In this document: positions 1 through 64,000 of the stretch, one piece after another | Numbering within the stretch: the first letter of the stretch is position 1 | How the letters are laid out: each line of letters starts with the position of its first letter | NCBI GenBank assembly: GCA_037951105.1 | Contig: JBAMJV010001862.1 | Span: 117,486 to 181,485 of the forward strand | Source: Echinarachnius parma | Taxonomy: Eukaryota > Echinodermata > Echinoidea > Clypeasteroida > Echinarachniidae | DNA: 64,000 nt | Direction: 5' to 3' | Made by a program: the position numbers and the translations under genes | The notes under the pieces: generated by a model | The model's input: the letters and a program-made list of their open reading frames with translations, nothing else | What the model was told of the DNA's origin: nothing | Databases searched by the model: none

Positions 1-420
1 ATACCTGGCTGTATCAATAAACCAACACACACCTGTATGCTGAGATGAGAAGAAAAACGGCAAGAAAACCAACTGACTTCTCTTCTTTATCCAGGCATTT
101 CCATACCTTTGGAGTTTTTTTAACTGGTTCAGAAATTGACTAGCTTCTGATCTTACACCAGAGACTCTCAGACTTTAGCTGGGTGTCGATGATTAATACC
201 TCGCCTCCAAGCATGCCTTGCCATATTATCTGTTCTGTTTGATTCCTCTCTGTGTCAATAAACCAAACAACACCTACCTATATGCTGGGAAAGTTTTTGT
301 TAAAGGTAGTTTGGAGTCATAAATCAGACAAGACACATTGCGTGCCACCCTCCTCCGCCTCGCACATGGTGCATAATGGCTGATACACTGGCTCAGTGTA
401 ATGCGGTGCGCACAAACTAG

Positions 421-560
421 CCTAGTTACAACAAGGACGTATTATACCTCCTTAGTTACAAATAGCAAACTGTGGTGTAACATAGCATCCCTAGTTACAA
501 CAAGGAGGTATTATACCTCCTTAGTTACAAATAGCAAACTGTGGTGTTACATAGCATCCC
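421..560. repeat. 70-bp tandem duplication containing palindromes
   Basis: Two adjacent copies of a roughly 70-bp unit begin with ctagttacaacaagga. Each copy carries the palindrome AAGGA(G/C)GTA-TTA-TACCTCCTT (432-452 and 502-522). In the second copy the stem is perfect; in the first one base breaks it. Similar palindromes recur elsewhere in the window. No coding potential is visible. Confidence 0.8.
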
Positions 561-761
561 TACACAAGACAAGTCTTTAAAATAAAGCAACTTCTCTTTA
601 TCTTGCGAAGGTAACAAAGTATCACAGATATATGATCTATGTTGTGTTAGATCTAGAAGACAGGAGCAGATAAGTAGGTATGTGTCTGTTATAAGTTGTA
701 AATACCTTTGCATTTATTATAAGCTCATGTTTATGTGAGCCACTATGTAATAAACAAAATA

Positions 762-943
762 CAGTCAAACCTGTGTATAATAACCACCTAAGAGAAATGG
801 TGGCCACTATAGACAGGTGACCTCTATAGACAGGTTCCATTACATTGTTTTTTCTGCAATTAAGGGATCACTTTTGGTGGCCACAATAGTCAGGTTGGCT
901 GCTTTTATAGACAGGGGGCCACCATTAAAGACAGGTTTGACTG
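762..943. mobile_element. Tc1/mariner-like MITE, copy 1
   Basis: A 182-bp non-coding element with terminal inverted repeats CAGTCAAACCTG / CAGGTTTGACTG, flanked on both sides by TA. Inside are the repeated 'gtggccactatagacaggt' phrases. TA target duplication and CAGT ends fit a Tc1/mariner-type MITE. Further copies lie at 3447-3652 and 31049-31228. Confidence 0.75.
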
Positions 944-945
944 TA

Positions 946-3444
946 GGAGATATCAACTACGAATTTCTTTGACTGACACCTGTTTGTATAGACTTGAGTT
1001 TGAATAGAAAACTAACACAAATTGAAAATCAATTTGAAAATCAATGAGGGCATATTAAACAATTATACCACTCTCAGGAGTACTAGAAGAAGGAGAAATG
1101 ATCATGCATATGCACATTGCTACCCCATTGTGTTTCCACCTCATTAACATCCCCCAAGACAAATGAACCGTTCCGTTCCGAGTCCAGAGGTCGCATAAAC
1201 CCTGGATCATTTGGAGCAAGAGAGGGAAGGTAGGAAGGCGGTTCAGCTAACGCAGCGAGAAATGAAACGTGAAATTCAGGCCGAAATGAAATTACAGAAC
1301 CCAAACATATATGAGGACAGAGAGAGAAAGAAATTATGATTAAAAAAGCATGTTTGCATCTTCAAGTGTATTTAGGATTGAAGGAGGCAGATGAATCGGA
1401 AGAGATTCTTTTTTTTTTTTGGGGGGGGGGGGGGTTGTAACCTGAAATTTAGGGCAACATTATGAACTTTACATCCAAAACTGAAATGGAAAGAGAAAGG
1501 AAGAGAAAGGAAGAGAGAGAGAGAGAGAGAGAGAAAGAAATTAAGACAAATTTAATTTTGGATGCATGCACAGCCAGAGTTTTCTTCCCGGCTATTTCTG
1601 AACGGGTTAGTACAAGACATGTGTTTCATACAAAAAGGGCATATTGACCAATTAAGTTTAAAAGTAAAGGGAAAGAATGAAGAGAAAGACAGAAGAGAAT
1701 AAAAGGGAGGTACAATGTAGGTCGATACCATGAACCTTATGACGGACCACAAGAATACATGAGCGCAAATTAAAAAGCTGGCATGTGTTTTAGTCCATGT
1801 TGTTCAAGTACATTGACTCAGCATGCGCCCAAAGGCAATTATGTAAAATGATTAGAATGAATTGAATTTAAAAGATCATGCACAATACTCGAAAATGCCA
1901 CAAATTTTCTTTGAATTCAGGGTGAAAGCATGACCCCCAAGAGCAGAACAATGTGTTTCAAGTTGAGATGACCAATTACAATAAAAAAGAAAAGAAAATT
2001 CACACAAAATGTCAGCTGTCATAAAGGACTTGAAAAGGAGGTTGAGGAAAGGTTAGGTCAGCGTAGCTCCTGAACCTTGCCCAAGCAATCATTTAATTTA
2101 ATTCATGACCAAACACATATGGCACACCAGGGCCCATATTCGTATTTAAACTCTAGCTTAGTTTCATGCTAAGCCTATTTTAGTTAATAGGGACGTATAA
2201 GTAAGCAGTGACTGAACAGTCTTATTAGTCATCAACTAGGTTTACCTGGCTTAGCTGTTAGTATTAAGTTGACCCTGGTATTAAAGATACTAACGAGATC
2301 AAATGAAACTTTACAATATCTCTTAGGCAACATTAGCTATATACGATCATATATCTTCTTCAAATGTTCTTCAATCCCATGGGGTTACATCAGTTCATTG
2401 GGAAAGCTACTAGTTGCATGCAGCAGTGTTTGAACTGGGGTCCTATCGATAATCTCCCAGGGAAGCGGCTAAGACAATATTGAATGTGTACATATATATA
2501 TATATATATCTACCCCTGGGGGAGTTTGCTAATCAAATATTTTAATAAAAGAGTGGATGCCTTCGTTGTTTGGTCGCCACAAGGTTTCAAATATCTCTTC
2601 TTTTTTCCCCTCCTCTTCTTTTTGAACAATATATAAGATGGTCGTTTTCCTGATGATGTTTTAGTAGCCGCACGGATTCAACTATCCCTCCACTTTTTTT
2701 GAAGCCTAGATTTGTTTCCTACATTACATCAAATTGTTTTTTGTAGGCCTAGGTTTCTATGTTTTTTCCTTAATTTTCTGCTTTCTATTTTCAGGGGCTA
2801 CTTTTCAGCTCCCCTGCATTTTTGTGCACACAAATTTGTTTTACATTCAACTCTAGATGCAAATTTACAGGGGCTCTTTTTATGATACTCAGGGGCATTT
2901 TTAGGTATTAACTTGGGTGCATATAAACATCCATGTTACACAAAATGTTCACACATTACTCGGTGGACGTACATGTATCAGATCACAAACATTAACATTC
3001 AATCAACCATTCATCATCATTTTCTGCACTCCAACGAAGTTACTAGATCTATGCCTTTAAAACTGAACTTGGCCAGCCAGGCGGTACCAGCTACACACAA
3101 TGCACGTGACCCCGGGAGCCCTGGGGATGGTGGGTTTAGTGAACCTGTAAGCCGTCAAGAGACAGATACAACGTGAATAATGGGCCGCAGATGTGAAGGC
3201 TCTCATGACAGGCTAGCCTCCACATCCAGGCTCATGCAATTTGGCAATTTTTTTGTTGTCGTATCGGCAGTGCTTCCAATATCATAGCATACACCTCTGA
3301 CTCTGTGCTTATACTCATAGTAACATACCTACTGCATGTATGTACTGTACATGGGAATGCTGCTATACATGTACTATAGCTTATGAGATTCACTGCAAGT
3401 CCATTGTTAGTACAGGAACACGTATAAGAGTAATTCAAATGATG
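946..3444. other. Non-coding stretch, no supported gene
   Basis: No exon could be supported here. It holds a T-run followed by a G-run (about 1408-1434), a GA-rich microsatellite (about 1495-1540) and a TA dinucleotide run (about 2492-2508). Short open frames lack convincing splice context. One possible minus-strand exon near 1130-1260 is discussed among the rejected items. Confidence 0.6.
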
Positions 3445-3446
3445 TA

Positions 3447-3652
3447 CAGTCAAACCTATCTATAGTGACCACTGAAGAGAAACAAGAAAAGTGGCCACTG
3501 AAGACAGGTGACCTCTAAATAGTATAGGTATGTTTTATAACACTGTTTTTCTATGTAGTGAATCGCTTGTGGTGGTCATTATAGGCAGGTTGGCCACTAC
3601 TATAGACAGGTGGCCACTATAGACAGGTGGCCACTATGCCAGGTTTTGACTA
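3447..3652. mobile_element. Tc1/mariner-like MITE, copy 2
   Basis: A diverged copy of the element at 762-943: begins TA-CAGTCAAACCTATC and ends CAGGTTTTGACTA-TA. The inside repeats 'gtggccactatagacagg' several times. The right terminus has a substitution and an extra T relative to the left terminus, so it looks older. Confidence 0.65.
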
Positions 3653-5850
3653 TAAAATTGAATAGGTGTCTAAAATAAGAGTGCACATTTGTTGAGAAAT
3701 ATACACTTGCGTCTAGTTCTTAGGCCAATAGGGGTGCAGCAACCCTATAGGCCATGCTGTCACCTGGTAGGCAAGGTGCATAGGCCAAGGTTGGGCATAT
3801 AAACTTTAGATTTCTCCCACATCACACCCATCCAATCTATCCCTCCATATTACCATTACCAATAGAAGGCAATCAATGTGTCCAGAATACTTACTTTTCA
3901 TGTCAGGGTCGCAACTTTGAGATGTTCCAGCTTAGTGGAATATATTAGAGTATATTGAGTAGGTACTAAAGCAGAGTATATTTGAGTAGATTGGAGTACA
4001 TTATCCAGGGTGGAACTAAAATAGGAGCTAAACTTATTCCCCCCCCCCTTTTTACTGTGTGCATAGCCAAATATACTTTACAATTACAATAACAATCTCT
4101 TCACTACCATACAATCTAGAATTTTGAAGAAACTGAGTTTCTACTCATCTATTTGTGGCAATGTCAGGCAAGCCAGAACCTCAATGGTTGCTAAGAAGGC
4201 AATCGTCCAGTTTCAACCCACAATCAAGGGACTAGTTGTTAAGAACCATTAACCCCTTCCCTTGAGTTGTTGAAATCCCCATAGACTTTGTACACAACCC
4301 ACCTGGTTCCCGTAGCCAAGCACATGACATAACTATTTTGGTACACTGTACTAAGAACTACTAGGTCAGATGAAGCCTTGAAGGATAGCATCATTATCTC
4401 TCCATCTCGTGTCTCGCAGTCTCTTATTTCTACGGACATAAGAATGATGCAGCCCTTTTTGCTCATTACTAGTAAAACTTCATGTACTTGTCAACCTCAT
4501 TAGGGGTTTTCTCAAGCCTTCAAAAAAAAGAAAAAACCTTTGCTTTTCTCGCAAACTAATCACCTTAGGAGCAACTAATGAAGCTAGACGGGACAACTAG
4601 CTACTAATGACAATTTGTTCCTTGAAATCTTTTCTGCGAGCTGCGATTTCTTGATTCGTTTCATTCTGCGGGGCCTTGATTCTCTTCATTCTGCCCTGTG
4701 CTGTGAACTATTAAGCCGTTTACTACCGGAACCCTGCGTACCATGTATTAACTCTAAGGGAACCCGGTGAACCATGTAGCAACTCTATGGGAAGATGCAT
4801 GATATCTCGTAGGCAAAGGGTTAAAGGGAAAGGCTAGCTCATTTACCTCATTACTCTTCATTTCACACGCACACTGATTGAAAGAAGCCATCGGGGTATA
4901 ATTGCATTCTGTCTTTAACCTCTTCAGCATGACTCGATGAGTGTATAACTATAATAACACATGATCTCCATAGAACCTTGTCCAAGATGTTGCAGGTTCT
5001 ACAATCCCAAACAACTGTGCCTGTGCTAATTTAAAGCCCTGACAAACATCACAATGATATTGTATTCCGCAGCACAGGTTAAAACTGTCAACCCTAGCCC
5101 AATTCCAACTTACAAGAGAAGGATGGGGTGGGACTGGGAGAAAAGTGATGATGATTTCACACGCGATGCAAAGCAGAAACAGAGTTCATGAACTTGACCA
5201 GAAAACTCAGAAAAGTTTGTTCCTTGCTGAACAGGCAGCACTTCACCTTCGACAGTTCATGGTCGGACGTGAGAAATCTTTCTGCTCTCAGCTCTTTTGA
5301 CCTAAAAATGCTCCTTTTTCTTCATGTTCTCTTCTCCTTTTCTTTCTGAAATACTATTTTCTTTTCATGCACTCAACTTTTTTCTGCCACCCTCTCTCTC
5401 CCTCCTTAATCCTTTTCTTTATTCTTTAGTTTCCCGCTTAATTGTCTTGCTTTACCCTTTTTCTCTACCCTACCCCCCCCCCCCCCCCCCCTTTCCCCTT
5501 CTTTGTATGAGCCTTGAATGACAGTATTCTCTGTAATAGTTTCCTTCAGAAAATCTACCCAGATAATTCATGGCCAAATCATCTATCTAACATTATTACA
5601 GAAAATTAGATAACGAGGGAGAAAAGAGGCCAATTCACATTATCGGGAGAAAAAAAATGACAAGCAAATCCTCAATTCAACATGAAGATAGAAAATTAGA
5701 TAACTGTAGAGGCCAATTCACACAAAAAATGTATGTAAGGGTAAAAAACTCACACTCCCTAGCTGAGTTCATGATTTTTACGGTCAAGCACTACTTCTCG
5801 TTGCATAATATCTATATTTTTTATTTCAATAGCTGATTGAATGAATATTA
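3653..5850. other. Non-coding stretch with dispersed repeats and a C-run
   Basis: No exon is supported. The segment around 4235-4320 and the one at 4730-4830 belong to a dispersed family ('aactctatgggaa...ggcaaagggttaaaggg') also seen at 6340-6420, 16320-16370 and 28850-28930. A pyrimidine-rich tract at 5290-5510 ends in about 20 consecutive C (5473-5492). Confidence 0.6.
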
Positions 5851-6185
5851 AGGAGCCTTGAAGTTCTAGTTATTTTCCATAATAATTTCTAGGGTCTGTT
5901 ACACTTTTCTAGAATGCAATTCCTCGACTTGTAATGTAATCGATGTAAAACTACCTGGGAATTGCGTTCGATAATAAAACTCTTTTGTACGACAAGGTCC
6001 TAACCCTTCTCTCTTCTTAGGAGATAGAGAGCCTTGAAAATCTAGATATTGTCCATCATAATTTCTAGGGTCTGTAAGACTTTTCTAGAATAATTTAATG
6101 CCTCGACTTGTAATGTAATCGGCGTCAAAACTACCTGGGAAATGTGTTCAATAAAACTCTTTTGTAGGACAGTATCCTAACCCTA
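5851..6185. repeat. Direct tandem duplication of about 178 bp
   Basis: Two diverged copies of a unit containing 'gagccttgaa', 'aatttctagggtctgt', 'cctcgacttgtaatgtaatc' and 'ctacctggga' lie head to tail (starts near 5853 and 6028). Both end in 'aataaaactcttttgta'. Non-coding. Confidence 0.75.
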
Positions 6186-7811
6186 CTCGCCGTGTAATGC
6201 GAATCATGCGGTCGGCCGCGCGAGGCGTGGATTAATCGGTTACGACCTTCAGCGACGCCCATTTCCACGTGATCTACCTGCACGTCGCCAGGGTCATTCG
6301 CGCACACGAACCTTGTTTACCCACTCATTACGGCCACCTAGTGAGGCATGTACAAACTCTATGGGAAATTGCGATTTCTCGTAGACAAGAGGTTAAAGGG
6401 AAGGCTAGCTCATAACTTGCACACGCACATGATTGAATTGCATGTACAATCTCCGTATGAATTTCAAAACGTAGGATCTACCCTGGTTGGACATACATGT
6501 ACAAACCCAACAGGAGCCTCAAAATCCAAGAGAAAATGGTATAAAACTCAATATGGAAAGGGTTTAGAAACCCATTGCTTGTTATAACCTGGCGGGACAT
6601 GTACCAACTCAAACAAGAGCCTCAAAATCCAAGTGAAAAGCGGTTAATATTCAAAGGGAACATCTCCCTGCTTCTTTATGTCTGTGGTTAAGGAACTTAT
6701 GCAGGGTGGGAAAATGTGGTGTAGAAGCACGTTTGAGTCACGTTCGGTTCACGAACTTCACGGGCGTTAATGGAATTGACAGACAGATCAATGATCCTGC
6801 GCCGTGTATTAAGCGCACATGAAAGAATGCAGGCAACGGTTTGATGTTCCAATGTTCCATTTCTTCTTCTTTTTTTTTTTTTTACTAAGAGGGATTTTTT
6901 CCCTCCTAAAGTAAAGTAAAGAACGCTAGCTAGCACAGCTCAGATAATGGTTGTTACCATGCCTTTTTTTGTTTGTTGTTGAGAGTGGTGCATAAAAGGG
7001 AAGAAAAAAAAATTCTCTTTGCTTATTTGCTTTAGAAACGTGACATTCTGTCACCTCATTCTAAACTCCCCATGCTCTTTCTTACTACACATGAATTATT
7101 AAGGGGACAAATGGAGAAAAAACAGGCATCGGACAGAAAAAAATACCATCGACTTTGAATATATAAAATATAAAATATAAAATATAATATCTAAATAGGT
7201 TTTGTGAAAGGTAGTGTAGTGCAACTTATCCTTCGTTGAATTTATAAATAATTTGAAATTTGACAAGTAGATCGAGCTATACCTAGCGCAACAATGGTGT
7301 TTCACATTTTGGTTTTCAGTAACAAAATAAAAAAATTAAAGAGGACCACCAGGCGAAGAACAACACATAATTATATGTTTTGGTACCATTTTGTGATATC
7401 AAATAGATACCCAACATTTTGCAAAGGGTTGTGTAATTCATAAACAAAGCAATTAATTACCACCACTTACGGAACCACTATTATTTTCTGGTACCGTACG
7501 GGCCAAACATTTGCGAGTGCGCCAATGCTATTCACGCGTACGTTTGGAGACAATAGAATCCTGGATGATTCGTTCGCTCTGGACAAAGTAGTGTTCGTAC
7601 ATGCAGACCCATGAATGCATGCTTTAGAATGGTGATGCGTTTTCCAATTATATATTTTTTTCTGAAAACATATTTTTGTGAACTTGTTGATGGAATGGAC
7701 TTCTAAAGATGTTACCTTTCATTTATAAGAATATTATTTTTGGGTGATGGTACCCTTTAATGAATTTACTTGCCCGGACAGCTAGTAGGAGAAAAGGGTT
7801 AGTGTTGAATA
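6186..7811. other. Non-coding stretch with a short GC-rich patch
   Basis: About 130 bp at 6186-6315 are markedly GC-richer than the surroundings and contain CACGTG (an E-box), but no tRNA fold or coding frame was found. The remainder holds the dispersed 'aactctatggga' repeat (6350-6420), a T-run near 6870-6885 and AT-rich sequence. Confidence 0.5.
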
Positions 7812-7976
7812 AAGTATGGAAGAATGGACACTGACCTGTGTGATGTTGTCATTGTTGTAGTGTTTAGTAAAGTATGGAAGAATGGACACTGACCTGTGTG
7901 ATGTTGTCGTTGTTGTAGTGTTTAGTAAAGTATGGAATAATGGACACTGACCTGTGTGATGTTGTCGTTGTTGTTG
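7812..7976. repeat. 58-bp tandem triplication spanning an exon end and splice donor
   Basis: Three copies of a 58-bp unit run through 'tatggaagaatggacactgacctgtgtgatgttgtc'-type sequence (written in parts: 'tatggaagaatggacac', then 'tgacctgtgtgatgttgtc'). On the minus strand each contains the last codons of exon 7952-8029 plus its GT donor. The three exon/intron boundaries fall at 7952, 7894 and 7836. Confidence 0.85.
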
Positions 7977-8029
7977 CTTTCTTCTAATGCCTTCTTCTCC
8001 TTCATCTTCTGTCGCAAGAAAAGCTCCTC
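7952..8029 (-). CDS. Internal exon (third placed) of unrecognised low-complexity protein
   Basis: On the minus strand, a strong acceptor (T-rich tract, then aatcag) precedes 78 nt reading EELFLRQKMKEKKALEES followed by NNNDNITQ, then a donor CACAG|gtcagt. The exon is exactly 26 codons, phase 0 to phase 0, matching the phase-0 end of the upstream exon at 11741-12297. The peptide is a charged, probably helical segment followed by an Asn-rich end. I do not recognise the family. Its 3' end and donor are triplicated in tandem; reading through the first donor meets a stop after nine codons (VSVHYSILY). The gene continues to lower coordinates; no further exon could be placed with confidence. Confidence 0.7.
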
Positions 8030-9639
8030 CTGATTAAAAAAAAGGAAACATATCTAATAAGCCAGTTTGCAAGAAAAGCTGTCTTATAGAAAACAAAGAA
8101 AACAATTTCAGCTGTTTCTATATCAGAAAACAAAACAAAGAAAACCCTTATAACCTGTTTCTTTTGTTGCGAGAAAAGCTCTAAAAAATGTTGACCTGGT
8201 CTTTGGGCAAGAAAAGAAAATGTGACATAATGTGTTCTACTGTTACAAGTGTAATTCCAAATAATTCAGTTGGAAAAATTAATATAACAGCTAGGTACCA
8301 AGGCTAGTTACCAGGAAAGTCTGCAATACCAGTCCTATATTTAAAGGAGGGAAGAATTTTGGATGCAAAGCTTTTGATATTATGTAAGATATGATCATCA
8401 ATCAACTTAGGCACTATATATATCAAAGCAGTATTCATCTTTCTATAATATTCACAAATGATGCCTGCTAAAGGAGGACAGCATCTCTAAAAGATTACAG
8501 GACATATTTTAGACTTCTCTTGAACCCTACTATTAAACTCCTCCTTGAAACCACAGCCACTGGAATGCCCTGATGGTGTTACCTATGATGGATGGTTCGC
8601 CATATCTAGAATGATGGACAGCTAGCCTAGAATTAAGACTTTCACATTATGTACTACAACAATGATGCTTGGTTTAAAAACCAAGTTGTAAAGATGTTGA
8701 TCATACAATATATGAACATGGTTACAAAACAAGAATTGTGCAATTGTTTTCCCTTTTCATCTAGAGAGCGAATGACTGTAAGCCTAGTTTCAAGACTTTC
8801 ACAATAACAAGAATTGTACAATTGTTTTTCATCTTCATGAAGGGCACTCATGTCACGAAGGGTACTCGAGTATCAATTTACACAGTTTATCCAGAGAGGA
8901 TGAAATTGAAAATGGTTTCTTTTGATTGAAAAAACTATAATGTCTATTCTAATTGAGTGGTGACAACTACATGTAAAAGAATCGGCATGCTTGAAATTAA
9001 TGAAATAAATTACTTTCTTTTGTTCTCGCCAATAATGTAAACACATTTAAGAACGGTTACTAAACTATTGACTAATGTGCGTTGTTGCTTTTTTGTTATG
9101 AAACCAAATAATTGCTTTTGGACAATGAATGTATATTTATTAACCTGTTCGAGACCATTGGAGTTGGTATAACCTGCATTATCCATTGCACCCAGCCTGA
9201 ACATTGCCAGAAACAGTCCTAAGTGGGTTAAATAACATCACATATAAGGAGGGAAAGTCATATGGGGCAAACAAGTTTGAAACATTGTTCTTCTTTTTCT
9301 GATCTACTCAACAGCAATTAAAATGCAGAGATGTCAATTGTGTTTATTGTACTTTACGCAAAAAACAATTTATCGCCATACAAATGTACAATGGTGATTT
9401 TTTTTGTGATTTCATACAATGCAAAATTTGGTTGTTTCTTGTCATCGCGCACGTCGAGCATAAAACTGTCATCGTAAAAAGTTTGAGTAAACTGAAAATG
9501 TTTGGTTTCATCTTTTAGTATTCTGGGTCAACTTCAGATCAATGTATTTTTTTGCCTGAACTTTACTAAACAGTATAATCCCCTGTTGCGCTATGCATTG
9601 TAATGACTTGAATTTATGACGGAAACAGAGAGGTGTGCC
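8030..9639. other. Intronic stretch
   Basis: This lies inside the intron between exons 11741-12297 and 7952-8029. A roughly 125-bp local duplication is visible around 8690-8850 (repeated 'caagaattgt(g/a)caattgtttt' and 'aagactttcac'). Nothing coding was found. Confidence 0.55.
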
Positions 9640-10070
9640 CAAAAAAAGGTGAATTTATGTATTTGTGTACAAAGTTCTAACATAGCAAAGTTGAAGCTTG
9701 ACATTTTATTACAATTGATACAATGTTCTGGTGGTTCCCGTCATAAACAAAGCTACTTGCATGGGGAAAATTCAAAAGAAGAAGATGAGGGGTTTGCCCG
9801 AAAATGAATTTATGTATTTGTGTACAAAGTTCTGCCATGGCAACGTTGAAGCTTTTGAATTTTATTGCAATTGATACAATGGTCTGGTGGTTTCTACCAA
9901 CCCCAAAGCTTATGCCTTTATATCTGTTATCACATACTACAAGACTTATTGAATTCAACATTTGGGGACATGAAAGTGAATTTGTGTTTTTGTGTACAAA
10001 GTTCTGCCATGACAAAGTTGAAGCTTTAGATTTGATTACAATTGATACAATGGTCAACCCAAAGCTTACC
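9640..10070. repeat. Three diverged tandem copies, about 155-175 bp each
   Basis: Copies start with 'gaatttatgtatttgtgtac' near 9650, 9805 and 9979, each followed by 'aaagttctgccatg', 'aaagttgaagctt' and 'attacaattgatacaatg'. The short open frames across it on both strands are by-products of the repeat. An A-run (about 10146-10163) follows. Confidence 0.75.
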
Positions 10071-11429
10071 ATAATTATAAAGATTTACAATTTATATACA
10101 TTATCATAACAGAAAAAAAGGACTGAGAAATCAAAGGATACTAATAAAAAAAAAAAAAAAAACAACAGAGGCAATGGGGTGGGGGAAAAGCAATTCATCT
10201 AAAAGAAAAACAACAAAAACATTATTCCTACGTCAACATAATTTATGACTGCAGAAGTAAATGGGGTCAGTAGTTGAATCCCGCATGCCTAAACATGACA
10301 CAAGTTATCCTCATCCCCTTTCCATCTTTTCAAAATCACTGGGGTCCTCTAATTCAGAAAGTGCCTTGGCTTCTCTTTCAAAGTTTTTGCAGCACAGGGT
10401 TAACAGTACATTGCCGTATAACCCATCGAAGACGGTTGTTTTGGGTATAACACATATTCTCCATATACCCCAACTGGAGTCCTAACCCTAACCCATCCCT
10501 TCCAAAATGTTGTAAAGCCCTAACTTACATGTACTAGAGGGAAGACAGTGGCCAATGATGGCCAAGACTCGATGATGGCCAAGGGCAAGAATTTTTTAAT
10601 TGTAAGGGCTTTTTAAGTCTAATTTTATGTTTAACTTAATATTTAAGTCCGACTTAAACATTGTTGTGAAACACCCGCTAAGTATTAAACACATGGTTCC
10701 CAGTAAATGGTGGATTGGATTGGTTTGCAGAGTGCCAGGATGACAGCAGGTGTAAATGCTCATAAATCGCCCTGGTTTCATGGGATCTCACCTGTCCCCA
10801 CTGCATTAGCTGCCCTCGTAAATCGTAAATAAAAAATTTAAAAAACGTTCCTTGAATGTTCCTGGAGGAGAAGTTATACCAACCATCTGGATGAGTTTAA
10901 ATGTTGCTTGTAAGTATCAGTTTCCATGGTGGTGTATATAATAGTCGTGGTTTGCGGTTGCAATGAGTTTGTTTAATAAACCATAGTCACTACAGGAAAG
11001 TTTCCTTTGTAATGAAGATTTTTCACTTTTTATAGTCAAAGTAGGAACCCTATCAAGACTGGTCCGGAAAATATGGGATGGGGGAGGGGGCTAGGATCCC
11101 TAGGATCTATGGAGAAAACAGTCATGGTATATAACAATTAACCCATGGTCCCCCAAATACTTGGGCTATAGTCTACAAAGAATGTGCGTTATTGCAAAAT
11201 GAAATTGTCTTCAATGGGATAAATAGTCTTGGGAAAAAGTCAACAACTCTTGTTGAATCAGACGCCTTTGATCATGGGAATTAAAACGCTTTAAACTGAA
11301 AGACAAACCAGGATATAACTTTAATAGGACTCTAGATATTGAGATACTAGTTTAGATGTGTGGATAAAGAGAAACAACAGAAGTCTAGAGGAGGGGAGAA
11401 AACAAGATCTATGAGATATCATTTGTTAC
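10071..11429. other. Intronic stretch
   Basis: A non-coding part of the same intron, with a poly-A run, 'ccctaaccctaaccc' near 10480-10500, and a T/A-rich middle. Open frames at 10261-10485 and 10596-10781 lack splice or start context. Confidence 0.5.
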
Positions 11430-11670
11430 CAGCTATAGTAAAACCCGGCACTTGTCGGTAATTCATGTTTTGAAGAAATGGGCATTTTAAGTTCACATAA
11501 TGCGTGTAAAAGACTTATGATTGTAAAAAGGAAACAATTATATTTTTGCCAATTATTGACCAACTAGTAAGAACAAAGCATCAGATGAAAGCTTGTGATG
11601 AGGCCTTGCTAATGGTATGAAAATCTACATTTTGATTTTTACCGACAAGTGCAGGGTTTTGCTATAGCTG
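11430..11670. mobile_element. 241-bp MITE with roughly 33-bp inverted termini
   Basis: The left end CAGCTATAGTAAAACCC and right end (reverse complement) CAGCTATAGCAAAACCC continue into ACTTGTCGGTAA, giving about 33 bp of near-perfect terminal inverted repeat. Flanks 'gttac' and 'gtcac' could be an imperfect 5-bp target duplication. CAG...CTG ends suggest a cut-and-paste DNA transposon derivative; the superfamily is uncertain. It sits 70 bp downstream of an exon donor. Confidence 0.7.
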
Positions 11671-11740
11671 GTCACATTTGGTGGGAAGGAGTACAAAACG
11701 AATATATAGATAATAGAAAGATGGGGATGGTAACACTCAC

Positions 11741-12297
11741 CACAGCTGAACCCAGAGTGGTCTTCCACCGGGGGCTGCAACCTCCTAGCTCGGGGAAGGG
11801 GTCTGGAACCTGTGCCTCGTCCCCCTCGCTGCCCCCACTGCTGCTCTCACTGCGCCCACCCCCCTGTCGCCGCGGAAACGACGAACTCAGTGGTGCGGTG
11901 GCGACTCGCTCCTGCATGTGATCGTCCTCGGGCATCGACTTGCTGCGCCACTCTAACCTCGGGGTCGCTGCTCTTGTCCCCAAGCTGTTGGTGTGTTGCA
12001 GCTGTGGCCTGCCGTTGAAGTGGTGGTAGTGGTGATTCTGGTTGCTGAGTTGCTCCTGTTGCTGATGGTGGTGGTGGTTCTGGTTGTGCGGCGGCAGCGG
12101 CGGGGAATCCCGAGACGATCTCGTTGGCGTTGTGGGTTGGCTGCCCTGGTGCCGACACAGGCAGATGCCGTTGGCCAGGCCAGCGGGCGCGGCTAGTCTG
12201 TTGTTGAGGGACTCTGTGCTGGCCAGCAGAGGCCTCTCATCATTATACGTCGGAAAAGAATTCATCCCGTTTACTAGTGCGTCCAAATCAACGTCAT
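11741..12297 (-). CDS. Second coding exon of unrecognised low-complexity protein
   Basis: On the minus strand, a strong acceptor (ctcttcactcgtag) opens a 557-nt exon that completes codon 41 started in exon 12798-12918 and ends phase 0 at TCAGCTGTG|gtgagt. It encodes residues 41-226: an acidic LD-like start (DDVDLDALVNGMNSF), 'ERPLLASTESLNNRL', a proline stretch SPPLPP, a His/Gln/Asn-rich block (NHHHHQQQEQ ... NHHYHHF), RSKSMPEDD (fits an RSxSxP 14-3-3 type motif if Ser is phosphorylated) and a Ser/Gly-rich acidic region. The composition suggests an intrinsically disordered cytoplasmic scaffold or regulator. The LD-like similarity is superficial and I do not assign a family. The exon is much GC-richer than its introns. 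Overlapping open frames on the plus strand are shadows. Confidence 0.8.
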
Positions 12298-12797
12298 CTA
12301 CGAGTGAAGAGGATGGGGAGAAAAATCAATGGATACTTAAATAAGATGATGACTACCACACGACAACCACACGATTTAAAATCCATTTTATAACTGAAGA
12401 AACATTCATTTAAAAGAAAACAAAATGCACATTGAAACTTACCAAATGAAAAATAGCTTTCTTCACTCAAGTGGTCTTTTGAAAAATATATTCCTCTATA
12501 ACTGTAAGTCGCTGATGAATGTAATTAAATCATCCCGGATCATTCTTGAAGTTGAAAACAAATCATTTCATGATCAAAACTACAAGGAGTAATCCAAAAG
12601 CGATGGTCCTCACAACAAAATAATGAATGATAAACACTATAAAATCATATATGTCAAAGGCTCGTCAGATATGTAACAGAAGTTTGCAAAATATGGATGT
12701 CAAAAGAAACTTCCATTTAAGAATCCTATCGCAAAGCTTCTAAAAAATGGTGATCACAAAAAATGTGAACGCGTACGGAATGGGATCGTCCACCTAC
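12298..12797 (-). other. Intron between first two coding exons
   Basis: A 500-bp AT-rich intron on the minus strand with donor AGCG|gtaggt at 12797 and acceptor ctcgtag at 12298. It splits a codon (G + AT gives Asp), joining SSEDTSS to DDVDLDALV. Confidence 0.75.
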
Positions 12798-12918
12798 CGC
12801 TAGATGTATCTTCGCTACTGTTGCCCTTGCTCATCCGTCCGATTGTCATGTGATCGATGGAGCACAGGGAGCCTCCGAGCCCCCCACCGCGGTAGCCTGA
12901 CGTCTCCATCATCTCCAT
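12798..12918 (-). CDS. First coding exon (start codon) of unrecognised low-complexity protein
   Basis: On the minus strand the start codon at 12918 sits in a strong Kozak context (gccATGG) and is preceded in frame by TAG within the same exon, so it is a credible initiator. The 121 nt encode MEMMETSGYRGGGLGGSLCS then IDHMTIGRMSKGNSSEDTSS, plus one base of a split codon. The exon extends 5' as untranslated sequence to 13049, where an acceptor (acatcccag|CTGG) indicates at least one further upstream non-coding exon. The donor is gtaggt at 12797. No signal peptide is visible; Gly- and Ser-rich. The family is unrecognised. Confidence 0.8.
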
Positions 12919-13049
12919 GGCAACGCCGAGATGAATTGGAGCTCCGCCCTCGCACTCACCGGCTTCGCCGCACTCGATCCCTCGTTGTGGTCGGGGAGAA
13001 GCCTTGTTGCAAACGAGGTTGCGGCGCTAATTAACTCCTCGCAAACCAG
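12919..13049 (-). other. 5' untranslated part of the start-codon exon
   Basis: The minus-strand exon sequence between acceptor (ag at 13051-13050) and the ATG is GC-rich with CpGs, unlike the AT-rich intron beyond. It contains the in-frame stop that fixes the start codon at 12918. Confidence 0.65.
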
Positions 13050-15599
13050 CTGGGATGTAGATTAACGAACAAGAGAAGATCAAGAGAGGATTATTAACAA
13101 ATGAGGGAAAAAAATGATGAGAAAACGACAAGATAGTACTGTATGAGAGAAAAGAAAAAAATGGGGAGACAAGAAAAAGAAGACAGAAAATGAAGATGAG
13201 CCTGAGGAGAAGATTTTAACGAATGAGGGAAAAGGATAATAATGAGAATACAAAGAGAAGTTATTATATTACATAATAACCCTTTGGTTAACGAACCATG
13301 TAATAACCTGTTGGGAATTACAGAATCTTGTAAGAAACAGATTACTAAATGAGACTATGGTTTCATAAGATGTTACATGACACTGATAATATCAACGAGA
13401 GAAAACGCTAAAGATAGTTCATAGGGAAAGGACAAGATAAATTCATCAACAAAAGGTGAGAATAAATATTAAGATAGCACAAACTTGTGAAAAAATAGAT
13501 TAATGAAAAAGATGAAAATATGTATAATAATGATGAAAAGAAAGATGTATAATGATAACAAAAAGGAGATAATCATGTATTAAAAAAAAGTTAAAAAACA
13601 CTCGAAATTTAAGAGATTATCAAAGAGAGAAAAGGTGGGATGGTTGGGTATCAAGAAGTGAAATAAAAGATGGGTACTATTAAAAAAGAGAGAATAAACT
13701 GAATACGTACAACTATATTACAAAGAGACAAACTAAAATAAGGAAAGAGAAAGAAGAATTTATAGGAATCATACAAGTTTCCATCTTGTGTTCTCTTCGC
13801 AACCTTGTGAGCGTCATTAATCATTAATGGCCAACCTAATGAGCTCTGCTCTCAAATCAAGAAACCAAAAAAGATGCAGACAATTAGGACAGGGGAGAGT
13901 GACTGAGGGGGAGTAAGAAAATGGGCGATGAGAGGGGGTGTGGCTGATTAAGACAATCACTCATTAATCATGATGAAATGATGCAGTGGCATCGTGCCAG
14001 GAAGGGGGGGGGGTTGCACATGCCCCCCCCCCTTCCAACAATTCTATAAAAACAATAAAATAGGGGCAAAATCCTTTACAAATAAAGAAATACATATATG
14101 TAGTGTGCCCCCAATCCCTCCCCAATGATAATTTACGTGCCCCCCCCCCCCCCCCCCAATCAGTCCGACCACACTATACCACTGAAACCATGTTATCTGC
14201 ACACAGAGAAGTTTTGATTAGTTTGGTGGTGTGAGAAAGTGGCAGGTAAAAAAAAAACCCTCACTGATTAATCATGAATGATGAAACCATGTCATTTGCA
14301 AGCAAAGAAGGTCTGATTGGTTTGATCATTACCATTACGGCACTTTTTTCTTCTTTTTTAAATAAGGAGATAAGGACTGTAGTAAACTGCAGGTAATTAA
14401 ATGCTAATGTCTCACATTCAATAACGGTTTATCAAATTACAGTACAATACACAATATCTTTCTCTCAGCAAAAAAACCTCCCAACAACAACACACCATTC
14501 CCTTTAAAACCTTGGCCATTTCAAGAAGAGTTCACAAAAATGAAAATATGCAACCAATTTTTTTTTTTTTTTTGGGGGGGGGGGGGGGGTGGGAGGGTCT
14601 CTCTAACCAAACACAAGTCCTGCTTTTTCAACCTTGAATTGGATCACAGAGAGCAGGACAAGAAAGGCCAGGCACGAATTCCTGTAAAATTAAATGAGTG
14701 ATATAGAAAACCCTTCTTCATAATAAAAAAAAGCATTTACAGGCTCTCTTGGATTTTCTGACACAATTGTTTGTATTCAAGGCATGTATTCAAGGCACGA
14801 TTTAATAGGAAACTATATAGCAGTATACTTTTCCATCTCTAGAAACCTCTGACATTGTTTATATTTATTTATTTATTCTCCACTCATGGGATAGATTGCC
14901 CTTGCAAGCTACAAACTGTTTCCAAAGCCGTTCCAAAGGGGTAGTTTTTACTATTCATGGCACGAATTTAGGAAATTGACCAGTATCCTTTTTTTCATTT
15001 GAATATGCCAATTTCTCATACAAATACATTGATTTGGTCTTACCAGTTCTCTTGAACTATCTGACATCGTTATCAATATTCAAGGCACAAATAATATGTA
15101 AGTTTAAACTTTAAATATCAAAATTCCGCATAAAAAAAAAAGAATGCATCACTTCGATGCTCATCAAACAGTAAGTAGTACCCTAAAAATGGTAAATGGG
15201 ACAATACCTTACAAGGCTACAACTCCTTCAAAAAATAATGGGGGTTGGGGGGAGTAAAGGAAGGAAGGACATAAGGAACAAAATAATAATCTGAGAACTT
15301 AAAACACTATGAGTAAGCCATCACAAATGTACACACTGTACTCAGTCCACAGGCTAGAGTACTGTACATGTAGTAGAGAGGGGGGGAAAAGGAGGAGAAA
15401 AAAAGAAAAGTACAATTTCACAACAAATAGAAACCAAAACTATTTTGGAGCGGCATTTGCATTTGCATTTTTCTTCCGGCAGGAGCTCGGATTAACAATA
15501 GTTGGGTTGGCTGTCAATCTCTTACTCCCGTGTTTGGCATCTGCACACACTGCATGGAGGTGCAATGCCCTAGTGGTCATTCCCCCCTTGCAGTGGGTG
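13050..15599. other. Long 5' intron or flank, AT-rich
   Basis: No exon is supported. It contains long homopolymers: G-run and C-run near 13998-14034, a C-run near 14141-14158, a T-run joined to a G-run at 14560-14590, and degenerate repeats around 'attcaaggcac' (14770-15090). Confidence 0.55.
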
Positions 15600-15905
15600 G
15601 AGGCTGGTATGGCAGGCCTTACATGTCAAAATTGTGTATAACCATACATCATACAGCCACGCTTTCCGCTTGTAGGAAGTTAGTAAAGAAGTTTGCAAAG
15701 ATGTATGGCAGTCCTTCAATGACAAAGTTGTGAACAACCATACATCCCTTTTTTGTGGTAGGTTAGTAGAAATCTGACTTTGTGTAGACTCACATGTATG
15801 ACATGCCTTATATGTCAAAATTATGTACATGTATAACCGTATATACATCCACGCCTTTATATGTATAGCAGGCCTTTCGTGCCAAAATTGTGTACAACTA
15901 TCAAT
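15600..15905. repeat. Four diverged tandem units of about 65-95 bp
   Basis: Starts near 15607, 15702, 15796 and 15862 share 'gtatggcaggccttacatgtcaaaattgtg'-like sequence (core 'ccttacatgtcaaaattgtg'). Divergence is high, so it is an old local amplification. Non-coding. Confidence 0.65.
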
Positions 15906-17005
15906 TTTGTTTTGCTTGTAGTAAATTAGTTACAAGCTTTTTAGAGATAAATGGCAGCCAGCAGTGTTCTCATATAAATGTATGGCACATATGGCTGTTC
16001 ATAAAGGCTTAGGATATGATGCACGGTTTGCTCTATTTTGGGTAAACCGTGTGAATATCCACAATTTTTTCCTCAATCGAATTTCCGGAAACCTAACTTA
16101 TATCACGTGCATGACCAATGAACCAATTTATACCCCTTTTCCATCCCATAAGTTCGAACATATCCAGAAAATTCCATTAAAATAATACTTTTCATTGTGG
16201 CACGCAAGTTTTGACTAAATTGACACAAATTGGTCGGTAGACAAAGTTAGCGGTTACCAATTGAATAGTTTCATTGCATAACACAAGGAATCTGTTCCAT
16301 TGTAGAGTTTGCATTCCCTACAGAGTTTATACAGGGCCCACCAGGTTCCTGCAGGCAATTGGTTAATGCCAGTTTTGATAATGTCAATTTAAATATTTTA
16401 AAAAAGCCTTTACAAAGATACTCCTCTCAATTCAAAATTTAAATCTAGTTACGGTTTTTAAAATTATGATCAATATCATCACCTATCATCATATGATGTG
16501 CCTCAGTAGCATCAATCTCAAATATCTCGAACTGAGAAAAAAACTGCAGATATTACATTTAGAAAGAAAAAAACTCTTCAATCGGCTACATCACTCATCT
16601 AAAAAAAAAAATGGTTCAAAACCTCAACATTTAGAATCTGATTAGGAAAGGATTCTCACAAATGAGCGGAACATCATTTATAGAATTAAGAGTTCAAATT
16701 TAGAATATGATTTAAAGAGGGGTATTTAAAAACGAACGGAATTGAAGGCAGTGGCGGTGGTGATGCACGTGCTTGCAAAATATACACGTCAACCTCATTT
16801 TTCGGGGAACTGGCGTCACCAGAAATGTAAATTGATGCGGTTTTTCCGAGGTTGGGCCTGTCCATGTGGCAACAATTTGGGGCACAGTTCATTCACTGAC
16901 GAGGAATCACGGCAGGAGGGAGGCTTCCTTGGAAATGATATTAACCCATCCAGGTCTGGTCCTGAAAATGGTCTGGCTTTACATGGTCTATACCAAGGAA
17001 AGAAT
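15906..17005. other. Non-coding stretch
   Basis: AT-rich with no supported exon. Open frames of 68 and 88 aa around 16690-17008 on opposite strands have no start or splice support. Confidence 0.45.
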
Positions 17006-17166
17006 TAATTTTCAATTTTAGGGGGCTACTTTTTCAATCTGATGGATATCCCAAAATATTTCCCATAATACCCTATGGTAATGTTAGGGGCTACCTACTG
17101 ATTTCAGGGGGCTATTTTGAAAATTAGGGGGCAAAGTCGCCCTCAGCCCCAGTGTATTTCCTACCC
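17006..17166. repeat. Interspersed repeat, copy 1 ('agggggctact' family)
   Basis: About 160 bp, from 'attaattttcaattttaggg' through 'cctcagccccagtgtatttcctaccct'-type sequence, are nearly identical to 20009-20177 in the same orientation. A related fragment lies near 2790-2900. Non-coding. Confidence 0.75.
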
Positions 17167-17332
17167 TGGTATATACAGAGAATGCATGTTATACCCAAAT
17201 CAAATAGTTATCATTGGGCTAAATACAAAGCACAACTAGTACGGAGTAAGTTGAAACTAAATAAAACATACTTGAAAAAAAAAAAAAACCCGACAGTTAT
17301 AAATCCGTTCTTGTAGTTATATCCACAGTGAC

Positions 17333-17364
<32 letters not shown>
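17333..17364. repeat. (CTAT)n microsatellite
   Basis: About eight uninterrupted CTAT units. Confidence 0.9.
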
Positions 17365-17399
17365 CAAAGTACTCAACTTAATAACGTTGAACTTGTAAA

Positions 17400-18780
17400 A
17401 GTAGCCCTTGAACCTATTAGCTCGATTGGAACTTGTCCAGTATTGACAAAATTGTTCTACTGTACAGCAATTTGTATCAATATACACATTTATCCTTCCA
17501 GCCCATCTATCTACATGTCTCTAATTTAATAACATTGAACGTACGGTGTAGTAAGAAACCCTTGAAACTAACTCCGCTCATTTTGAACTTTTCCAGGAGT
17601 CACAGCATTTTCCAGTAAGACAAAATTGTTAACAACCATTTCATTAATATACACATTTATTCTTCCAGCCCATTTACATTTGTACATAGTAAATTGTATG
17701 GAGTAAGGAGCTGTTGAACCCATCAGCTCAATTTGAACTTTTCCTGTAGTCACGGCATTTTCCAGCAAGACTAATAAAATAAGTGTAAGAAAGAACAGAA
17801 CCATCATTGATATAAACAAGACTCCACACTGACTTTTTTTCTCTACTGGCCCATTCGGGCAAGTGAAATCATGGATTTTTACATTTTACTTGCCCAAACA
17901 GAAAATTTACTTCTACAGTAGATGAGATTTACGACCTAAAGAATTACATTATTCTCTCATACTAGTAGTTGATCAATAATTTAGTTGCCCAATCATCAAC
18001 CAAACTAGGCCATTTACCACATTTTAATTTCCCCAGGCAACAGGGCAAGTGCTAGTGTCGAGCCCTGAAACATGATTGTATATATATGTGACTTGAGTTG
18101 ACCATAACACTCAGAGGGTTCAACATGTATCATGTATTCTTCCAGACTACCTGTTCAATTTAATAATTTCAAGCTTGTAAAATCTGTCCCTTGGTCCTAT
18201 TATCTAATTTGATTTTGTTTTCTCCTCCAGAGATCATGCATGGCCTTTTCTTCCAGCAACGGTAGTTGATAGTTTCGAAACAAACATTTAACATTAAACG
18301 AGTACACCACAGTATGAATGTTGTCGGTTGAGAAGGAGAAGGGCACTAAATCATTTTTTTTGCACTTCAGAGATAAGCATGTTACAAGTTAGTTTGGGAG
18401 CCCTGTAGAATCCAAATATAGCTCTCTTCGAGTATTAACAAATATTAAAAAACGCTTGAAATAATCACTTTAATTTGAACATTTGGCTTCGAGAGGAGGA
18501 TACAATCTACAAACTGTAATATGCAGAACTGAAATTAACTTAAAGACTTAAAAACTCACTTAAAGCCCTTATCACTCTCACCCAGCCAACGAAGACGATT
18601 TATTCTTTTAGTCCATCTGTTCAAATGAATTCATAATTTAAAACTTGTAAAAGAGTCCTTGGACCAATCATGTCGTTTGGATTTCGCATTATCCCAGTCA
18701 ATCTCTTCAATTTAGTTCCATCATCTCGTTTTAACCTTTTTTCCAGCGATAAATCTCTTTTCCAGCGACCAAGCCATTTT
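17400..18780. repeat. Degenerate tandem family of about 140-150 bp
   Basis: Repeated phrases 'tttaataa(c/t)(a/g)ttgaac', 'cccttgaa(c/a)cta', 'tcatttgaacttttccag' and 'gcattttccag(c/t)aagac' recur near 17400, 17530, 17700, 18150 and 18620. Copies are diverged, and a separate interspersed repeat (17822-18070) interrupts them. Confidence 0.6.
17822..18070. repeat. Interspersed repeat with 'gggcaagtaa' and 'tgtcgagccctg' ends
   Basis: It begins 'cacactgactttttttct' and ends 'agtgtcgagccctg'. An inverted partial copy is at 28390-28500, and related copies ending in 'tgtcgagccctg' are at 48415-48480 and 53770-54010. A dispersed family in this genome; class not determined. Confidence 0.6.
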
Positions 18781-19078
18781 TCCAGCGAGTGTGCATTTTT
18801 TCTTCTCCGATTTTCTTTGCAATGAGCCTATTGATACGTATAGTGTGCAATAGAACACAAGGTCAATAATGACAATGGGTTTTCCATATGCATTATAAAG
18901 TAACCTGCTATTCAGACTAGCAGGCAGTGATGGAAATGTGTATAGCGCCATCTAGTGATGATAAATGACCCAGGTACACTGTGCAGTATGGTTACAGTAC
19001 ATAACATACAATACATAATCATGTGTATGGATATTGGAAGCATCTAGGGTAATAATGGTAGAAACATTTTACATTTTA

Positions 19079-19190
19079 GTTGTCCCATTGGGCAAGTAAA
19101 GCTACAAAATATATCCTAGTTGTCCCATTGGGCAAGTAAAGCTACAAAATATATCCTAGTTGTCTCATTGGGCTAGAACAGCTACACAGC
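19079..19190. repeat. 48-bp tandem repeat
   Basis: Two perfect copies and one partial copy of 'gttgtcccattgggcaagta' followed by 'aagctacaaaatatatccta'. The unit itself derives from the 'gggcaagta' interspersed family. Confidence 0.8.
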
Positions 19191-19199
19191 AGAAAATAA

Positions 19200-20360
19200 A
19201 TATGTTTTGTTTCCTACAACTTTATATTTACATTATATTGATGTCCCTAACTATCACAATCAAGCAAATCTAAAGTTGTAAACATCACTGTAAGGCTACA
19301 ATAAAAGGCACTAAATATATACTGTATAGTACTGTATTCTTAGATTTCTTTATGACCAGAACAAATATTTATCTTCGTAAGTGAAGGTAACCGAGCTTTC
19401 GATGCTAGCAGATCCTTTGTTTAGGAGTTTAAAAGACAAGTAATGTACTTAACATAGAACTATATATGTAGATTTATCAATAATATTCAATCTTTGGAAC
19501 ATACAAATCTCACAAATCTCACATGTATTGTAATGTTTCTCTGTTTACATGGCTATTTTTGACAGCTCTAACCATCCCCTTTCAAGCAAATCTAAACATC
19601 ATTCTAAAGATACAATACCAGGTAGAAAACATAATTGTTTTTTCATTCCTGTATATATAAAACTAACACAGAAAATATCGTCTTTAGAACATATACAATT
19701 TCCTTCATCCCTCTAAAGTATAAACCAACGCAGTACATTTATGTCATTCAAACTTCAACTTTTAACAAATCTAAACATCACTCTAAAACTACAATGCAAT
19801 GCAGGACACGTATCTGTCCATGTATTTCTTTATGACACACAAATATTAATGTCAGTTGATCTTTGGAGTGTACTTCGCCATTTGTTCCAAGCATACAAAA
19901 AGAGAACAAAAATCATGCCTTCACGTTTCTATGATAACACAATTATATTGACAGCCCTGACTTGCAACTTTTACCAATTCATCTAAACATCATCCTAAAG
20001 CAAGGCAGGAATTAATTTTTAATTTTAGGGGGCTACTTTTCCAATCTGATGGATATCACAAAATATTTCGCATAATACCCTATGGTAATTTTAGGGGCTA
20101 CCTACGTACTGATTTCAGGGGGCTATTTTGAAAATTGGGGGGCAAAATTGCCCTCAGCCCCAGTATATTTCCTACCCTGTCCTAAAGCTACATACAATAC
20201 AAAGTAGGAACCATATATGTTCCTTCACCCCTTTTTAACCAGCATAGTAAATTTATGTCCTTTGGTAAGAGAAATGACACTTTCATGTTCCCCTGTTTAC
20301 ACCATTATTTTGACAGCCCTGACTCCAGTGACTTGCACCTTTAAATAAATAAACACAGCC
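19200..20360. repeat. Degenerate tandem units of about 300 bp
   Basis: Recurring blocks 'caaatctaaacatcactcta', 'ttctttatgac', 'cacaaatatt', 'tgacagccctgac' appear several times between 19250 and 20340. The interspersed repeat at 20009-20177 is inserted within them. Confidence 0.5.
20009..20177. repeat. Interspersed repeat, copy 2 ('agggggctact' family)
   Basis: The same orientation and near-identity to 17006-17166, including 'gatggatatcacaaaatatt' and 'ttgccctcagccccagtata'. Flanks differ, so this is a dispersed rather than a tandem copy. Confidence 0.75.
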
Positions 20361-20679
20361 CGTAGTATAAAGTTTATAGTGACATGCTTTGTGGAATGGT
20401 AATGGAGGCGTATAGAATCTGGGTTAGCCGCTTCCATTTGATTCACGTGCCGACGACAAACGACAACGGGCGTAACACTCAAAGCAGCCCGCCGCTCTGA
20501 GGAGGTTATACGCCCTAAGCATCTCACAGTTGGATAACTGATATCAATAATAACGCTTGGAATAGAAAGGCTCAAGCGCTGAATTGCTACATTAACCTCA
20601 GAAAAAAACAGAGAAAAGAATCTCTTTTGACTCCCCGAGAAAGAGAGAAAAGGTATATTATTTTCTTTTACAAAGTGTT

Positions 20680-21400
20680 TCAAGTTTCATGCCCCCGTTT
20701 CTATTCCCCTTGGTGCCGGCTTTTTTGCATTCAATTCAACATGCCTAAAGCTTCAAATATATTTCATTTAGAGGCTTATTATTTGAAGCCCTTACCAATC
20801 TAAAATATTTCAATGCATGAAATAGAGATCCCGACCACTAAATTGGTCCATACTTTTTCTTTAGTATACTACCCATGGAAAGAGACAGGTATTTATATAA
20901 TTCTTTCAAAAAGTGTTTAAACTTTCAACCTTCTTATCTTTTCTCTTCGGTGTCGGCTTCTCCTTATTCCTTTATAAATTTATATTTTATGATTTGGGGG
21001 CTTAATGATTAGAAGGCTTTATTTTAAATAAGTTATAACCCTTATAAATAGAGCTAAAATTGCATAGTTACATTACATTTTATTTTTTATAAACTGAAAG
21101 AGAACAACTTTCTTTTACAGTGTCAACAATATCTTTCACAGTGTTTCAACTTCAAACGCTCTATATTTCTTACCGCAGTGCCTGACTTTTTTGTTTTTTC
21201 CTTTCCTAAAGCTAGATATTTTATAAACTATTTGTAGCCATAAGCATTTTATTTTGACCCCTCCACAATAATTTTGTATCAACTTTGAAATTACTGACCC
21301 CTCAATAGGCTAAAATACACAATTATTATTTTGTTTCTTTTCTTTTTTTTTCTTTTCTTCCTTTCGTTTCTTTTCAAATCTAAAACATTCCTCAACTTTC
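20680..21400. repeat. Three degenerate units of about 240 bp
   Basis: Blocks of the kind 'ttctttyacaaagtgtttcaa' followed by 'cggtgtcggcttctcc' occur near 20660, 20910 and 21130. A T/C-rich tract follows (21330-21380). Non-coding. Confidence 0.45.
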
Positions 21401-22026
21401 GTGACCAAATTTTTCAATTCATAAACTTTTAAAAAAAACTTCTGCAGTACAACGGTTATTATTTACATATATTCCATATGATATTCATAATAAGAATAAA
21501 TTGATTGGGCTTTTTTGGGGGTCAATTCATGAGTATTGCTTGTAACATTTTGCATACTAAATGTTGAAGTTGGCACTTTGCCGTTTAGTTTTGCATAGAG
21601 CTGCATATACCAAACTCTAGATGCTGTACATAGCATTTAAGCTATATGTACTGTATGTAATACTATCAGAACTAGCGGAACAAACATAACTGTCTGTCAT
21701 ACTAGGGCCAGGCTGTTCCATTTACAATCACTTCATCCCATGAGGGGGGGGGGGGGGGGTTGACTTGATTTGCATGATTAGTGATTAGTGCAGGATTTCT
21801 TACAGAAATTCCACTCCATTCAAAGAAATCACTGCATGCATGCAAGGGGAGCGTAGTGCATCAGGATGAATGAATGTGGGACTTCGAGTGAATCCAAAAA
21901 GAGAGCGTAAAGGCAGAGATTTTCAATGACTTCGAGTGAAACCAAAAAGAGGCCCCAAAAAAAAGCAGAGATTTATTTGAGAGAAAGAAAAATTCACAGA
22001 GGGATGAGAACATGGTGTGGTGAGAA
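21401..22026. other. Non-coding stretch with a G-run
   Basis: No exon is supported. About 16 G in a row occur near 21744-21760; the rest is AT-rich, with a short duplicated phrase 'gacttcgagtgaa(t/a)ccaaaaagag' (21881-21950). Confidence 0.5.
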
Positions 22027-22559
22027 ATGAATCCAGTCAAGAGAAGGGCATAACAGATTATAAGGGGGAGGGGGGGGGGGGGTGGAAAGAATCCAGTCAA
22101 GAGAAGGGCATAACAGATTATAAGGGGGAGGGGGGGGGGGTGGAAAGAATCCAGTCAAGAGAAGGGCATAACAGATTATAAGGGGGGGGGGGGGTGGAAA
22201 GAATCCAGTCAAGAGAAGGGCATAACAGATTATAAGGGGGAGAGGGGGGGGGGGGTGGAAAGAATCCAGTCAAGAGAAGGGCATAACAGATTATAAGGGG
22301 GAGGGGGGGGGGGGGTGGAAAGAATCCAGTCAAGAGAAGGGCATAACAGATTATAAGGGGGGGGTGGGGGGGTGGAAAGAATCCAGTCAAGAGAAGGGCA
22401 TAACAGATTATAAGGGGGAGGGGGGGGGGGGGGGGTGGAAAGAATCCAGTCAAGAGAAGGGCATAACAGATTATAAGGGGGAGGGGGGGGGGGGTGGAAA
22501 GAATCCAGTCAAGAGAAGGGCATAACAGATTATAAGGGGGGGGGGTGGGGGGGGGGTGG
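22027..22559. repeat. Nine-copy G-run minisatellite of about 60 bp
   Basis: Nine copies of 'gaatccagtcaagagaaggg' plus 'cataacagattataa' are each followed by a run of 7-17 G. Unit length varies (about 54-66 bp) only through the G-run. The proline-rich minus-strand open frames here are translations of the C-runs and not genes. Confidence 0.95.
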
Positions 22560-22935
22560 AATGAATGAGAAAGAAGGTGAAGGAATGAGGAAGGAGGTGA
22601 AAGGACAAGAGAAAGAAAGAAAGAGCAAGAGGATGAGAAAAGAGCGATAGGATGATAGTAAGGAAATGATAGAGAAAGAGAAAGGAAGTTAAATGGGGAG
22701 GTGATTGAAAGAGCAAGAGGAAAGAAAGAAAGAAAGAAAGAAAGAAAGAATGATTAGAGGGAATGAGTGAGAGAGGGGGTGAGTGAACATAGAATATACA
22801 AGAGCTACATAAAATAAGAGGGAACAAAAGTAGATGGGAAAGAGAGTGATAGTAAGGAGAGGAAAGAATGAGTGAATGAGCGAGTGATCAGGGAAAGAGA
22901 AATTACTTCAGCTCTGAGCCAAAAAAAAAAAAAAT
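22560..22935. repeat. Purine (GA-rich) tract with (GAAA)n
   Basis: A long polypurine stretch on the plus strand, including about eight GAAA units near 22717-22750 and ending at an A-run (22921-22934). No gene. Confidence 0.8.
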
Positions 22936-23104
22936 TTGAGAGAAAACAAAAATCTGCCACTCTAGTGATTTGTGAGGGCCAGGCCATTGATGCAAAGACC
23001 ACAAGTTGCATTGTGAGGTTAGACTAAGCCCCCACTTGTCCTATACTATGGGACTATGATGGAGATGGACCTACACTATAGGACTGTCAATGGGGGATGG
23101 ACCC

Positions 23105-23880
23105 TTCACTGACAAAAGTATACAAAAGTGTATACATACAGCGTGCACCTGCGTGGTGGAAAGGGAAAGGATAACGGGATCTGTGTTGGAGCCGTTATAA
23201 TGCATTGTACTAAAGTACTGCAGTGGGTAAATCTCAGCACAAGAATGGGGAGGGGGGGGGGGGGGTTGAGAGGGGTGCAGGATTTACAATTAACCATGTT
23301 ACTCCTATAAAGTATACAAAAGTGTATACAGCCTGCACCTGCATGGAAGGGTAACAGGATCTATCTGGGAGCCGTTATAATGCATTGTACTACCAAGGAG
23401 GTACTATAGAAAGTCTAATACCTCCTTGGTACTACTAATACTAAAGCACTGCAATGGGTATTAGTGGGTAACTCTCAGCACCAGAGAAGGGGGGGTGGGT
23501 TTTGGGAGAGGGGTGTGGGGCTTACAATTACATAACCATGTTATTCCTAGGCTATAAAGTGTAAACAGTGTATACAGCATGCACCTGCATGGCAGGATAA
23601 CAGGATGTATCTGGGAGCCGTTATAATAATTGCACTGTACTACTAGTACTTCAGCACTGCACTAGGTATTAACCTGTTCAGGACTGACTTATTTTGCTAT
23701 AACATTATGTATGTATTCTATATAGACCCCAGTCCTGAAGGGGTTACTGGGTAAACCTGGGCACCAGAGAGTGGGATGGGGGTTTAGGAGACACCTGGAC
23801 TGGAGAGGGGTGCAGGGCTTTATACAATTAACCCCTTTCTTCCTGGGGTATCGGAAATCCATTATAATGCAACGTACTAG
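23105..23880. repeat. Three to four diverged tandem copies of about 200-240 bp
   Basis: Each copy has 'gtatacaaaagtgtataca', 'gcacctgcatgg', 'gggagccgttataatgca' and a G-run followed by 'gaggggtgcagg'. Starts lie near 23115, 23310 and 23555, with a partial copy near 23750. The second contains the hairpin at 23391-23431. Confidence 0.7.
23391..23431. repeat. 13-bp stem hairpin, TACCAAGGAGGTA
   Basis: TACCAAGGAGGTA, a 15-nt loop, then its exact reverse complement TACCTCCTTGGTA. It belongs to the dispersed GGAGGTA palindrome set. Confidence 0.85.
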
Positions 23881-24699
23881 CACTGCACTAGGGTATTATA
23901 TTAGTGGGTAAATCTCGGATGGGGACCATTGTAGTTTGTACATCCAACATACTGCATACATACAACCCCTCTGGCTCTACTACAGCTGCAGCTACCCCGT
24001 GTTTAACCCTTCAAGTTCTTATTATACAGCGATATAACTCCCATCCCTATATACACCAACCTATTCTTCCCTATTTTCTTCATAAACCTAGGCTATTGTA
24101 TCTTTCCTAGCAAACCACTTATAATCCATTACCAAAACAATAACAAATGGGTAATGAATCCAATTAGTACAAAATGATTCTTAACAAAATCACAGGGAGT
24201 ATAAGTATTCTTCTTGTAAAACAAGATAGATTTTTAAAAAGAGAGCGAAAATATCAAAATATACCCAAACTCCCCTTTACCATTTACAAACAAAATTGAT
24301 ACTTATAGAAAAAAGTCACTTGGTCATGTACAAATAAAAATAGCAATGTATGATTGACTTTGAATCAAAATAGTACAGCCCAAAAAGTAAATGTGAGTGT
24401 AACCCCATGACATTAAGAAATAACTTGCTAAAAATAGAAGCGATATACGATATCTCACCTCTCTGGAAAAAGGCCCAAGTTTATAATTCCTCAAAGTGCG
24501 AGTGTAATAATTCCAAAAGTTGTATAACTCCGAAAGCGATGCGATCAGTAAATATATATATAGTCGATTCCCACAAACAGATCCAGATCCAGGGCCAACC
24601 TTCAAGCTTCAATGAAATTGTCCTTGGTAAAATACAATATACATCACAAACATGGGTAGCTAAAAATCTCTGCTAGCTAGCATGGCTAGTAGATCATGA
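23881..24699. other. Non-coding stretch
   Basis: AT-rich, no supported exon. The overlapping open frames on both strands near 24324-24676 have no start or splice support. Confidence 0.45.
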
Positions 24700-25440
24700 A
24701 TAGAAATGCTCCAGCGAATTTAAGTGGTAGGTGAATCCGTAAAAAATCCACGAGCGAGCATCTTTAAGAATTGGTATACCGCCGGTAGAACACGTTGTCG
24801 GGACAGTAGTTGATCTTTTTCCCACACTATCTACAGCTCAGCTCTGCTCTGCTCTGGCACTATAATATGACGAGGTAACCTGAGAAACTACAGGGCAAAC
24901 TTTGACAGGTCGCGGTGTTAAATCCAATGTGTACGCAAGTCAGCTCCGCCGCTCAGTCAGGGGGGAAGCTCGGAAGATAAAATATATATGCCAAGTTTCC
25001 GAGAGAGAGCTAGCGCTAGCTCCGGATAGAGATTGTATGTTTGCACACTGTATGCGTGTTTATGTGCGTGGTAAGAGCGACAGTTTGTGCGTGTGACCGC
25101 TCTGCTAGCTCAACACTGGAATGACCCGTTTCGAGAGAGCGCACTGCAATAATGCAACTGCAAGGCAAGTGGAGAATTCCTCTACCCTCCTAAGTCCTAA
25201 GCTAATGTCCCTGGCAGACCAGCTAGTGCGTGGTATGTCACTCACTCACCCGGGCTCTGTTCCCTCGCTCACTCACTCAGCTCCAGTCAGTCACTTCATT
25301 TCGGTTCGCGGTTGCGTTTCAGCTTAGCTCACCTTCCCCTGGCCCTCTGTCCACTCACAGGAAGAGAGAGACGGGGAAAGAGGAGGAGAGAGGGGGGGAG
25401 AGAGGGCAGCTATGGGTGCTGCGCTGCCTGTGCTGCAAAG
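24700..25440 (-). promoter_or_regulatory. Candidate promoter / first non-coding exon of the minus-strand gene
   Basis: This patch is GC-richer and more CpG-containing than its surroundings. On the minus strand a TATA-like run (atatatattttat, near 24978-24992) precedes CpG-bearing sequence and a possible donor (tctcag|gttacc near 24870-24880). The start-codon exon at 12798-13049 has an acceptor and so needs an upstream non-coding exon; this is the best candidate for it within the window. Orientation and extent are inference. Confidence 0.3.
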
Positions 25441-26941
25441 TTTGATGCACCTGTAGGGTATCTTACAATGCAGAGTTTGAGCAGTGACGCAAACCATGCA
25501 TGCATGCATCCACCAACTAGGGGTACCGCTATACCAATACCATGTAGTACCAGTAACTCTTTGCATAGTCTCTGCATAGACCAGAGACATACTGTAGGTC
25601 TGCATAGACCATAGACCAAGGAGGTATTTCTAAATAAGAAACTACTGCAGAGTATACTGTATACATGTATGTGAACACACATGACTAGGAATAGGGGTGC
25701 TAGGTTGGTGAATTTTGGAGTCGATTAGTCTGCCACCCAGACCTCTTAAAAACATTTGACCCACGCATGATCGAGAGGGTTTGCAAAATCATTGACTTTT
25801 ACAAAGATAATATTTCTGGGGAACATTTGGTAAAGAGGCATATTAGTTGCAAGGTCAATTTCTATAAATGATTGATTTATATATACTAGTGAACAGAACA
25901 GAAATCAATTTCAGCAATGACTATAGCTCTAAATTGTGTATTCCTGTACAGAATGAAAGAAAGTATTCTACACTTGATATAAGGTGGCTACATATAAAAT
26001 ACATTCATAAACAGTTGTAAATTTCATCAAATCAATAATAAATAGGATTTACTTTTATTTGAATGTTGCTTTTTTTTCCCCCATGGACACGAGTAGAAGT
26101 AGATTGCAAGGCCCATGTTCTGACTATTCTGTGAAAGGTGAAAGAAAAAAAAGAAGAGAGAAAAAAAAGTTGAAAAGTTTGCTCAAAAGTGAAGAGTTTA
26201 CAAACCCTGTAACAGTCAAGGTCTTCACTGGTCTCCTTAGTCTAGTCATACAGACCCTTATGAATATATTGCCTGGCAGTGATGGTGGATTACACTCACA
26301 CCAAGGAGGTATACCTCCTTGCTCACACTCACAGACTACGGTTTACCACTCAAAATCAAATTCACAAGTACATTACCATTCTGTTGTGAGTCGTAGGCAA
26401 CGCATCGACAATGCATGGCTGGTGCTCAATGTTGACATACTAACACATGCATTGTCTATGTACACTGTACAACCAGAACATTGTGCATTTACTATTTAGC
26501 GCGTAAATGATGTTAGATGTGCCTAGATGAATTAAGGCAAATCTTAAATGCTCATACATGGCCAATGTTAGTTACAAAATCGGTTATCGTGCCAATTTTG
26601 TTGTCTTATGAATATGCGGAGGAGGATGGGACCTTACTTATGCTATTAAATTCATCAATCCATTTATCTAAAAAACTAGTGAGCGTAGCTTACAAAAGAG
26701 AGTTTAATCCATGGGAGACAAGTCAACTTTTGGTTTGAGGACAAAAAATGCATTATCTATAAAACTATTGATCCAAACCAGAGATTTCTTGGCCACCAAC
26801 CTCACAGGAACGACATCTAAAGGATTTTTTAATTTCATGAACTTTCACATTTCCCTTCTTGTAGTGCCTGATCATGTAGTCGGGCTTTTAGCGCTGAATC
26901 CCCCGGTAGTTATCACGTTGCTGTTTAAAAAAATGTCTTTA
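25441..26941. other. Non-coding stretch with small palindromes
   Basis: No gene is supported. The perfect 20-bp palindrome CAAGGAGGTATACCTCCTTG is at 26302-26321, and a half copy (ccaaggaggtat) is at 25616. Open frames of 146 and 88 aa here lack any recognisable domain. Confidence 0.5.
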
Positions 26942-27176
26942 AGGCCTGGTCACATATCACCGGATAGCGTAAACTGATGCCCGACGTAAAGAAAATTTGC
27001 GAAATCAGTCTTATCCATTGCTGCATGCACACAACGTTCTGCCAGATAAAGAAACATACATCGCCTGACAAGCAATGGACAAGAAACGCATACAAACGGT
27101 GATGAACGGATTGAAAATTGTTCTCTCCGTCGGGCATGCATCCGTTTACGCTATCCGGTGATATGTGACCGGGCCT
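26942..27176. mobile_element. PIF/Harbinger-like MITE with TTA target duplication
   Basis: A 235-bp element whose ends, AGGCCTGGTCACATATCACC and (reverse complement) AGGCCCGGTCACATATCACC, form a 33-bp inverted repeat continuing into GGATAGCGTAAAC. It is flanked by TTA on both sides (26939-26941, 27177-27179). A TTA duplication and GGNCNNGTCACA-type termini are the hallmark of PIF/Harbinger. There is a second internal inverted pair around 'gatgcccgacg'/'cgtcgggcatg'. Non-autonomous. Confidence 0.85.
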
Positions 27177-29479
27177 TTAGAAAGGGTAAAAATCAAGTCC
27201 GTCCGCCCACGTGGTTATAAATCACCTGATGGATGGGGGCAATACAATACTCTCCTGCAGGTATACATTCTCATCAATGATTAACCTTATAAAGGCCGTC
27301 AAATAATAGAGAATGTCAATTCACTCCCATTATGCACGTACAGATGTGAGTGAATTTGTGCATCTTTTTTTAAATTGTAGTTGTGCACGTACGTGTGTTG
27401 GATGCTTCGATCTTTGATAATTATTTTTTTTTTTTGGGGGGGGGGGGGGTGGGAGGGGCAGATCTACAATGACATTTGTTCTATCCTGTATGAAATAAAT
27501 GTGAAATATACAAAGTGTAACACCTTTTAGGCTCTTCTTAATCATATGATTCAAGTTTTTACTGAACTTGAAGATGAAAGGAAGAAAGGTGACTTTAAAG
27601 GGATCTAGTAACTTTGTTGACATGTGCAAAAAGTGATGAATGGTTGAAACAATGTATATTGTCATTTGTTGTTATCTGATATGTCCACTATAGGTATTGT
27701 GTGAAAATTTCAAGTTAAATGGACGTTTTGGCCAAGTAATGAGCAAAAATGCAAAGTGATATTCACTACTAAACTCACTGCAGTGACTTTGTACATGGTG
27801 ACAACTATCCAGTGGATAGTTTAACATCTGAACACTTCAAAACATTTGAAAAACCGAAACCTGTCCCATGCTTCTATTGTTGATACAAATACAACACGGT
27901 ATGAAGGAACCGCTAGAATTCCAATTGGATTTTGAGGATTTGGACAATGTTACTAGATCCCTTTAAGTTTAAAACAAACTGGCAAATAAGCTAATTTGCT
28001 GCACTTGTTACAACCCCAAATCTCCTGACAGTGACAGCTAGAGCAAATATTTGCCTAATTAGGACCCATGATTCCAAACCAACAAGTCCACATTATTGGT
28101 ATAGGCTTATCATAAAACAAAAAAAAATCTCAAGTTTGTCTAGTGCATACAATGCATGAATAGGATCTGGACAGTGTCAGAAATCTTTGTCTATATACAC
28201 ATGCAGCTCCAAAAAACTGCATATAAACTATTCAATACACATGCATGATACAGATTATTTCCAACAAGATAGGCACATAAACCAACTATCAGTATTCAAT
28301 ATACAGGACTCAACACTTACGATCAAACAAGAGATAAATTTACCAAGCAGATCAAGCTACCTAGCATAATTATTGTTTTTTTGGTTCACAATTTGTTCAT
28401 GGGCAAGTAAATTTTCTGTTTGGGCAAGTAACATTTGAACATTCCAGATTTTGATTGGCCTAACGGGCAAGAAGAAAAAAAGTCAGTGTGGAGGCTTGCA
28501 AGATACGAGATTGATAAAGATTATTTAGAACATGACGGTAAATTGACATGGACGTTGGTACATGCAGATCTTGAAGCCAGGAGTCGCAGCAGTCTATAGG
28601 CCTGTGGACAATGGTTGATAGTGATTATTTAGAACATGGTGGTACATTGACATGGACGTACACGCAGATCATGAAGCCAGCTAGGAGCCGCAGCAGTCTA
28701 TTGGCCTGGTCTCACGCAGGGACTAGTAATGGGCTGGCCCAGGGAGCCTGCCACACTCAATTAGGGGCCGCTGATCGCCCCTGTCAAGAGGAAGGGGGTT
28801 AACCCCTACAACACCGGGCCCATGTAGAGACTATATAGTTTAACATGTTCCCTATTAGATTTTGTAATTCCCATAGAGTTAATACAGGACCCACTGGATT
28901 CCCCTAGGCAATGGGTTAAAGGGAAACAACACCCCAAAATAGTTCTTTGATATATCAAACTGATTACTTTTTTTGTAATCCATTCCACTAGTCAGCATAG
29001 AAATAATATGTGTCTCTAAAATATTTTCATTCAAACTTGATTATCATAACATCTTCTACAGAACCATGCAAACAGTATGATGATGAGTTTTCAAATTAGG
29101 ATAACATTTTTTTCTGTAAACCTATTTCTGACCGTTTTTGTTGAAAGGACTCGTCAATATATTCTCTTTCATATGTTAGATCGTTATTGTTAGGTGCTGG
29201 GTCCCTTTAACCCATTCACAACCGAGGCCTATTGCATAAAAAGTTGCAATCAATCGAGAGTTATTATCAAACAAAAGCCAGAAAATGTAATGCGCATTTT
29301 AGCGGACTTGTTTGATTGGAACTGTTCAGGTTAGGGTTTCTAGGGTTTGTGTGTGTATGTGTGTTTGTCTGTCTGTGTGTTTGTGAGTATGCATATATAA
29401 CCTGGGAATACATTTGTGGATGTTCTATGGTATTTATATGTGTGTGTCAATCCCTTTTTCATCCTTGTCTCTTTTAATC
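27177..29479. other. Non-coding stretch with interspersed repeats
   Basis: No exon is supported. It contains a T-run plus G-run (27424-27450), an inverted copy of the 'gggcaagtaa' family (28390-28500), a roughly 100-bp direct duplication near 28510-28700 ('gattatttagaacatg' ... 'agccgcagcagtcta') and the 'gagttaatacaggacccac' dispersed repeat near 28870-28930. Confidence 0.55.
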
Positions 29480-30560
29480 TTTTTCTTTTGAGAAGGCGAC
29501 CAGAATCAAACCCGACTGCCATTTAGAGTACTCCCATGCAGGGTAAAGCGGTTGGAGGTGGCCATGATGGTAAAACAAGATCTTCAAACAAACTTCAAAT
29601 CTACTTCCCATTTCAAACCATGTCTGTCTATTTTGCTTAACTTCGGTCTATCATTAGATTCTCTTTATTTGACGGTGACTAGAATCGAACCCGACTGACA
29701 TTTAGAGTTCTGCCTCTCAGGGCAAAACTATAGGAGGTAGTAATGATGCTGCTAGTACTATGGAAAGAAATATTCATCAAACCAATTTCACATCTACTTT
29801 TTAGACATTTTAGACAATCTCTCTCTCTGTGTGTCTATTTTTCAATTTCTGTCGATCATTTGATTCTTCTGTCTATCAACTGATTCTTAAGATGTGATGG
29901 CTACTAGTATTAATCCCGTCTGCCATTTTAAAGTTCTCCCACACAGGGCAAAACTATAGGAGGTAGTAACGATGCTGCAAGTATGGAAAGAAGTATTCAT
30001 TCACCAACTTCACATCTCCTTTTAAACAATCTCTCTCTCTCTGTGTCTATCATTCATCTTCTGTCTATCATTTGATATTTCTGATGTGATGGCTACTAGT
30101 ATTCATCCCGTCTGCCATTTAAAGTTCTCCCACACAAGGCAAAACGATAGGAGGTAGTAACGATGCTGCAAGTATGAAAATAAGTATTCTTACACCAACT
30201 TCACATCAACATCTACTTTAAAAAAAATCTTGTGTCTATCATTTGATTCTCTTTTTGTAATGGAGGGTAGAATTAATCCCGTCTGCCATTTAGAGTTCTC
30301 CCACGCAGGGCAAAGCGATGGGAGGTAGCTATGATGCTGTGACGAAAGAAAGCAAAATTCTCAAATATTTAACTTCAAATCTACTACTCATTTGAGACTA
30401 TTCCTGTGTTTGCCTTTTGTTGTTGTTGTTGTTGTATTTTCAGTCTATCATTTGGTTCTTCTATTTCCGATGGCGACTAGAATCAAACCCGACTGCCATT
30501 TAGAGTTCTACCACGCAGGGCAAAGCGATGGGAGGTAGTTATGATGCTGTCACTATAGTG
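29480..30560. repeat. Six-copy tandem array with tRNA B-box-like motifs
   Basis: Six copies of a 60-90-bp conserved core (attta(a/g)agttctcccac, then gcagggcaaa and aggaggtag) occur at about 29521, 29700, 29925, 30117, 30288 and 30498, spaced 171-225 bp. Upstream of each is 'ga(c/t)tagaatcgaaccc'-like sequence. On the minus strand it reads GGGTTCGATTCTAGTC in the second copy, an exact match to the pol III B-box core GGTTCGANTC. Spacer sequence is variable. Confidence 0.75.
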
Positions 30561-30708
30561 GAGTAGGATTCTCTTGCCCGATCAGAAAATACTTCACAAT
30601 TTAGACATTTTCTGTGTATGTTTGTGTTAGTCTGCGAATGTTCATGTGCATTTTAACAAAAACATTATTTGAATAAATTTTGGAAACCAGCAATTTTGAT
30701 TTGTTGGT

Positions 30709-30890
30709 TAAAAAAAAAAAAAAAAAAAAAAAAATGTGTGTGTGCGCATTGGTATGTGTATGTCCTTGTATGTCAATTTTTTAGTGTGACAGTATTTGTA
30801 TGTGTGTGTGTGTGTGTGTGGGTGTCCTTGTATGTCAATGTTTGAGTGTGACAGTATTTGATATGTGTGTGTGTGTGCATTTGTGTTTGT
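30709..30890. repeat. A-run plus (TG)n microsatellite
   Basis: About 24 A followed by TG-rich sequence, with the phrase 'tccttgtatgtcaat(t/g)tttgagtgtgacagt' duplicated at about 30762 and 30823. Confidence 0.85.
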
Positions 30891-31048
30891 TAAAGTAAGT
30901 ACAAAGCAAGGACAAATCACGAAGAAGATTTTCCTGAACAATAATAATCCTTGGTATTGTCCACACATAACTAACAATGAGTTTGTGCTCTGGTCCATTG
31001 GTCGATCAACAAAACATAGCTGTAAATATCAAATGATCAACCCATCTA

Positions 31049-31228
31049 CAGTCAAACCTGTCCTAGCGGCCACCTGTCTATAGCAGCCAACCTGCCTATA
31101 GTGGCCACCAAAAGTGATCCCCTGCAGTGAGGAACAATGTTTAGGAACCTGTCTACAGAGGTCACCTGTCTACAGTGGCCATGTTTATTGTTTCCCTTGG
31201 TAGGTCATTATATGCAGGTTTTTACTTG
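31049..31228. mobile_element. Tc1/mariner-like MITE, copy 3
   Basis: It begins TA-CAGTCAAACCTGTCC and ends CAGGTTTTTACTTG-TA, with internal 'tatagtggccacc' phrases as in copies 1 and 2. The right terminus is mutated. Confidence 0.6.
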
Positions 31229-31239
31229 TAGATGTGGAC

Positions 31240-31443
31240 AAGGATTATGGGTACTTGGTCAGGTGTTAATTAGCCTTCAGCGCCCGGTGGGCTGCTGGGC
31301 TAGTATGCTCTCCAGGGAGTTGAGATTGTGTGCAAGATAATTGTGCGGGTTTGACCTGTACCTGTTGACCAAGGGTAATAATAAAGCGCTTAGAAACATT
31401 GTATTAAGCGCTATATAAATGTAATATATTATTATTATTATTA
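31240..31443 (+). mobile_element. SINE-like repeat with L2/CR1-type 3' tail
   Basis: The 3' part reads 'aataaagcgcttagaaacat', then 'aagcgctatataaatgtaat' and a (TTA)n tail. That tail is shared by many L2/CR1-mobilised SINEs in marine deuterostomes. The 5' boundary and any pol III promoter are not clear; the start given is approximate. Confidence 0.5.
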
Positions 31444-32221
31444 TCAGCTTCAACTTCAATAATGACAACCATTTTCTTCCTGATGATGATAAGATATGAC
31501 AGGCCCCATGCTGGGATGAAGACAACCCCAGTGATATTGATAGACAAGTCAAAAACATACATGTACAAGATGCACAACCTTATTTATTTTTACTCCCATT
31601 GTCCCTCACCAAAAATAATTATATACAAATTTTCAACATATTTCGCAAAATTCAAAAAGATGGGGAAAAAAACTCGGAGATATTGGATACTAGTAGTTCA
31701 AAGACATGGGAAGACATGCACACACAATAAAACTAATCCACAATGTTGGTTGATCAAAATAACCCGTTTGGAAATGCATTACAAACCTAACTTTTAAACT
31801 TAGTTCCACAAAAAAGAGAGAACAAACTCTAAAGATAGTTATAAAAATTCAAAGACAAAGGAAGGTGTTCAAGATACAGACTTCTGCAGAAGTTTACTTT
31901 AGCTTGGTCAAACCCAAACTAAAATGGTCAAAACATTTCTAAAAAGGGGAAAATCCCTATTTAAGATATTGAACAATATTGTTTTGTTATATTCACCCCC
32001 ACAACCAGTCATTCTTTTCTCAAAATGTTCAATGTTTTTCCTCAAAGTATAAAAAGAGGAAGGAAACCCTAGTAATAGACAATTAAAGGGATAGTTGAGT
32101 TCTGGTAAGGAGAGTACAGTTTTGGTGAAACTGAATTTTAGTAACCAAAACCTGCATCATTACATTACAAACTAATAGTTATAACTAGAAAGGAACACAA
32201 AATTACAAATGACGTAGTAAA
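31444..32221. other. Non-coding stretch left of the DIRS element
   Basis: AT-rich, no supported gene. It ends at the DIRS insertion point. Confidence 0.5.
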
Positions 32222-32262
32222 GATTAAATGAATCTTAGTGATTTCATTAACCATTAGAGATA

Positions 32263-32411
32263 CTAACCAACCCCCTTCAACATTTGTATATCCATTTGGA
32301 TGCACAGAAAACAACTCGCTAAAAACCACCCTAAAAAGAAACTGCCTTGGACCGAGACTACTCCCCTATATATACCAGGCGCTGGGCCATAATTGTCCTC
32401 TTTCAATTGCG
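32263..32411. repeat. DIRS right inverted terminal repeat (element orientation)
   Basis: About 149 bp starting ctaaccaacccccttcaaca match the reverse complement of 38612-38760 with only a few differences. Confidence 0.92.
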
Positions 32412-32449
32412 CACGACTACCGACGCGGGGAGGACGGGAGGGAATTTAT

Positions 32450-32547
32450 GAAGGGGGTTGGTTAGTATCTCTAATGGATAATGAAATCACTAAGATTCAT
32501 TTAATCCATATCGAGATCCCTAACCAACCCCCTTCAACATTTGTATA
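32450..32547. repeat. DIRS internal complementary region
   Basis: The left half (32450-32509) is the reverse complement of the low-coordinate tip plus start of its repeat. The right half (about 32505-32547, 'ccatatcgagatccctaacc'...) is the reverse complement of the high-coordinate tip. The junction passes through a shared TAATC (GATTA). It lies between the recombinase stop and the terminal repeat, as in DIRS-1. Confidence 0.92.
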
Positions 32548-32617
32548 ATCCCTGACCCACACAAATAATATAAATGAAGTACACTTACTGACTGGAGGAG
32601 GGGTCGGCCCACGCATA

Positions 32618-33613
32618 CTACATGGAGCCAGCCGCCAGAGCCGCCTCAGCAAAGGACGGACGTCCGGCCACCACGTCCCGTAGGTAGCATGACACGAATG
32701 TGTTTGATGACGCCCAGTAAGCCGCCCGTTTAATTTCGTCCACGGAAGCTCCGTTAAAGAGAGCCCACGAAGCAGCCATCGCCCGGGTTTCGTGGGCATG
32801 GGCAGGTGATTGCACCAGCGCGTCATCTCCTGCTGCGTGGATCGCCAGTACCAGCCATCGTGAGACAGTGGCCGTTGAAACGGGGAGATGAGGACGGATT
32901 GAGGAGATGAAAAGGACAGGGGAGGACCTTACTGACTCGGTACGTTTGATGTACCAGCGCAGAGCTCGAACCGGGCACCAAAGACGGTCCGCCCGCACCG
33001 ATGAGAGCGAGGAGATCGTGGGGAGGAAAATCTCAACCGGAGGGGAACCCGCTGTTTGATTTTTCGCTATGAATCCAGGGGAGGGGATCAGTCTAACTCC
33101 ACCCCTCTCCCACCGCACATGTCCCTTCGCCAGGGACAGGGCATGGAGGGCGCTCCGCCTCTGGCCCGAGGCAATCGCCAGAAGGAACGCAGTCTTCACT
33201 GCCACCTGCTTCAGAGGGGCCTCCGCCATAGGTTCGAACGGGGCGCGGGCCAGGGCCTGGAGCACGCGAGTCAGGTCCCAGGACGGCACCAGGGACCTGG
33301 AGGGCGGGCGTTTGATGAAAAACGCCTTCATAATTCGGGATATCGATTCGTTAGAGGCTACCGTGGATCCATCGGGGAAGCCAGCATGCACCGCCCCGAT
33401 GGCCGAGCGGTACCCCCGCACCGTGGCTAACGCCAGACCTTCATCGAATAGTTCAATTAGGAAATCCACTATCTTCCCTAAATGGGCAGTACGGGGATCA
33501 CACCCCCGTTCCCTGCACCACACTCCGTACCGGGAGAGACGAGAATCGTAGGTCCGTCTTGTTGAAAGACGCCATGATGATGCGATGAAATCTGCAGCGC
33601 GCTCTGAAAGGCC
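32618..33613 (-). CDS. DIRS tyrosine recombinase (YR)
   Basis: 331 residues from GLSERAADF to the stop carry a phage-integrase-type tyrosine recombinase: an N-terminal SAM-like helical part (SSWRLSTRRTYDSRL), catalytic Arg in ASGQRRSALHAL (about 150-153), HETR (His274, Arg277) and nucleophile Tyr310 in FVSCYLRDV. It would insert the circular element by strand exchange in the nucleus. No Met lies near the domain start. The frame stays open far upstream (to 35467), but that part overlaps the RT frame and is a shadow. Expression probably needs frameshifting from, or fusion with, RT-RNase H, whose end it overlaps by about 136 nt. The start given is the domain boundary and not a proven initiator. 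Confidence 0.9.
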   Translation of the reverse strand, partial: GLSERAADFIASSWRLSTRRTYDSRLSRYGVWCRERGCDPRTAHLGKIVDFLIELFDEGLALATVRGYRSAIGAVHAGFPDGSTVASNESISRIMKAFFIKRPPSRSLVPSWDLTRVLQALARAPFEPMAEAPLKQVAVKTAFLLAIASGQRRSALHALSLAKGHVRWERGGVRLIPSPGFIAKNQTAGSPPVEIFLPTISSLSSVRADRLWCPVRALRWYIKRTESVRSSPVLFISSIRPHLPVSTATVSRWLVLAIHAAGDDALVQSPAHAHETRAMAASWALFNGASVDEIKRAAYWASSNTFVSCYLRDVVAGRPSFAEAALAAGSM

Positions 33614-35772
33614 GTCCTGGCCCGCGGACACCCGGACAGAGGCCACAATACCAATCTGAGCGTGCGCGGGAACGGGTGGGGGAGGCCGGACAGCGGCTGC
33701 ACCACCAGATCCACCCGAGGGGGAAGGCTGCGAGGCAGCGCTACCAACAAGGATACTAGAGTCTGAAACCAGGGCCGGGCCGGCCACATCGGGGCCACCA
33801 ACAGCAGCTCGGCCCTGTCTTCCACCACCTTCCGAAGCACCAGGGGGATGAGGGGGAAGGGGGGGAAGGCATAGCCCCGGATCCCCTGCCACGAGACGGA
33901 GAACGCATCCTCCGCCCAGGCTCGGGGATCCCGGGCCCGCGAACAGTACGCGTCTAGTTGGCGATTTATGGCCGACGCGAACAGGTCTACCCCCGGACAC
34001 GGGAAGGACCTGCAAATTTGGTTGAAAACTACTGGGTGGAGATGCCACTCCGACGGAAGGAAACGGCCGCGGGAAAGGAAATCCGCAATTACATTGTGGT
34101 CTCCTGGTACGTGGACTGCTAGCAAGACCACGCCGTGTTCCCGGCAGGAGGTCCACAGGTCCAGTGCCAAGCGACACAACGGGAGGGACCTCGTGCCCCC
34201 CTGCCTGTTTACATACGCCACTACCGTGGAATTGTCTGAGACCACTCTGACTGTTCGCCCCCGTAAGGACGGGAAAAACTCGTGAAGGGCCAGTCTCACT
34301 GCATACATTTCCAGAATGTTGCTGTGGAGGTCCGCTTGGAGGGGGGACCAAAGCCCCGAGATGTAGCGGTCTCCCATGTACGCCCCCCACCCAATCTTTG
34401 AGGCATCGGTGGTCACTGTCACCGAGGGGGAGGGCTTTCTGAACGCCTTCCCCTGCGAAAGGAATTGAGGGTCCGCCCACACCGCACAGGCCCTCCTGGC
34501 CTCGTCGGTGAATGGCACCTGGGTTCGAGGGGAGTCCACGGCCTGTCGAAAGTAGGCCTGGAGGAACATCTGCACGGGCCGGATGAAGAGACGGCAATCT
34601 GGCACTAGGTCCACCAAGCTGGTGAGGTGGCCGAGAAAAACCTGCCACAACTCCGCCGGGGAGGTGGGGCTCGAACGTAATCGGAGAACGACGCCCTGGA
34701 CTGCCGCCACTCGGTGGGCCGCAGGGCGGGCCAGCTGGGACACTAGGTTGAGTTCGGCCCCCAGGAACACTGGGGTCTGGGAGGGAGTCAATTCCGACTT
34801 CCGCTCGTTGATGAGGAAGCCCAACGATCTGACTAGCTCGAGGGTCTCTGCAAGGTGCCGGCGGAGAGCGGCCTCCGAAGGGGCCACCACCAGCCAGTCG
34901 TCCAGGTAGACGAAAATTTTGATCCCTCGAGACCGAAGGAACCCCGCCACTGCCGACACCAACCTGGAAAAAACTCTGGGAGAGGACTTCAGGCCAAAGG
35001 GGAGGACCTGATACTGGAAGGTCCGCAGTCCTACCTGGAACCCCAGGAACCGCCAGCAGTGCGGATGGACGGGGACATGGAGGTACGCATCGGAGAGATC
35101 TATGGACGCTGCCCATTCGCCCGGCTCGAGGAGGGGGAGGATGGAAGCGAGGGTCTCCATACGAAAATGAACATCCGGGACGAAACGATTGAATCTTTTT
35201 AAGTTCAGGATTAACCGGAAATCCCCTGTCCGCTTGGGCACCAGGAATACCGGTGAGAGGCACAACGACGGGGAGTCGACCACCTCCACAATGGCCCGCT
35301 TGGCCAGAAGTGAGTCGATCTCCGCCCAAACCGCCGCTCGCCGCACCTGCGACTGCGGCAGAGCCGTGGGGAAACGAAGGGTACCGGGGAAGGAGGGCAG
35401 TAGACTGATGCGCAAGCCCTGCGCGACCGTGGAGAGGACGAACGAGTCCACGGAGATGTCTGCCCACCTTTCCCGGAAGCCGGAAAGGCGGCCTCCCACT
35501 GGCCCCGAGGCCACACTCTCCACTACGCCACCGTCATGACTGGCCAAAGGAGGCAGGACGGCCACGTCTGCCACCTCTAGGGCGCCTAGCCGCCCCTCGT
35601 CCACGAAACGGGGCAGGCTGACGACCGGAGGAGAAACCACGACCGGAGAAGGAACCACGACCGGGGAAGGGACCACCCCACGCAGGAGGTCCGTCACGGG
35701 CAACGACCTCGCCTCGGGCCGGAGCACGAGTCGCTCTGGAGTCGTGGGACGTACGCCGCCGACCGGAACCAC
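33478..35772 (-). CDS. DIRS reverse transcriptase-RNase H polyprotein
   Basis: 764 residues. RT: palm Asp225/Asp228 in ASIDLSDAYLHVPV, LPFGLKSSPRVF (257-268), YLDD at 289-292. RNase H: TTDASKIGWGAY (Asp456), NILEMYAVRLAL (Glu488), VSDNSTVVAYVNRQGG (Asp513) and HVPGDHNVIADFLSR (Asp564). After that comes a region typical of DIRS (VDLFAS...DAFSV...YAFPPF...APMWPARPWF, about 590-670), often annotated as a methyltransferase-like remnant; I do not see a clear SAM-binding motif. It makes element cDNA and removes the RNA strand. The N-terminal roughly 90 residues are Pro/Val-rich and overlap the gag end by 239 nt in another frame. No stop or frameshift is present. Confidence 0.93.
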   Translation of the reverse strand: MVPVGGVRPTTPERLVLRPEARSLPVTDLLRGVVPSPVVVPSPVVVSPPVVSLPRFVDEGRLGALEVADVAVLPPLASHDGGVVESVASGPVGGRLSGFRERWADISVDSFVLSTVAQGLRISLLPSFPGTLRFPTALPQSQVRRAAVWAEIDSLLAKRAIVEVVDSPSLCLSPVFLVPKRTGDFRLILNLKRFNRFVPDVHFRMETLASILPLLEPGEWAASIDLSDAYLHVPVHPHCWRFLGFQVGLRTFQYQVLPFGLKSSPRVFSRLVSAVAGFLRSRGIKIFVYLDDWLVVAPSEAALRRHLAETLELVRSLGFLINERKSELTPSQTPVFLGAELNLVSQLARPAAHRVAAVQGVVLRLRSSPTSPAELWQVFLGHLTSLVDLVPDCRLFIRPVQMFLQAYFRQAVDSPRTQVPFTDEARRACAVWADPQFLSQGKAFRKPSPSVTVTTDASKIGWGAYMGDRYISGLWSPLQADLHSNILEMYAVRLALHEFFPSLRGRTVRVVSDNSTVVAYVNRQGGTRSLPLCRLALDLWTSCREHGVVLLAVHVPGDHNVIADFLSRGRFLPSEWHLHPVVFNQICRSFPCPGVDLFASAINRQLDAYCSRARDPRAWAEDAFSVSWQGIRGYAFPPFPLIPLVLRKVVEDRAELLLVAPMWPARPWFQTLVSLLVALPRSLPPRVDLVVQPLSGLPHPFPRTLRLVLWPLSGCPRARTAFQSALQISSHHHGVFQQDGPTILVSPGTECGAGNGGVIPVLPI

Positions 35773-37606
35773 GAAAAGATCCAGAGGCCCTCGGAGAGGC
35801 GCCCTCCCGGCGAGACGGCCGGTTACGGAAAGGGCGGAGACGCCCGGCCACCTCCGAGGCTCTCTTGGCCGTGCTCACCTCGGCATCGAGGGCGTTGTCC
35901 AACTCTCCCGCAAACAAAAACGGACCCGTTAAGGGAATAGCCGCAACGGCAGGCGTGGGAATGAGGCGACCTAAGCCCAGGGCCTCAAGGGCCAAACCCC
36001 GACGCTGGCGGCAGGCCAGGAACACTACTCGAGCAATCTGGTCGAAAAGGAGCTCCTCCACCGCCCGGATCAAGTTGAACGTCGACTCGCGGTCCTCCGA
36101 GCACATCTCGAGCGCGTCTGCGCGGTTCAAAATGTCTTGCAGAGATACAGAGTATACCGATAGACGAAGAGCCATCCGGGCTGCCAGGGACACATTCGAC
36201 CAAGTGCGATCGGCTGACCGGAAGGAAGCAGACTGCAGTCCCGTCGCCCTGGACCCGCTCAACGAGGAAGCCAGAGCGAGGAGGGCAGGAGAATGTTTAG
36301 GAACCGTGAAGTAGCTGTCACGGTCCTCCAGACGAATACCAAAAGCCGACACATGATGAGTAGGGACAATGGCGGCCGGCTTGACGGTCCCGGATACCGG
36401 TCTCGAAGACTCCGCCACCGCCTCCAGTTCCCGGAGGAAATCCGCCGTCACCGGAATACCCGACGAATCCGGGGGGGACGCCGACTGGAAAATCCGCTGC
36501 TGGGGAACAGGCACAACCGACTCCGCCTCTGTAACCGCCGGAGAAAAGAAATTGATCAGCGCCTCTGCCGCGCGGCCGACCTGGAGAGCACGCGGAGAAT
36601 CCACCTCCTCCTCTTCCTCTTCCGACTCTAACGGAAAGGACTCCCCATCCGGTACATCCATGGGCACGGAGGGGCCAGCCTCCACGGGAAGCGAAGAGGA
36701 CGGGACCGAACGAGACGCCAGAAATTCCTGGAAAAGCCGCATCAACTCCTCGTTACCAGGAAAAGGGGGCACACCCACCCCAGCCGCACGGGAAGGGGCA
36801 GCCCTCACCTCATCAGCCACCTGACGAACCGGGGGCGGAGCCCCCAGCGAAGAAGACGGGGCCACGGAAGGGGCACCCAACCCCCCAAAACCTAATCCAA
36901 CCCCTGGGAAGGAAGAAGAATGAATAAGCCCCGGAACCCCCCGTGGGGTCCGGGGTACAGAAAGGGCCTCACCCCCAACCCGAGGGGGATGAGACGCTGC
37001 TGCAAGGGCCCCCCCCGGGGGGGCCGCGCTATAAGTAACACGAGAAGCGGTCGAAACAGCCGCGAAACTAGGGGAACTTACCCTTGGTCTAGTGGGGACT
37101 GACCTCCCTCGGCCAGGAATCCCGGGAGCAGAAGTCACTCGTCCATGCTGGGTGCGACCTTTCGAGTGCACCGGGCGCGGAGTCCCGCGCCCGTCAAAAG
37201 CTATGGAAAGAGCGGACTTACCCGGCTTGCGAGAGGACTTACGTGTGTGGTGAGAAATGGCCCGAGTCTTGAACTGCTCACCGTGACCAAAGCCGGACAT
37301 CATAGGCGAATTACAACCGGGGACGGCACCCCGGCTGACGCCACGATCCCCGGGCCCTACGATGATAGGGGGACCGTCTTCAGGGGACCCTACTAACCCT
37401 CTAGCCATAGGATACCCCTGGGTGCCACAGCTACTGCTTCGCCCATCCGTGAGGCGCGAATTAGTAGCACGGGATTCTAAATTTGGTTCCCCCGGAACCG
37501 ACATTGAACGACCCAGGGGAAGGGAACCCGGCCTCAAACTCCCCGTCTCGTGACCCTCGCCGGACGAGGCCGACAAGACGTCCACCCAACCATCATCCGA
37601 TGTCAT
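35534..37606 (-). CDS. DIRS gag-like protein
   Basis: About 690 residues from MTSDDGWVDVL. The frame opens 27 codons further up (37687), but that extension is hydrophobic, lies next to the T/A tract and is less likely coding. The N-terminal half is Ser/Pro/Gly-rich. An acidic stretch ESEEEEEEVD (middle) is followed by a structured region (VTADFLRELEAV...SLAARMALRLSVYSVSLQDILNRAD...) resembling gag of DIRS/Ngaro elements. The C-terminus is very rich in RG/GR (FPGRGSFSGRGFSSGRQ...), typical for nucleic-acid binding. It likely packages element RNA. It is in the same frame as the recombinase and a different frame from RT. Confidence 0.8.
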   Translation of the reverse strand: MTSDDGWVDVLSASSGEGHETGSLRPGSLPLGRSMSVPGEPNLESRATNSRLTDGRSSSCGTQGYPMARGLVGSPEDGPPIIVGPGDRGVSRGAVPGCNSPMMSGFGHGEQFKTRAISHHTRKSSRKPGKSALSIAFDGRGTPRPVHSKGRTQHGRVTSAPGIPGRGRSVPTRPRVSSPSFAAVSTASRVTYSAAPPGGALAAASHPPRVGGEALSVPRTPRGVPGLIHSSSFPGVGLGFGGLGAPSVAPSSSLGAPPPVRQVADEVRAAPSRAAGVGVPPFPGNEELMRLFQEFLASRSVPSSSLPVEAGPSVPMDVPDGESFPLESEEEEEEVDSPRALQVGRAAEALINFFSPAVTEAESVVPVPQQRIFQSASPPDSSGIPVTADFLRELEAVAESSRPVSGTVKPAAIVPTHHVSAFGIRLEDRDSYFTVPKHSPALLALASSLSGSRATGLQSASFRSADRTWSNVSLAARMALRLSVYSVSLQDILNRADALEMCSEDRESTFNLIRAVEELLFDQIARVVFLACRQRRGLALEALGLGRLIPTPAVAAIPLTGPFLFAGELDNALDAEVSTAKRASEVAGRLRPFRNRPSRREGASPRASGSFRGSGRRRTSHDSRATRAPARGEVVARDGPPAWGGPFPGRGSFSGRGFSSGRQPAPFRGRGAARRPRGGRRGRPASFGQS

Positions 37607-37696
37607 ACCTAGATGCACAAAGGAACAAGGTAAGAAAAAAAAACCAAAGGAAAAAAGGGAGGTTAGCATCCCCCCATAAGCACTCAATTATTATTA

Positions 37697-37720
37697 TTTT
37701 TTTTTTTTTTAACAAAAAAT

Positions 37721-37782
<62 letters not shown>

Positions 37783-37930
37783 CCAAGTTTTTTTTTTTTT
37801 TTTTTTTTTTGTCCCTTCGAGGGCACCCCCGCACTTTTTTTTTTTTTTTTAAAGTGTGTGGGAGGGGGGGTGGGAGGGGGGGGGGGGGGGAAGGGGGTGG
37901 AGGGGCCAAGAACCCCGACACCACCTCTCC
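37697..37930. repeat. T-run / G-run tract in DIRS 5' leader
   Basis: About 115 bp of almost pure T on the plus strand (37697-37811; A on the element's coding strand), a second T-run (37837-37850) and a G-run block (37860-37905) lie between the left terminal repeat and gag. This is low-complexity sequence where assembly error is possible. Confidence 0.85.
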
Positions 37931-38611
37931 CCAACACATGTTTCAACCCATGGTGACCCCGACGAGGCACCACCCCCCCTCAACAAAACAAAGGCCAACA
38001 AAGGACAAGCCACGACCCCGAGGTCGAGCCAACACACACCACAACAAGGTTATAAAAACAAAATGGCGGGCATGCAAGAATACGAACATGACATCAAAAA
38101 TAAAAAATAAAAAACTTTCAACATCATTCATGAATCGAGCACAACGTCTCCGAAATGATTGACGGCCATGGAAAGAGAGGAAGCAACATTATACACGAGC
38201 CAAGACGCAAGACCCCCCGAACGAGGGGGCCGAGCAAGCCCAAATAAAAATCAATCTTATACATGACCCGAGGTATAAAACCCCGAGAAAAAATTTAACT
38301 GAGAGTGAAAACTCGGACCGAATCTCGCCCGTAACTACGGGGGAACACTCCCACCGCGAGCCGTCCGAAAATTCACGCATGCGTCATTTTCTTAACCACC
38401 AACGGAGCGCCAGAAAAACCTAACAGAAAGCTCCGAAAATGGTCTCAAAATCGCTTCTGACAAGGTCCAAGGACTTACAAATCAAATAGGGTTATTGCGC
38501 TACACTGATAGATAGAAAAGGAACGGTCTTACTTTAGATTGTAGACTGCTACGAAAATTCTTAGAATCAAATGTAAGAGCGCGATTTTCAGCGTGACTGT
38601 CTCTAAGGCGT
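37931..38611. other. DIRS 5' leader between terminal repeat and gag
   Basis: About 680 bp of element-internal non-coding sequence, with no domain-bearing frame on either strand. It presumably contains the 5' untranslated region. Confidence 0.6.
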
Positions 38612-38760
38612 CGCAAATGAAAGAGGGACAATTATGGCCCAGCACCGGGTATATATAGGGGAGTAGTCTCGGTCCAAGGCAGTTTCTTTTTAGGGTGGTT
38701 TTTAGCGAGTTGTTTTCTGTGCATCCAAATGGATATACAAATGTTGAAGGGGGTTGGTTA
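38612..38760. repeat. DIRS left inverted terminal repeat (element orientation)
   Basis: The mirror partner of 32263-32411. It contains a TATA-like 'tatatatagggg' on the plus strand (ctatatata on the coding strand), a plausible core promoter for the minus-strand transcript. Confidence 0.92.
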
Positions 38761-38779
38761 GGGATCTCGATATGGATTA

Positions 38780-39786
38780 CGTCTTTGCTTGGTTTTACCA
38801 CTGGTACTATGTAGCGTTTGAGACTCAACTTAATTCCCCTTTAAAGAGATTTTGTCAGTTGACTTTCTCGTTTCACAAAGTAGTGATGAACATAAGAGTA
38901 TTGACGATGATTATATTAGTCATATTTGCCGTTGAAAAATTTCACAACTTTTTGTCAAGAACTGCCTTGTTTTGTTACTATCATGGTGTCAATCCGTACC
39001 GGATTCTTTTGATCCGGGGGAAGAGAAAATAGCTCAACCCCCTGATGAATAGGTATTACGTAAGCATCGACTCCCGTGGTTACGATCGTTATGGAAACCT
39101 TTTAGACAGAACATGATACAGAATAAACCACAAAGTAATGTTTAAAATTCCCTGTTTGTCTACAGTTTATTTAGCAGATCACTGTACTTCAGCATGGTAA
39201 TGATGCAAACAATCTAGTTCATTTTGTTTTGAATGGGTATTTTGAATATGGGAATTTCTTTGTTTTTGCTATAAAGCGGAGCTAGAGAGTAAAGAGAGAA
39301 TGGAGAAGGGGGTGGGGGGGGGGGGGGGGGGTGAGGGGGAGAAAGAGAGAGGGAGGGGGAGAGATAGGGAGGGAGGGAGGGGGAGAGAGGTAGAGAAATA
39401 CAGGGACCGGGAATAAATACTAACATTCTTATTTGGGAATTATTTATGCAGTCATGGGTGGAAATTCTTATTTCGATTCATTTCGTGTGTTTGTTTGTTT
39501 GTTTGTTTGTTGTTTTTTTTTGGGGGGGGGAGCATATAAGAAGAATGATGCATATTATTCTCTTTAAGCTTAAGATTAAAGAGAATAACTTGTAGAAAAA
39601 TAATCACAATATTATTCTTTATAAAACAAGATTGTGTCAATATTCATTCTGTGTTGTTTAATGACGCGTGCATGTTTTTTTTTTTTTTTTTTTGGCATTC
39701 CGTGGAATGAGAGTAATGTTGACAGTCGATTTTAAGCAACAAATAGTTAAACCACAAGAAGAAAAATTATATCTTGCCATTATACG
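38780..39786. other. Non-coding stretch with simple repeats
   Basis: No exon is supported. It contains a G-run with flanking GA-rich sequence (39308-39400), (TTTG)n at 39488-39512, a T/G homopolymer at 39512-39530 and a T-run at 39676-39693. Confidence 0.6.
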
Positions 39787-40096
39787 CAGAGATGCCAACC
39801 TTCACAAACCAAAAAAAGTATTCTGAGAGGTAAAAAACAGTATTTTGAACCCAAAAAAAGTATTTTCCGAGCTGCCAACCTTTAGCGGCAAAAAAACATA
39901 TTTTTTCGCGAAGCAAATACGTGCAGCAAAAAAAAACCTTACGCGCGCGTTAATATAAAAGTTGGTTCAGTCGATCACACCAGCGTTTGTATGAGTTTGT
40001 TCAGTTTATTTGTGTTATATCTAAATTATGTATCTGAAGTAATAGTTTATCAGGGTTCAACGTACATTTATTGCCGTTTTCCGATCGTTTCTATAG

Positions 40097-40132
<36 letters not shown>

Positions 40133-40230
40133 GTTTATTGAAACGTATTTTATTAGGGGAAAACGTACTGCCGTATTTTGCGTGAAAAAACATAACAAAT
40201 ACGGCAAAAACGGAACGGTTGGCATCTCTG
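39787..40230. mobile_element. 444-bp hAT-like MITE with TATACG flanks
   Basis: Ends CAGAGATGCCAACC / GGTTGGCATCTCTG are inverted, and the element is flanked on both sides by TATACG (39781-39786, 40231-40236). CAG(A/G)G...C(T/C)CTG termini suggest hAT, but hAT usually duplicates 8 bp, so class assignment is tentative. Internal 'aaaaaacagtattttgaaccc'-like sequence and an A-run of about 30 (40101-40130) are present. Non-coding. Confidence 0.75.
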
Positions 40231-40236
40231 TATACG

Positions 40237-41330
40237 GTAGTAATATTATAAATACACCCATTAAACAAGTAATTTTCTTGTGAAACTGCTTCATGCAATA
40301 CATGCGTTTGTTAGGCCTATGTACCGCCGCGGTGCGCGCCGTTACATGAAAATAAAATCAAAGCGTTCTATGTAATTGATGATTTCACGAAATGACGGTG
40401 ATGCTAAAAGGACACTAGTTAACCCTTATTAATTTTTTAAAAGCAGCTGCAATAAGAGAAAACATTTTTTTACCTCGTAGTTCTAATAACTTTGTCTGTA
40501 CATCAATTAAACAAAACTTATTGCCGTATTTAGTGTCCATTCCAAGAATTTCATCCATGGGGGAAAAACCTCGTAGGTTTTACACGCGCGGCTACAAGCC
40601 GTCACTTCGTGAAAACAAAACGAAAGCGCGTCCTTGAATTTTGTGTTTTCACAAAATGACGCTTATTTTTCCAGCTCATTTACGCCTAAAAATATAATAA
40701 ATCATTAAAAAAAAAAAACATAGCAATAAACATAAGATATATTCTACCCAAGAATATAAAATTCATCCACCCATGATATATAAAAGATATCGAGATCATG
40801 GTTGGAATCTTTGAAAGCGATTTACTCAAAACGAACTTTCTCTTATTTGCGCGCTCATCCGTCACTTCGTGAAAACGATTACGAATTATTAAATACAACA
40901 CATTATTTCACATTACTTCACATTCTACACATGCACACTAAAACGACTCGGACGCAAGATGGCGCTACTCTGTTACATCGGTTTCGTATGAAGTCAGCGA
41001 GCAGCAAGTGATAACAATAAACCGGATTTCGTCCCTTTTCAGAAAAAAACGCACCATTCATGCCCTCAGTTTTCTGGCACCCGTAATCCCTCCTTTTACC
41101 AGAAAACCGGGATTTCGTGAAAGCCAAGGAAAGCCGCGGTTTTTCTAAATAACGCCTAAGTCGCCTGGGGCTCTTGTTTATTTACCGTATTTGTCGGTGT
41201 ATTACCCGCTCCGATGTATTAACCGCATGTTCAGGTTCAAAACAGGAACTCGTGACTATAGAGGAACTTGCCGCGTAAGCTTTTGAAAATTGGTTGTGCA
41301 CAGCTCTTCGTTAAATCAAGTAACTGTGAT
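40237..41330. other. Non-coding stretch with short repeats
   Basis: Repeated 'gccgt(c/t)act(t)cgtgaaaac' phrases (around 40340, 40595, 40855) mark a diverged dispersed family. No supported exon. Confidence 0.45.
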
Positions 41331-41886
41331 CAGCTCCGTGCGGAGCTGTGAATAACTGACGCTCGAAATTGTGAAGTGTTTTTTTGATGAGGTCTTTTAA
41401 CCCCTTTAATCAGATTATTGTTATATTTTGTTTAGTTTTAATACACCGTGAAACCCCCGTGTTTGGGCGCGCTACATAAAATAACTATGAAAAGAATGTT
41501 AACTTACTTGAAATTGATAATTTATGTCGATCGGTCCTTATTAGAATCCGACTTTCTTTCGATCGCTGCAATAATGACCGCCACCGTACTCAGCGCAAAC
41601 TCATCGGCATCGCACAGCGCATGCGCTATGCGATCGAAAAAAAGCCGGATTCTAACAGGGACAATCGACATAAATTATCGATTTGAGGTAAGTTATCATT
41701 CTTTTCATAGTAATTTTATGTAGCGCGCACAAATATGGGGGTTTCAGAGTGTATTAAAACTAAACAAAATACAAAAATAATCTGCTTAAAGGGGATAAAA
41801 CACCTCATCGCAGATCTACAAACATGTTCCTGCGAGATTTCGAGCGGTGTATATGCCAGGCTCTGTGCTACGCACAGAGCCTGGTT
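41331..41886. mobile_element. Foldback (palindromic) element with terminal hairpins
   Basis: Two arms of about 180 bp (near 41385-41560 and 41635-41820), in inverted orientation and highly similar ('tttgtttagttttaatacac', 'aatttatgtcgat', 'agaatccg'), flank a GC-rich 75-bp centre. Each outer end has its own small hairpin: CAGCTCCG-TG-CGGAGCTG at 41331-41348 and a 13-bp stem (CCAGGCTCTGTGC, loop TAC) at 41858-41886. The 91-aa open frame across it is an artefact of the palindrome. It ends less than 200 bp before the start codon of the next gene. Confidence 0.8.
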
Positions 41887-42072
41887 AGGTTATGAATCAA
41901 GGAGCTATATCAACACACTGTACTGGATATGCGTGTTAGGTGTCCACAACTACTACACGTGCGAAATATGGGTGCATTAACTGGATTTTCTCTCTGTTTG
42001 AGGACGGATAACTTATTTGCGGTGATCCATTTTTGTTTTGGTTTTCGTCCTTGCCCCTGTCCACGTCCAACC

Positions 42073-42181
42073 ATGGCTTCCTTCACCATTTTTTTCGCCC
42101 TGCTCGCTGCGCTGTTCGTGATTGTGATCCCGTACCCCGGCCTCATTGCCACCAAGGAAGGCCAGGCCCAGGCGGGCCCCG
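42073..42181 (+). CDS. Exon 1 (signal/anchor) of repeat-exon secreted-type protein
   Basis: The start codon lies in a good context (aaccATGG). 109 nt encode MASFTIFFALLAALFVIVIP followed by YPGLIATKEGQAQAGP, plus one base of a split codon, ending at a consensus donor CCCCG|gtaagt. The first roughly 25 residues form a hydrophobic stretch typical of a signal peptide or signal anchor, so the product is directed to the secretory pathway. GC-rich compared with the flanks. A foldback element lies immediately upstream, and promoter elements are not evident. The family is unrecognised. Confidence 0.75.
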
Positions 42182-42344
42182 GTAAGTCACCAAGCGCATG
42201 CTATACCTTTTCTTTTTTATTTGTTTGCATTGTTTGTCATATAATGTAGTGTATTTACCTGTGTGTATATTTCTTTAACTGCCAATGTGAGTTTGACTTG
42301 TGTATTTATTTCTGTTTGGATCATCTTTCTACATGTATGTCTAG

Positions 42345-42436
42345 TTGGAGGCCAGCCTCCGGTCCGGCTGCCCGTGGTGGGAGGGGGAGACCAAACCGGA
42401 GCTCGAGGCGATGATGGGGCAGCTACTTCCAAATTG
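42345..42436 (+). CDS. Exon 2 of repeat-exon secreted-type protein (RGD-containing)
   Basis: Acceptor tgtctag, then 92 nt completing the split codon (G + TT, Val) and encoding GGQPPVRLPVVGGGDQTGAR followed by GDDGAATSKL, then a consensus donor AAATTG|gtaagt. Exons 1 and 2 together give exactly 67 codons (phase 0 exit). The Gly/Pro-rich segment contains Arg-Gly-Asp. Confidence 0.75.
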
Positions 42437-43457
42437 GTAAGTGCATTAGAAGTATACCAATGTTATCTGTCTTCAGCTCGCTTCTTTTACAGTAGTACCT
42501 TACTTGGAAAGTCGTGTCTTAAGAGGCAATATTTGTGAATGTTCTTCAATCCTGTAATGTGTAAATTGAAGAGGTTACTTACAAATCTACTTAACTGGCA
42601 AAATACTATTTTTACTAGTTCTGAGAAAAATGGGTTTAAAGATTTGAAAAATGCCTGCAGATCACAATTTTCATTATATTTCAATCAAAGTTGGTATAGT
42701 TATTAATATTAGCTATCCTAAAAGTAAGAAGACATTTTTTCCACTAATATGAGGGTTGTTGCTCTATCGTTTTCCAGAAACCAATTACCAGTTAAGTAGT
42801 TTTGTCTCTAAAATCATGTCCTTAAGTAGATCTTCCACTAACATTTTCTGAAAATTTAGTATAACAGTCCCCTGGATTATCCCAGCTGAACAAGTTCACA
42901 GTGCAATTATGTAATTAACTGTGTGTCAATGTTTGTGTGACTGTGTGGGTGTGTTGGAAAGTGTGTGTGTGTGTGTGTGTGTGTGTGTCTGTCGATTCGT
43001 CTGTCTGAGTAGGACTATGTGTCTCTGTTGTAACCTCCGCCAGCAGGTGAAACCTACAGTACGTTTGGTGAAGGTTATATCTTTGGTTCTGCATGTATAT
43101 GTTTGTGTCTGTATGTGTCTGTGCGTGACTGTGAGTGTGTCTGTGTGTGTCTGTGCGTGTCTGTTTGTAAGTCTGTCTGCAAAATAACTCACAAATGGAT
43201 TAAATGCTATTAAATTTAAGGAAGCAAATGAGATGAAAAATTGGCTACAATTGGTGTAAATTGTAAAATAACGTATGTCTGCTCAAATGAATATGTTTTT
43301 TTTTTATTATTATTCTCGCTAGATGTTAGTATTAATAGATATTTCTTTAAACTTTTTATTATTAGAAAATGAAGTCTTAATAATAGACATTACCTTTATA
43401 TACTATGATGAAGATTTTATTCTAAAGTCTTATTATTTAATGATTGTAATATTACAG
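42437..43457 (+). other. Intron 2 with TG microsatellites
   Basis: About 1 kb. It contains (TG)n at 42960-42989 and a TG/CTG-rich tract at 43105-43175, and its last roughly 250 bp are the first copy of the 700-bp repeat unit. Confidence 0.6.
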
Positions 43458-43586
43458 TGTGCAGCAGGTCGACTGTCTAGGCCTACCGGTCATCAAGTCC
43501 TTGGAAGCCCCCCTGACCCCCAACCCTCGGGTCCTCAGCCAGCCCCAAAGAGTGAGGATGTAGCATCCTCGAGACCTATGCAGGAG
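43458..43586 (+). CDS. Exon 3, repeat copy 1
   Basis: Acceptor atattacag, then 129 nt (43 codons, phase 0/0) encoding CAAGRLSRPTGHQVLGSPPD then PQPSGPQPAPKSEDVASSRPMQE, donor CAGGAG|gtatga. The exon is Pro/Ser-rich with a single Cys. Being symmetric, each copy can be added or skipped without a frame change. Because exon 2 leaves in phase 0, this joins in frame. Confidence 0.75.
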
Positions 43587-44156
43587 GTATGAATACCATT
43601 TCCTATGCTTAACCCATCGGATCCAGCCTGGGCTATTTCTTGATTGGGTTTATCCCTGGAAGGGGGGGGGGGGGGTTGCTCCCAGAGGCCCCTCCCCTGA
43701 TAGATCAAAGGGTAAATGATTGTCTGCTTGACTTAAAATATAAATTCATTTTTCTTGGTATGTCAAATGATTGATGCAATATGTCATCTAAAAATTGACA
43801 TTTCATTCTGTTTTTACAGTCATAATGCATTATTTCATGGTCAGTTTTTTATACTGTGTTTTTGTTTCAGACAAGTATTATACAATATATTATGTGAATG
43901 TGCTTTTTCATTGCTATTAAATTAATGGAAGCAAATGAGATGAAAAATTGGCTACAATTGGTGTAAAATAACGTATGTCTGCTCAAATGAATATGTTTTT
44001 TTTTATTATTATTCTCGCTAGATGTTAGTATTAATAGATATTTCTTTAAACTTTTTATTATTAGAAAATGAAGTCTTAATAATAGACATTACCTTTATAT
44101 ACTATGATGAAGATTTTATTCTAAAGTCTTATTATTTAATGATTGTAATATTACAG

Positions 44157-44285
44157 TGTGCAGCAGGTCGACTGTCTAGGCCTACCGGTCATCAAGTCCT
44201 TGGAAGCCCCCCTGACCCCCAACCCTCGGGTCCTCGGCCAGCCCCAAAGAGTGAGGATGTAGCATCCTCGAGACCTATGCAGGAG
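44157..44285 (+). CDS. Exon 4, repeat copy 2
   Basis: Identical in structure to 43458-43586, with the same acceptor and donor. One amino-acid change is seen: Gln to Arg (SGPRPAPK). Confidence 0.75.
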
Positions 44286-44859
44286 GTATGAATACCATTT
44301 TCTATGCTTAACCCATCGGATCCAGCCTGGGCTATGTCTTGATTGGGTTTATCCCTGGAAGGGGGAGGGGGGGGGGGTTGCTCCCAGAGGCCCCTCCCCT
44401 GATAGATCAAAGGGTAAATGATTGTCTGCTTGACTTAAAATATAAATTCATTTTTCTTGGTATGTCAAATGATTGATGCAATATGTCATCCAAAAATTGA
44501 CATTTCATTCTGTTTTTACAGTCATAATGCATTATTTCATGGTCAGTTTTTTATACTGTGTTTTTGTTTCAGACAAGTATTATACAATATATTATGTGAA
44601 TGTGCTTTTTCATTGCTATTAAATTAATGGAAGCAAATGAGATGAAAAATTGGCTACAATTGGTGTAAAATAACGTATGTCTGCTCAAATGAATATGTTT
44701 TTTTTTTATTATTATTCTCGCTAGATGTTAGTATTAATAGATATTTCTTTAAACTTTTTATTATTAGAAAATGAAGTCTTAATAATAGACATTACCTTTA
44801 TATACTATGATGAAGATTTTATTCTAAAGTCTTATTATTTAATGATTGTAATATTACAG

Positions 44860-44988
44860 TGTGCAGCAGGTCGACTGTCTAGGCCTACCGGTCATCAAGT
44901 CCTTGGAAGCCCCCCTGACCCCCAACCCTCGGGTCCTCGGCCAGCCCCAAAGAGTGAGGATGTAGCATCCTTGAGACCTATGCAGGAG
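44860..44988 (+). CDS. Exon 5, repeat copy 3
   Basis: Third copy of the symmetric exon. It shares Arg with copy 2 and additionally changes Ser to Leu (VASLRPMQE). The next exon of this gene was not found downstream. Confidence 0.75.
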
Positions 44989-45110
44989 GTATGAATACCA
45001 TTTTCTATGCTTAACCCATCGGATCCAGCCTGGGCTATTTCTTGACTGGGTTTATCCCAGGAAGGGGGGGGGGGGGTTGCTCCCAGAGGCCCCTCCCCTG
45101 ATAGATCAAA

Positions 45111-45554
45111 GTGAAAATGATGGTCTACTTGACTCTAGATTTGCTGAGTTGATTTTTCTTGGTTTGCCAGCAGAGTGGTGCAATATGGCATGTTAAAATT
45201 TGACATTTCATACAGTTCAAACACTAATAACACATTAAAAATGTAACAATAACAATTTGCATCATTTCTTACCAAATCTAGGGCGCTGATCATGATTGGC
45301 TCTTGTTTTCAAGATATTGTCAAATTCATATTTTATACATGTGTCTATGGGACTCTAATACTAACAATATAGCAATACACAGCTTAATTTGCTCAATTTT
45401 ATTTTCGATATTATCTGAATTGGGTGGCCTTGTTATACTTGTCATGATAGATGATATAAACCATCATATCTGTTATTCCAAATAATACATAAGCAAGCCA
45501 CTCGAATGGTCAGAGACAAGCAAAGATACCCAAAATACATATAGACAGTAAAAC
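45111..45554 (+). other. Stretch after the exon repeats, no exon found
   Basis: AT-rich. The 60-aa frame at 45303-45485 has no convincing splice sites. Presumably intronic for the secreted-type gene. Confidence 0.4.
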
Positions 45555-46135
45555 GTAGTTAACCCTTATAAGATTGGGAGGGGGGCCTAAAAAGTCCCCC
45601 CTCTACTTTTCGCACAATTATTCCACTACGCGAGATGCTCTCGTGGGGAAATTTTTTAGAGAATTTTCTTCCACTCATCACGCAACGTTTGAGACCAAAT
45701 TTGGCACACCCGCGCGTTCGGCCTTGAAGCCACCGCCCTTTGAAACAGAACTCTCTACCTGAAAAAAGGTCAAAAATATGATTTTGTATCCAAATTCAAT
45801 GTAAAACATGTTTTTCCAATTAATTAATAAGTAAACATTATTCTTACTTTTAAAGGCTAAAACTAATTGATTTTGGCATCAAAATATTTCCATGATTGTT
45901 CTCGACGAATTTCATAAATAAAACAAAGAAAAACAAAAGTTCAAAAAACAACGCAATACCTAAGAACTTTTATAAACAATACAATACATAAGAAATTGTT
46001 TTTTGGCAATTTTTTTCTCGCACAATCATTAAGTACATTGTAATTTGAGATTACAATCCACTCTTCCATCATGCATATTTTCGCAGCGATCGCGTGATCC
46101 ACGGCTGAGATCTTAGGCGGGGGCCTTTTTATTCC
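45555..46135. repeat. Interspersed element, GC-run family, copy 1
   Basis: It begins 'agttaacccttata', runs through a G-run, 'actcatcacgcaacgtttgagac', an AT-rich body and ends with 'gcgatcgcgtgatccacggc' 'tgagatcttaggcggggg'. It aligns along its length, same orientation, with 60860-61660. Partial copies are at 48156-48320, 48842-49010 and (inverted) 53441-53560. Confidence 0.75.
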
Positions 46136-47179
46136 TATTGGAAAACCTGTATAAAGTCTAAAATGGAAATATGCAAAAGAATCATTGAAATCGTCCGTGT
46201 TGCACAATGGGCCAGATTGGCTTTCAGTTTTCTTCCTAGCTTTTGTACTAAGATAAAAATTGTAATACATTAGAGGTATCAGAAAAAACCAAATGTTTTT
46301 AAGTTCTGTTTTAAAACAAAAACCAAGCCAGGTTTCTTCTCAGCCCTTGTATAAAAAATAGTGAAACGTGAGAAATATCAGGATAAAACAACATCTGTGT
46401 TTAAAGTTATCTTTCAAAATAGCTTATAATATTTCTGTAGCTTTCTTCTGAGTCTTTGTTGCAGATCCCTCACTACTCCTGCGACTTTATCTTAATATGT
46501 ATTTTTTTATAAATTTACAACTGCGCAAAATAAGCATATTTGTACAGGGCAGGGAGGGGGGACACTGCCCTCTAATATGTTTTTTAATTTGGGATTTAGG
46601 CAAGTTTTGGGCAAAATTAAGGCAAATTAATGGAAAATTAGGGGAAAATTGGGGCAATTTGTTAAAGTGGAACATGTAAAGTGTAAGAAATTGCACAAAC
46701 TGACATTTGAGACTTCAACCCTATTTCAATATCATTGTAAAATACAATCGAAGGATTTGTGAAAGTTTGAAAGAAAACTAAGACTGTTTACCTAGTGAAA
46801 AAACGAATAATGAGTTCGTATTTTATCAGCGAATACTGATAAACTGTCTTAGGAATATTTGCCCCTTCTCGCACTCCTGTGTGTTTACACGCGTTGTACA
46901 ATTCTTGGAACTCACGGTCGCTGGGTTCAAAGTCCAATCTCCGGGTTGTTCTCACGCTATGCTATAACGGGCAGCTATGACATGTATGCGGACGCAATTG
47001 ACTGTGACTTTTGAATCACGTTATGTAACGTGTTTCAATTAATGATAATTATCTTCATACCAAAGGGACATTTGAACAAATCTAACCCTATTTGATTCTT
47101 CTCTTACCATAAGCTACACAACACGGCAGAAGAGAAACGAGGAAGCTCCAATTATTTTTCGTGGAGTTAGACACTTTAC
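46136..47179. other. Intergenic stretch upstream of the integrase-OTU gene
   Basis: No exon is supported. CpG-bearing sequence at 46860-47050 just before the first candidate exon could hold its promoter, but no core element is evident. 'ggcaaattaatggaaaattagggg'-like short repeats are at 46590-46660. Confidence 0.4.
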
Positions 47180-47284
47180 ATGGATCACTTTAAGGTGCTT
47201 CCCCCTAAATCACTTTACCGCGAATATGTCAGTGGGCAATCACCTTCTGTTCGATCTCACTTTATCCGGCTATTATACGAACTT
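47180..47284 (+). CDS. Candidate first exon of integrase-OTU protein
   Basis: 35 codons from MDHFKVLPPKSLYREYVSGQ to HFIRLLYEL, then GTATGT. A canonical GT...AG stretch of only 29 nt (47285-47313, T-rich, ending cactatacag) separates it from KYGEEKEKRDRNPQ in the next block, and removal restores one frame. A 29-nt spliceosomal intron would be exceptional in an animal. Alternatives are a frameshifting microsatellite-type insertion, or that translation really starts downstream at 47359 (gccATGG, a strong Kozak context, MAPEVYDQ). Confidence 0.5.
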
Positions 47285-47313
47285 GTATGTGTGTGTTTTT
47301 TTTCACTATACAG

Positions 47314-48105
47314 AAATATGGGGAGGAAAAAGAAAAAAGGGACCGAAATCCTCAGGCCATGGCACCAGAAGTGTATGACCAAATTTTCACCGCGTTGAAA
47401 AACGGTCATCATGGATGCACTAGGGAGAGCAAATCTAAAGGAGGCCTTATGTGGCGGAAAGTCTATTCTCGACTGCATCGCTTTCCCGACATTTCCATTG
47501 AGACAGTTCGCAATCCAGTGACTTGCTGTGAAGAGGAACGGCTCGTTTTGCCCAACGGCCCAGGAAGATATCTTATTATTGTGCGAACTGATGAGATCGA
47601 TGAAATTTTGTCAAAATATTACATGGAAACACTAGGAGATGGAGCACTGAAACTAGAAAAACGTCTTAAGAAAATCTTCATTGGTTTAACCAAACGGATA
47701 ATTCAAGACTGGTTACATAAACGGCCCTCTGTACAACAAAATAAACCAATATTCAAGAATGTGGCTCCTCTGGTTCCGATACGTGCACAGAAGGTGATGG
47801 AAAGAAATCAGATCGATTTAGTAGATATGAGAAGTATGTCTGAATATGATCCAGCGAACCATTATCAATATGTCCTCGCGATAATAGATGTTTTTAGTCG
47901 GCATCTGTGGCTGAGACCTCTGCAAGGCAAGTCTTCAGAGGAAGTTGCGCACCATCTTCAAAATCTCTACGAAACATTTGGTACGCCAAAAATAATCCAG
48001 TCGGATCAAGGACCAGAGTTCAAAGGGGCAGTAAGAAGGCTTATGGCAAGATTGAATGTCAAAGTTATTATGAGTGCACCATACAGGCCACAATCACAAG
48101 GGAAG
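47314..48105 (+). CDS. Integrase core exon (DD of DDE) of integrase-OTU protein
   Basis: 264 codons, phase 0 in and out, ending CAAGGGAAG|gtatgc. The N-terminal part (VYDQIFTALKNG...YYMETLGDG...) corresponds to the pre-core region, but the usual HHCC zinc residues are not conserved. The rve integrase core starts near residue 195 of the assembled protein: first catalytic Asp in QIDLVDM (about 203), IIDVFSRHLWLRPL, second Asp in IQSDQGPEF (about 266), then APYRPQSQGK. Catalytic Glu is supplied by the next exon. Similarity is to Gypsy-type integrases as in Ginger1 transposases and KRBA2/GIN-like host genes. It could be a domesticated gene or a transposase; no flanking inverted repeats were found. 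Confidence 0.85.
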
Positions 48106-48524
48106 GTATGCATTTCTACCTAACGACATGAACATGCAAAACTTAACGATTGTCTTAACCCTAACTTACCCGGGCTATTTTGAGAGGTGATATTCCTGGG
48201 GGGGGGGGGGCATTATGGCCCCCCCTTCAGATCTCGGCCGCGGATCGCGCGATCGCCGCGAAAATTTGCACGCGAGTAGAGTATCATGTAAACTACACAA
48301 TTGCATATTCAGATTTTTTAACAAAATTATAATTGATTTTTAATTAATTAATTATGCTGATATATGCATAAATTCATATTTTTAGCTCTAAATCACTAAA
48401 AAATTGTGTTCAAATTTAGTGGCCAGAAGCCAATTTTGGGTGGCCCTGGGCGACTAGGCCACTGCTAATGTCGAGCCCTGCTGTAATCATTTACATTTAT
48501 CCTGGTTGTCTTCTCATTTCTTAG
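48106..48524 (+). other. Intron carrying inserted repeats
   Basis: A 419-bp intron containing a partial GC-run family copy (48156-48320, with 'ggccgcggatcgcgcgatcg') and the 'tgtcgagccctg' repeat end (48415-48480). Acceptor catttcttag. Confidence 0.7.
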
Positions 48525-48666
48525 TTGGAGCGAAGCCATCCTGTGTGGAAAGCGAAACTGCGGTTGATGCTGGAAGAACAGACCAAGGAAGATGAGACTT
48601 TTGATTGGTCCCAAGCACTTCAACAGGTCGAGAGGCTGTATAATGAAGCTTATCACACCTCCCTTA
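48525..48666 (+). CDS. Integrase exon with catalytic Glu
   Basis: 142 nt beginning LERSHPVWKAKLRLM, with Glu (about residue 301) 35 positions after the second Asp, completing a D,D,E triad. It continues DETFDWSQALQQVERLYNEA and YHTSL, the helix typical after the integrase core. It ends in phase 1 at CTTA|gtaagaac, and the split codon gives Asn with the next exon. Confidence 0.85.
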
Positions 48667-48841
48667 GTAAGAACTGTATTTTTTTTTCAAAACTTATGTT
48701 CCAAACCGAAAATGAACTGAACTTCTCCAGGTTTTTTGACAGTGCTGTTATTAGTCAAGTTGCTCTAGCCCAAATCAGAGTCTGGAGTCTATGTTCTGAA
48801 TCACTGTAGACCTAGTCCAAGTCAATGACATCCTAGTCCGA

Positions 48842-49010
48842 GTCTTAACCCTAAAAAGACTGGGGTATTTTCGAGGCTAGAAAAACTGGGGGGATCGAGG
48901 CGTAAAAGGCCCCCCCCCCCCCCCCCCCCCCCAAGATCTCGGCCGTGGATCGCGTGATTGCCGCGAAAATTTGCACGCTAGTAGATTGAAATGTAATCTC
49001 AAAGATGGTA
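48842..49010. repeat. Partial GC-run family element
   Basis: It starts 'cttaaccctaaaaagactgg', contains about 34 C and then 'agatctcggccgtggatcgc' 'gtgattgccgcgaaaatttg', matching 48156-48320 in the same orientation. Confidence 0.7.
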
Positions 49011-49075
49011 AAGTTAGTTTTTCAAGAAAACTTTCCAGATTAATTTATTATGCTAATTTATGCGTAAATTTCTTA

Positions 49076-49567
49076 TTATGCCTCCGCCAACGAAGTGGCC
49101 GGAGGCATTATGTTTTCGGGTTGTCCGTCCGTACGTACGTCCGTCCGTCCGTCCGTACGTCCCGTTTTCGTTCTCGCGATATCTCAAGAACGGGGTGACA
49201 ATGATCTGATTAGATTTTGGGGTTCATGAGGTGAAAGGTCAAGGTCGTAGGACTCAATATATGTGAAAAATATCCTTGCGATATCTCAAGAACCGTTTGA
49301 CTGATCAATTTCAAACTTGGAATGAGTTACATACACATCAGGGTGGCAATGATCAGATTTGATTTAGGGGTCATGAGGTCAAAGGTCAAGGTCACATGAC
49401 TCAGCATATATGCAAAAATGGCTTGTAATGGCAAAATCTCGAGAACAAAAAGTTTGGGGGTCTATGGTCAAGGTCACAGAACTCAAAATATATATATGAA
49501 GGAAAAAAAATTCAGTGCACGTTATTTTGGGCTAGATATTGAAAATTGCGTCATAGCGGAGGCATAA
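49076..49567. mobile_element. Inverted-terminal-repeat element, TTATGCCTCCGC ends
   Basis: About 490 bp with ends TTATGCCTCCGC / GCGGAGGCATAA. Inside are (GTCC)n-like 'gtccgtccgtccgtccgt', 'cgatatctcaagaac(g/c)g' twice and 'ggtcatgaggtcaaaggtca'. A non-coding element sitting in an intron of the integrase-OTU gene. Similar sequences are, to my knowledge, common in marine invertebrate genomes. Confidence 0.7.
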
Positions 49568-50109
49568 TTTTCGACTGCGCGCAGTCGAAGATCCATCTAG
49601 ATTCTTGCTATAATTCCGATAATTCCGAGTTGTATGAATACACAGCCTAAGCTTGATTTTGGAGTATGTTGGTAGGTTGAAAGTTTAAGTTCATACTCAT
49701 TAAATATGCAAAAATGGTTTTCATTCAGTAGTGGTTGATGGATGGTACTACTGTAGCTATCAAAATACAGCTCAAGTTCATTATCTAAGGATATTGCTCA
49801 AAAGTCATAGCTCATTAGACATGTTCGGATTTCGGAATCTCACACCCCTACCCTGTATAGATGTGAGTAACCCCCCCCGGACAAGTTGCCTTTGGGTAAA
49901 ATTGCTGTAGGTCAAGTCGCCTTCGTTGAGCCGAGGGCGACTGGTCTCGAACGATTCTCATCTTACCCCAAAAAGTTTTAGTTGCTTCAAAGCATATAAT
50001 TGCCACTTGAAACGTAAAATTTTGCCATCAGCTTCATCATAAATAAAGAGCGACTGTTTCCGTTTTAACCCATGTTTATGAATGTATAAAATAATATTCT
50101 GTTTGCATG
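49568..50109 (+). other. Intronic stretch
   Basis: Part of the 2.4-kb intron between exons 48525-48666 and 51087-51220. A C-run near 49870; nothing coding. Confidence 0.5.
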
Positions 50110-50640
50110 ATAACTCTCGTAATACCTAACCGAATACCGTATACCGAAGAATGTATACCGAATACTGTATACCGTATACCGAATACCATATATCGAATAC
50201 CGCAAACCCAATACCGCAAACCCAATACCGAATGCCATATACTGTATAGTATCCCGTATACCACATTCCGAATACAGTATACCAAATATCGTATACCATA
50301 AATACTGTATACCGAATACCGAATAAATACTGATTTATTTATACCGAATACCGTATATCGTATACCGAATAGAGTATACTGTATACCGTATACCGAATAC
50401 CGTATACACTATACCGAATAGTGTGAATACCGTATTATAGCCTATGGTATAACTATACCGTATATTGAGTACCGTATACCGAATACCGTATACCGATTAC
50501 CGTATACCGAATACCGTATACCGTATACTAAATACTGTATACAAATATTTATACAAATATACTGTATACCGAATATCATATACCGTATACTGAATACTGT
50601 ATACCGTATACCGAATACTGTATACCGTTACAAAGTGTTG
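50110..50640. repeat. Degenerate short-unit satellite (ataccgaat / ataccgtat)
   Basis: About 500 bp made almost entirely of 7-bp-like units ATACCGA, ATACCGT, ATACTGT in irregular order. On the other strand the units read TCGGTAT/ACGGTAT, so the block can fold on itself at many places ('ccgtatacc', 'ccgaatac'). Confidence 0.9.
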
Positions 50641-50884
50641 TGGTCTCGACCCCAGTCTCGACCCCGAGACCGAGACCTTGAGGTCTGAGACCGAGACCTT
50701 GGACTTCGAGACACGAGACCCTGGCCTTCGAGACCGAGACCGCAACCCTTGAGACCGAGACCGAGACCCCGAGCTTCGAGACACGAGACCCTGGGCTCCG
50801 AGACCGAGACCGCAGCCCTCGAGACCGAGACCGAGACAGAGACCATGAAAATAGCCCGAGACCTTGAGACCTCGAGACCACAAC
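50641..50884. repeat. GAGACC minisatellite
   Basis: About 240 bp of (GAGACC)(GAGACC/TTGAGACC/CTTCGAGACACGAGACC) units directly adjoining the satellite at 50110-50640. One larger unit containing 'gagacacgagaccctgg' is duplicated. The Ser/Arg/Gly-rich frames across it are artefacts. Confidence 0.9.
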
Positions 50885-51086
50885 ACTGTTATAAAATCAC
50901 TATTTACAGTGGATTTGTAGCATTTTGTCTAGGGGGGCACATTCCACCCTGCACCCCCCCCCCCTTCTTCTTGCTCTCATTTTCTGCACATTTGAAGTTT
51001 GGATTATATGTAACATTTGAATTAAATGTTATTCTGTCCGTGGCGTGTGAGAGCTCTTGTTAAATGTATGAATTTTTGTTTTTCAG

Positions 51087-51220
51087 ATATGTCTCCTTTT
51101 GAGGTGTTCTTTGGTCGAAAGTCAAATCGTGAAGCGAACATGTTGCAAGTTGGCCAGGGCACAGACGAGGATGACATTGAAGTTGAGATGGAGCGTCTTC
51201 CTGAGGGCCATACAACAGAG
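51087..51220 (+). CDS. Post-core exon of integrase-OTU protein
   Basis: Acceptor gtttttcag, 134 nt completing Asn (A + AT) and encoding MSPFEVFFGRKSNREANMLQ, then VGQGTDEDDIEVEMERLPEG and HTTE, donor ACAGAG|gtgggt (phase 0). 'NMSPFEVFFGRKSN' is the well-conserved block after the integrase core in Gypsy/Ginger-type proteins. Confidence 0.82.
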
Positions 51221-52709
51221 GTGGGTATTGATTGAACACTACATCTTAATGCTGTGTGCCAGACCTTCCTTTATCTCTGTGTTAGTCTGGCTTAGGTAGT
51301 TCTGTAACAGAATCAAATTTAGATTAGAATTAATCATGATCGGTTTATCTCTAGAAATGATAGGACAGGAAATAGGCCTTTAATGATTTATATCGACTGT
51401 TCACTCCAGATTGAAGCTTCATCAATCATATTTGATATACATAATCCAGAAAATCTTATTTAATCATGAAGCCATTGTACCATTTCAAACAAATACATCA
51501 TAATAGAACGCTAGCCACGCAATTTTTCAAAATGGCGGCCATTTTTCAAGATGGCAGCCATTAGCGCCATATTTTTGGCTTTCTTGTTTTTTTCTTGATC
51601 TTCTTTCCAGATTTTGGTGATATTTACACCGTTTCTGACATTTATGAGGATGTATTTTTCGATTCTGTAAAAAAAAAGACTAACTAGAAAGGGCACTCCG
51701 TAGAGTGCATACCTTCCCCAATGCCACTTATTTCTATTTGCCATGAGGATGTGGGGAACAATAGGCCTATTTTGGTTATACATGTTCTTTAACTCGGAGG
51801 ATAATACTTTCAATGGATTTTGGGGTCAAAGGTCACAGAGGTTATTTTGTGAAAATGTGGTTTTGTGCACTATCTTACACACTATTGGACATATGAACTT
51901 CAAACTTGGTGTGATGGTAGAGTATAACAAGACATGTCTGTTGATGATTTTGGACAAAAGGTCAAAGGTCAGGGAGGTCATTATAATGTAAAATATTACA
52001 TTTTTGCTTATTTCCCAAGAGTCAGATAATCTATCAAATTCAAACTTGGCATAAGGTTTTAGTTTATCAAGCAAAATACTATTAAATATTTGCTGACGTT
52101 TTGGAGTCACAAGTTCAAAAGTCTCAGATCATGGAAGTTATTATGTTGTAGAAATATGATTTACTGTAAAAAGAGAGTCACATAACCTATAAAATGCATA
52201 ATTGATAAAGGACACAGTTTATCAAGACAAATATTTAGTGGCCGGTGTTTTGGGTATGGTAAAGTAAAAGGTCAAAGTTCACATAGGTATTAGAAATAAA
52301 TTGTGATATTAGAATAAACTTTTATAGTTGATATCTTATGGACCATTTAACATATCCGCTTCATATTTGGTTTATGCAAGGGTTCAGTATAACAAGCCAA
52401 ACTTTTTGGGGCATGAGGTGTCATGGAGTTAATTATGTTGTGAACAGTTTATCTATTATAAAAATTAAACTTATCAGTTTTACACTTGGCAAGAGTGAGG
52501 ACTAGTTGTGCCATGAGTCCATCCAGAGGATGTGGTTGACTTGAAACAAAAGTGCAATTCTGCCACACCCCTACAATTCATGCATTTGAAAAATAATACT
52601 TGTTTACATGAAGTATATATGCATCGTGTATGTGTGCACTGCTGAAGTAGGGCTCCCGTGATGTCACAACAGTTAGGCTTGTGAGCTCATTAGCATAAAT
52701 TTCACTTAA

Positions 52710-53269
52710 AGAGGAATTCCACCCCAGAAATGTGATGTTTGCTATAAAATGAAGTGAATATGAAGAATCATGATCGAAAATCTGAGCTAAAACGGTAGAG
52801 CAATAAAAAAGTTATGTCAGGATGAACTTTGCTCTGATTTTTAGTATCGTTCGAAATTGCTATCGATCGTGACGTCACTTGCGAGCTGCAGCCATTTTGA
52901 CTTCTACATGAAACTTTTACAAAATTAAAATTTTCTTAATAACAAAGCAAATTTATGAGCTTACACATTCTCGAGAGGTTGGCACACCGATATTCTTCTA
53001 TGAATTTGTGAAAACAAGCAGAGAAAAATTAATTTTTAGCAACGAAAATGAGAAATAAGTGTATTTTCATGTACTAAAGCAATGGCGAGTTGCTCGTCAA
53101 TGATGTTACATATGGCGGCAATTTTGAAACGCTCGCTCATTACCACATGATGTTCAAATAGGTATAACTCTCGCGTTTCTTGTCCGATTTTGATCAAACT
53201 TTCAACAATTATGCCTCTTATTCTGCTTATTCAAATAACGAATAGTTTTATCAGGCCCGGAATACCCCT
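52710..53269. mobile_element. 560-bp MITE with TTAA target duplication
   Basis: Flanked by TTAA on both sides (52706-52709, 53270-53273). Ends AGAGGAATTCC / GGAATACCCCT are inverted with two differences. TTAA duplication fits piggyBac or Kolobok superfamilies. Non-coding. Confidence 0.75.
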
Positions 53270-53440
53270 TTAAAAATGCACACTTTTTAAATGAAATTAC
53301 AAATCATATTGATGAGATTTTTAGTTTTTATTTGCGTAGCTTGGTCGAGTCGCGTAACAAGAAAAACATATTCAAAATAAAAACATCAGTTAAGTTTTTT
53401 TGTAATCAAAATCAATGATGATTTTTTTTTTTTACATTTG

Positions 53441-53560
53441 AATATACAATTGTGTAGTTAACATGATACTCTACACGCGTGAAAATGTTTACGGCGATCC
53501 GCAGCCAAGATCTGAAGGGGGGCCATAATGCCTGGAAGTCAGGGCGAAAGCAGGGTATTC
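53441..53560. repeat. Inverted partial copy of the 48186-48315 repeat
   Basis: The reverse complement matches 48186-48315 over about 120 bp ('actacacaattg', 'agagtatcatgt', 'ggcgatc', 'gaaggggggccataatgcc'). The two copies flank exons 48525-48666 and 51087-51220 in opposite orientation. Confidence 0.7.
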
Positions 53561-53769
53561 TCAGGGTGCGCCAATTAAAAAGCAGCTTGTTTGTTTCAAG
53601 TCTCTCATATTACCCAGTGGGATTAGGTGACATGTTTATACTGGACAAGATTTTACAATCAACTAAAGCCAATTTCCATGATTGTGACTTTTTCTACCTT
53701 TGTATAATAGAATATTTAGACTTCCGGAAAAAAAACCTCTTGTTTTGCTGCAGTTAAGACAAGGCTCCA

Positions 53770-54010
53770 TGCAAACTTTTTTAGTCAGTTGCCCCTCTGG
53801 GCCACCAAAATTATGGCATTTTATTTTCTGATGACCCAAACGGAGAAGTTGGTGGCCCAGAAACAAAGCTTAACATAGTTATATACATTCATGGCAATAA
53901 TTTTTGCTGCCCGATCAGGCCACCAGAATAAATTTTTTTCTCAAATCTGGTAGCCCGAAGCTGAAGCCAATTTTTGGTGGCCCTGGGCCACTGCTTATGT
54001 CGAGCCCTGG
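53770..54010. repeat. Interspersed repeat ending 'tgtcgagccctg'
   Basis: Two internal 'ggtggccc(a/t)(g/t)' blocks and the terminal phrase 'cactgcttatgtcgagccct', shared with 48415-48480 and 18045-18070. Confidence 0.6.
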
Positions 54011-54301
54011 TTAAGATAATTTTTATATTTACATCACGATTGAAGTGATAGGTTGAAATCATTTGAATCGTGATTTAAATCACTTATTATGGGGGAAAAA
54101 AAATCACCAACACAGCATGTAACCATGTTTGCCATTAGCAATTTGGAATCATTTGTTCATGCATATATCATTATGTTCATGTTATTTATTTATTACAGTG
54201 TCAACTTGGTCCAGAGTAGAAACTTCCGCTGGATGAAGTTTGAGCACCAGATCATTGATGTGCTAGTACATGTTTTTCTCTTTTTTTCTTTCACGCTGCA
54301 G

Positions 54302-55894
54302 GAAAATGTTCTATTTTGTGAGGGAGACACATCAGAAGTTGAGGAGCACTTGGAGCAGGTGAGGCTCTTGAGGTCAGATGCAAGAGATGCTGCCGACCGT
54401 GCGGACTCCTATATGATTGCAAGGTTTCTTGCTAAAAACCCACCATCTTCGTACAATGTGGGAGATGCTGTGTTCATTAAGGTAGTAAACCCCAAGAGTG
54501 GGGTTTCGAGGGGTGGAAATCCACTCAACAGGCCTTTGGCCTGGAAAGGTGTGATTGTGGATGAAAGAAATGATATTTTTCGCTACAAAGTTAAGTACAG
54601 TGACGCATCCAATAAGACGATAGTTGAATGGCGCTCGGTCAATGACATCACATCCATAACGAGGGAGGAAGAGTTTCAAAGGCAGTCTGTTGCCCGAGGG
54701 CAAGTAAAGACCCAATGTGCATGCCGTCCAAGCTGTAAAAGGAAGCCTGCAAGTCATTGTGTACGGAATATGAATGCATTGTGCTGTCGAAAAAATGGTA
54801 AAAACTGTCACTTTCACAAAACAACACAAAACACTTTCACGAAACCATCTTCTAAATCTAATTGCCTGAAGTATAATCTTTCTGAAAAAAACATTGTCGG
54901 TAAAGTCATGAGCGATTTTTATAGTGATGTGAAGATACTGAAGAATCGTCCTAATAACCAAATTACTTTGGAAAGGAATGTGAGGAGTGCAGGGCTTAGG
55001 GTAGAGGAAACACCCAAAGACGGGAATTGCATGTTTCATGCTCTAGCTACTCAAATCCGAAGAACTGGGCTAGATATTTCCCACAGTGAGTTGAGAGCTC
55101 GGATTGTTCAGTATTTAAATGTAAATAGATGCTCTACCAATGGGTCTGATTTGAGCGATTGGGTTCAAGGTGGCAATTTTGACAATTACTTGAGTCGGAT
55201 GGCTAGGGATGGGGAATGGGGAGATGAAATTATTTTGGTTGCAGTGTCCAATATGTTCAATGTTGAAATCACGATTATATCTAGTTTGCCTGGGACATCA
55301 ATTCGTATTTTATCCCCAAGAGGGCAAAGTTCAGAAAGTTTGCCAATCCTCCTCCTTGGACATCTGTCAGAGCTCCACTATGTGAGTCTGATACCAGAAA
55401 ATGATACTGACCCTCATGTAGCAAAATTACATAACAGGGCAAAAAAACTGACAAGAAAACAGATACTTAAACATGTTCAATTACCAAATAATGACTTTAA
55501 CAGTGATAGTCCATTACCTGCTAATATAGTTAGATTGGGGGTAAATGATCATTCAAGATTTTGGGCAGCTCATCCTGAGCAAGGAAGTGTTGAAACTAGA
55601 AATAATCACTTCCTTGTTTCAGATGAGCAGATGGACAATTTCGACAATTTCCTCTGCAACCAACGTAAATATGAAAGAGAAAGTCGTAGGTCTATTGTTT
55701 TCATTGATATTGTTTTTGTTTTTTGGCTGTTAGTTGCTGGAAAGGAAACTTTGTTGAAGAAAAAGAATATCGTATTAGGAACATTCATATACTTAAATGA
55801 TTATGATGCTGAATCATACATGGCCTTTTATGATACTCTCATTGAAGAAAAGGAACAATTACTCAGAGCAACTTTGAATAAGTCAAAATGTTAA
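54302..55894 (+). CDS. C-terminal exon: SH3-like, Cys-rich and OTU protease domains
   Basis: It enters in phase 0 after ctgcag and ends in TAA; about 530 codons. Residue numbers refer to the assembled protein of about 905-921 aa. An SH3-like integrase C-terminal segment (443-505: YNVGDAVFIKVVNPK...LAWKGVIVDERNDIFRYKVKY) is followed by a Cys/His-rich motif (530-562: CACRPSC...HC...LCC...CHFH), then an OTU cysteine protease domain. In the latter, DGNCMFHALA holds Asp631 and nucleophile Cys634, GEWGDEIILVAVSNMFNVEI follows, and catalytic His750 is in ELHYVSLIP. OTU proteases cleave ubiquitin chains; substrate here is unknown. A T-rich 48-nt GT...AG stretch (55686-55733) near the end may be a mini-intron. 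If retained it stays in frame and adds a hydrophobic SIVFIDIVFVFWLLV. Confidence 0.85.
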   Translation, partial: ENVLFCEGDTSEVEEHLEQVRLLRSDARDAADRADSYMIARFLAKNPPSSYNVGDAVFIKVVNPKSGVSRGGNPLNRPLAWKGVIVDERNDIFRYKVKYSDASNKTIVEWRSVNDITSITREEEFQRQSVARGQVKTQCACRPSCKRKPASHCVRNMNALCCRKNGKNCHFHKTTQNTFTKPSSKSNCLKYNLSEKNIVGKVMSDFYSDVKILKNRPNNQITLERNVRSAGLRVEETPKDGNCMFHALATQIRRTGLDISHSELRARIVQYLNVNRCSTNGSDLSDWVQGGNFDNYLSRMARDGEWGDEIILVAVSNMFNVEITIISSLPGTSIRILSPRGQSSESLPILLLGHLSELHYVSLIPENDTDPHVAKLHNRAKKLTRKQILKHVQLPNNDFNSDSPLPANIVRLGVNDHSRFWAAHPEQGSVETRNNHFLVSDEQMDNFDNFLCNQRKYERESRRSIVFIDIVFVFWLLVAGKETLLKKKNIVLGTFIYLNDYDAESYMAFYDTLIEEKEQLLRATLNKSKC

Positions 55895-56261
55895 CCCATA
55901 GACAGCAATGTGTGGTCTTGCATTCACATTGAATCTTTTGTTTCGTGGCGCCTTATGACTTTTTGTCTCGCCTGAACAACGTATCCTATCAACTTCGAAC
56001 TTGGAATAATCATACAGTCTATTATAAAGCCAAATATTTGGTGTTTTGGGGTCATGAGGTGTTTGGTCAGAGGTCATGGAGGTAATTTTGTTGTGAAAAT
56101 ATGCTGTAAAAATATGTGATTTTTGGTTATTTTTGCAAACTTGGCATGCCGTAAGGATACCTTCTATTAAGCGAAATATTTGATTGTGTTTTGGGTCATG
56201 AGGTGTTAGGACAAAGATCATGGAGGTCATTGACAATTTGACAATATTATTTTTAGATACC
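55895..56261 (+). other. 3' flank of the integrase-OTU gene
   Basis: No clear AATAAA close to the stop. It contains a 'gggtcatgaggtgt' repeat pair (56050 and 56195) related to the 51690-52560 family. The foldback element follows at 56262. Confidence 0.45.
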
Positions 56262-58919
56262 TGGGTCAATCCACGTCAAATCACCCAATTTTCAGAGAAA
56301 TGTTCACCCGACCCCCTTCAAATTTGCTAAAATTCGCACCAAATGTTCCCCCAAGTGTCTCACGGAAAATTCTGAAATATTTTGCTTCAAGGTCAAACGG
56401 TTGCTAAGATACGGCCTCACCTAGCAACCAATGCGCGATTTTTAAAAAGTGTTAGGAAAAAATCAGCCATTTTCAACTGCCCCTCACAGCTTAAGTGAAT
56501 GAGGGAGCTAGCTAAATTTTTGTAAGCTGAAAGAACTTTATTATCTGTAAAAGTAAAAAAAAAAAAAAATCTGCTACGAAATTTCATTTTCGCGTACGAG
56601 GTCATCAAAAATGACCTTAAGTCGTAAAATTTAAATTTTCGGACAGTGTTTAGGGGTCAATAAAACAAATATGACAACAAATAAAGCAAAAGTAAGAATG
56701 GAAATTAATTTAAAACAACCTTCTCCAAAAGCACACAAAAAATCAGCACGAAAAATTGTTCCGTTTTCCTGTAGGGCGCCCTCAAAGTCTGAACATTTCA
56801 GAAATCAGCAAAGTTGAAGGTCAAAGTTCACCTTTAGTCCAACCTAGTAGAAGCATGAAAATTGGTGGAATGATAGACATTCATCTATATTTTAGGGTAC
56901 CACCAGCGAAAATTTGCTTTCGAAATGTTATCTAGCATAAAAACGCACACGAAAATCAGCTTAAATACTGTTACGCAACCATTTATTGCCCTGAAGTGGT
57001 TTTCAGGGGTTTTTGAAAGCCTCTGTGAAAAAAACTAATCATGCTGATAGGCTCATTTTAGCATGTCTAGTAGTCCTTAATGGGTACTTCAAGAAAATGC
57101 ATACATTGGGTAGGTTTTCTTACAGCATTGACTTAAAAAATGCATCTGAAAATGGTTAGAAAACACGTTTTTTATAGTTATTGTCAATTTTCTGGTAACA
57201 TGCCTTTGTTTACAGGCACTTTCAAACGTCAATATTTGCAAGATGGAAATTGACATAAGGCTCATATCTTCTAATCTGGTAGACAGTCATCTATATTTTA
57301 GGGAACTATCCGTGAAAATGTGCTCCCGAAATGTTATCTAGTAGAAAAATGCTCACAAAAATGGGGTAAAACACCATTACGCTACCGTAACGCTACCATT
57401 TATTGCCCTCAAGTGGTTTTCAAAGGACTTTGAAAGGGTCTTGGGAGAAAAGTATTAATGCTGCTAAGCTCATTTTTGGCATGCCTGGTAGTACTCCATG
57501 GGTACTTCAAGAAAATGCATATCTTGGGTAGGTCTTTGTACAGCATTGACCTTGAAAATGCATTCGAAAATGGTTAAAAACACGTTTTTTACAATTGGTC
57601 TATTTTCTGGTAGTGTGCATGTTTTTACAGGCACTTTCAAACTTCAATATCTTTGAGATGTAAAATGGTTCATAGCTCATATCTTAAAATCTGTTAGACA
57701 TCCATCTATATTTTAGTGAACAACTAGTTACATTTTGCTTCCAACATAATATCTAGCATAAAAATGCACACGAAAATGAGGTTAAACACTGTTACGCAAC
57801 TTTTTAATGGCCTGAAGTGGTTTTCAGGGTATTTTGAAAGCTTCTGTGAAAAAAATGTTCATGCTGCAAGCCTTATTTTAGCATTTCTGGTAGTCCTCTA
57901 TGGGTACTTCAAGAAAAAGGATAGATTGGGTAGGTTTCATACAACATTGACCCAAAAAATGCATCTGAAAATTGTTAAAAAACATGTTTTTTTTAATTAT
58001 TCGTCTATTTTCTTGTAAAAAAACGTTTTTTAATCATTTTCAGATGCATTTTCAAGGTCAATGCTGTACAAAGACCTACCCAATGTATGCATTTTCTTGA
58101 AGTACCCATTCAGGACTACCAGACATGCTAAAATGAGCCTATCAGCATGATTAGTTTTTTTCACAGAAGCTTTCGAAAACCCCTGAAAACCACTTCAGGG
58201 CAATAAATGGTTGCGTAACAGTATTTAAGCTGATTTTCGTGTGCGTTTTTATGCTAGATAACATTTCGAAAGCAAATTTTCGCTGGTGGTACCCTAAAAT
58301 ATAGATGAATGTCTATCATTCCACCAATTTTCATGCTTCTACTAGGTTGGACTAAAGGTGAACTTTGACCTTCAACTTTGCTGATTTCTGAAATGTTCAG
58401 ACTTTGAGGGCGCCCTACAGGAAAACGGAACGATTTTTCGTGCTGATTTTTTGTGTGCTTTTGGAGAAGGTTGATTTAAATTGATTTCCATTCTTACTTT
58501 TGCTTTATTTGTTGTCATATTTATTTTATTGACCCCTAAACACTGTCCAAAAATTTAAATTTTACGACTTAAGGTCATTTTTGATGACCTCGTACGCGAA
58601 AATGAAATTTCGTTGCAGATTTTTTTTTTTTTTTTTACTTGTACAGATAATAAAGTTCTTTCATCTTACAAAAATTTAGCTAGCTCCCTCATTCACTTAA
58701 GCTGTGAGGGGCAGTTGAAAATGGCTGATTTTTTCCTAACACTTTTTAAAAATCGTGCATTGGTTGCTAGGTGAGGCCTTTCTTAGCAACCGTTTGACCT
58801 TGGGGCAAAATATTTCAGAATTTTCCGTGAGACACTTGGGGGAACATTTGGTGCAAATTTTAGCAAATTTGAAGGGGGTCGGGTGAACACCACTGGTTGA
58901 TTTGACGTGGATTGACCCA
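56262..58919. mobile_element. 2.66-kb foldback element with 0.9-kb inverted arms
   Basis: Arms 56262-57173 and 58021-58919 are inverted and highly similar, with tips TGGGTCAATCCACGTCAAAT / its complement. The middle (57174-58020) contains further diverged direct copies of the inner part of the left arm, marked by 'ctatatttta' at 56884, 57291 and 57705 (spacing 407 and 414 bp). No transposase frame and no certain target duplication were found. A non-autonomous DNA element of unassigned superfamily. Confidence 0.88.
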
Positions 58920-59059
58920 CCTATCAATTTAAAAGTTAGTATGCAGGTATATGATTACAATTCACTTGTTTGATTATTTTTTTGGGTCAAAGCTATCATG
59001 ATTATTTCAAACAGTAATTCAGCTTTGTACAGTTATTGATAATGCAATCGGCAGAGGTA
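58920..59059. other. Spacer
   Basis: AT-rich, nothing seen. Confidence 0.4.
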
Positions 59060-59815
59060 TATATTTTATGACTGGAGTATTCACATTCCTTGCCAAAGAC
59101 CATTTTATTTAGTACTCATTTAGTTCTACATGAAACATCTATCTTGATTTTGAAAACTTGGCTCTGGTGCTACATGCCAATTTCATATTTTATTTTATGA
59201 CTGAAGTATTCACATACCTTGCCAAAGACTTTTGCCATTTTATTTAGTACTCATATCTACCTCTGGTTCTACATGAAACATCTATCTTGATTATGAAAAC
59301 TTGGCTCTGGTGCTACATGCCAATTCATACTTTATTTTATGACTGAAGTATTCACATACCTTGCCAAAGACCATTTTATTTAGTACTCACTTAGTTCTAC
59401 ATGAAACATCTATCTTGATTATGAAAACTTGGCTCTGGTGCTACATGCCAATTTCATATTTTATTTTATGACTGAAGTATTCACATACCTTGCCAAAGAC
59501 TTTTGCCATTTTATTTAGTACTCATATCTACCTCTGGTTCTACATGAAACATCTATCTTGATTATGAAAACTTGGCTCTGGTGCTACATGCCAATTTCAT
59601 ACTTTATTTTATGACTGAAGTATTCACATACCTTGCCAAAGACCATTTTATTTAGTACTCACTTAGTTCTACATGAAACATCTATCTTGATTATGAAAAC
59701 TTGGCTCTGGTGCTACATGCCAATTTCATATTTTATTTTATGACTGAAGTATTCACATACCTTGCCAAAGACTTTTGCCATTACCTCTGGTTCTACATGA
59801 AACATATATCTGAAA
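59060..59815. repeat. Higher-order tandem array, dimer of about 271 bp
   Basis: Monomers of about 143 and 128 bp alternate ('ggctctgg' at 59160, 59303, 59431, 59573, 59703). The long monomer carries 'acttttgccattttatttag' plus 'ctcatatctacctctggttc'; the short one has 'accattttatttagtactca' and 'cttagttctac'. About two and a half dimers; the last is truncated. Confidence 0.9.
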
Positions 59816-60859
59816 TATGTAAAATGATAGATGAGCATGCAAATACATTATACCATATCAATTTCAAGAGCAATAACTTTGATTTTGTATGTTATGTTTA
59901 TTATATTACCATTGTAAATATGTGACCACTTACCCCAAAACCCCCAAAAAGTTGACAAACATGAATTTGGATTTTTTAATCTAGCTGGAAAGAGTAGACG
60001 CTAAGCTTTAAAATGATATATAACTCATCAAATGTGGACACTCCGAACCTATTCAACAAAGTGATTAAATGTAGGAGAGTGGGAAGGTCTAGTTTTACAG
60101 AATGAGGAGAAAAGAGGCTCTAAAGATTAGGGTCACTCAGGCGCGTAGTGCGGAGGAGCTATCCATTGAATCCATTAACTCAACTTTGGCTTCGTTTTAA
60201 GACTCGCAATTTGAAACGGTCGATAGAAGAAAGTTTATGCTTTCAGGTAAAGTAAAGTTTTAAATGTGATTTTTCAGCAAAAATGACATACTTTGGCTCG
60301 TACTGGAGAATCATATACCGCGACTTTATGGGGGTTTTGGTGTAAGCGGTCACATATACTATTGGATTCTGAAATCAAGGGATAGACTGAATTTATGCTG
60401 TAATAGAAATCATCTTATATGCAAGTATGAATGAGCCTTATTGCACAAAGATTGTTTGTATGATTGTTTCGGACCATTATCAATGAATGTAAAGTTATAA
60501 AAATGTATAGTATTTTGTACTGATTGTTTGCAATTCTTACTTGTTTTTGGATTTAAGTAATATCATTCACCTTAACTTTTATAAATATTTGCTACTGTTA
60601 TGAAATATTTATTCATTAAGTTGAATAATACCTTATACATATTCTTATTCCGAGATCCATTTCAGCCTACAGTGTGGTGAATGATGAGTAGGATAACTCC
60701 TTCATGTACTAATAGGGCATTGTAAAGCTTGTGAGTATAATATATCAGGGGTTATATTTTTAGTGACGTATTAACATATATTTGGATGATTTTGATTTTG
60801 CTTCCTTTTTGAGGTAAAAAAAGCAATGTCGACCGTTAAAAGAAGAATGTAACTTGCCA
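59816..60859. other. Non-coding stretch
   Basis: AT-rich with no supported exon. 'tgtgaccacttaccccaaaa' (59922) and 'gggggttttggtgtaagcgg' 'tcacat' (60329-60355) form an inverted pair bounding about 430 bp, a possible diverged MITE. Confidence 0.45.
59922..60355. mobile_element. Candidate MITE with TGTGACC...GGTCACA ends
   Basis: Left end TGTGACCACTTACCCCAAAACCCCC and right end reverse-complement TGTGACCGCTTACACCAAAACCCCC agree at all but two positions over 25 bp (given here in two parts: TGTGACC(A/G)CTTAC, then (C/A)CCAAAACCCCC). Flanks 'aaata' and 'tatac' give no clear duplication. Confidence 0.65.
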
Positions 60860-61660
60860 TTTCCATGTATTGTTTAAACCCAAAAAGGGCAGGGGGGGGG
60901 GGGGTGGAATCCGCCCCCCCCCCCCCCACGATTCGCGCAATAATTCGCGAAATGCTACGCCGCAAGAGTTTGTGACTTTTTTTCTTTCACTCATCACGCA
61001 ACTTTTGAGACAGAATTCGGCGCGCCCGCGCGTAAGATCACAAAGCCACACCCCTTCAAGAAAATTTGTCAAGCCCAAAATTGCTCAGAAACTTGATTTT
61101 ATTTCAAAATCCAATGCAAATTGTGATTTCAACCTAAATTGACATAAATTGCATTATTTTCACTAAAACTAATCAAAATAATTTAATTTTTGTGTCTTTG
61201 TGGCTGAAAAATGAAAAGGAATATTTTCCTGCTAAAAACAATAGAAAACAAAAGGTCAAAAAAGCAAAGAAATACATAAGACATTTAAAAAACAATAAAA
61301 TACATAAGAAATTATTCACGAAATCCGATTTTTTTTTCTATAATATTCTTAAAGGTGTTAAACTAAATATACTGGCCCAAAATCAGAAAGCTTGGAGTTT
61401 TTTTAAATTGATTTATAAAACAAAATATGATTTATGCATATATTAGCATAAATTAATTAATATAAAATATTAAAAGAAAAAAAATGAAAATCTAACAATA
61501 CAATCTTGTAGAGTACATTTGCCTCTACCGGCGTGCAAAGAAATTTTGTGGCGATCGCGCGATCGACGGCTGAGATGTGGGGGGGGGGCGGAAACCACCC
61601 CCCACCCCCACCCCGGTCTTGAATTCGCCAAAAAAGCCCGGCCCTTTAAGGGTTTATATG
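60860..61660. repeat. Interspersed element, GC-run family, copy 2
   Basis: Termini 'aaacccaaaaagggc' and (reverse complement) 'aaacccttaaagggc' are inverted, with G- and C-runs next to both. The body aligns with 45555-46135 ('actcatcacgcaac(g/t)tttgaga', 'aatacataagaaatt', 'gcgatcgcgcgatcgacggc'). The best-preserved member in the window. Confidence 0.75.
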
Positions 61661-62100
61661 ATACAAAATTTTGTCATACATGCCAGGCTACTGTGAAATT
61701 GTATATTAGTGTGCAGAATAGAACATATCTCTTCATGCATGCATGATCACGATTAGATAGTAGGTGGAAAATAGACTTAATATTCATCTTACAATTCTAT
61801 ACATCACGATGGTTTTTATAATTACTGGTTTGGAATTTACTTTTAATTTCCAGTAAGGTTCATAGTGTTATTGGAAAAAATTGAAGGGGGTTGAATTAAT
61901 GTGCATGCAACTGTACATGTTTGCACACTGGAGCGAAAATGATGTGATTTGTTTTATAGATTTTGCAATCTTGAGTTCAAAGGACAAGTTAACAGACATC
62001 ATTTCATACTTTACATAGCATGTTGTCAGAATAACTACACTAGATGATGTTTAGGTGTTTTACTTAGTATGTTTTAATGTATATCTCATCCATGTAAACA
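61661..62100. other. Non-coding stretch
   Basis: AT-rich, no supported feature. Confidence 0.4.
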
Positions 62101-64000
62101 GATTAGTTTCTATTCATCTTTGTACCATTCAGCAACTGCTGTGATTGTATAAATGTAGTTCAACTTGGGGTTGTGTGTGATTCTTGCATAACTGTAATAT
62201 CTCGTAGTTTTCTTGTATTTCCATGATGCTACCTACAAATTGTGAAAGTAGTATTTTTTAGTATTTTCATTCAGTTTGTTTTTATGTACATCTCATCCAA
62301 AAAATGTTCCTCGTTGATTGTTTGGCTACAGTGATGAGCAAATTTTACTGCTCACTTTGAAATGTGTGATATGGTTACTAAAAGTGTTTGTTACTTGTAA
62401 ATATTCTGCTTTTTATATGTTTTACTGTGTAAACAAATAAGTTTCTATTTATCTTTGTATTTAAAACTCATCGTGTGTGATTATATTCTTTGTGCCATTT
62501 AGCAACTGCTGTGATTGTATTATTGCAGTTTAACTTGTAGTTGTGTGTGATTCTTGTGTAACTGTTTATATGATAAATTCTAGTAGTTTTCTTGTATTTC
62601 CATGAACTACCTACAAATCATGAAAGTAGCATTTTTTAGTTTTGATGTATTGTTATTTTCACTCAGTTTGTTTTAAACTTTTAATGTACATCTCATCCAA
62701 AATTATTCCTTGTTGATTGTTTGGCCAGTGGGGTAACAGTTGTCATGGGGGAGGGGGGCAGAGCCAAAAATTTCCCAGAATAAACACATTTTTCTGGTCT
62801 GTCCTATAAATATTTTCCGATAAGCGGGGGGGCTCCAACACATTTTTCCCTTTTCCATTCCAGTCAAATTATCTGATAAGCTGGAGGGGGGCAGGGGAAC
62901 CCGGCACATTTTTTCCAGGTCCGTACTAGTAAAATCTTCTGATAAGTGGGGGGGGGGGGACTTTGAAACATTTTTCACAGTCTCTCCCAGTAAAATTCTG
63001 ATTAGTTGGGAAGGGGACTCCAACTCTGACAATTTTTTTCCTGCTGAAACTCTTTAGGGGGTAGTCTGCCACCCCCCTCGCTGTTATGCCTCTGTGTTTG
63101 GCTACTACGATGAATTAACTGCTCACTTTGAAATATGTGATATGGTTACTAGAAGTGTTTTATTACTTGTAAATATTCTGTTTTTTAATATGTTTTACCG
63201 TGTAAACAAATAAGTTTATATTCATCTTTGTATCTGAAACTCATCGTGGGTGATTATATTCTTGGTACCATTTAGCAACTGCTGTGATTGTATTAAAGCA
63301 GTTGAACTTGTAGTTGTGTGTGACCTACAAATCGTGAAAGTAGCATTTTTTAGTTTTGATGTATTGTTATTTTCACTCAGTTTGTTTTAAACTTTTAATG
63401 TACATATCATCCAAAATTATTCCTTGTTGATTGTTTGGCCAGTGGGGTAACAGTTGTCATGGGGGGGGGGGGAGCCAAAAATTTCCCAGAATAAACACAT
63501 TTTTCTGGTCTGTCCCATAAATATTTTCCGATAAGCTCCAACACATTCTTTGTACCATTTAGCAACTGCTGTGATTGTATAAATGCAGTTCAACTTGGGG
63601 TTGTGTGTGATTCTTCCATAAATGTAATATCTAGTAGTTTTCTTGTATTTCCATGATGCTACCTACAAATTGTGAAAGTAGTATTTTTTAGTATTTTCAT
63701 TCAGTTTGTTTTTATGTACATCTCATCCAAAAAATGTTCCTCGTTGATTGTTTGGCTACAGTGATGAGCAAATTTTACTGCTCACTTTGAAATGTGTGAT
63801 ATGGTTACTAAAAGTGTTTGTTACTTGTAAATATTCTGCTTTTTATATGTTTTACTGTGTAAACAAATAAGTTTCTATTTATCTTTGTATTTAAAACTCA
63901 TCGTGTGTGATTATATTCTTTGTGCCATTTAGCAACTGCTGTGATTGTATTAATGCAGTTCAACTTGTAGTTGTGTGTAATTCTTGTGTAACTGTGTATA
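62101..64000. repeat. Complex tandem duplication (370-bp and 1430-bp periods)
   Basis: The phrase 'agcaactgctgtgattgtat' occurs at 62131, 62501, 63274, 63561 and 63931. The 370-bp step is repeated (62131 to 62501; 63561 to 63931), and 63561 onward is a near-identical copy of 62131 onward, a 1430-bp period. A G-run block ('gtggggtaacagttgtcatg' ... 'ccaaaaatttcccagaataa') is present at 62728 and 63440. The array runs off the right edge. Confidence 0.85.

Follow-up and report, generated by a model that had tools for sequence, protein, structure and literature searches.

The window analysed, a stretch of 64,000 nt of DNA from Echinarachnius parma, contains a large part of what we are confident is a giant DNA transposon of 28.5–29.0 kb whose one multi-exon transposase joins a DDE integrase of retroviral/Gypsy type with an OTU cysteine protease. 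Precise ends with 62-bp terminal inverted repeats (TIRs), insertions at many sites, one empty site, target site duplications (TSDs) of 6 bp centred on CG, very low divergence between copies and open frames were observed, and the transposon has been mobile in this genome very recently.

A multi-exon gene for an integrase-OTU fusion

From the window sequence, a gene model can be predicted in which five exons spanning positions 47180–55894, separated by four introns all bounded by GT..AG, are joined to one 921-codon frame without inner stop, in agreement with the continuous frame claimed in the original prediction.

47180–47284, + strand: putative exon 1, in doubt given the intron of just 29 nt behind it
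47314–48105, + strand: exon 2, coding for an N-terminal region that lacks an H2C2 finger and for the integrase core with D203 and D266
48525–48666, + strand: exon 3, holding the catalytic E301
51087–51220, + strand: exon 4, in which the integrase region ends
54302–55894, + strand: exon 5, SH3-like segment (assigned by eye), Cys/His-rich segment, OTU protease, C-terminal tail and stop

Exon 1 is doubted because intron 1 would measure just those 29 nt; by codon arithmetic done by hand, an alternative start at the in-frame ATG at 47359 in exon 2 gives a protein of 871 aa. The stretch directly before the integrase core is encoded by exon 2 and thus lies outside the uncertain exon.

Two Pfam matches exceed their curated cut-offs, rve at residues 197–294 (E 2.3e-14) and OTU at residues 630–722 (E 6.4e-13), while a third, rve_3, is weak and under its cut-off. 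Among sequences in the PDB, exon 2 matches the PFV integrase (E 1.2e-8) over a stretch including D203 and D266, the query ending before E301, which sits in exon 3, and exon 5 matches OTUD3 (E 2.4e-5) over a stretch including D631, C634 and H750. All of these integrase and OTU residues are intact in the gene model at exactly the numbers given originally, and Pfam and PDB matches concur with the earlier assignment of a Gypsy-type integrase core and an OTU protease with preserved catalytic residues. With PHROGs, exon 2 matched six families, five of them named transposase and one of unknown function, and exon 5 gave a single match (E 0.048); one scan for viral relatives of exon 5 returned three pattern matches, none of which was confirmed. 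Pattern searches revealed no H-H-C-C pattern in residues 1–202 and no CxxC anywhere in the model, and neither a GPY/F nor a YPYY motif, a degenerate GPY/F-like segment being possible.

Extent, ends and internal organization of the element

The left end falls on the same base in the window copy and in seven other copies carrying exon 2, with differing flanks beyond this precise border, whereas the right end of the window copy lies outside the window, at whose position 64000 the contig stops. Complete copies were found on contigs C2397 (29,043 bp), C7017 (28,815 bp) and C3186 (28,456 bp). Besides the gene, the following features can be assigned in the window.

41222–41227: left target hexamer ACCGCA with central CG, the right partner being outside view in the window copy
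41228–64000, + strand: giant integrase-OTU transposon, left 22.8 kb
41228–41289, + strand: left TIR of 62 bp, beginning TGTTCAGG and matching the right end of the three complete copies exactly over its first 47 bp
41386–41809: subterminal inverted repeat with 153-nt arms, 88%
43205–45237: tandem array inside the element, unit of about 700 bp, several offset matches, copy number differing between copies
56256–58925: nested foldback repeat with long inverted arms
59922–60354: nested MITE-like insert of about 430 bp

In all three complete copies, the TIRs measure 62 bp and are identical at 57 of 62 positions, the first 47 included, and the element ends are of the TG..CA type, reading TGTTC with C as the fifth base. 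These repeats were revealed only by comparing copies; an inverted-repeat search of 43–60 kb showed no terminal repeats among the 25 longest of 38 pairs. The earlier statement that there are no TIRs must accordingly be corrected: they are located far outside the gene interval and were overlooked because, in an element of about 29 kb, the right end is not reached by the window.

The MITE-like insert is also present in C7017 and absent from C2397, C3186 and C7593, the retrieved sequence of the remaining copies ending short of it. Inside the element, at least one MITE has been carried along by the transposon as a passenger. Counting unsplit open reading frames (ORFs), none longer than 175 aa exists along the element besides the transposase exons and one ORF antisense to exon 5, and a scan of 10 other ORFs for further genes gave no Pfam match above cut-off.

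Target sites

An exact 6-bp TSD is present in 14 of the 20 copies with both ends read, always with a central CG, while TSDs of 4, 5, 7 or 8 bp were found in none of the 20. Central CG is likewise seen in 25 of the 27 listed left flanks, compared to a frequency of 0.026 for CG over the window. The consensus target is the palindrome NACGTN; in 3 of these 27 flanks, the inner four bases match the Ginger1 type. At the central position, the two left flanks deviating from CG read TG and CA, the products of deaminating methylated CpG, and a sister contig sharing the insertion site of the second (CA) still reads CG, which may hint at targeting to a perhaps methylated CpG. The six copies lacking an exact TSD retain 5/6 (C5363 and C3678), 4/6 (C1347 and C7017) or 3/6 (C954 and C2397), thus including two of the three full-size copies. 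A 4-bp TSD, suggested by two copies with flanks sharing only ACGT, was dropped after comparison of the 20 copies, and a TSD of 1 bp was considered and likewise dropped.

For C3186, an empty site could be established, as the element had inserted into one arm of a palindromic repeat and its joined flanks align with the opposite arm over 334 bp (300 bp to the left and 34 bp to the right of the junction) at 99.7% and free of gaps. TACGTC occurs once in this empty site and twice in the filled one. The left flank of C3186 contains another related copy, which likewise reads through the junction.

Relationship to known integrase transposons

In the description by Bao, Kapitonov and Jurka (2010; PMC2836005), Ginger1 transposons are 2.6–7 kb long with TIRs of 40–270 bp, ends reading TGTNR and 4-bp TSDs (CCGG or CCGT/ACGG), and encode a transposase with an H2C2 zinc finger before the core as well as GPY/F and YPYY motifs, fusions with OTU or Ulp1 being a Ginger1 feature. 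The element studied here shares the integrase-type DDE transposase with an OTU domain at its C-terminus, a gene with introns, TIRs within this size range and a CG-centred target. In contrast, it is 28.5–29.0 kb long, duplicates 6 bp (14/20 copies) and not 4 bp (0/20), ends in TGTTC, and pattern searches found none of the three transposase motifs. We class it as a Ginger1-related giant integrase-OTU transposon, related because of OTU fusion, TIR length and introns, yet misfitting in TSD length, element length and the absent H2C2, GPY/F and YPYY. The suggestion that the gene may encode a Ginger1 transposase was broadly right, in that the gene does provide the transposase for an integrase-OTU DNA transposon bounded by TIRs. 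Tentatively, giant integrase-OTU transposons might even form a separate lineage of superfamily rank that has kept the Ginger1-type OTU fusion, lost the zinc finger and the GPY/F module, staggers its insertion by 6 bp like Polinton and GingerRoot, targets CpG dyads that may be methylated, and is an active carrier of multi-kilobase cargo.

Rather unlikely is membership in GingerRoot/IS3EU with an acquired OTU domain. According to the available part of PMC10045372, these are integrase-type transposons with 6-bp TSDs and no HHCC motif, whose ends are TA..TA always in IS3EU and mostly in GingerRoot, the latter occasionally showing TG..CA. TSD length, the missing HHCC motif and the TG..CA ends would be compatible with this assignment, whereas the prevalence of TA..TA ends in these groups is not in favour of it, and OTU/Ulp1 fusions belong to Ginger1 (PMC2836005). 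The comparison is one by description, and that part of PMC10045372 mentions no OTU fusion for either group. Similarly, Styx from the fungus Zymoseptoria is, in the available part of PMC10853768, a recently active DNA transposon of the integrase type that has TIRs and duplicates 6 bp of target; in contrast to the sand dollar element, it is fungal, 7.9 kb long and possesses four open reading frames, with no OTU mentioned there.

A Polinton/Maverick derivative having lost its polymerase is very improbable. Large size, 6-bp TSD and an integrase without HHCC motif are indeed common to both, as the available part of PMC10045372 assigns the latter two to Polintons. However, the protease here is of the OTU type. 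Polinton/Maverick elements encode a protein-primed family B DNA polymerase, whereas no polymerase-sized ORF is visible here among unsplit ORFs, from which a polymerase split into small exons would escape. Moreover, in a tree of integrases from this genome (14 rows, 2 of 16 candidates, L035 and L036, being left out as their extracted frame was not integrase), three integrases which we take to be Polinton-like from their motifs form their own group at 100/100, with the element integrase outside. The latter joins another integrase-OTU relative, itself a long branch, at 93/93, below the 95/80 mark.

Copies in the genome and their divergence

Exon 2 is encoded at 100% protein identity at eight places on eight contigs, the next best hit among the 145 of 907 candidates scored showing 56%, and the genome contains at least 29 left and at least 25 right element ends. 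Exon 5 is whole at five places, and at a sixth a frameshift divides it. Substitutions relative to the window copy amount to 0.06–0.20% (window positions from 45300 on), and outside the tandem array large blocks are mostly 99.5–99.9% identical between copies. Gene lesions affect three of the eight exon-2 copies, all exons being covered in the eight with the exception of C12034, C7247 and C3647, and the transposase frame is open in several copies. Coding differences among copies, nine in total, are synonymous in six and non-synonymous in three cases versus 76% non-synonymous expected (P about 0.009); when leaving out three differences found only in the frameshifted C2397, two of six are non-synonymous (P about 0.035, calculated by hand). 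The window copy is a mosaic, resembling C12034 in its left and C7017 in its right part, which makes it likely that near-identical copies have recombined or that the assembly switched from one to another. Besides, many short copies of 1.7–4.3 kb, known from ends and length, bear the same ends. Two of these, C5363 and C3678, have both flanks in common at lengths of 3,994 and 1,943 bp, as abortive gap repair would give.

The original prediction had favoured a host gene of long residence, here taken as one that arose by domestication of a Ginger1-type transposase. The multi-exon structure, the intact residues and the repeats in introns would agree with this reading. Domesticated relatives are indeed known, namely Gin-1 and Gin-2 (PMC2836005) and Imagin, described in the available part of PMC12863088 as lacking inverted repeats and having a DDE motif that is no longer functional; these share transposase ancestry and multi-exon genes with the element, whose DDE residues, unlike those of Imagin, are intact and which is mobile and multicopy. 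Instead of the single copy without TIRs expected of a domesticated gene, exactly the near-identical copies with TIRs that had been named beforehand as speaking against domestication were found, on eight contigs and with TSDs. Shared ends with differing flanks, the empty site and the low divergence point the same way, and the host-gene reading is refuted for the window copy. Equally negligible are recent segmental duplications or haplotigs: large near-identical blocks and allelic-looking contigs, sharing left flanks (C1861/C12034, C713/C1347), both flanks (C5363/C3678) or right flanks (C14332/C11608), might suggest them, but otherwise the change to differing flanks is abrupt and falls on one and the same base at either end, and together with TSDs and the empty site this rules out duplication as general account.

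Proposed mechanism and significance

In the giant integrase-OTU transposon, the integrase would pair both TIRs, cut next to the TG..CA ends and join these to the NACGTN palindrome with a 6-bp stagger, repair of which would result in the duplication. Movement looks like cut-and-paste, and donor gaps repaired abortively may have given rise to the many 1.7–4.3 kb copies with the same ends. Judging from the conserved catalytic residues and a published suggestion for Ginger1, the OTU domain most likely strips ubiquitin from the transposase or from repair or chromatin proteins at the insertion site.

For annotation, it follows that TIRs absent within a few kilobases of a gene are no proof of domestication. 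The element shows that about 29 kb of DNA, most of it non-coding, can be moved by an integrase transposon in which a single gene is recognisable. This is four times as long as the largest Ginger1 described in 2010, and the movement took place very recently and in an animal. Its 6-bp stagger at a palindrome centred on CG and the lack of a zinc finger connect Ginger1 with the integrase transposons with 6-bp TSDs, and the determinant of TSD length becomes testable on one protein. Likewise, open integrase-OTU copies make testable the old suggestion that deubiquitination aids transposition.

Gene and Element Structure

The original prediction of a five-exon integrase-OTU gene (window 47180-55894) holds in that all exons are present and, when joined, give one open frame of 921 codons with the catalytic residues of integrase and OTU protease at the positions named there. 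Both the integrase core and the OTU protease of the gene model score above the curated Pfam cut-offs. In a PDB sequence search, exon 2 matches the PFV integrase over a stretch including two Asp residues, the Glu of the catalytic triad being encoded outside it in exon 3, and exon 5 matches OTUD3 over a stretch including Asp, Cys and His. Since exon 1 requires a 29-nt intron, which is unusually short in animals, and the next in-frame ATG lies at 47359, residues 1-50 of the gene model are uncertain.

Identity between the window and other copies (named here by their contigs) reaches far past the gene and, in all eight copies (the window and seven others), breaks off abruptly at window 41228. Beyond this point the flanks differ among copies, the window's own flank recurring in C12034 only. 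Three copies complete on a single contig measure 29,043, 28,815 and 28,456 bp and are bounded by 62-bp inverted repeats that agree at 57 positions, including all of the first 47. The window copy is incomplete because its contig stops at window 64000. With the element read in separate stretches, the left portion from the window and the right one from C2397, no ORF longer than 175 aa was found besides the transposase exons and one ORF antisense to exon 5, further genes in small exons being possible, and none of ten other ORFs of the element has a Pfam match above cut-off. The window and C7017 have in common a MITE-like insert of roughly 430 bp that is absent from C2397, C3186 and C7593, hence passenger sequences move along with the element. 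Five related MITE-like segments (ATCTCGGCCGCGGATCGC...), some in one orientation and some in the other, lie within the gene or close to it:

46044-46123, MITE-like segment
48217-48326, MITE-like segment
48924-49003, MITE-like segment
53424-53522, MITE-like segment
61485-61610, MITE-like segment

Besides, intron 3 holds degenerate 7-bp (ACCGTAT) and 70-bp tandem repeats (window 50129-50837), and a large foldback repeat with arms of up to 618 nt at 97% occupies window 56256-58925, also found in the four other copies whose fetched part extends there. Just left of the transposon, the minus strand of window 32618-37687 carries, in a G+C-rich stretch (0.49-0.59), long overlapping open frames with a reverse transcriptase (E 1.2e-20) and, both just below cut-off, an RNase H-like match and a tyrosine recombinase (Phage_integrase, E 1.5e-5), which looks like a DIRS-type retroelement.

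Copies in the Genome

In the genome containing the window (1.2 Gb, 14,790 contigs), exon 2 occurs at eight places, each on its own contig; all are 100% identical in protein, and the best match beyond them reaches 56% (145 scored of 907 candidates). At the DNA level, two of the seven copies other than the window show a one-base difference in exon 2. For exon 5 there are five complete occurrences and a sixth broken by a frameshift. The two lists of places overlap without being identical; the contig ends before exon 5 in C12034, C7247 and C3647, and C14073 shows exon 5 only. Among the eight copies, all five exons are open in the window, C3186 and C7593. C12034, seen over exons 1-4, and C3647, seen over exons 1 and 2 and into exon 3, are free of lesions there. 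The remaining three bear a frameshift deletion within exon 5 (C2397), a deletion spanning the exon 3 acceptor (C7017) and an insertion of 4 bp in exon 3 (C7247). Compared with the other copies, the latter is an additional TTAA, the target of piggyBac-type elements, and may be a footprint.

Substitutions between copies and window amount to 0.06-0.20% (measured to the right of the tandem array, starting at window 45300). Coding differences among copies comprise six synonymous and three non-synonymous changes (P ~0.009 against neutrality); leaving out the three private to the frameshifted C2397, two of six are non-synonymous (P ~0.035, calculated by hand). As five sites, among them A363V in exon 4, separate the window from every other copy covering them, some of these could stem from errors of the window's contig. 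The SNP table reveals mosaics, the window copy resembling C12034 at the left and C7017 at the right, which may stem from recombination or from assembler switching between near-identical copies.

Target Sites and Size Classes

The copy in C3186 has inserted into one arm of a palindrome-forming repeat and left the other arm untouched. When the flanks of this copy are joined and one TACGTC is left out, they align with that other arm without gaps at 99.7% across 334 bp (300 bp left and 34 bp right of the junction), which directly reveals the element ends and a 6-bp duplication. A second related repeat copy in the left flank is also continuous across the junction, with a gap elsewhere. End searches of the genome gave at least 29 left and at least 25 right ends (40 candidates scored in each search, out of 53 and 54, respectively), one of the 25 right ends being truncated by the contig end. 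Where both flanks were read, the 6-bp duplication is exact in 14 of 20 copies, always with a central CG (14/14), and in none of the 20 was a duplication of 4, 5, 7 or 8 bp found. For the first 11 flank pairs, seven matching pairs correspond to P ~1.6e-8 at a chance matching of 0.034 among these targets. Across the 27 left flanks listed, representing at most 26 distinct sites, 25 have a central CG and 16 ACGT; the two exceptions have TG and CA, which deamination of a CpG would produce. A central CG is also present in three partnerless right flanks (C11608, C5584 and C5206), that of C11608 being identical to the right flank of C14332.

The six inexact duplications agree at five of six positions in C5363 and C3678, four in C1347 and C7017 and three in C954 and C2397. 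As C5363 and C3678 represent one site by their flanks, the one mismatch in each looks like a subsequent point mutation. On its left side, C1347 has the same flank as C713, whose duplication is exact, but the two differ on the right. For C2397 and C7017, recombination or assembler switching is a likely explanation of the mismatch.

Of 20 copies with both ends, three span 28.5-29.0 kb, one 16.9 kb and 16 only 1.7-4.3 kb. The short ones, in which both 113-base end probes match at 100%, appear to be internally deleted. At the single site shared by C5363 (17818-21811) and C3678 (123136-125078), lengths are 3,994 versus 1,943 bp, consistent with repair that aborted once the element had been excised; the two are possibly alleles carrying different internal deletions. 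The 16.9-kb copy (C713, 317594-334498) has two right ends 1.4 kb apart, each followed by the same 20 bases, and contains an integrase-like frame. We read it as a tandem duplication or an assembly artefact, with a nested element.

Relation to Known Elements and Proposed Mechanism

In an integrase tree from this genome, the gene groups with a distant integrase-OTU relative on contig C914 (93/93, below the 95/80 mark and with C914 as a long branch). It stands apart from three rows (100/100) and nine rows (82/91) that we take, from motifs and frame length in a tree without a labelled Ginger1, to be Polinton-like and Gypsy-like, respectively. The C914 relative (L032, 1492-3236; integrase identity 31%) has N instead of D at the second catalytic position and an only partly matched OTU domain, being either an ancient remnant or an altered gene.

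According to excerpts of PMC2836005, Ginger1 elements are 2.6-7 kb long, with TIRs of 40-270 bp, TGTNR ends, 4-bp duplications (CCGG or CCGT), 0-4 introns and a protein bearing an H2C2 finger, GPY/F and YPYY motifs and a C-terminal OTU or Ulp1 domain. Against that description, our element shares integrase core, OTU, TIR and intron features, whereas it departs in length, duplication and terminal sequence and shows no H2C2 finger, GPY/F or YPYY in a pattern search. Excerpts of PMC10045372 give duplications of 4 bp for Ginger1, 4 or 5 for Ginger2 and 6 for both Polinton and GingerRoot, the HHCC motif being absent from the latter two. Because of this partial agreement and the tree placement, we consider the element to work like Ginger1, yet do not class it as a strict Ginger1. 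Nor is the 6-bp stagger unique to it, since Styx, a fungal integrase transposon, has 6-bp duplications as well (PMC10853768, in excerpt). In open-access full text, Ginger combined with OTU domain and transposase led to PMC2836005 only, and large Ginger1 families may be in Repbase; integrase elements of the Ginger kind with target site duplications of 6 bp led to PMC2836005, PMC10853768 and two further papers, on a TRIM retrotransposon and on Cryptons. According to the excerpted text of a giant transposon review, Polinton integrase and protease may derive from Ginger elements; a giant Ginger is not described there (PMC6431247).

Alongside the observed ends, TIRs, duplication length, target preference, multiplicity and open genes, a mechanism can be proposed in which the integrase would pair both TIRs, strand transfer would occur with a 6-bp stagger and movement would proceed by cut-and-paste with gap repair. 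The putative role of the OTU domain is most likely removal of ubiquitin, stabilizing the transposase or easing repair, the latter having been proposed for Ginger1 (PMC2836005, in excerpt).
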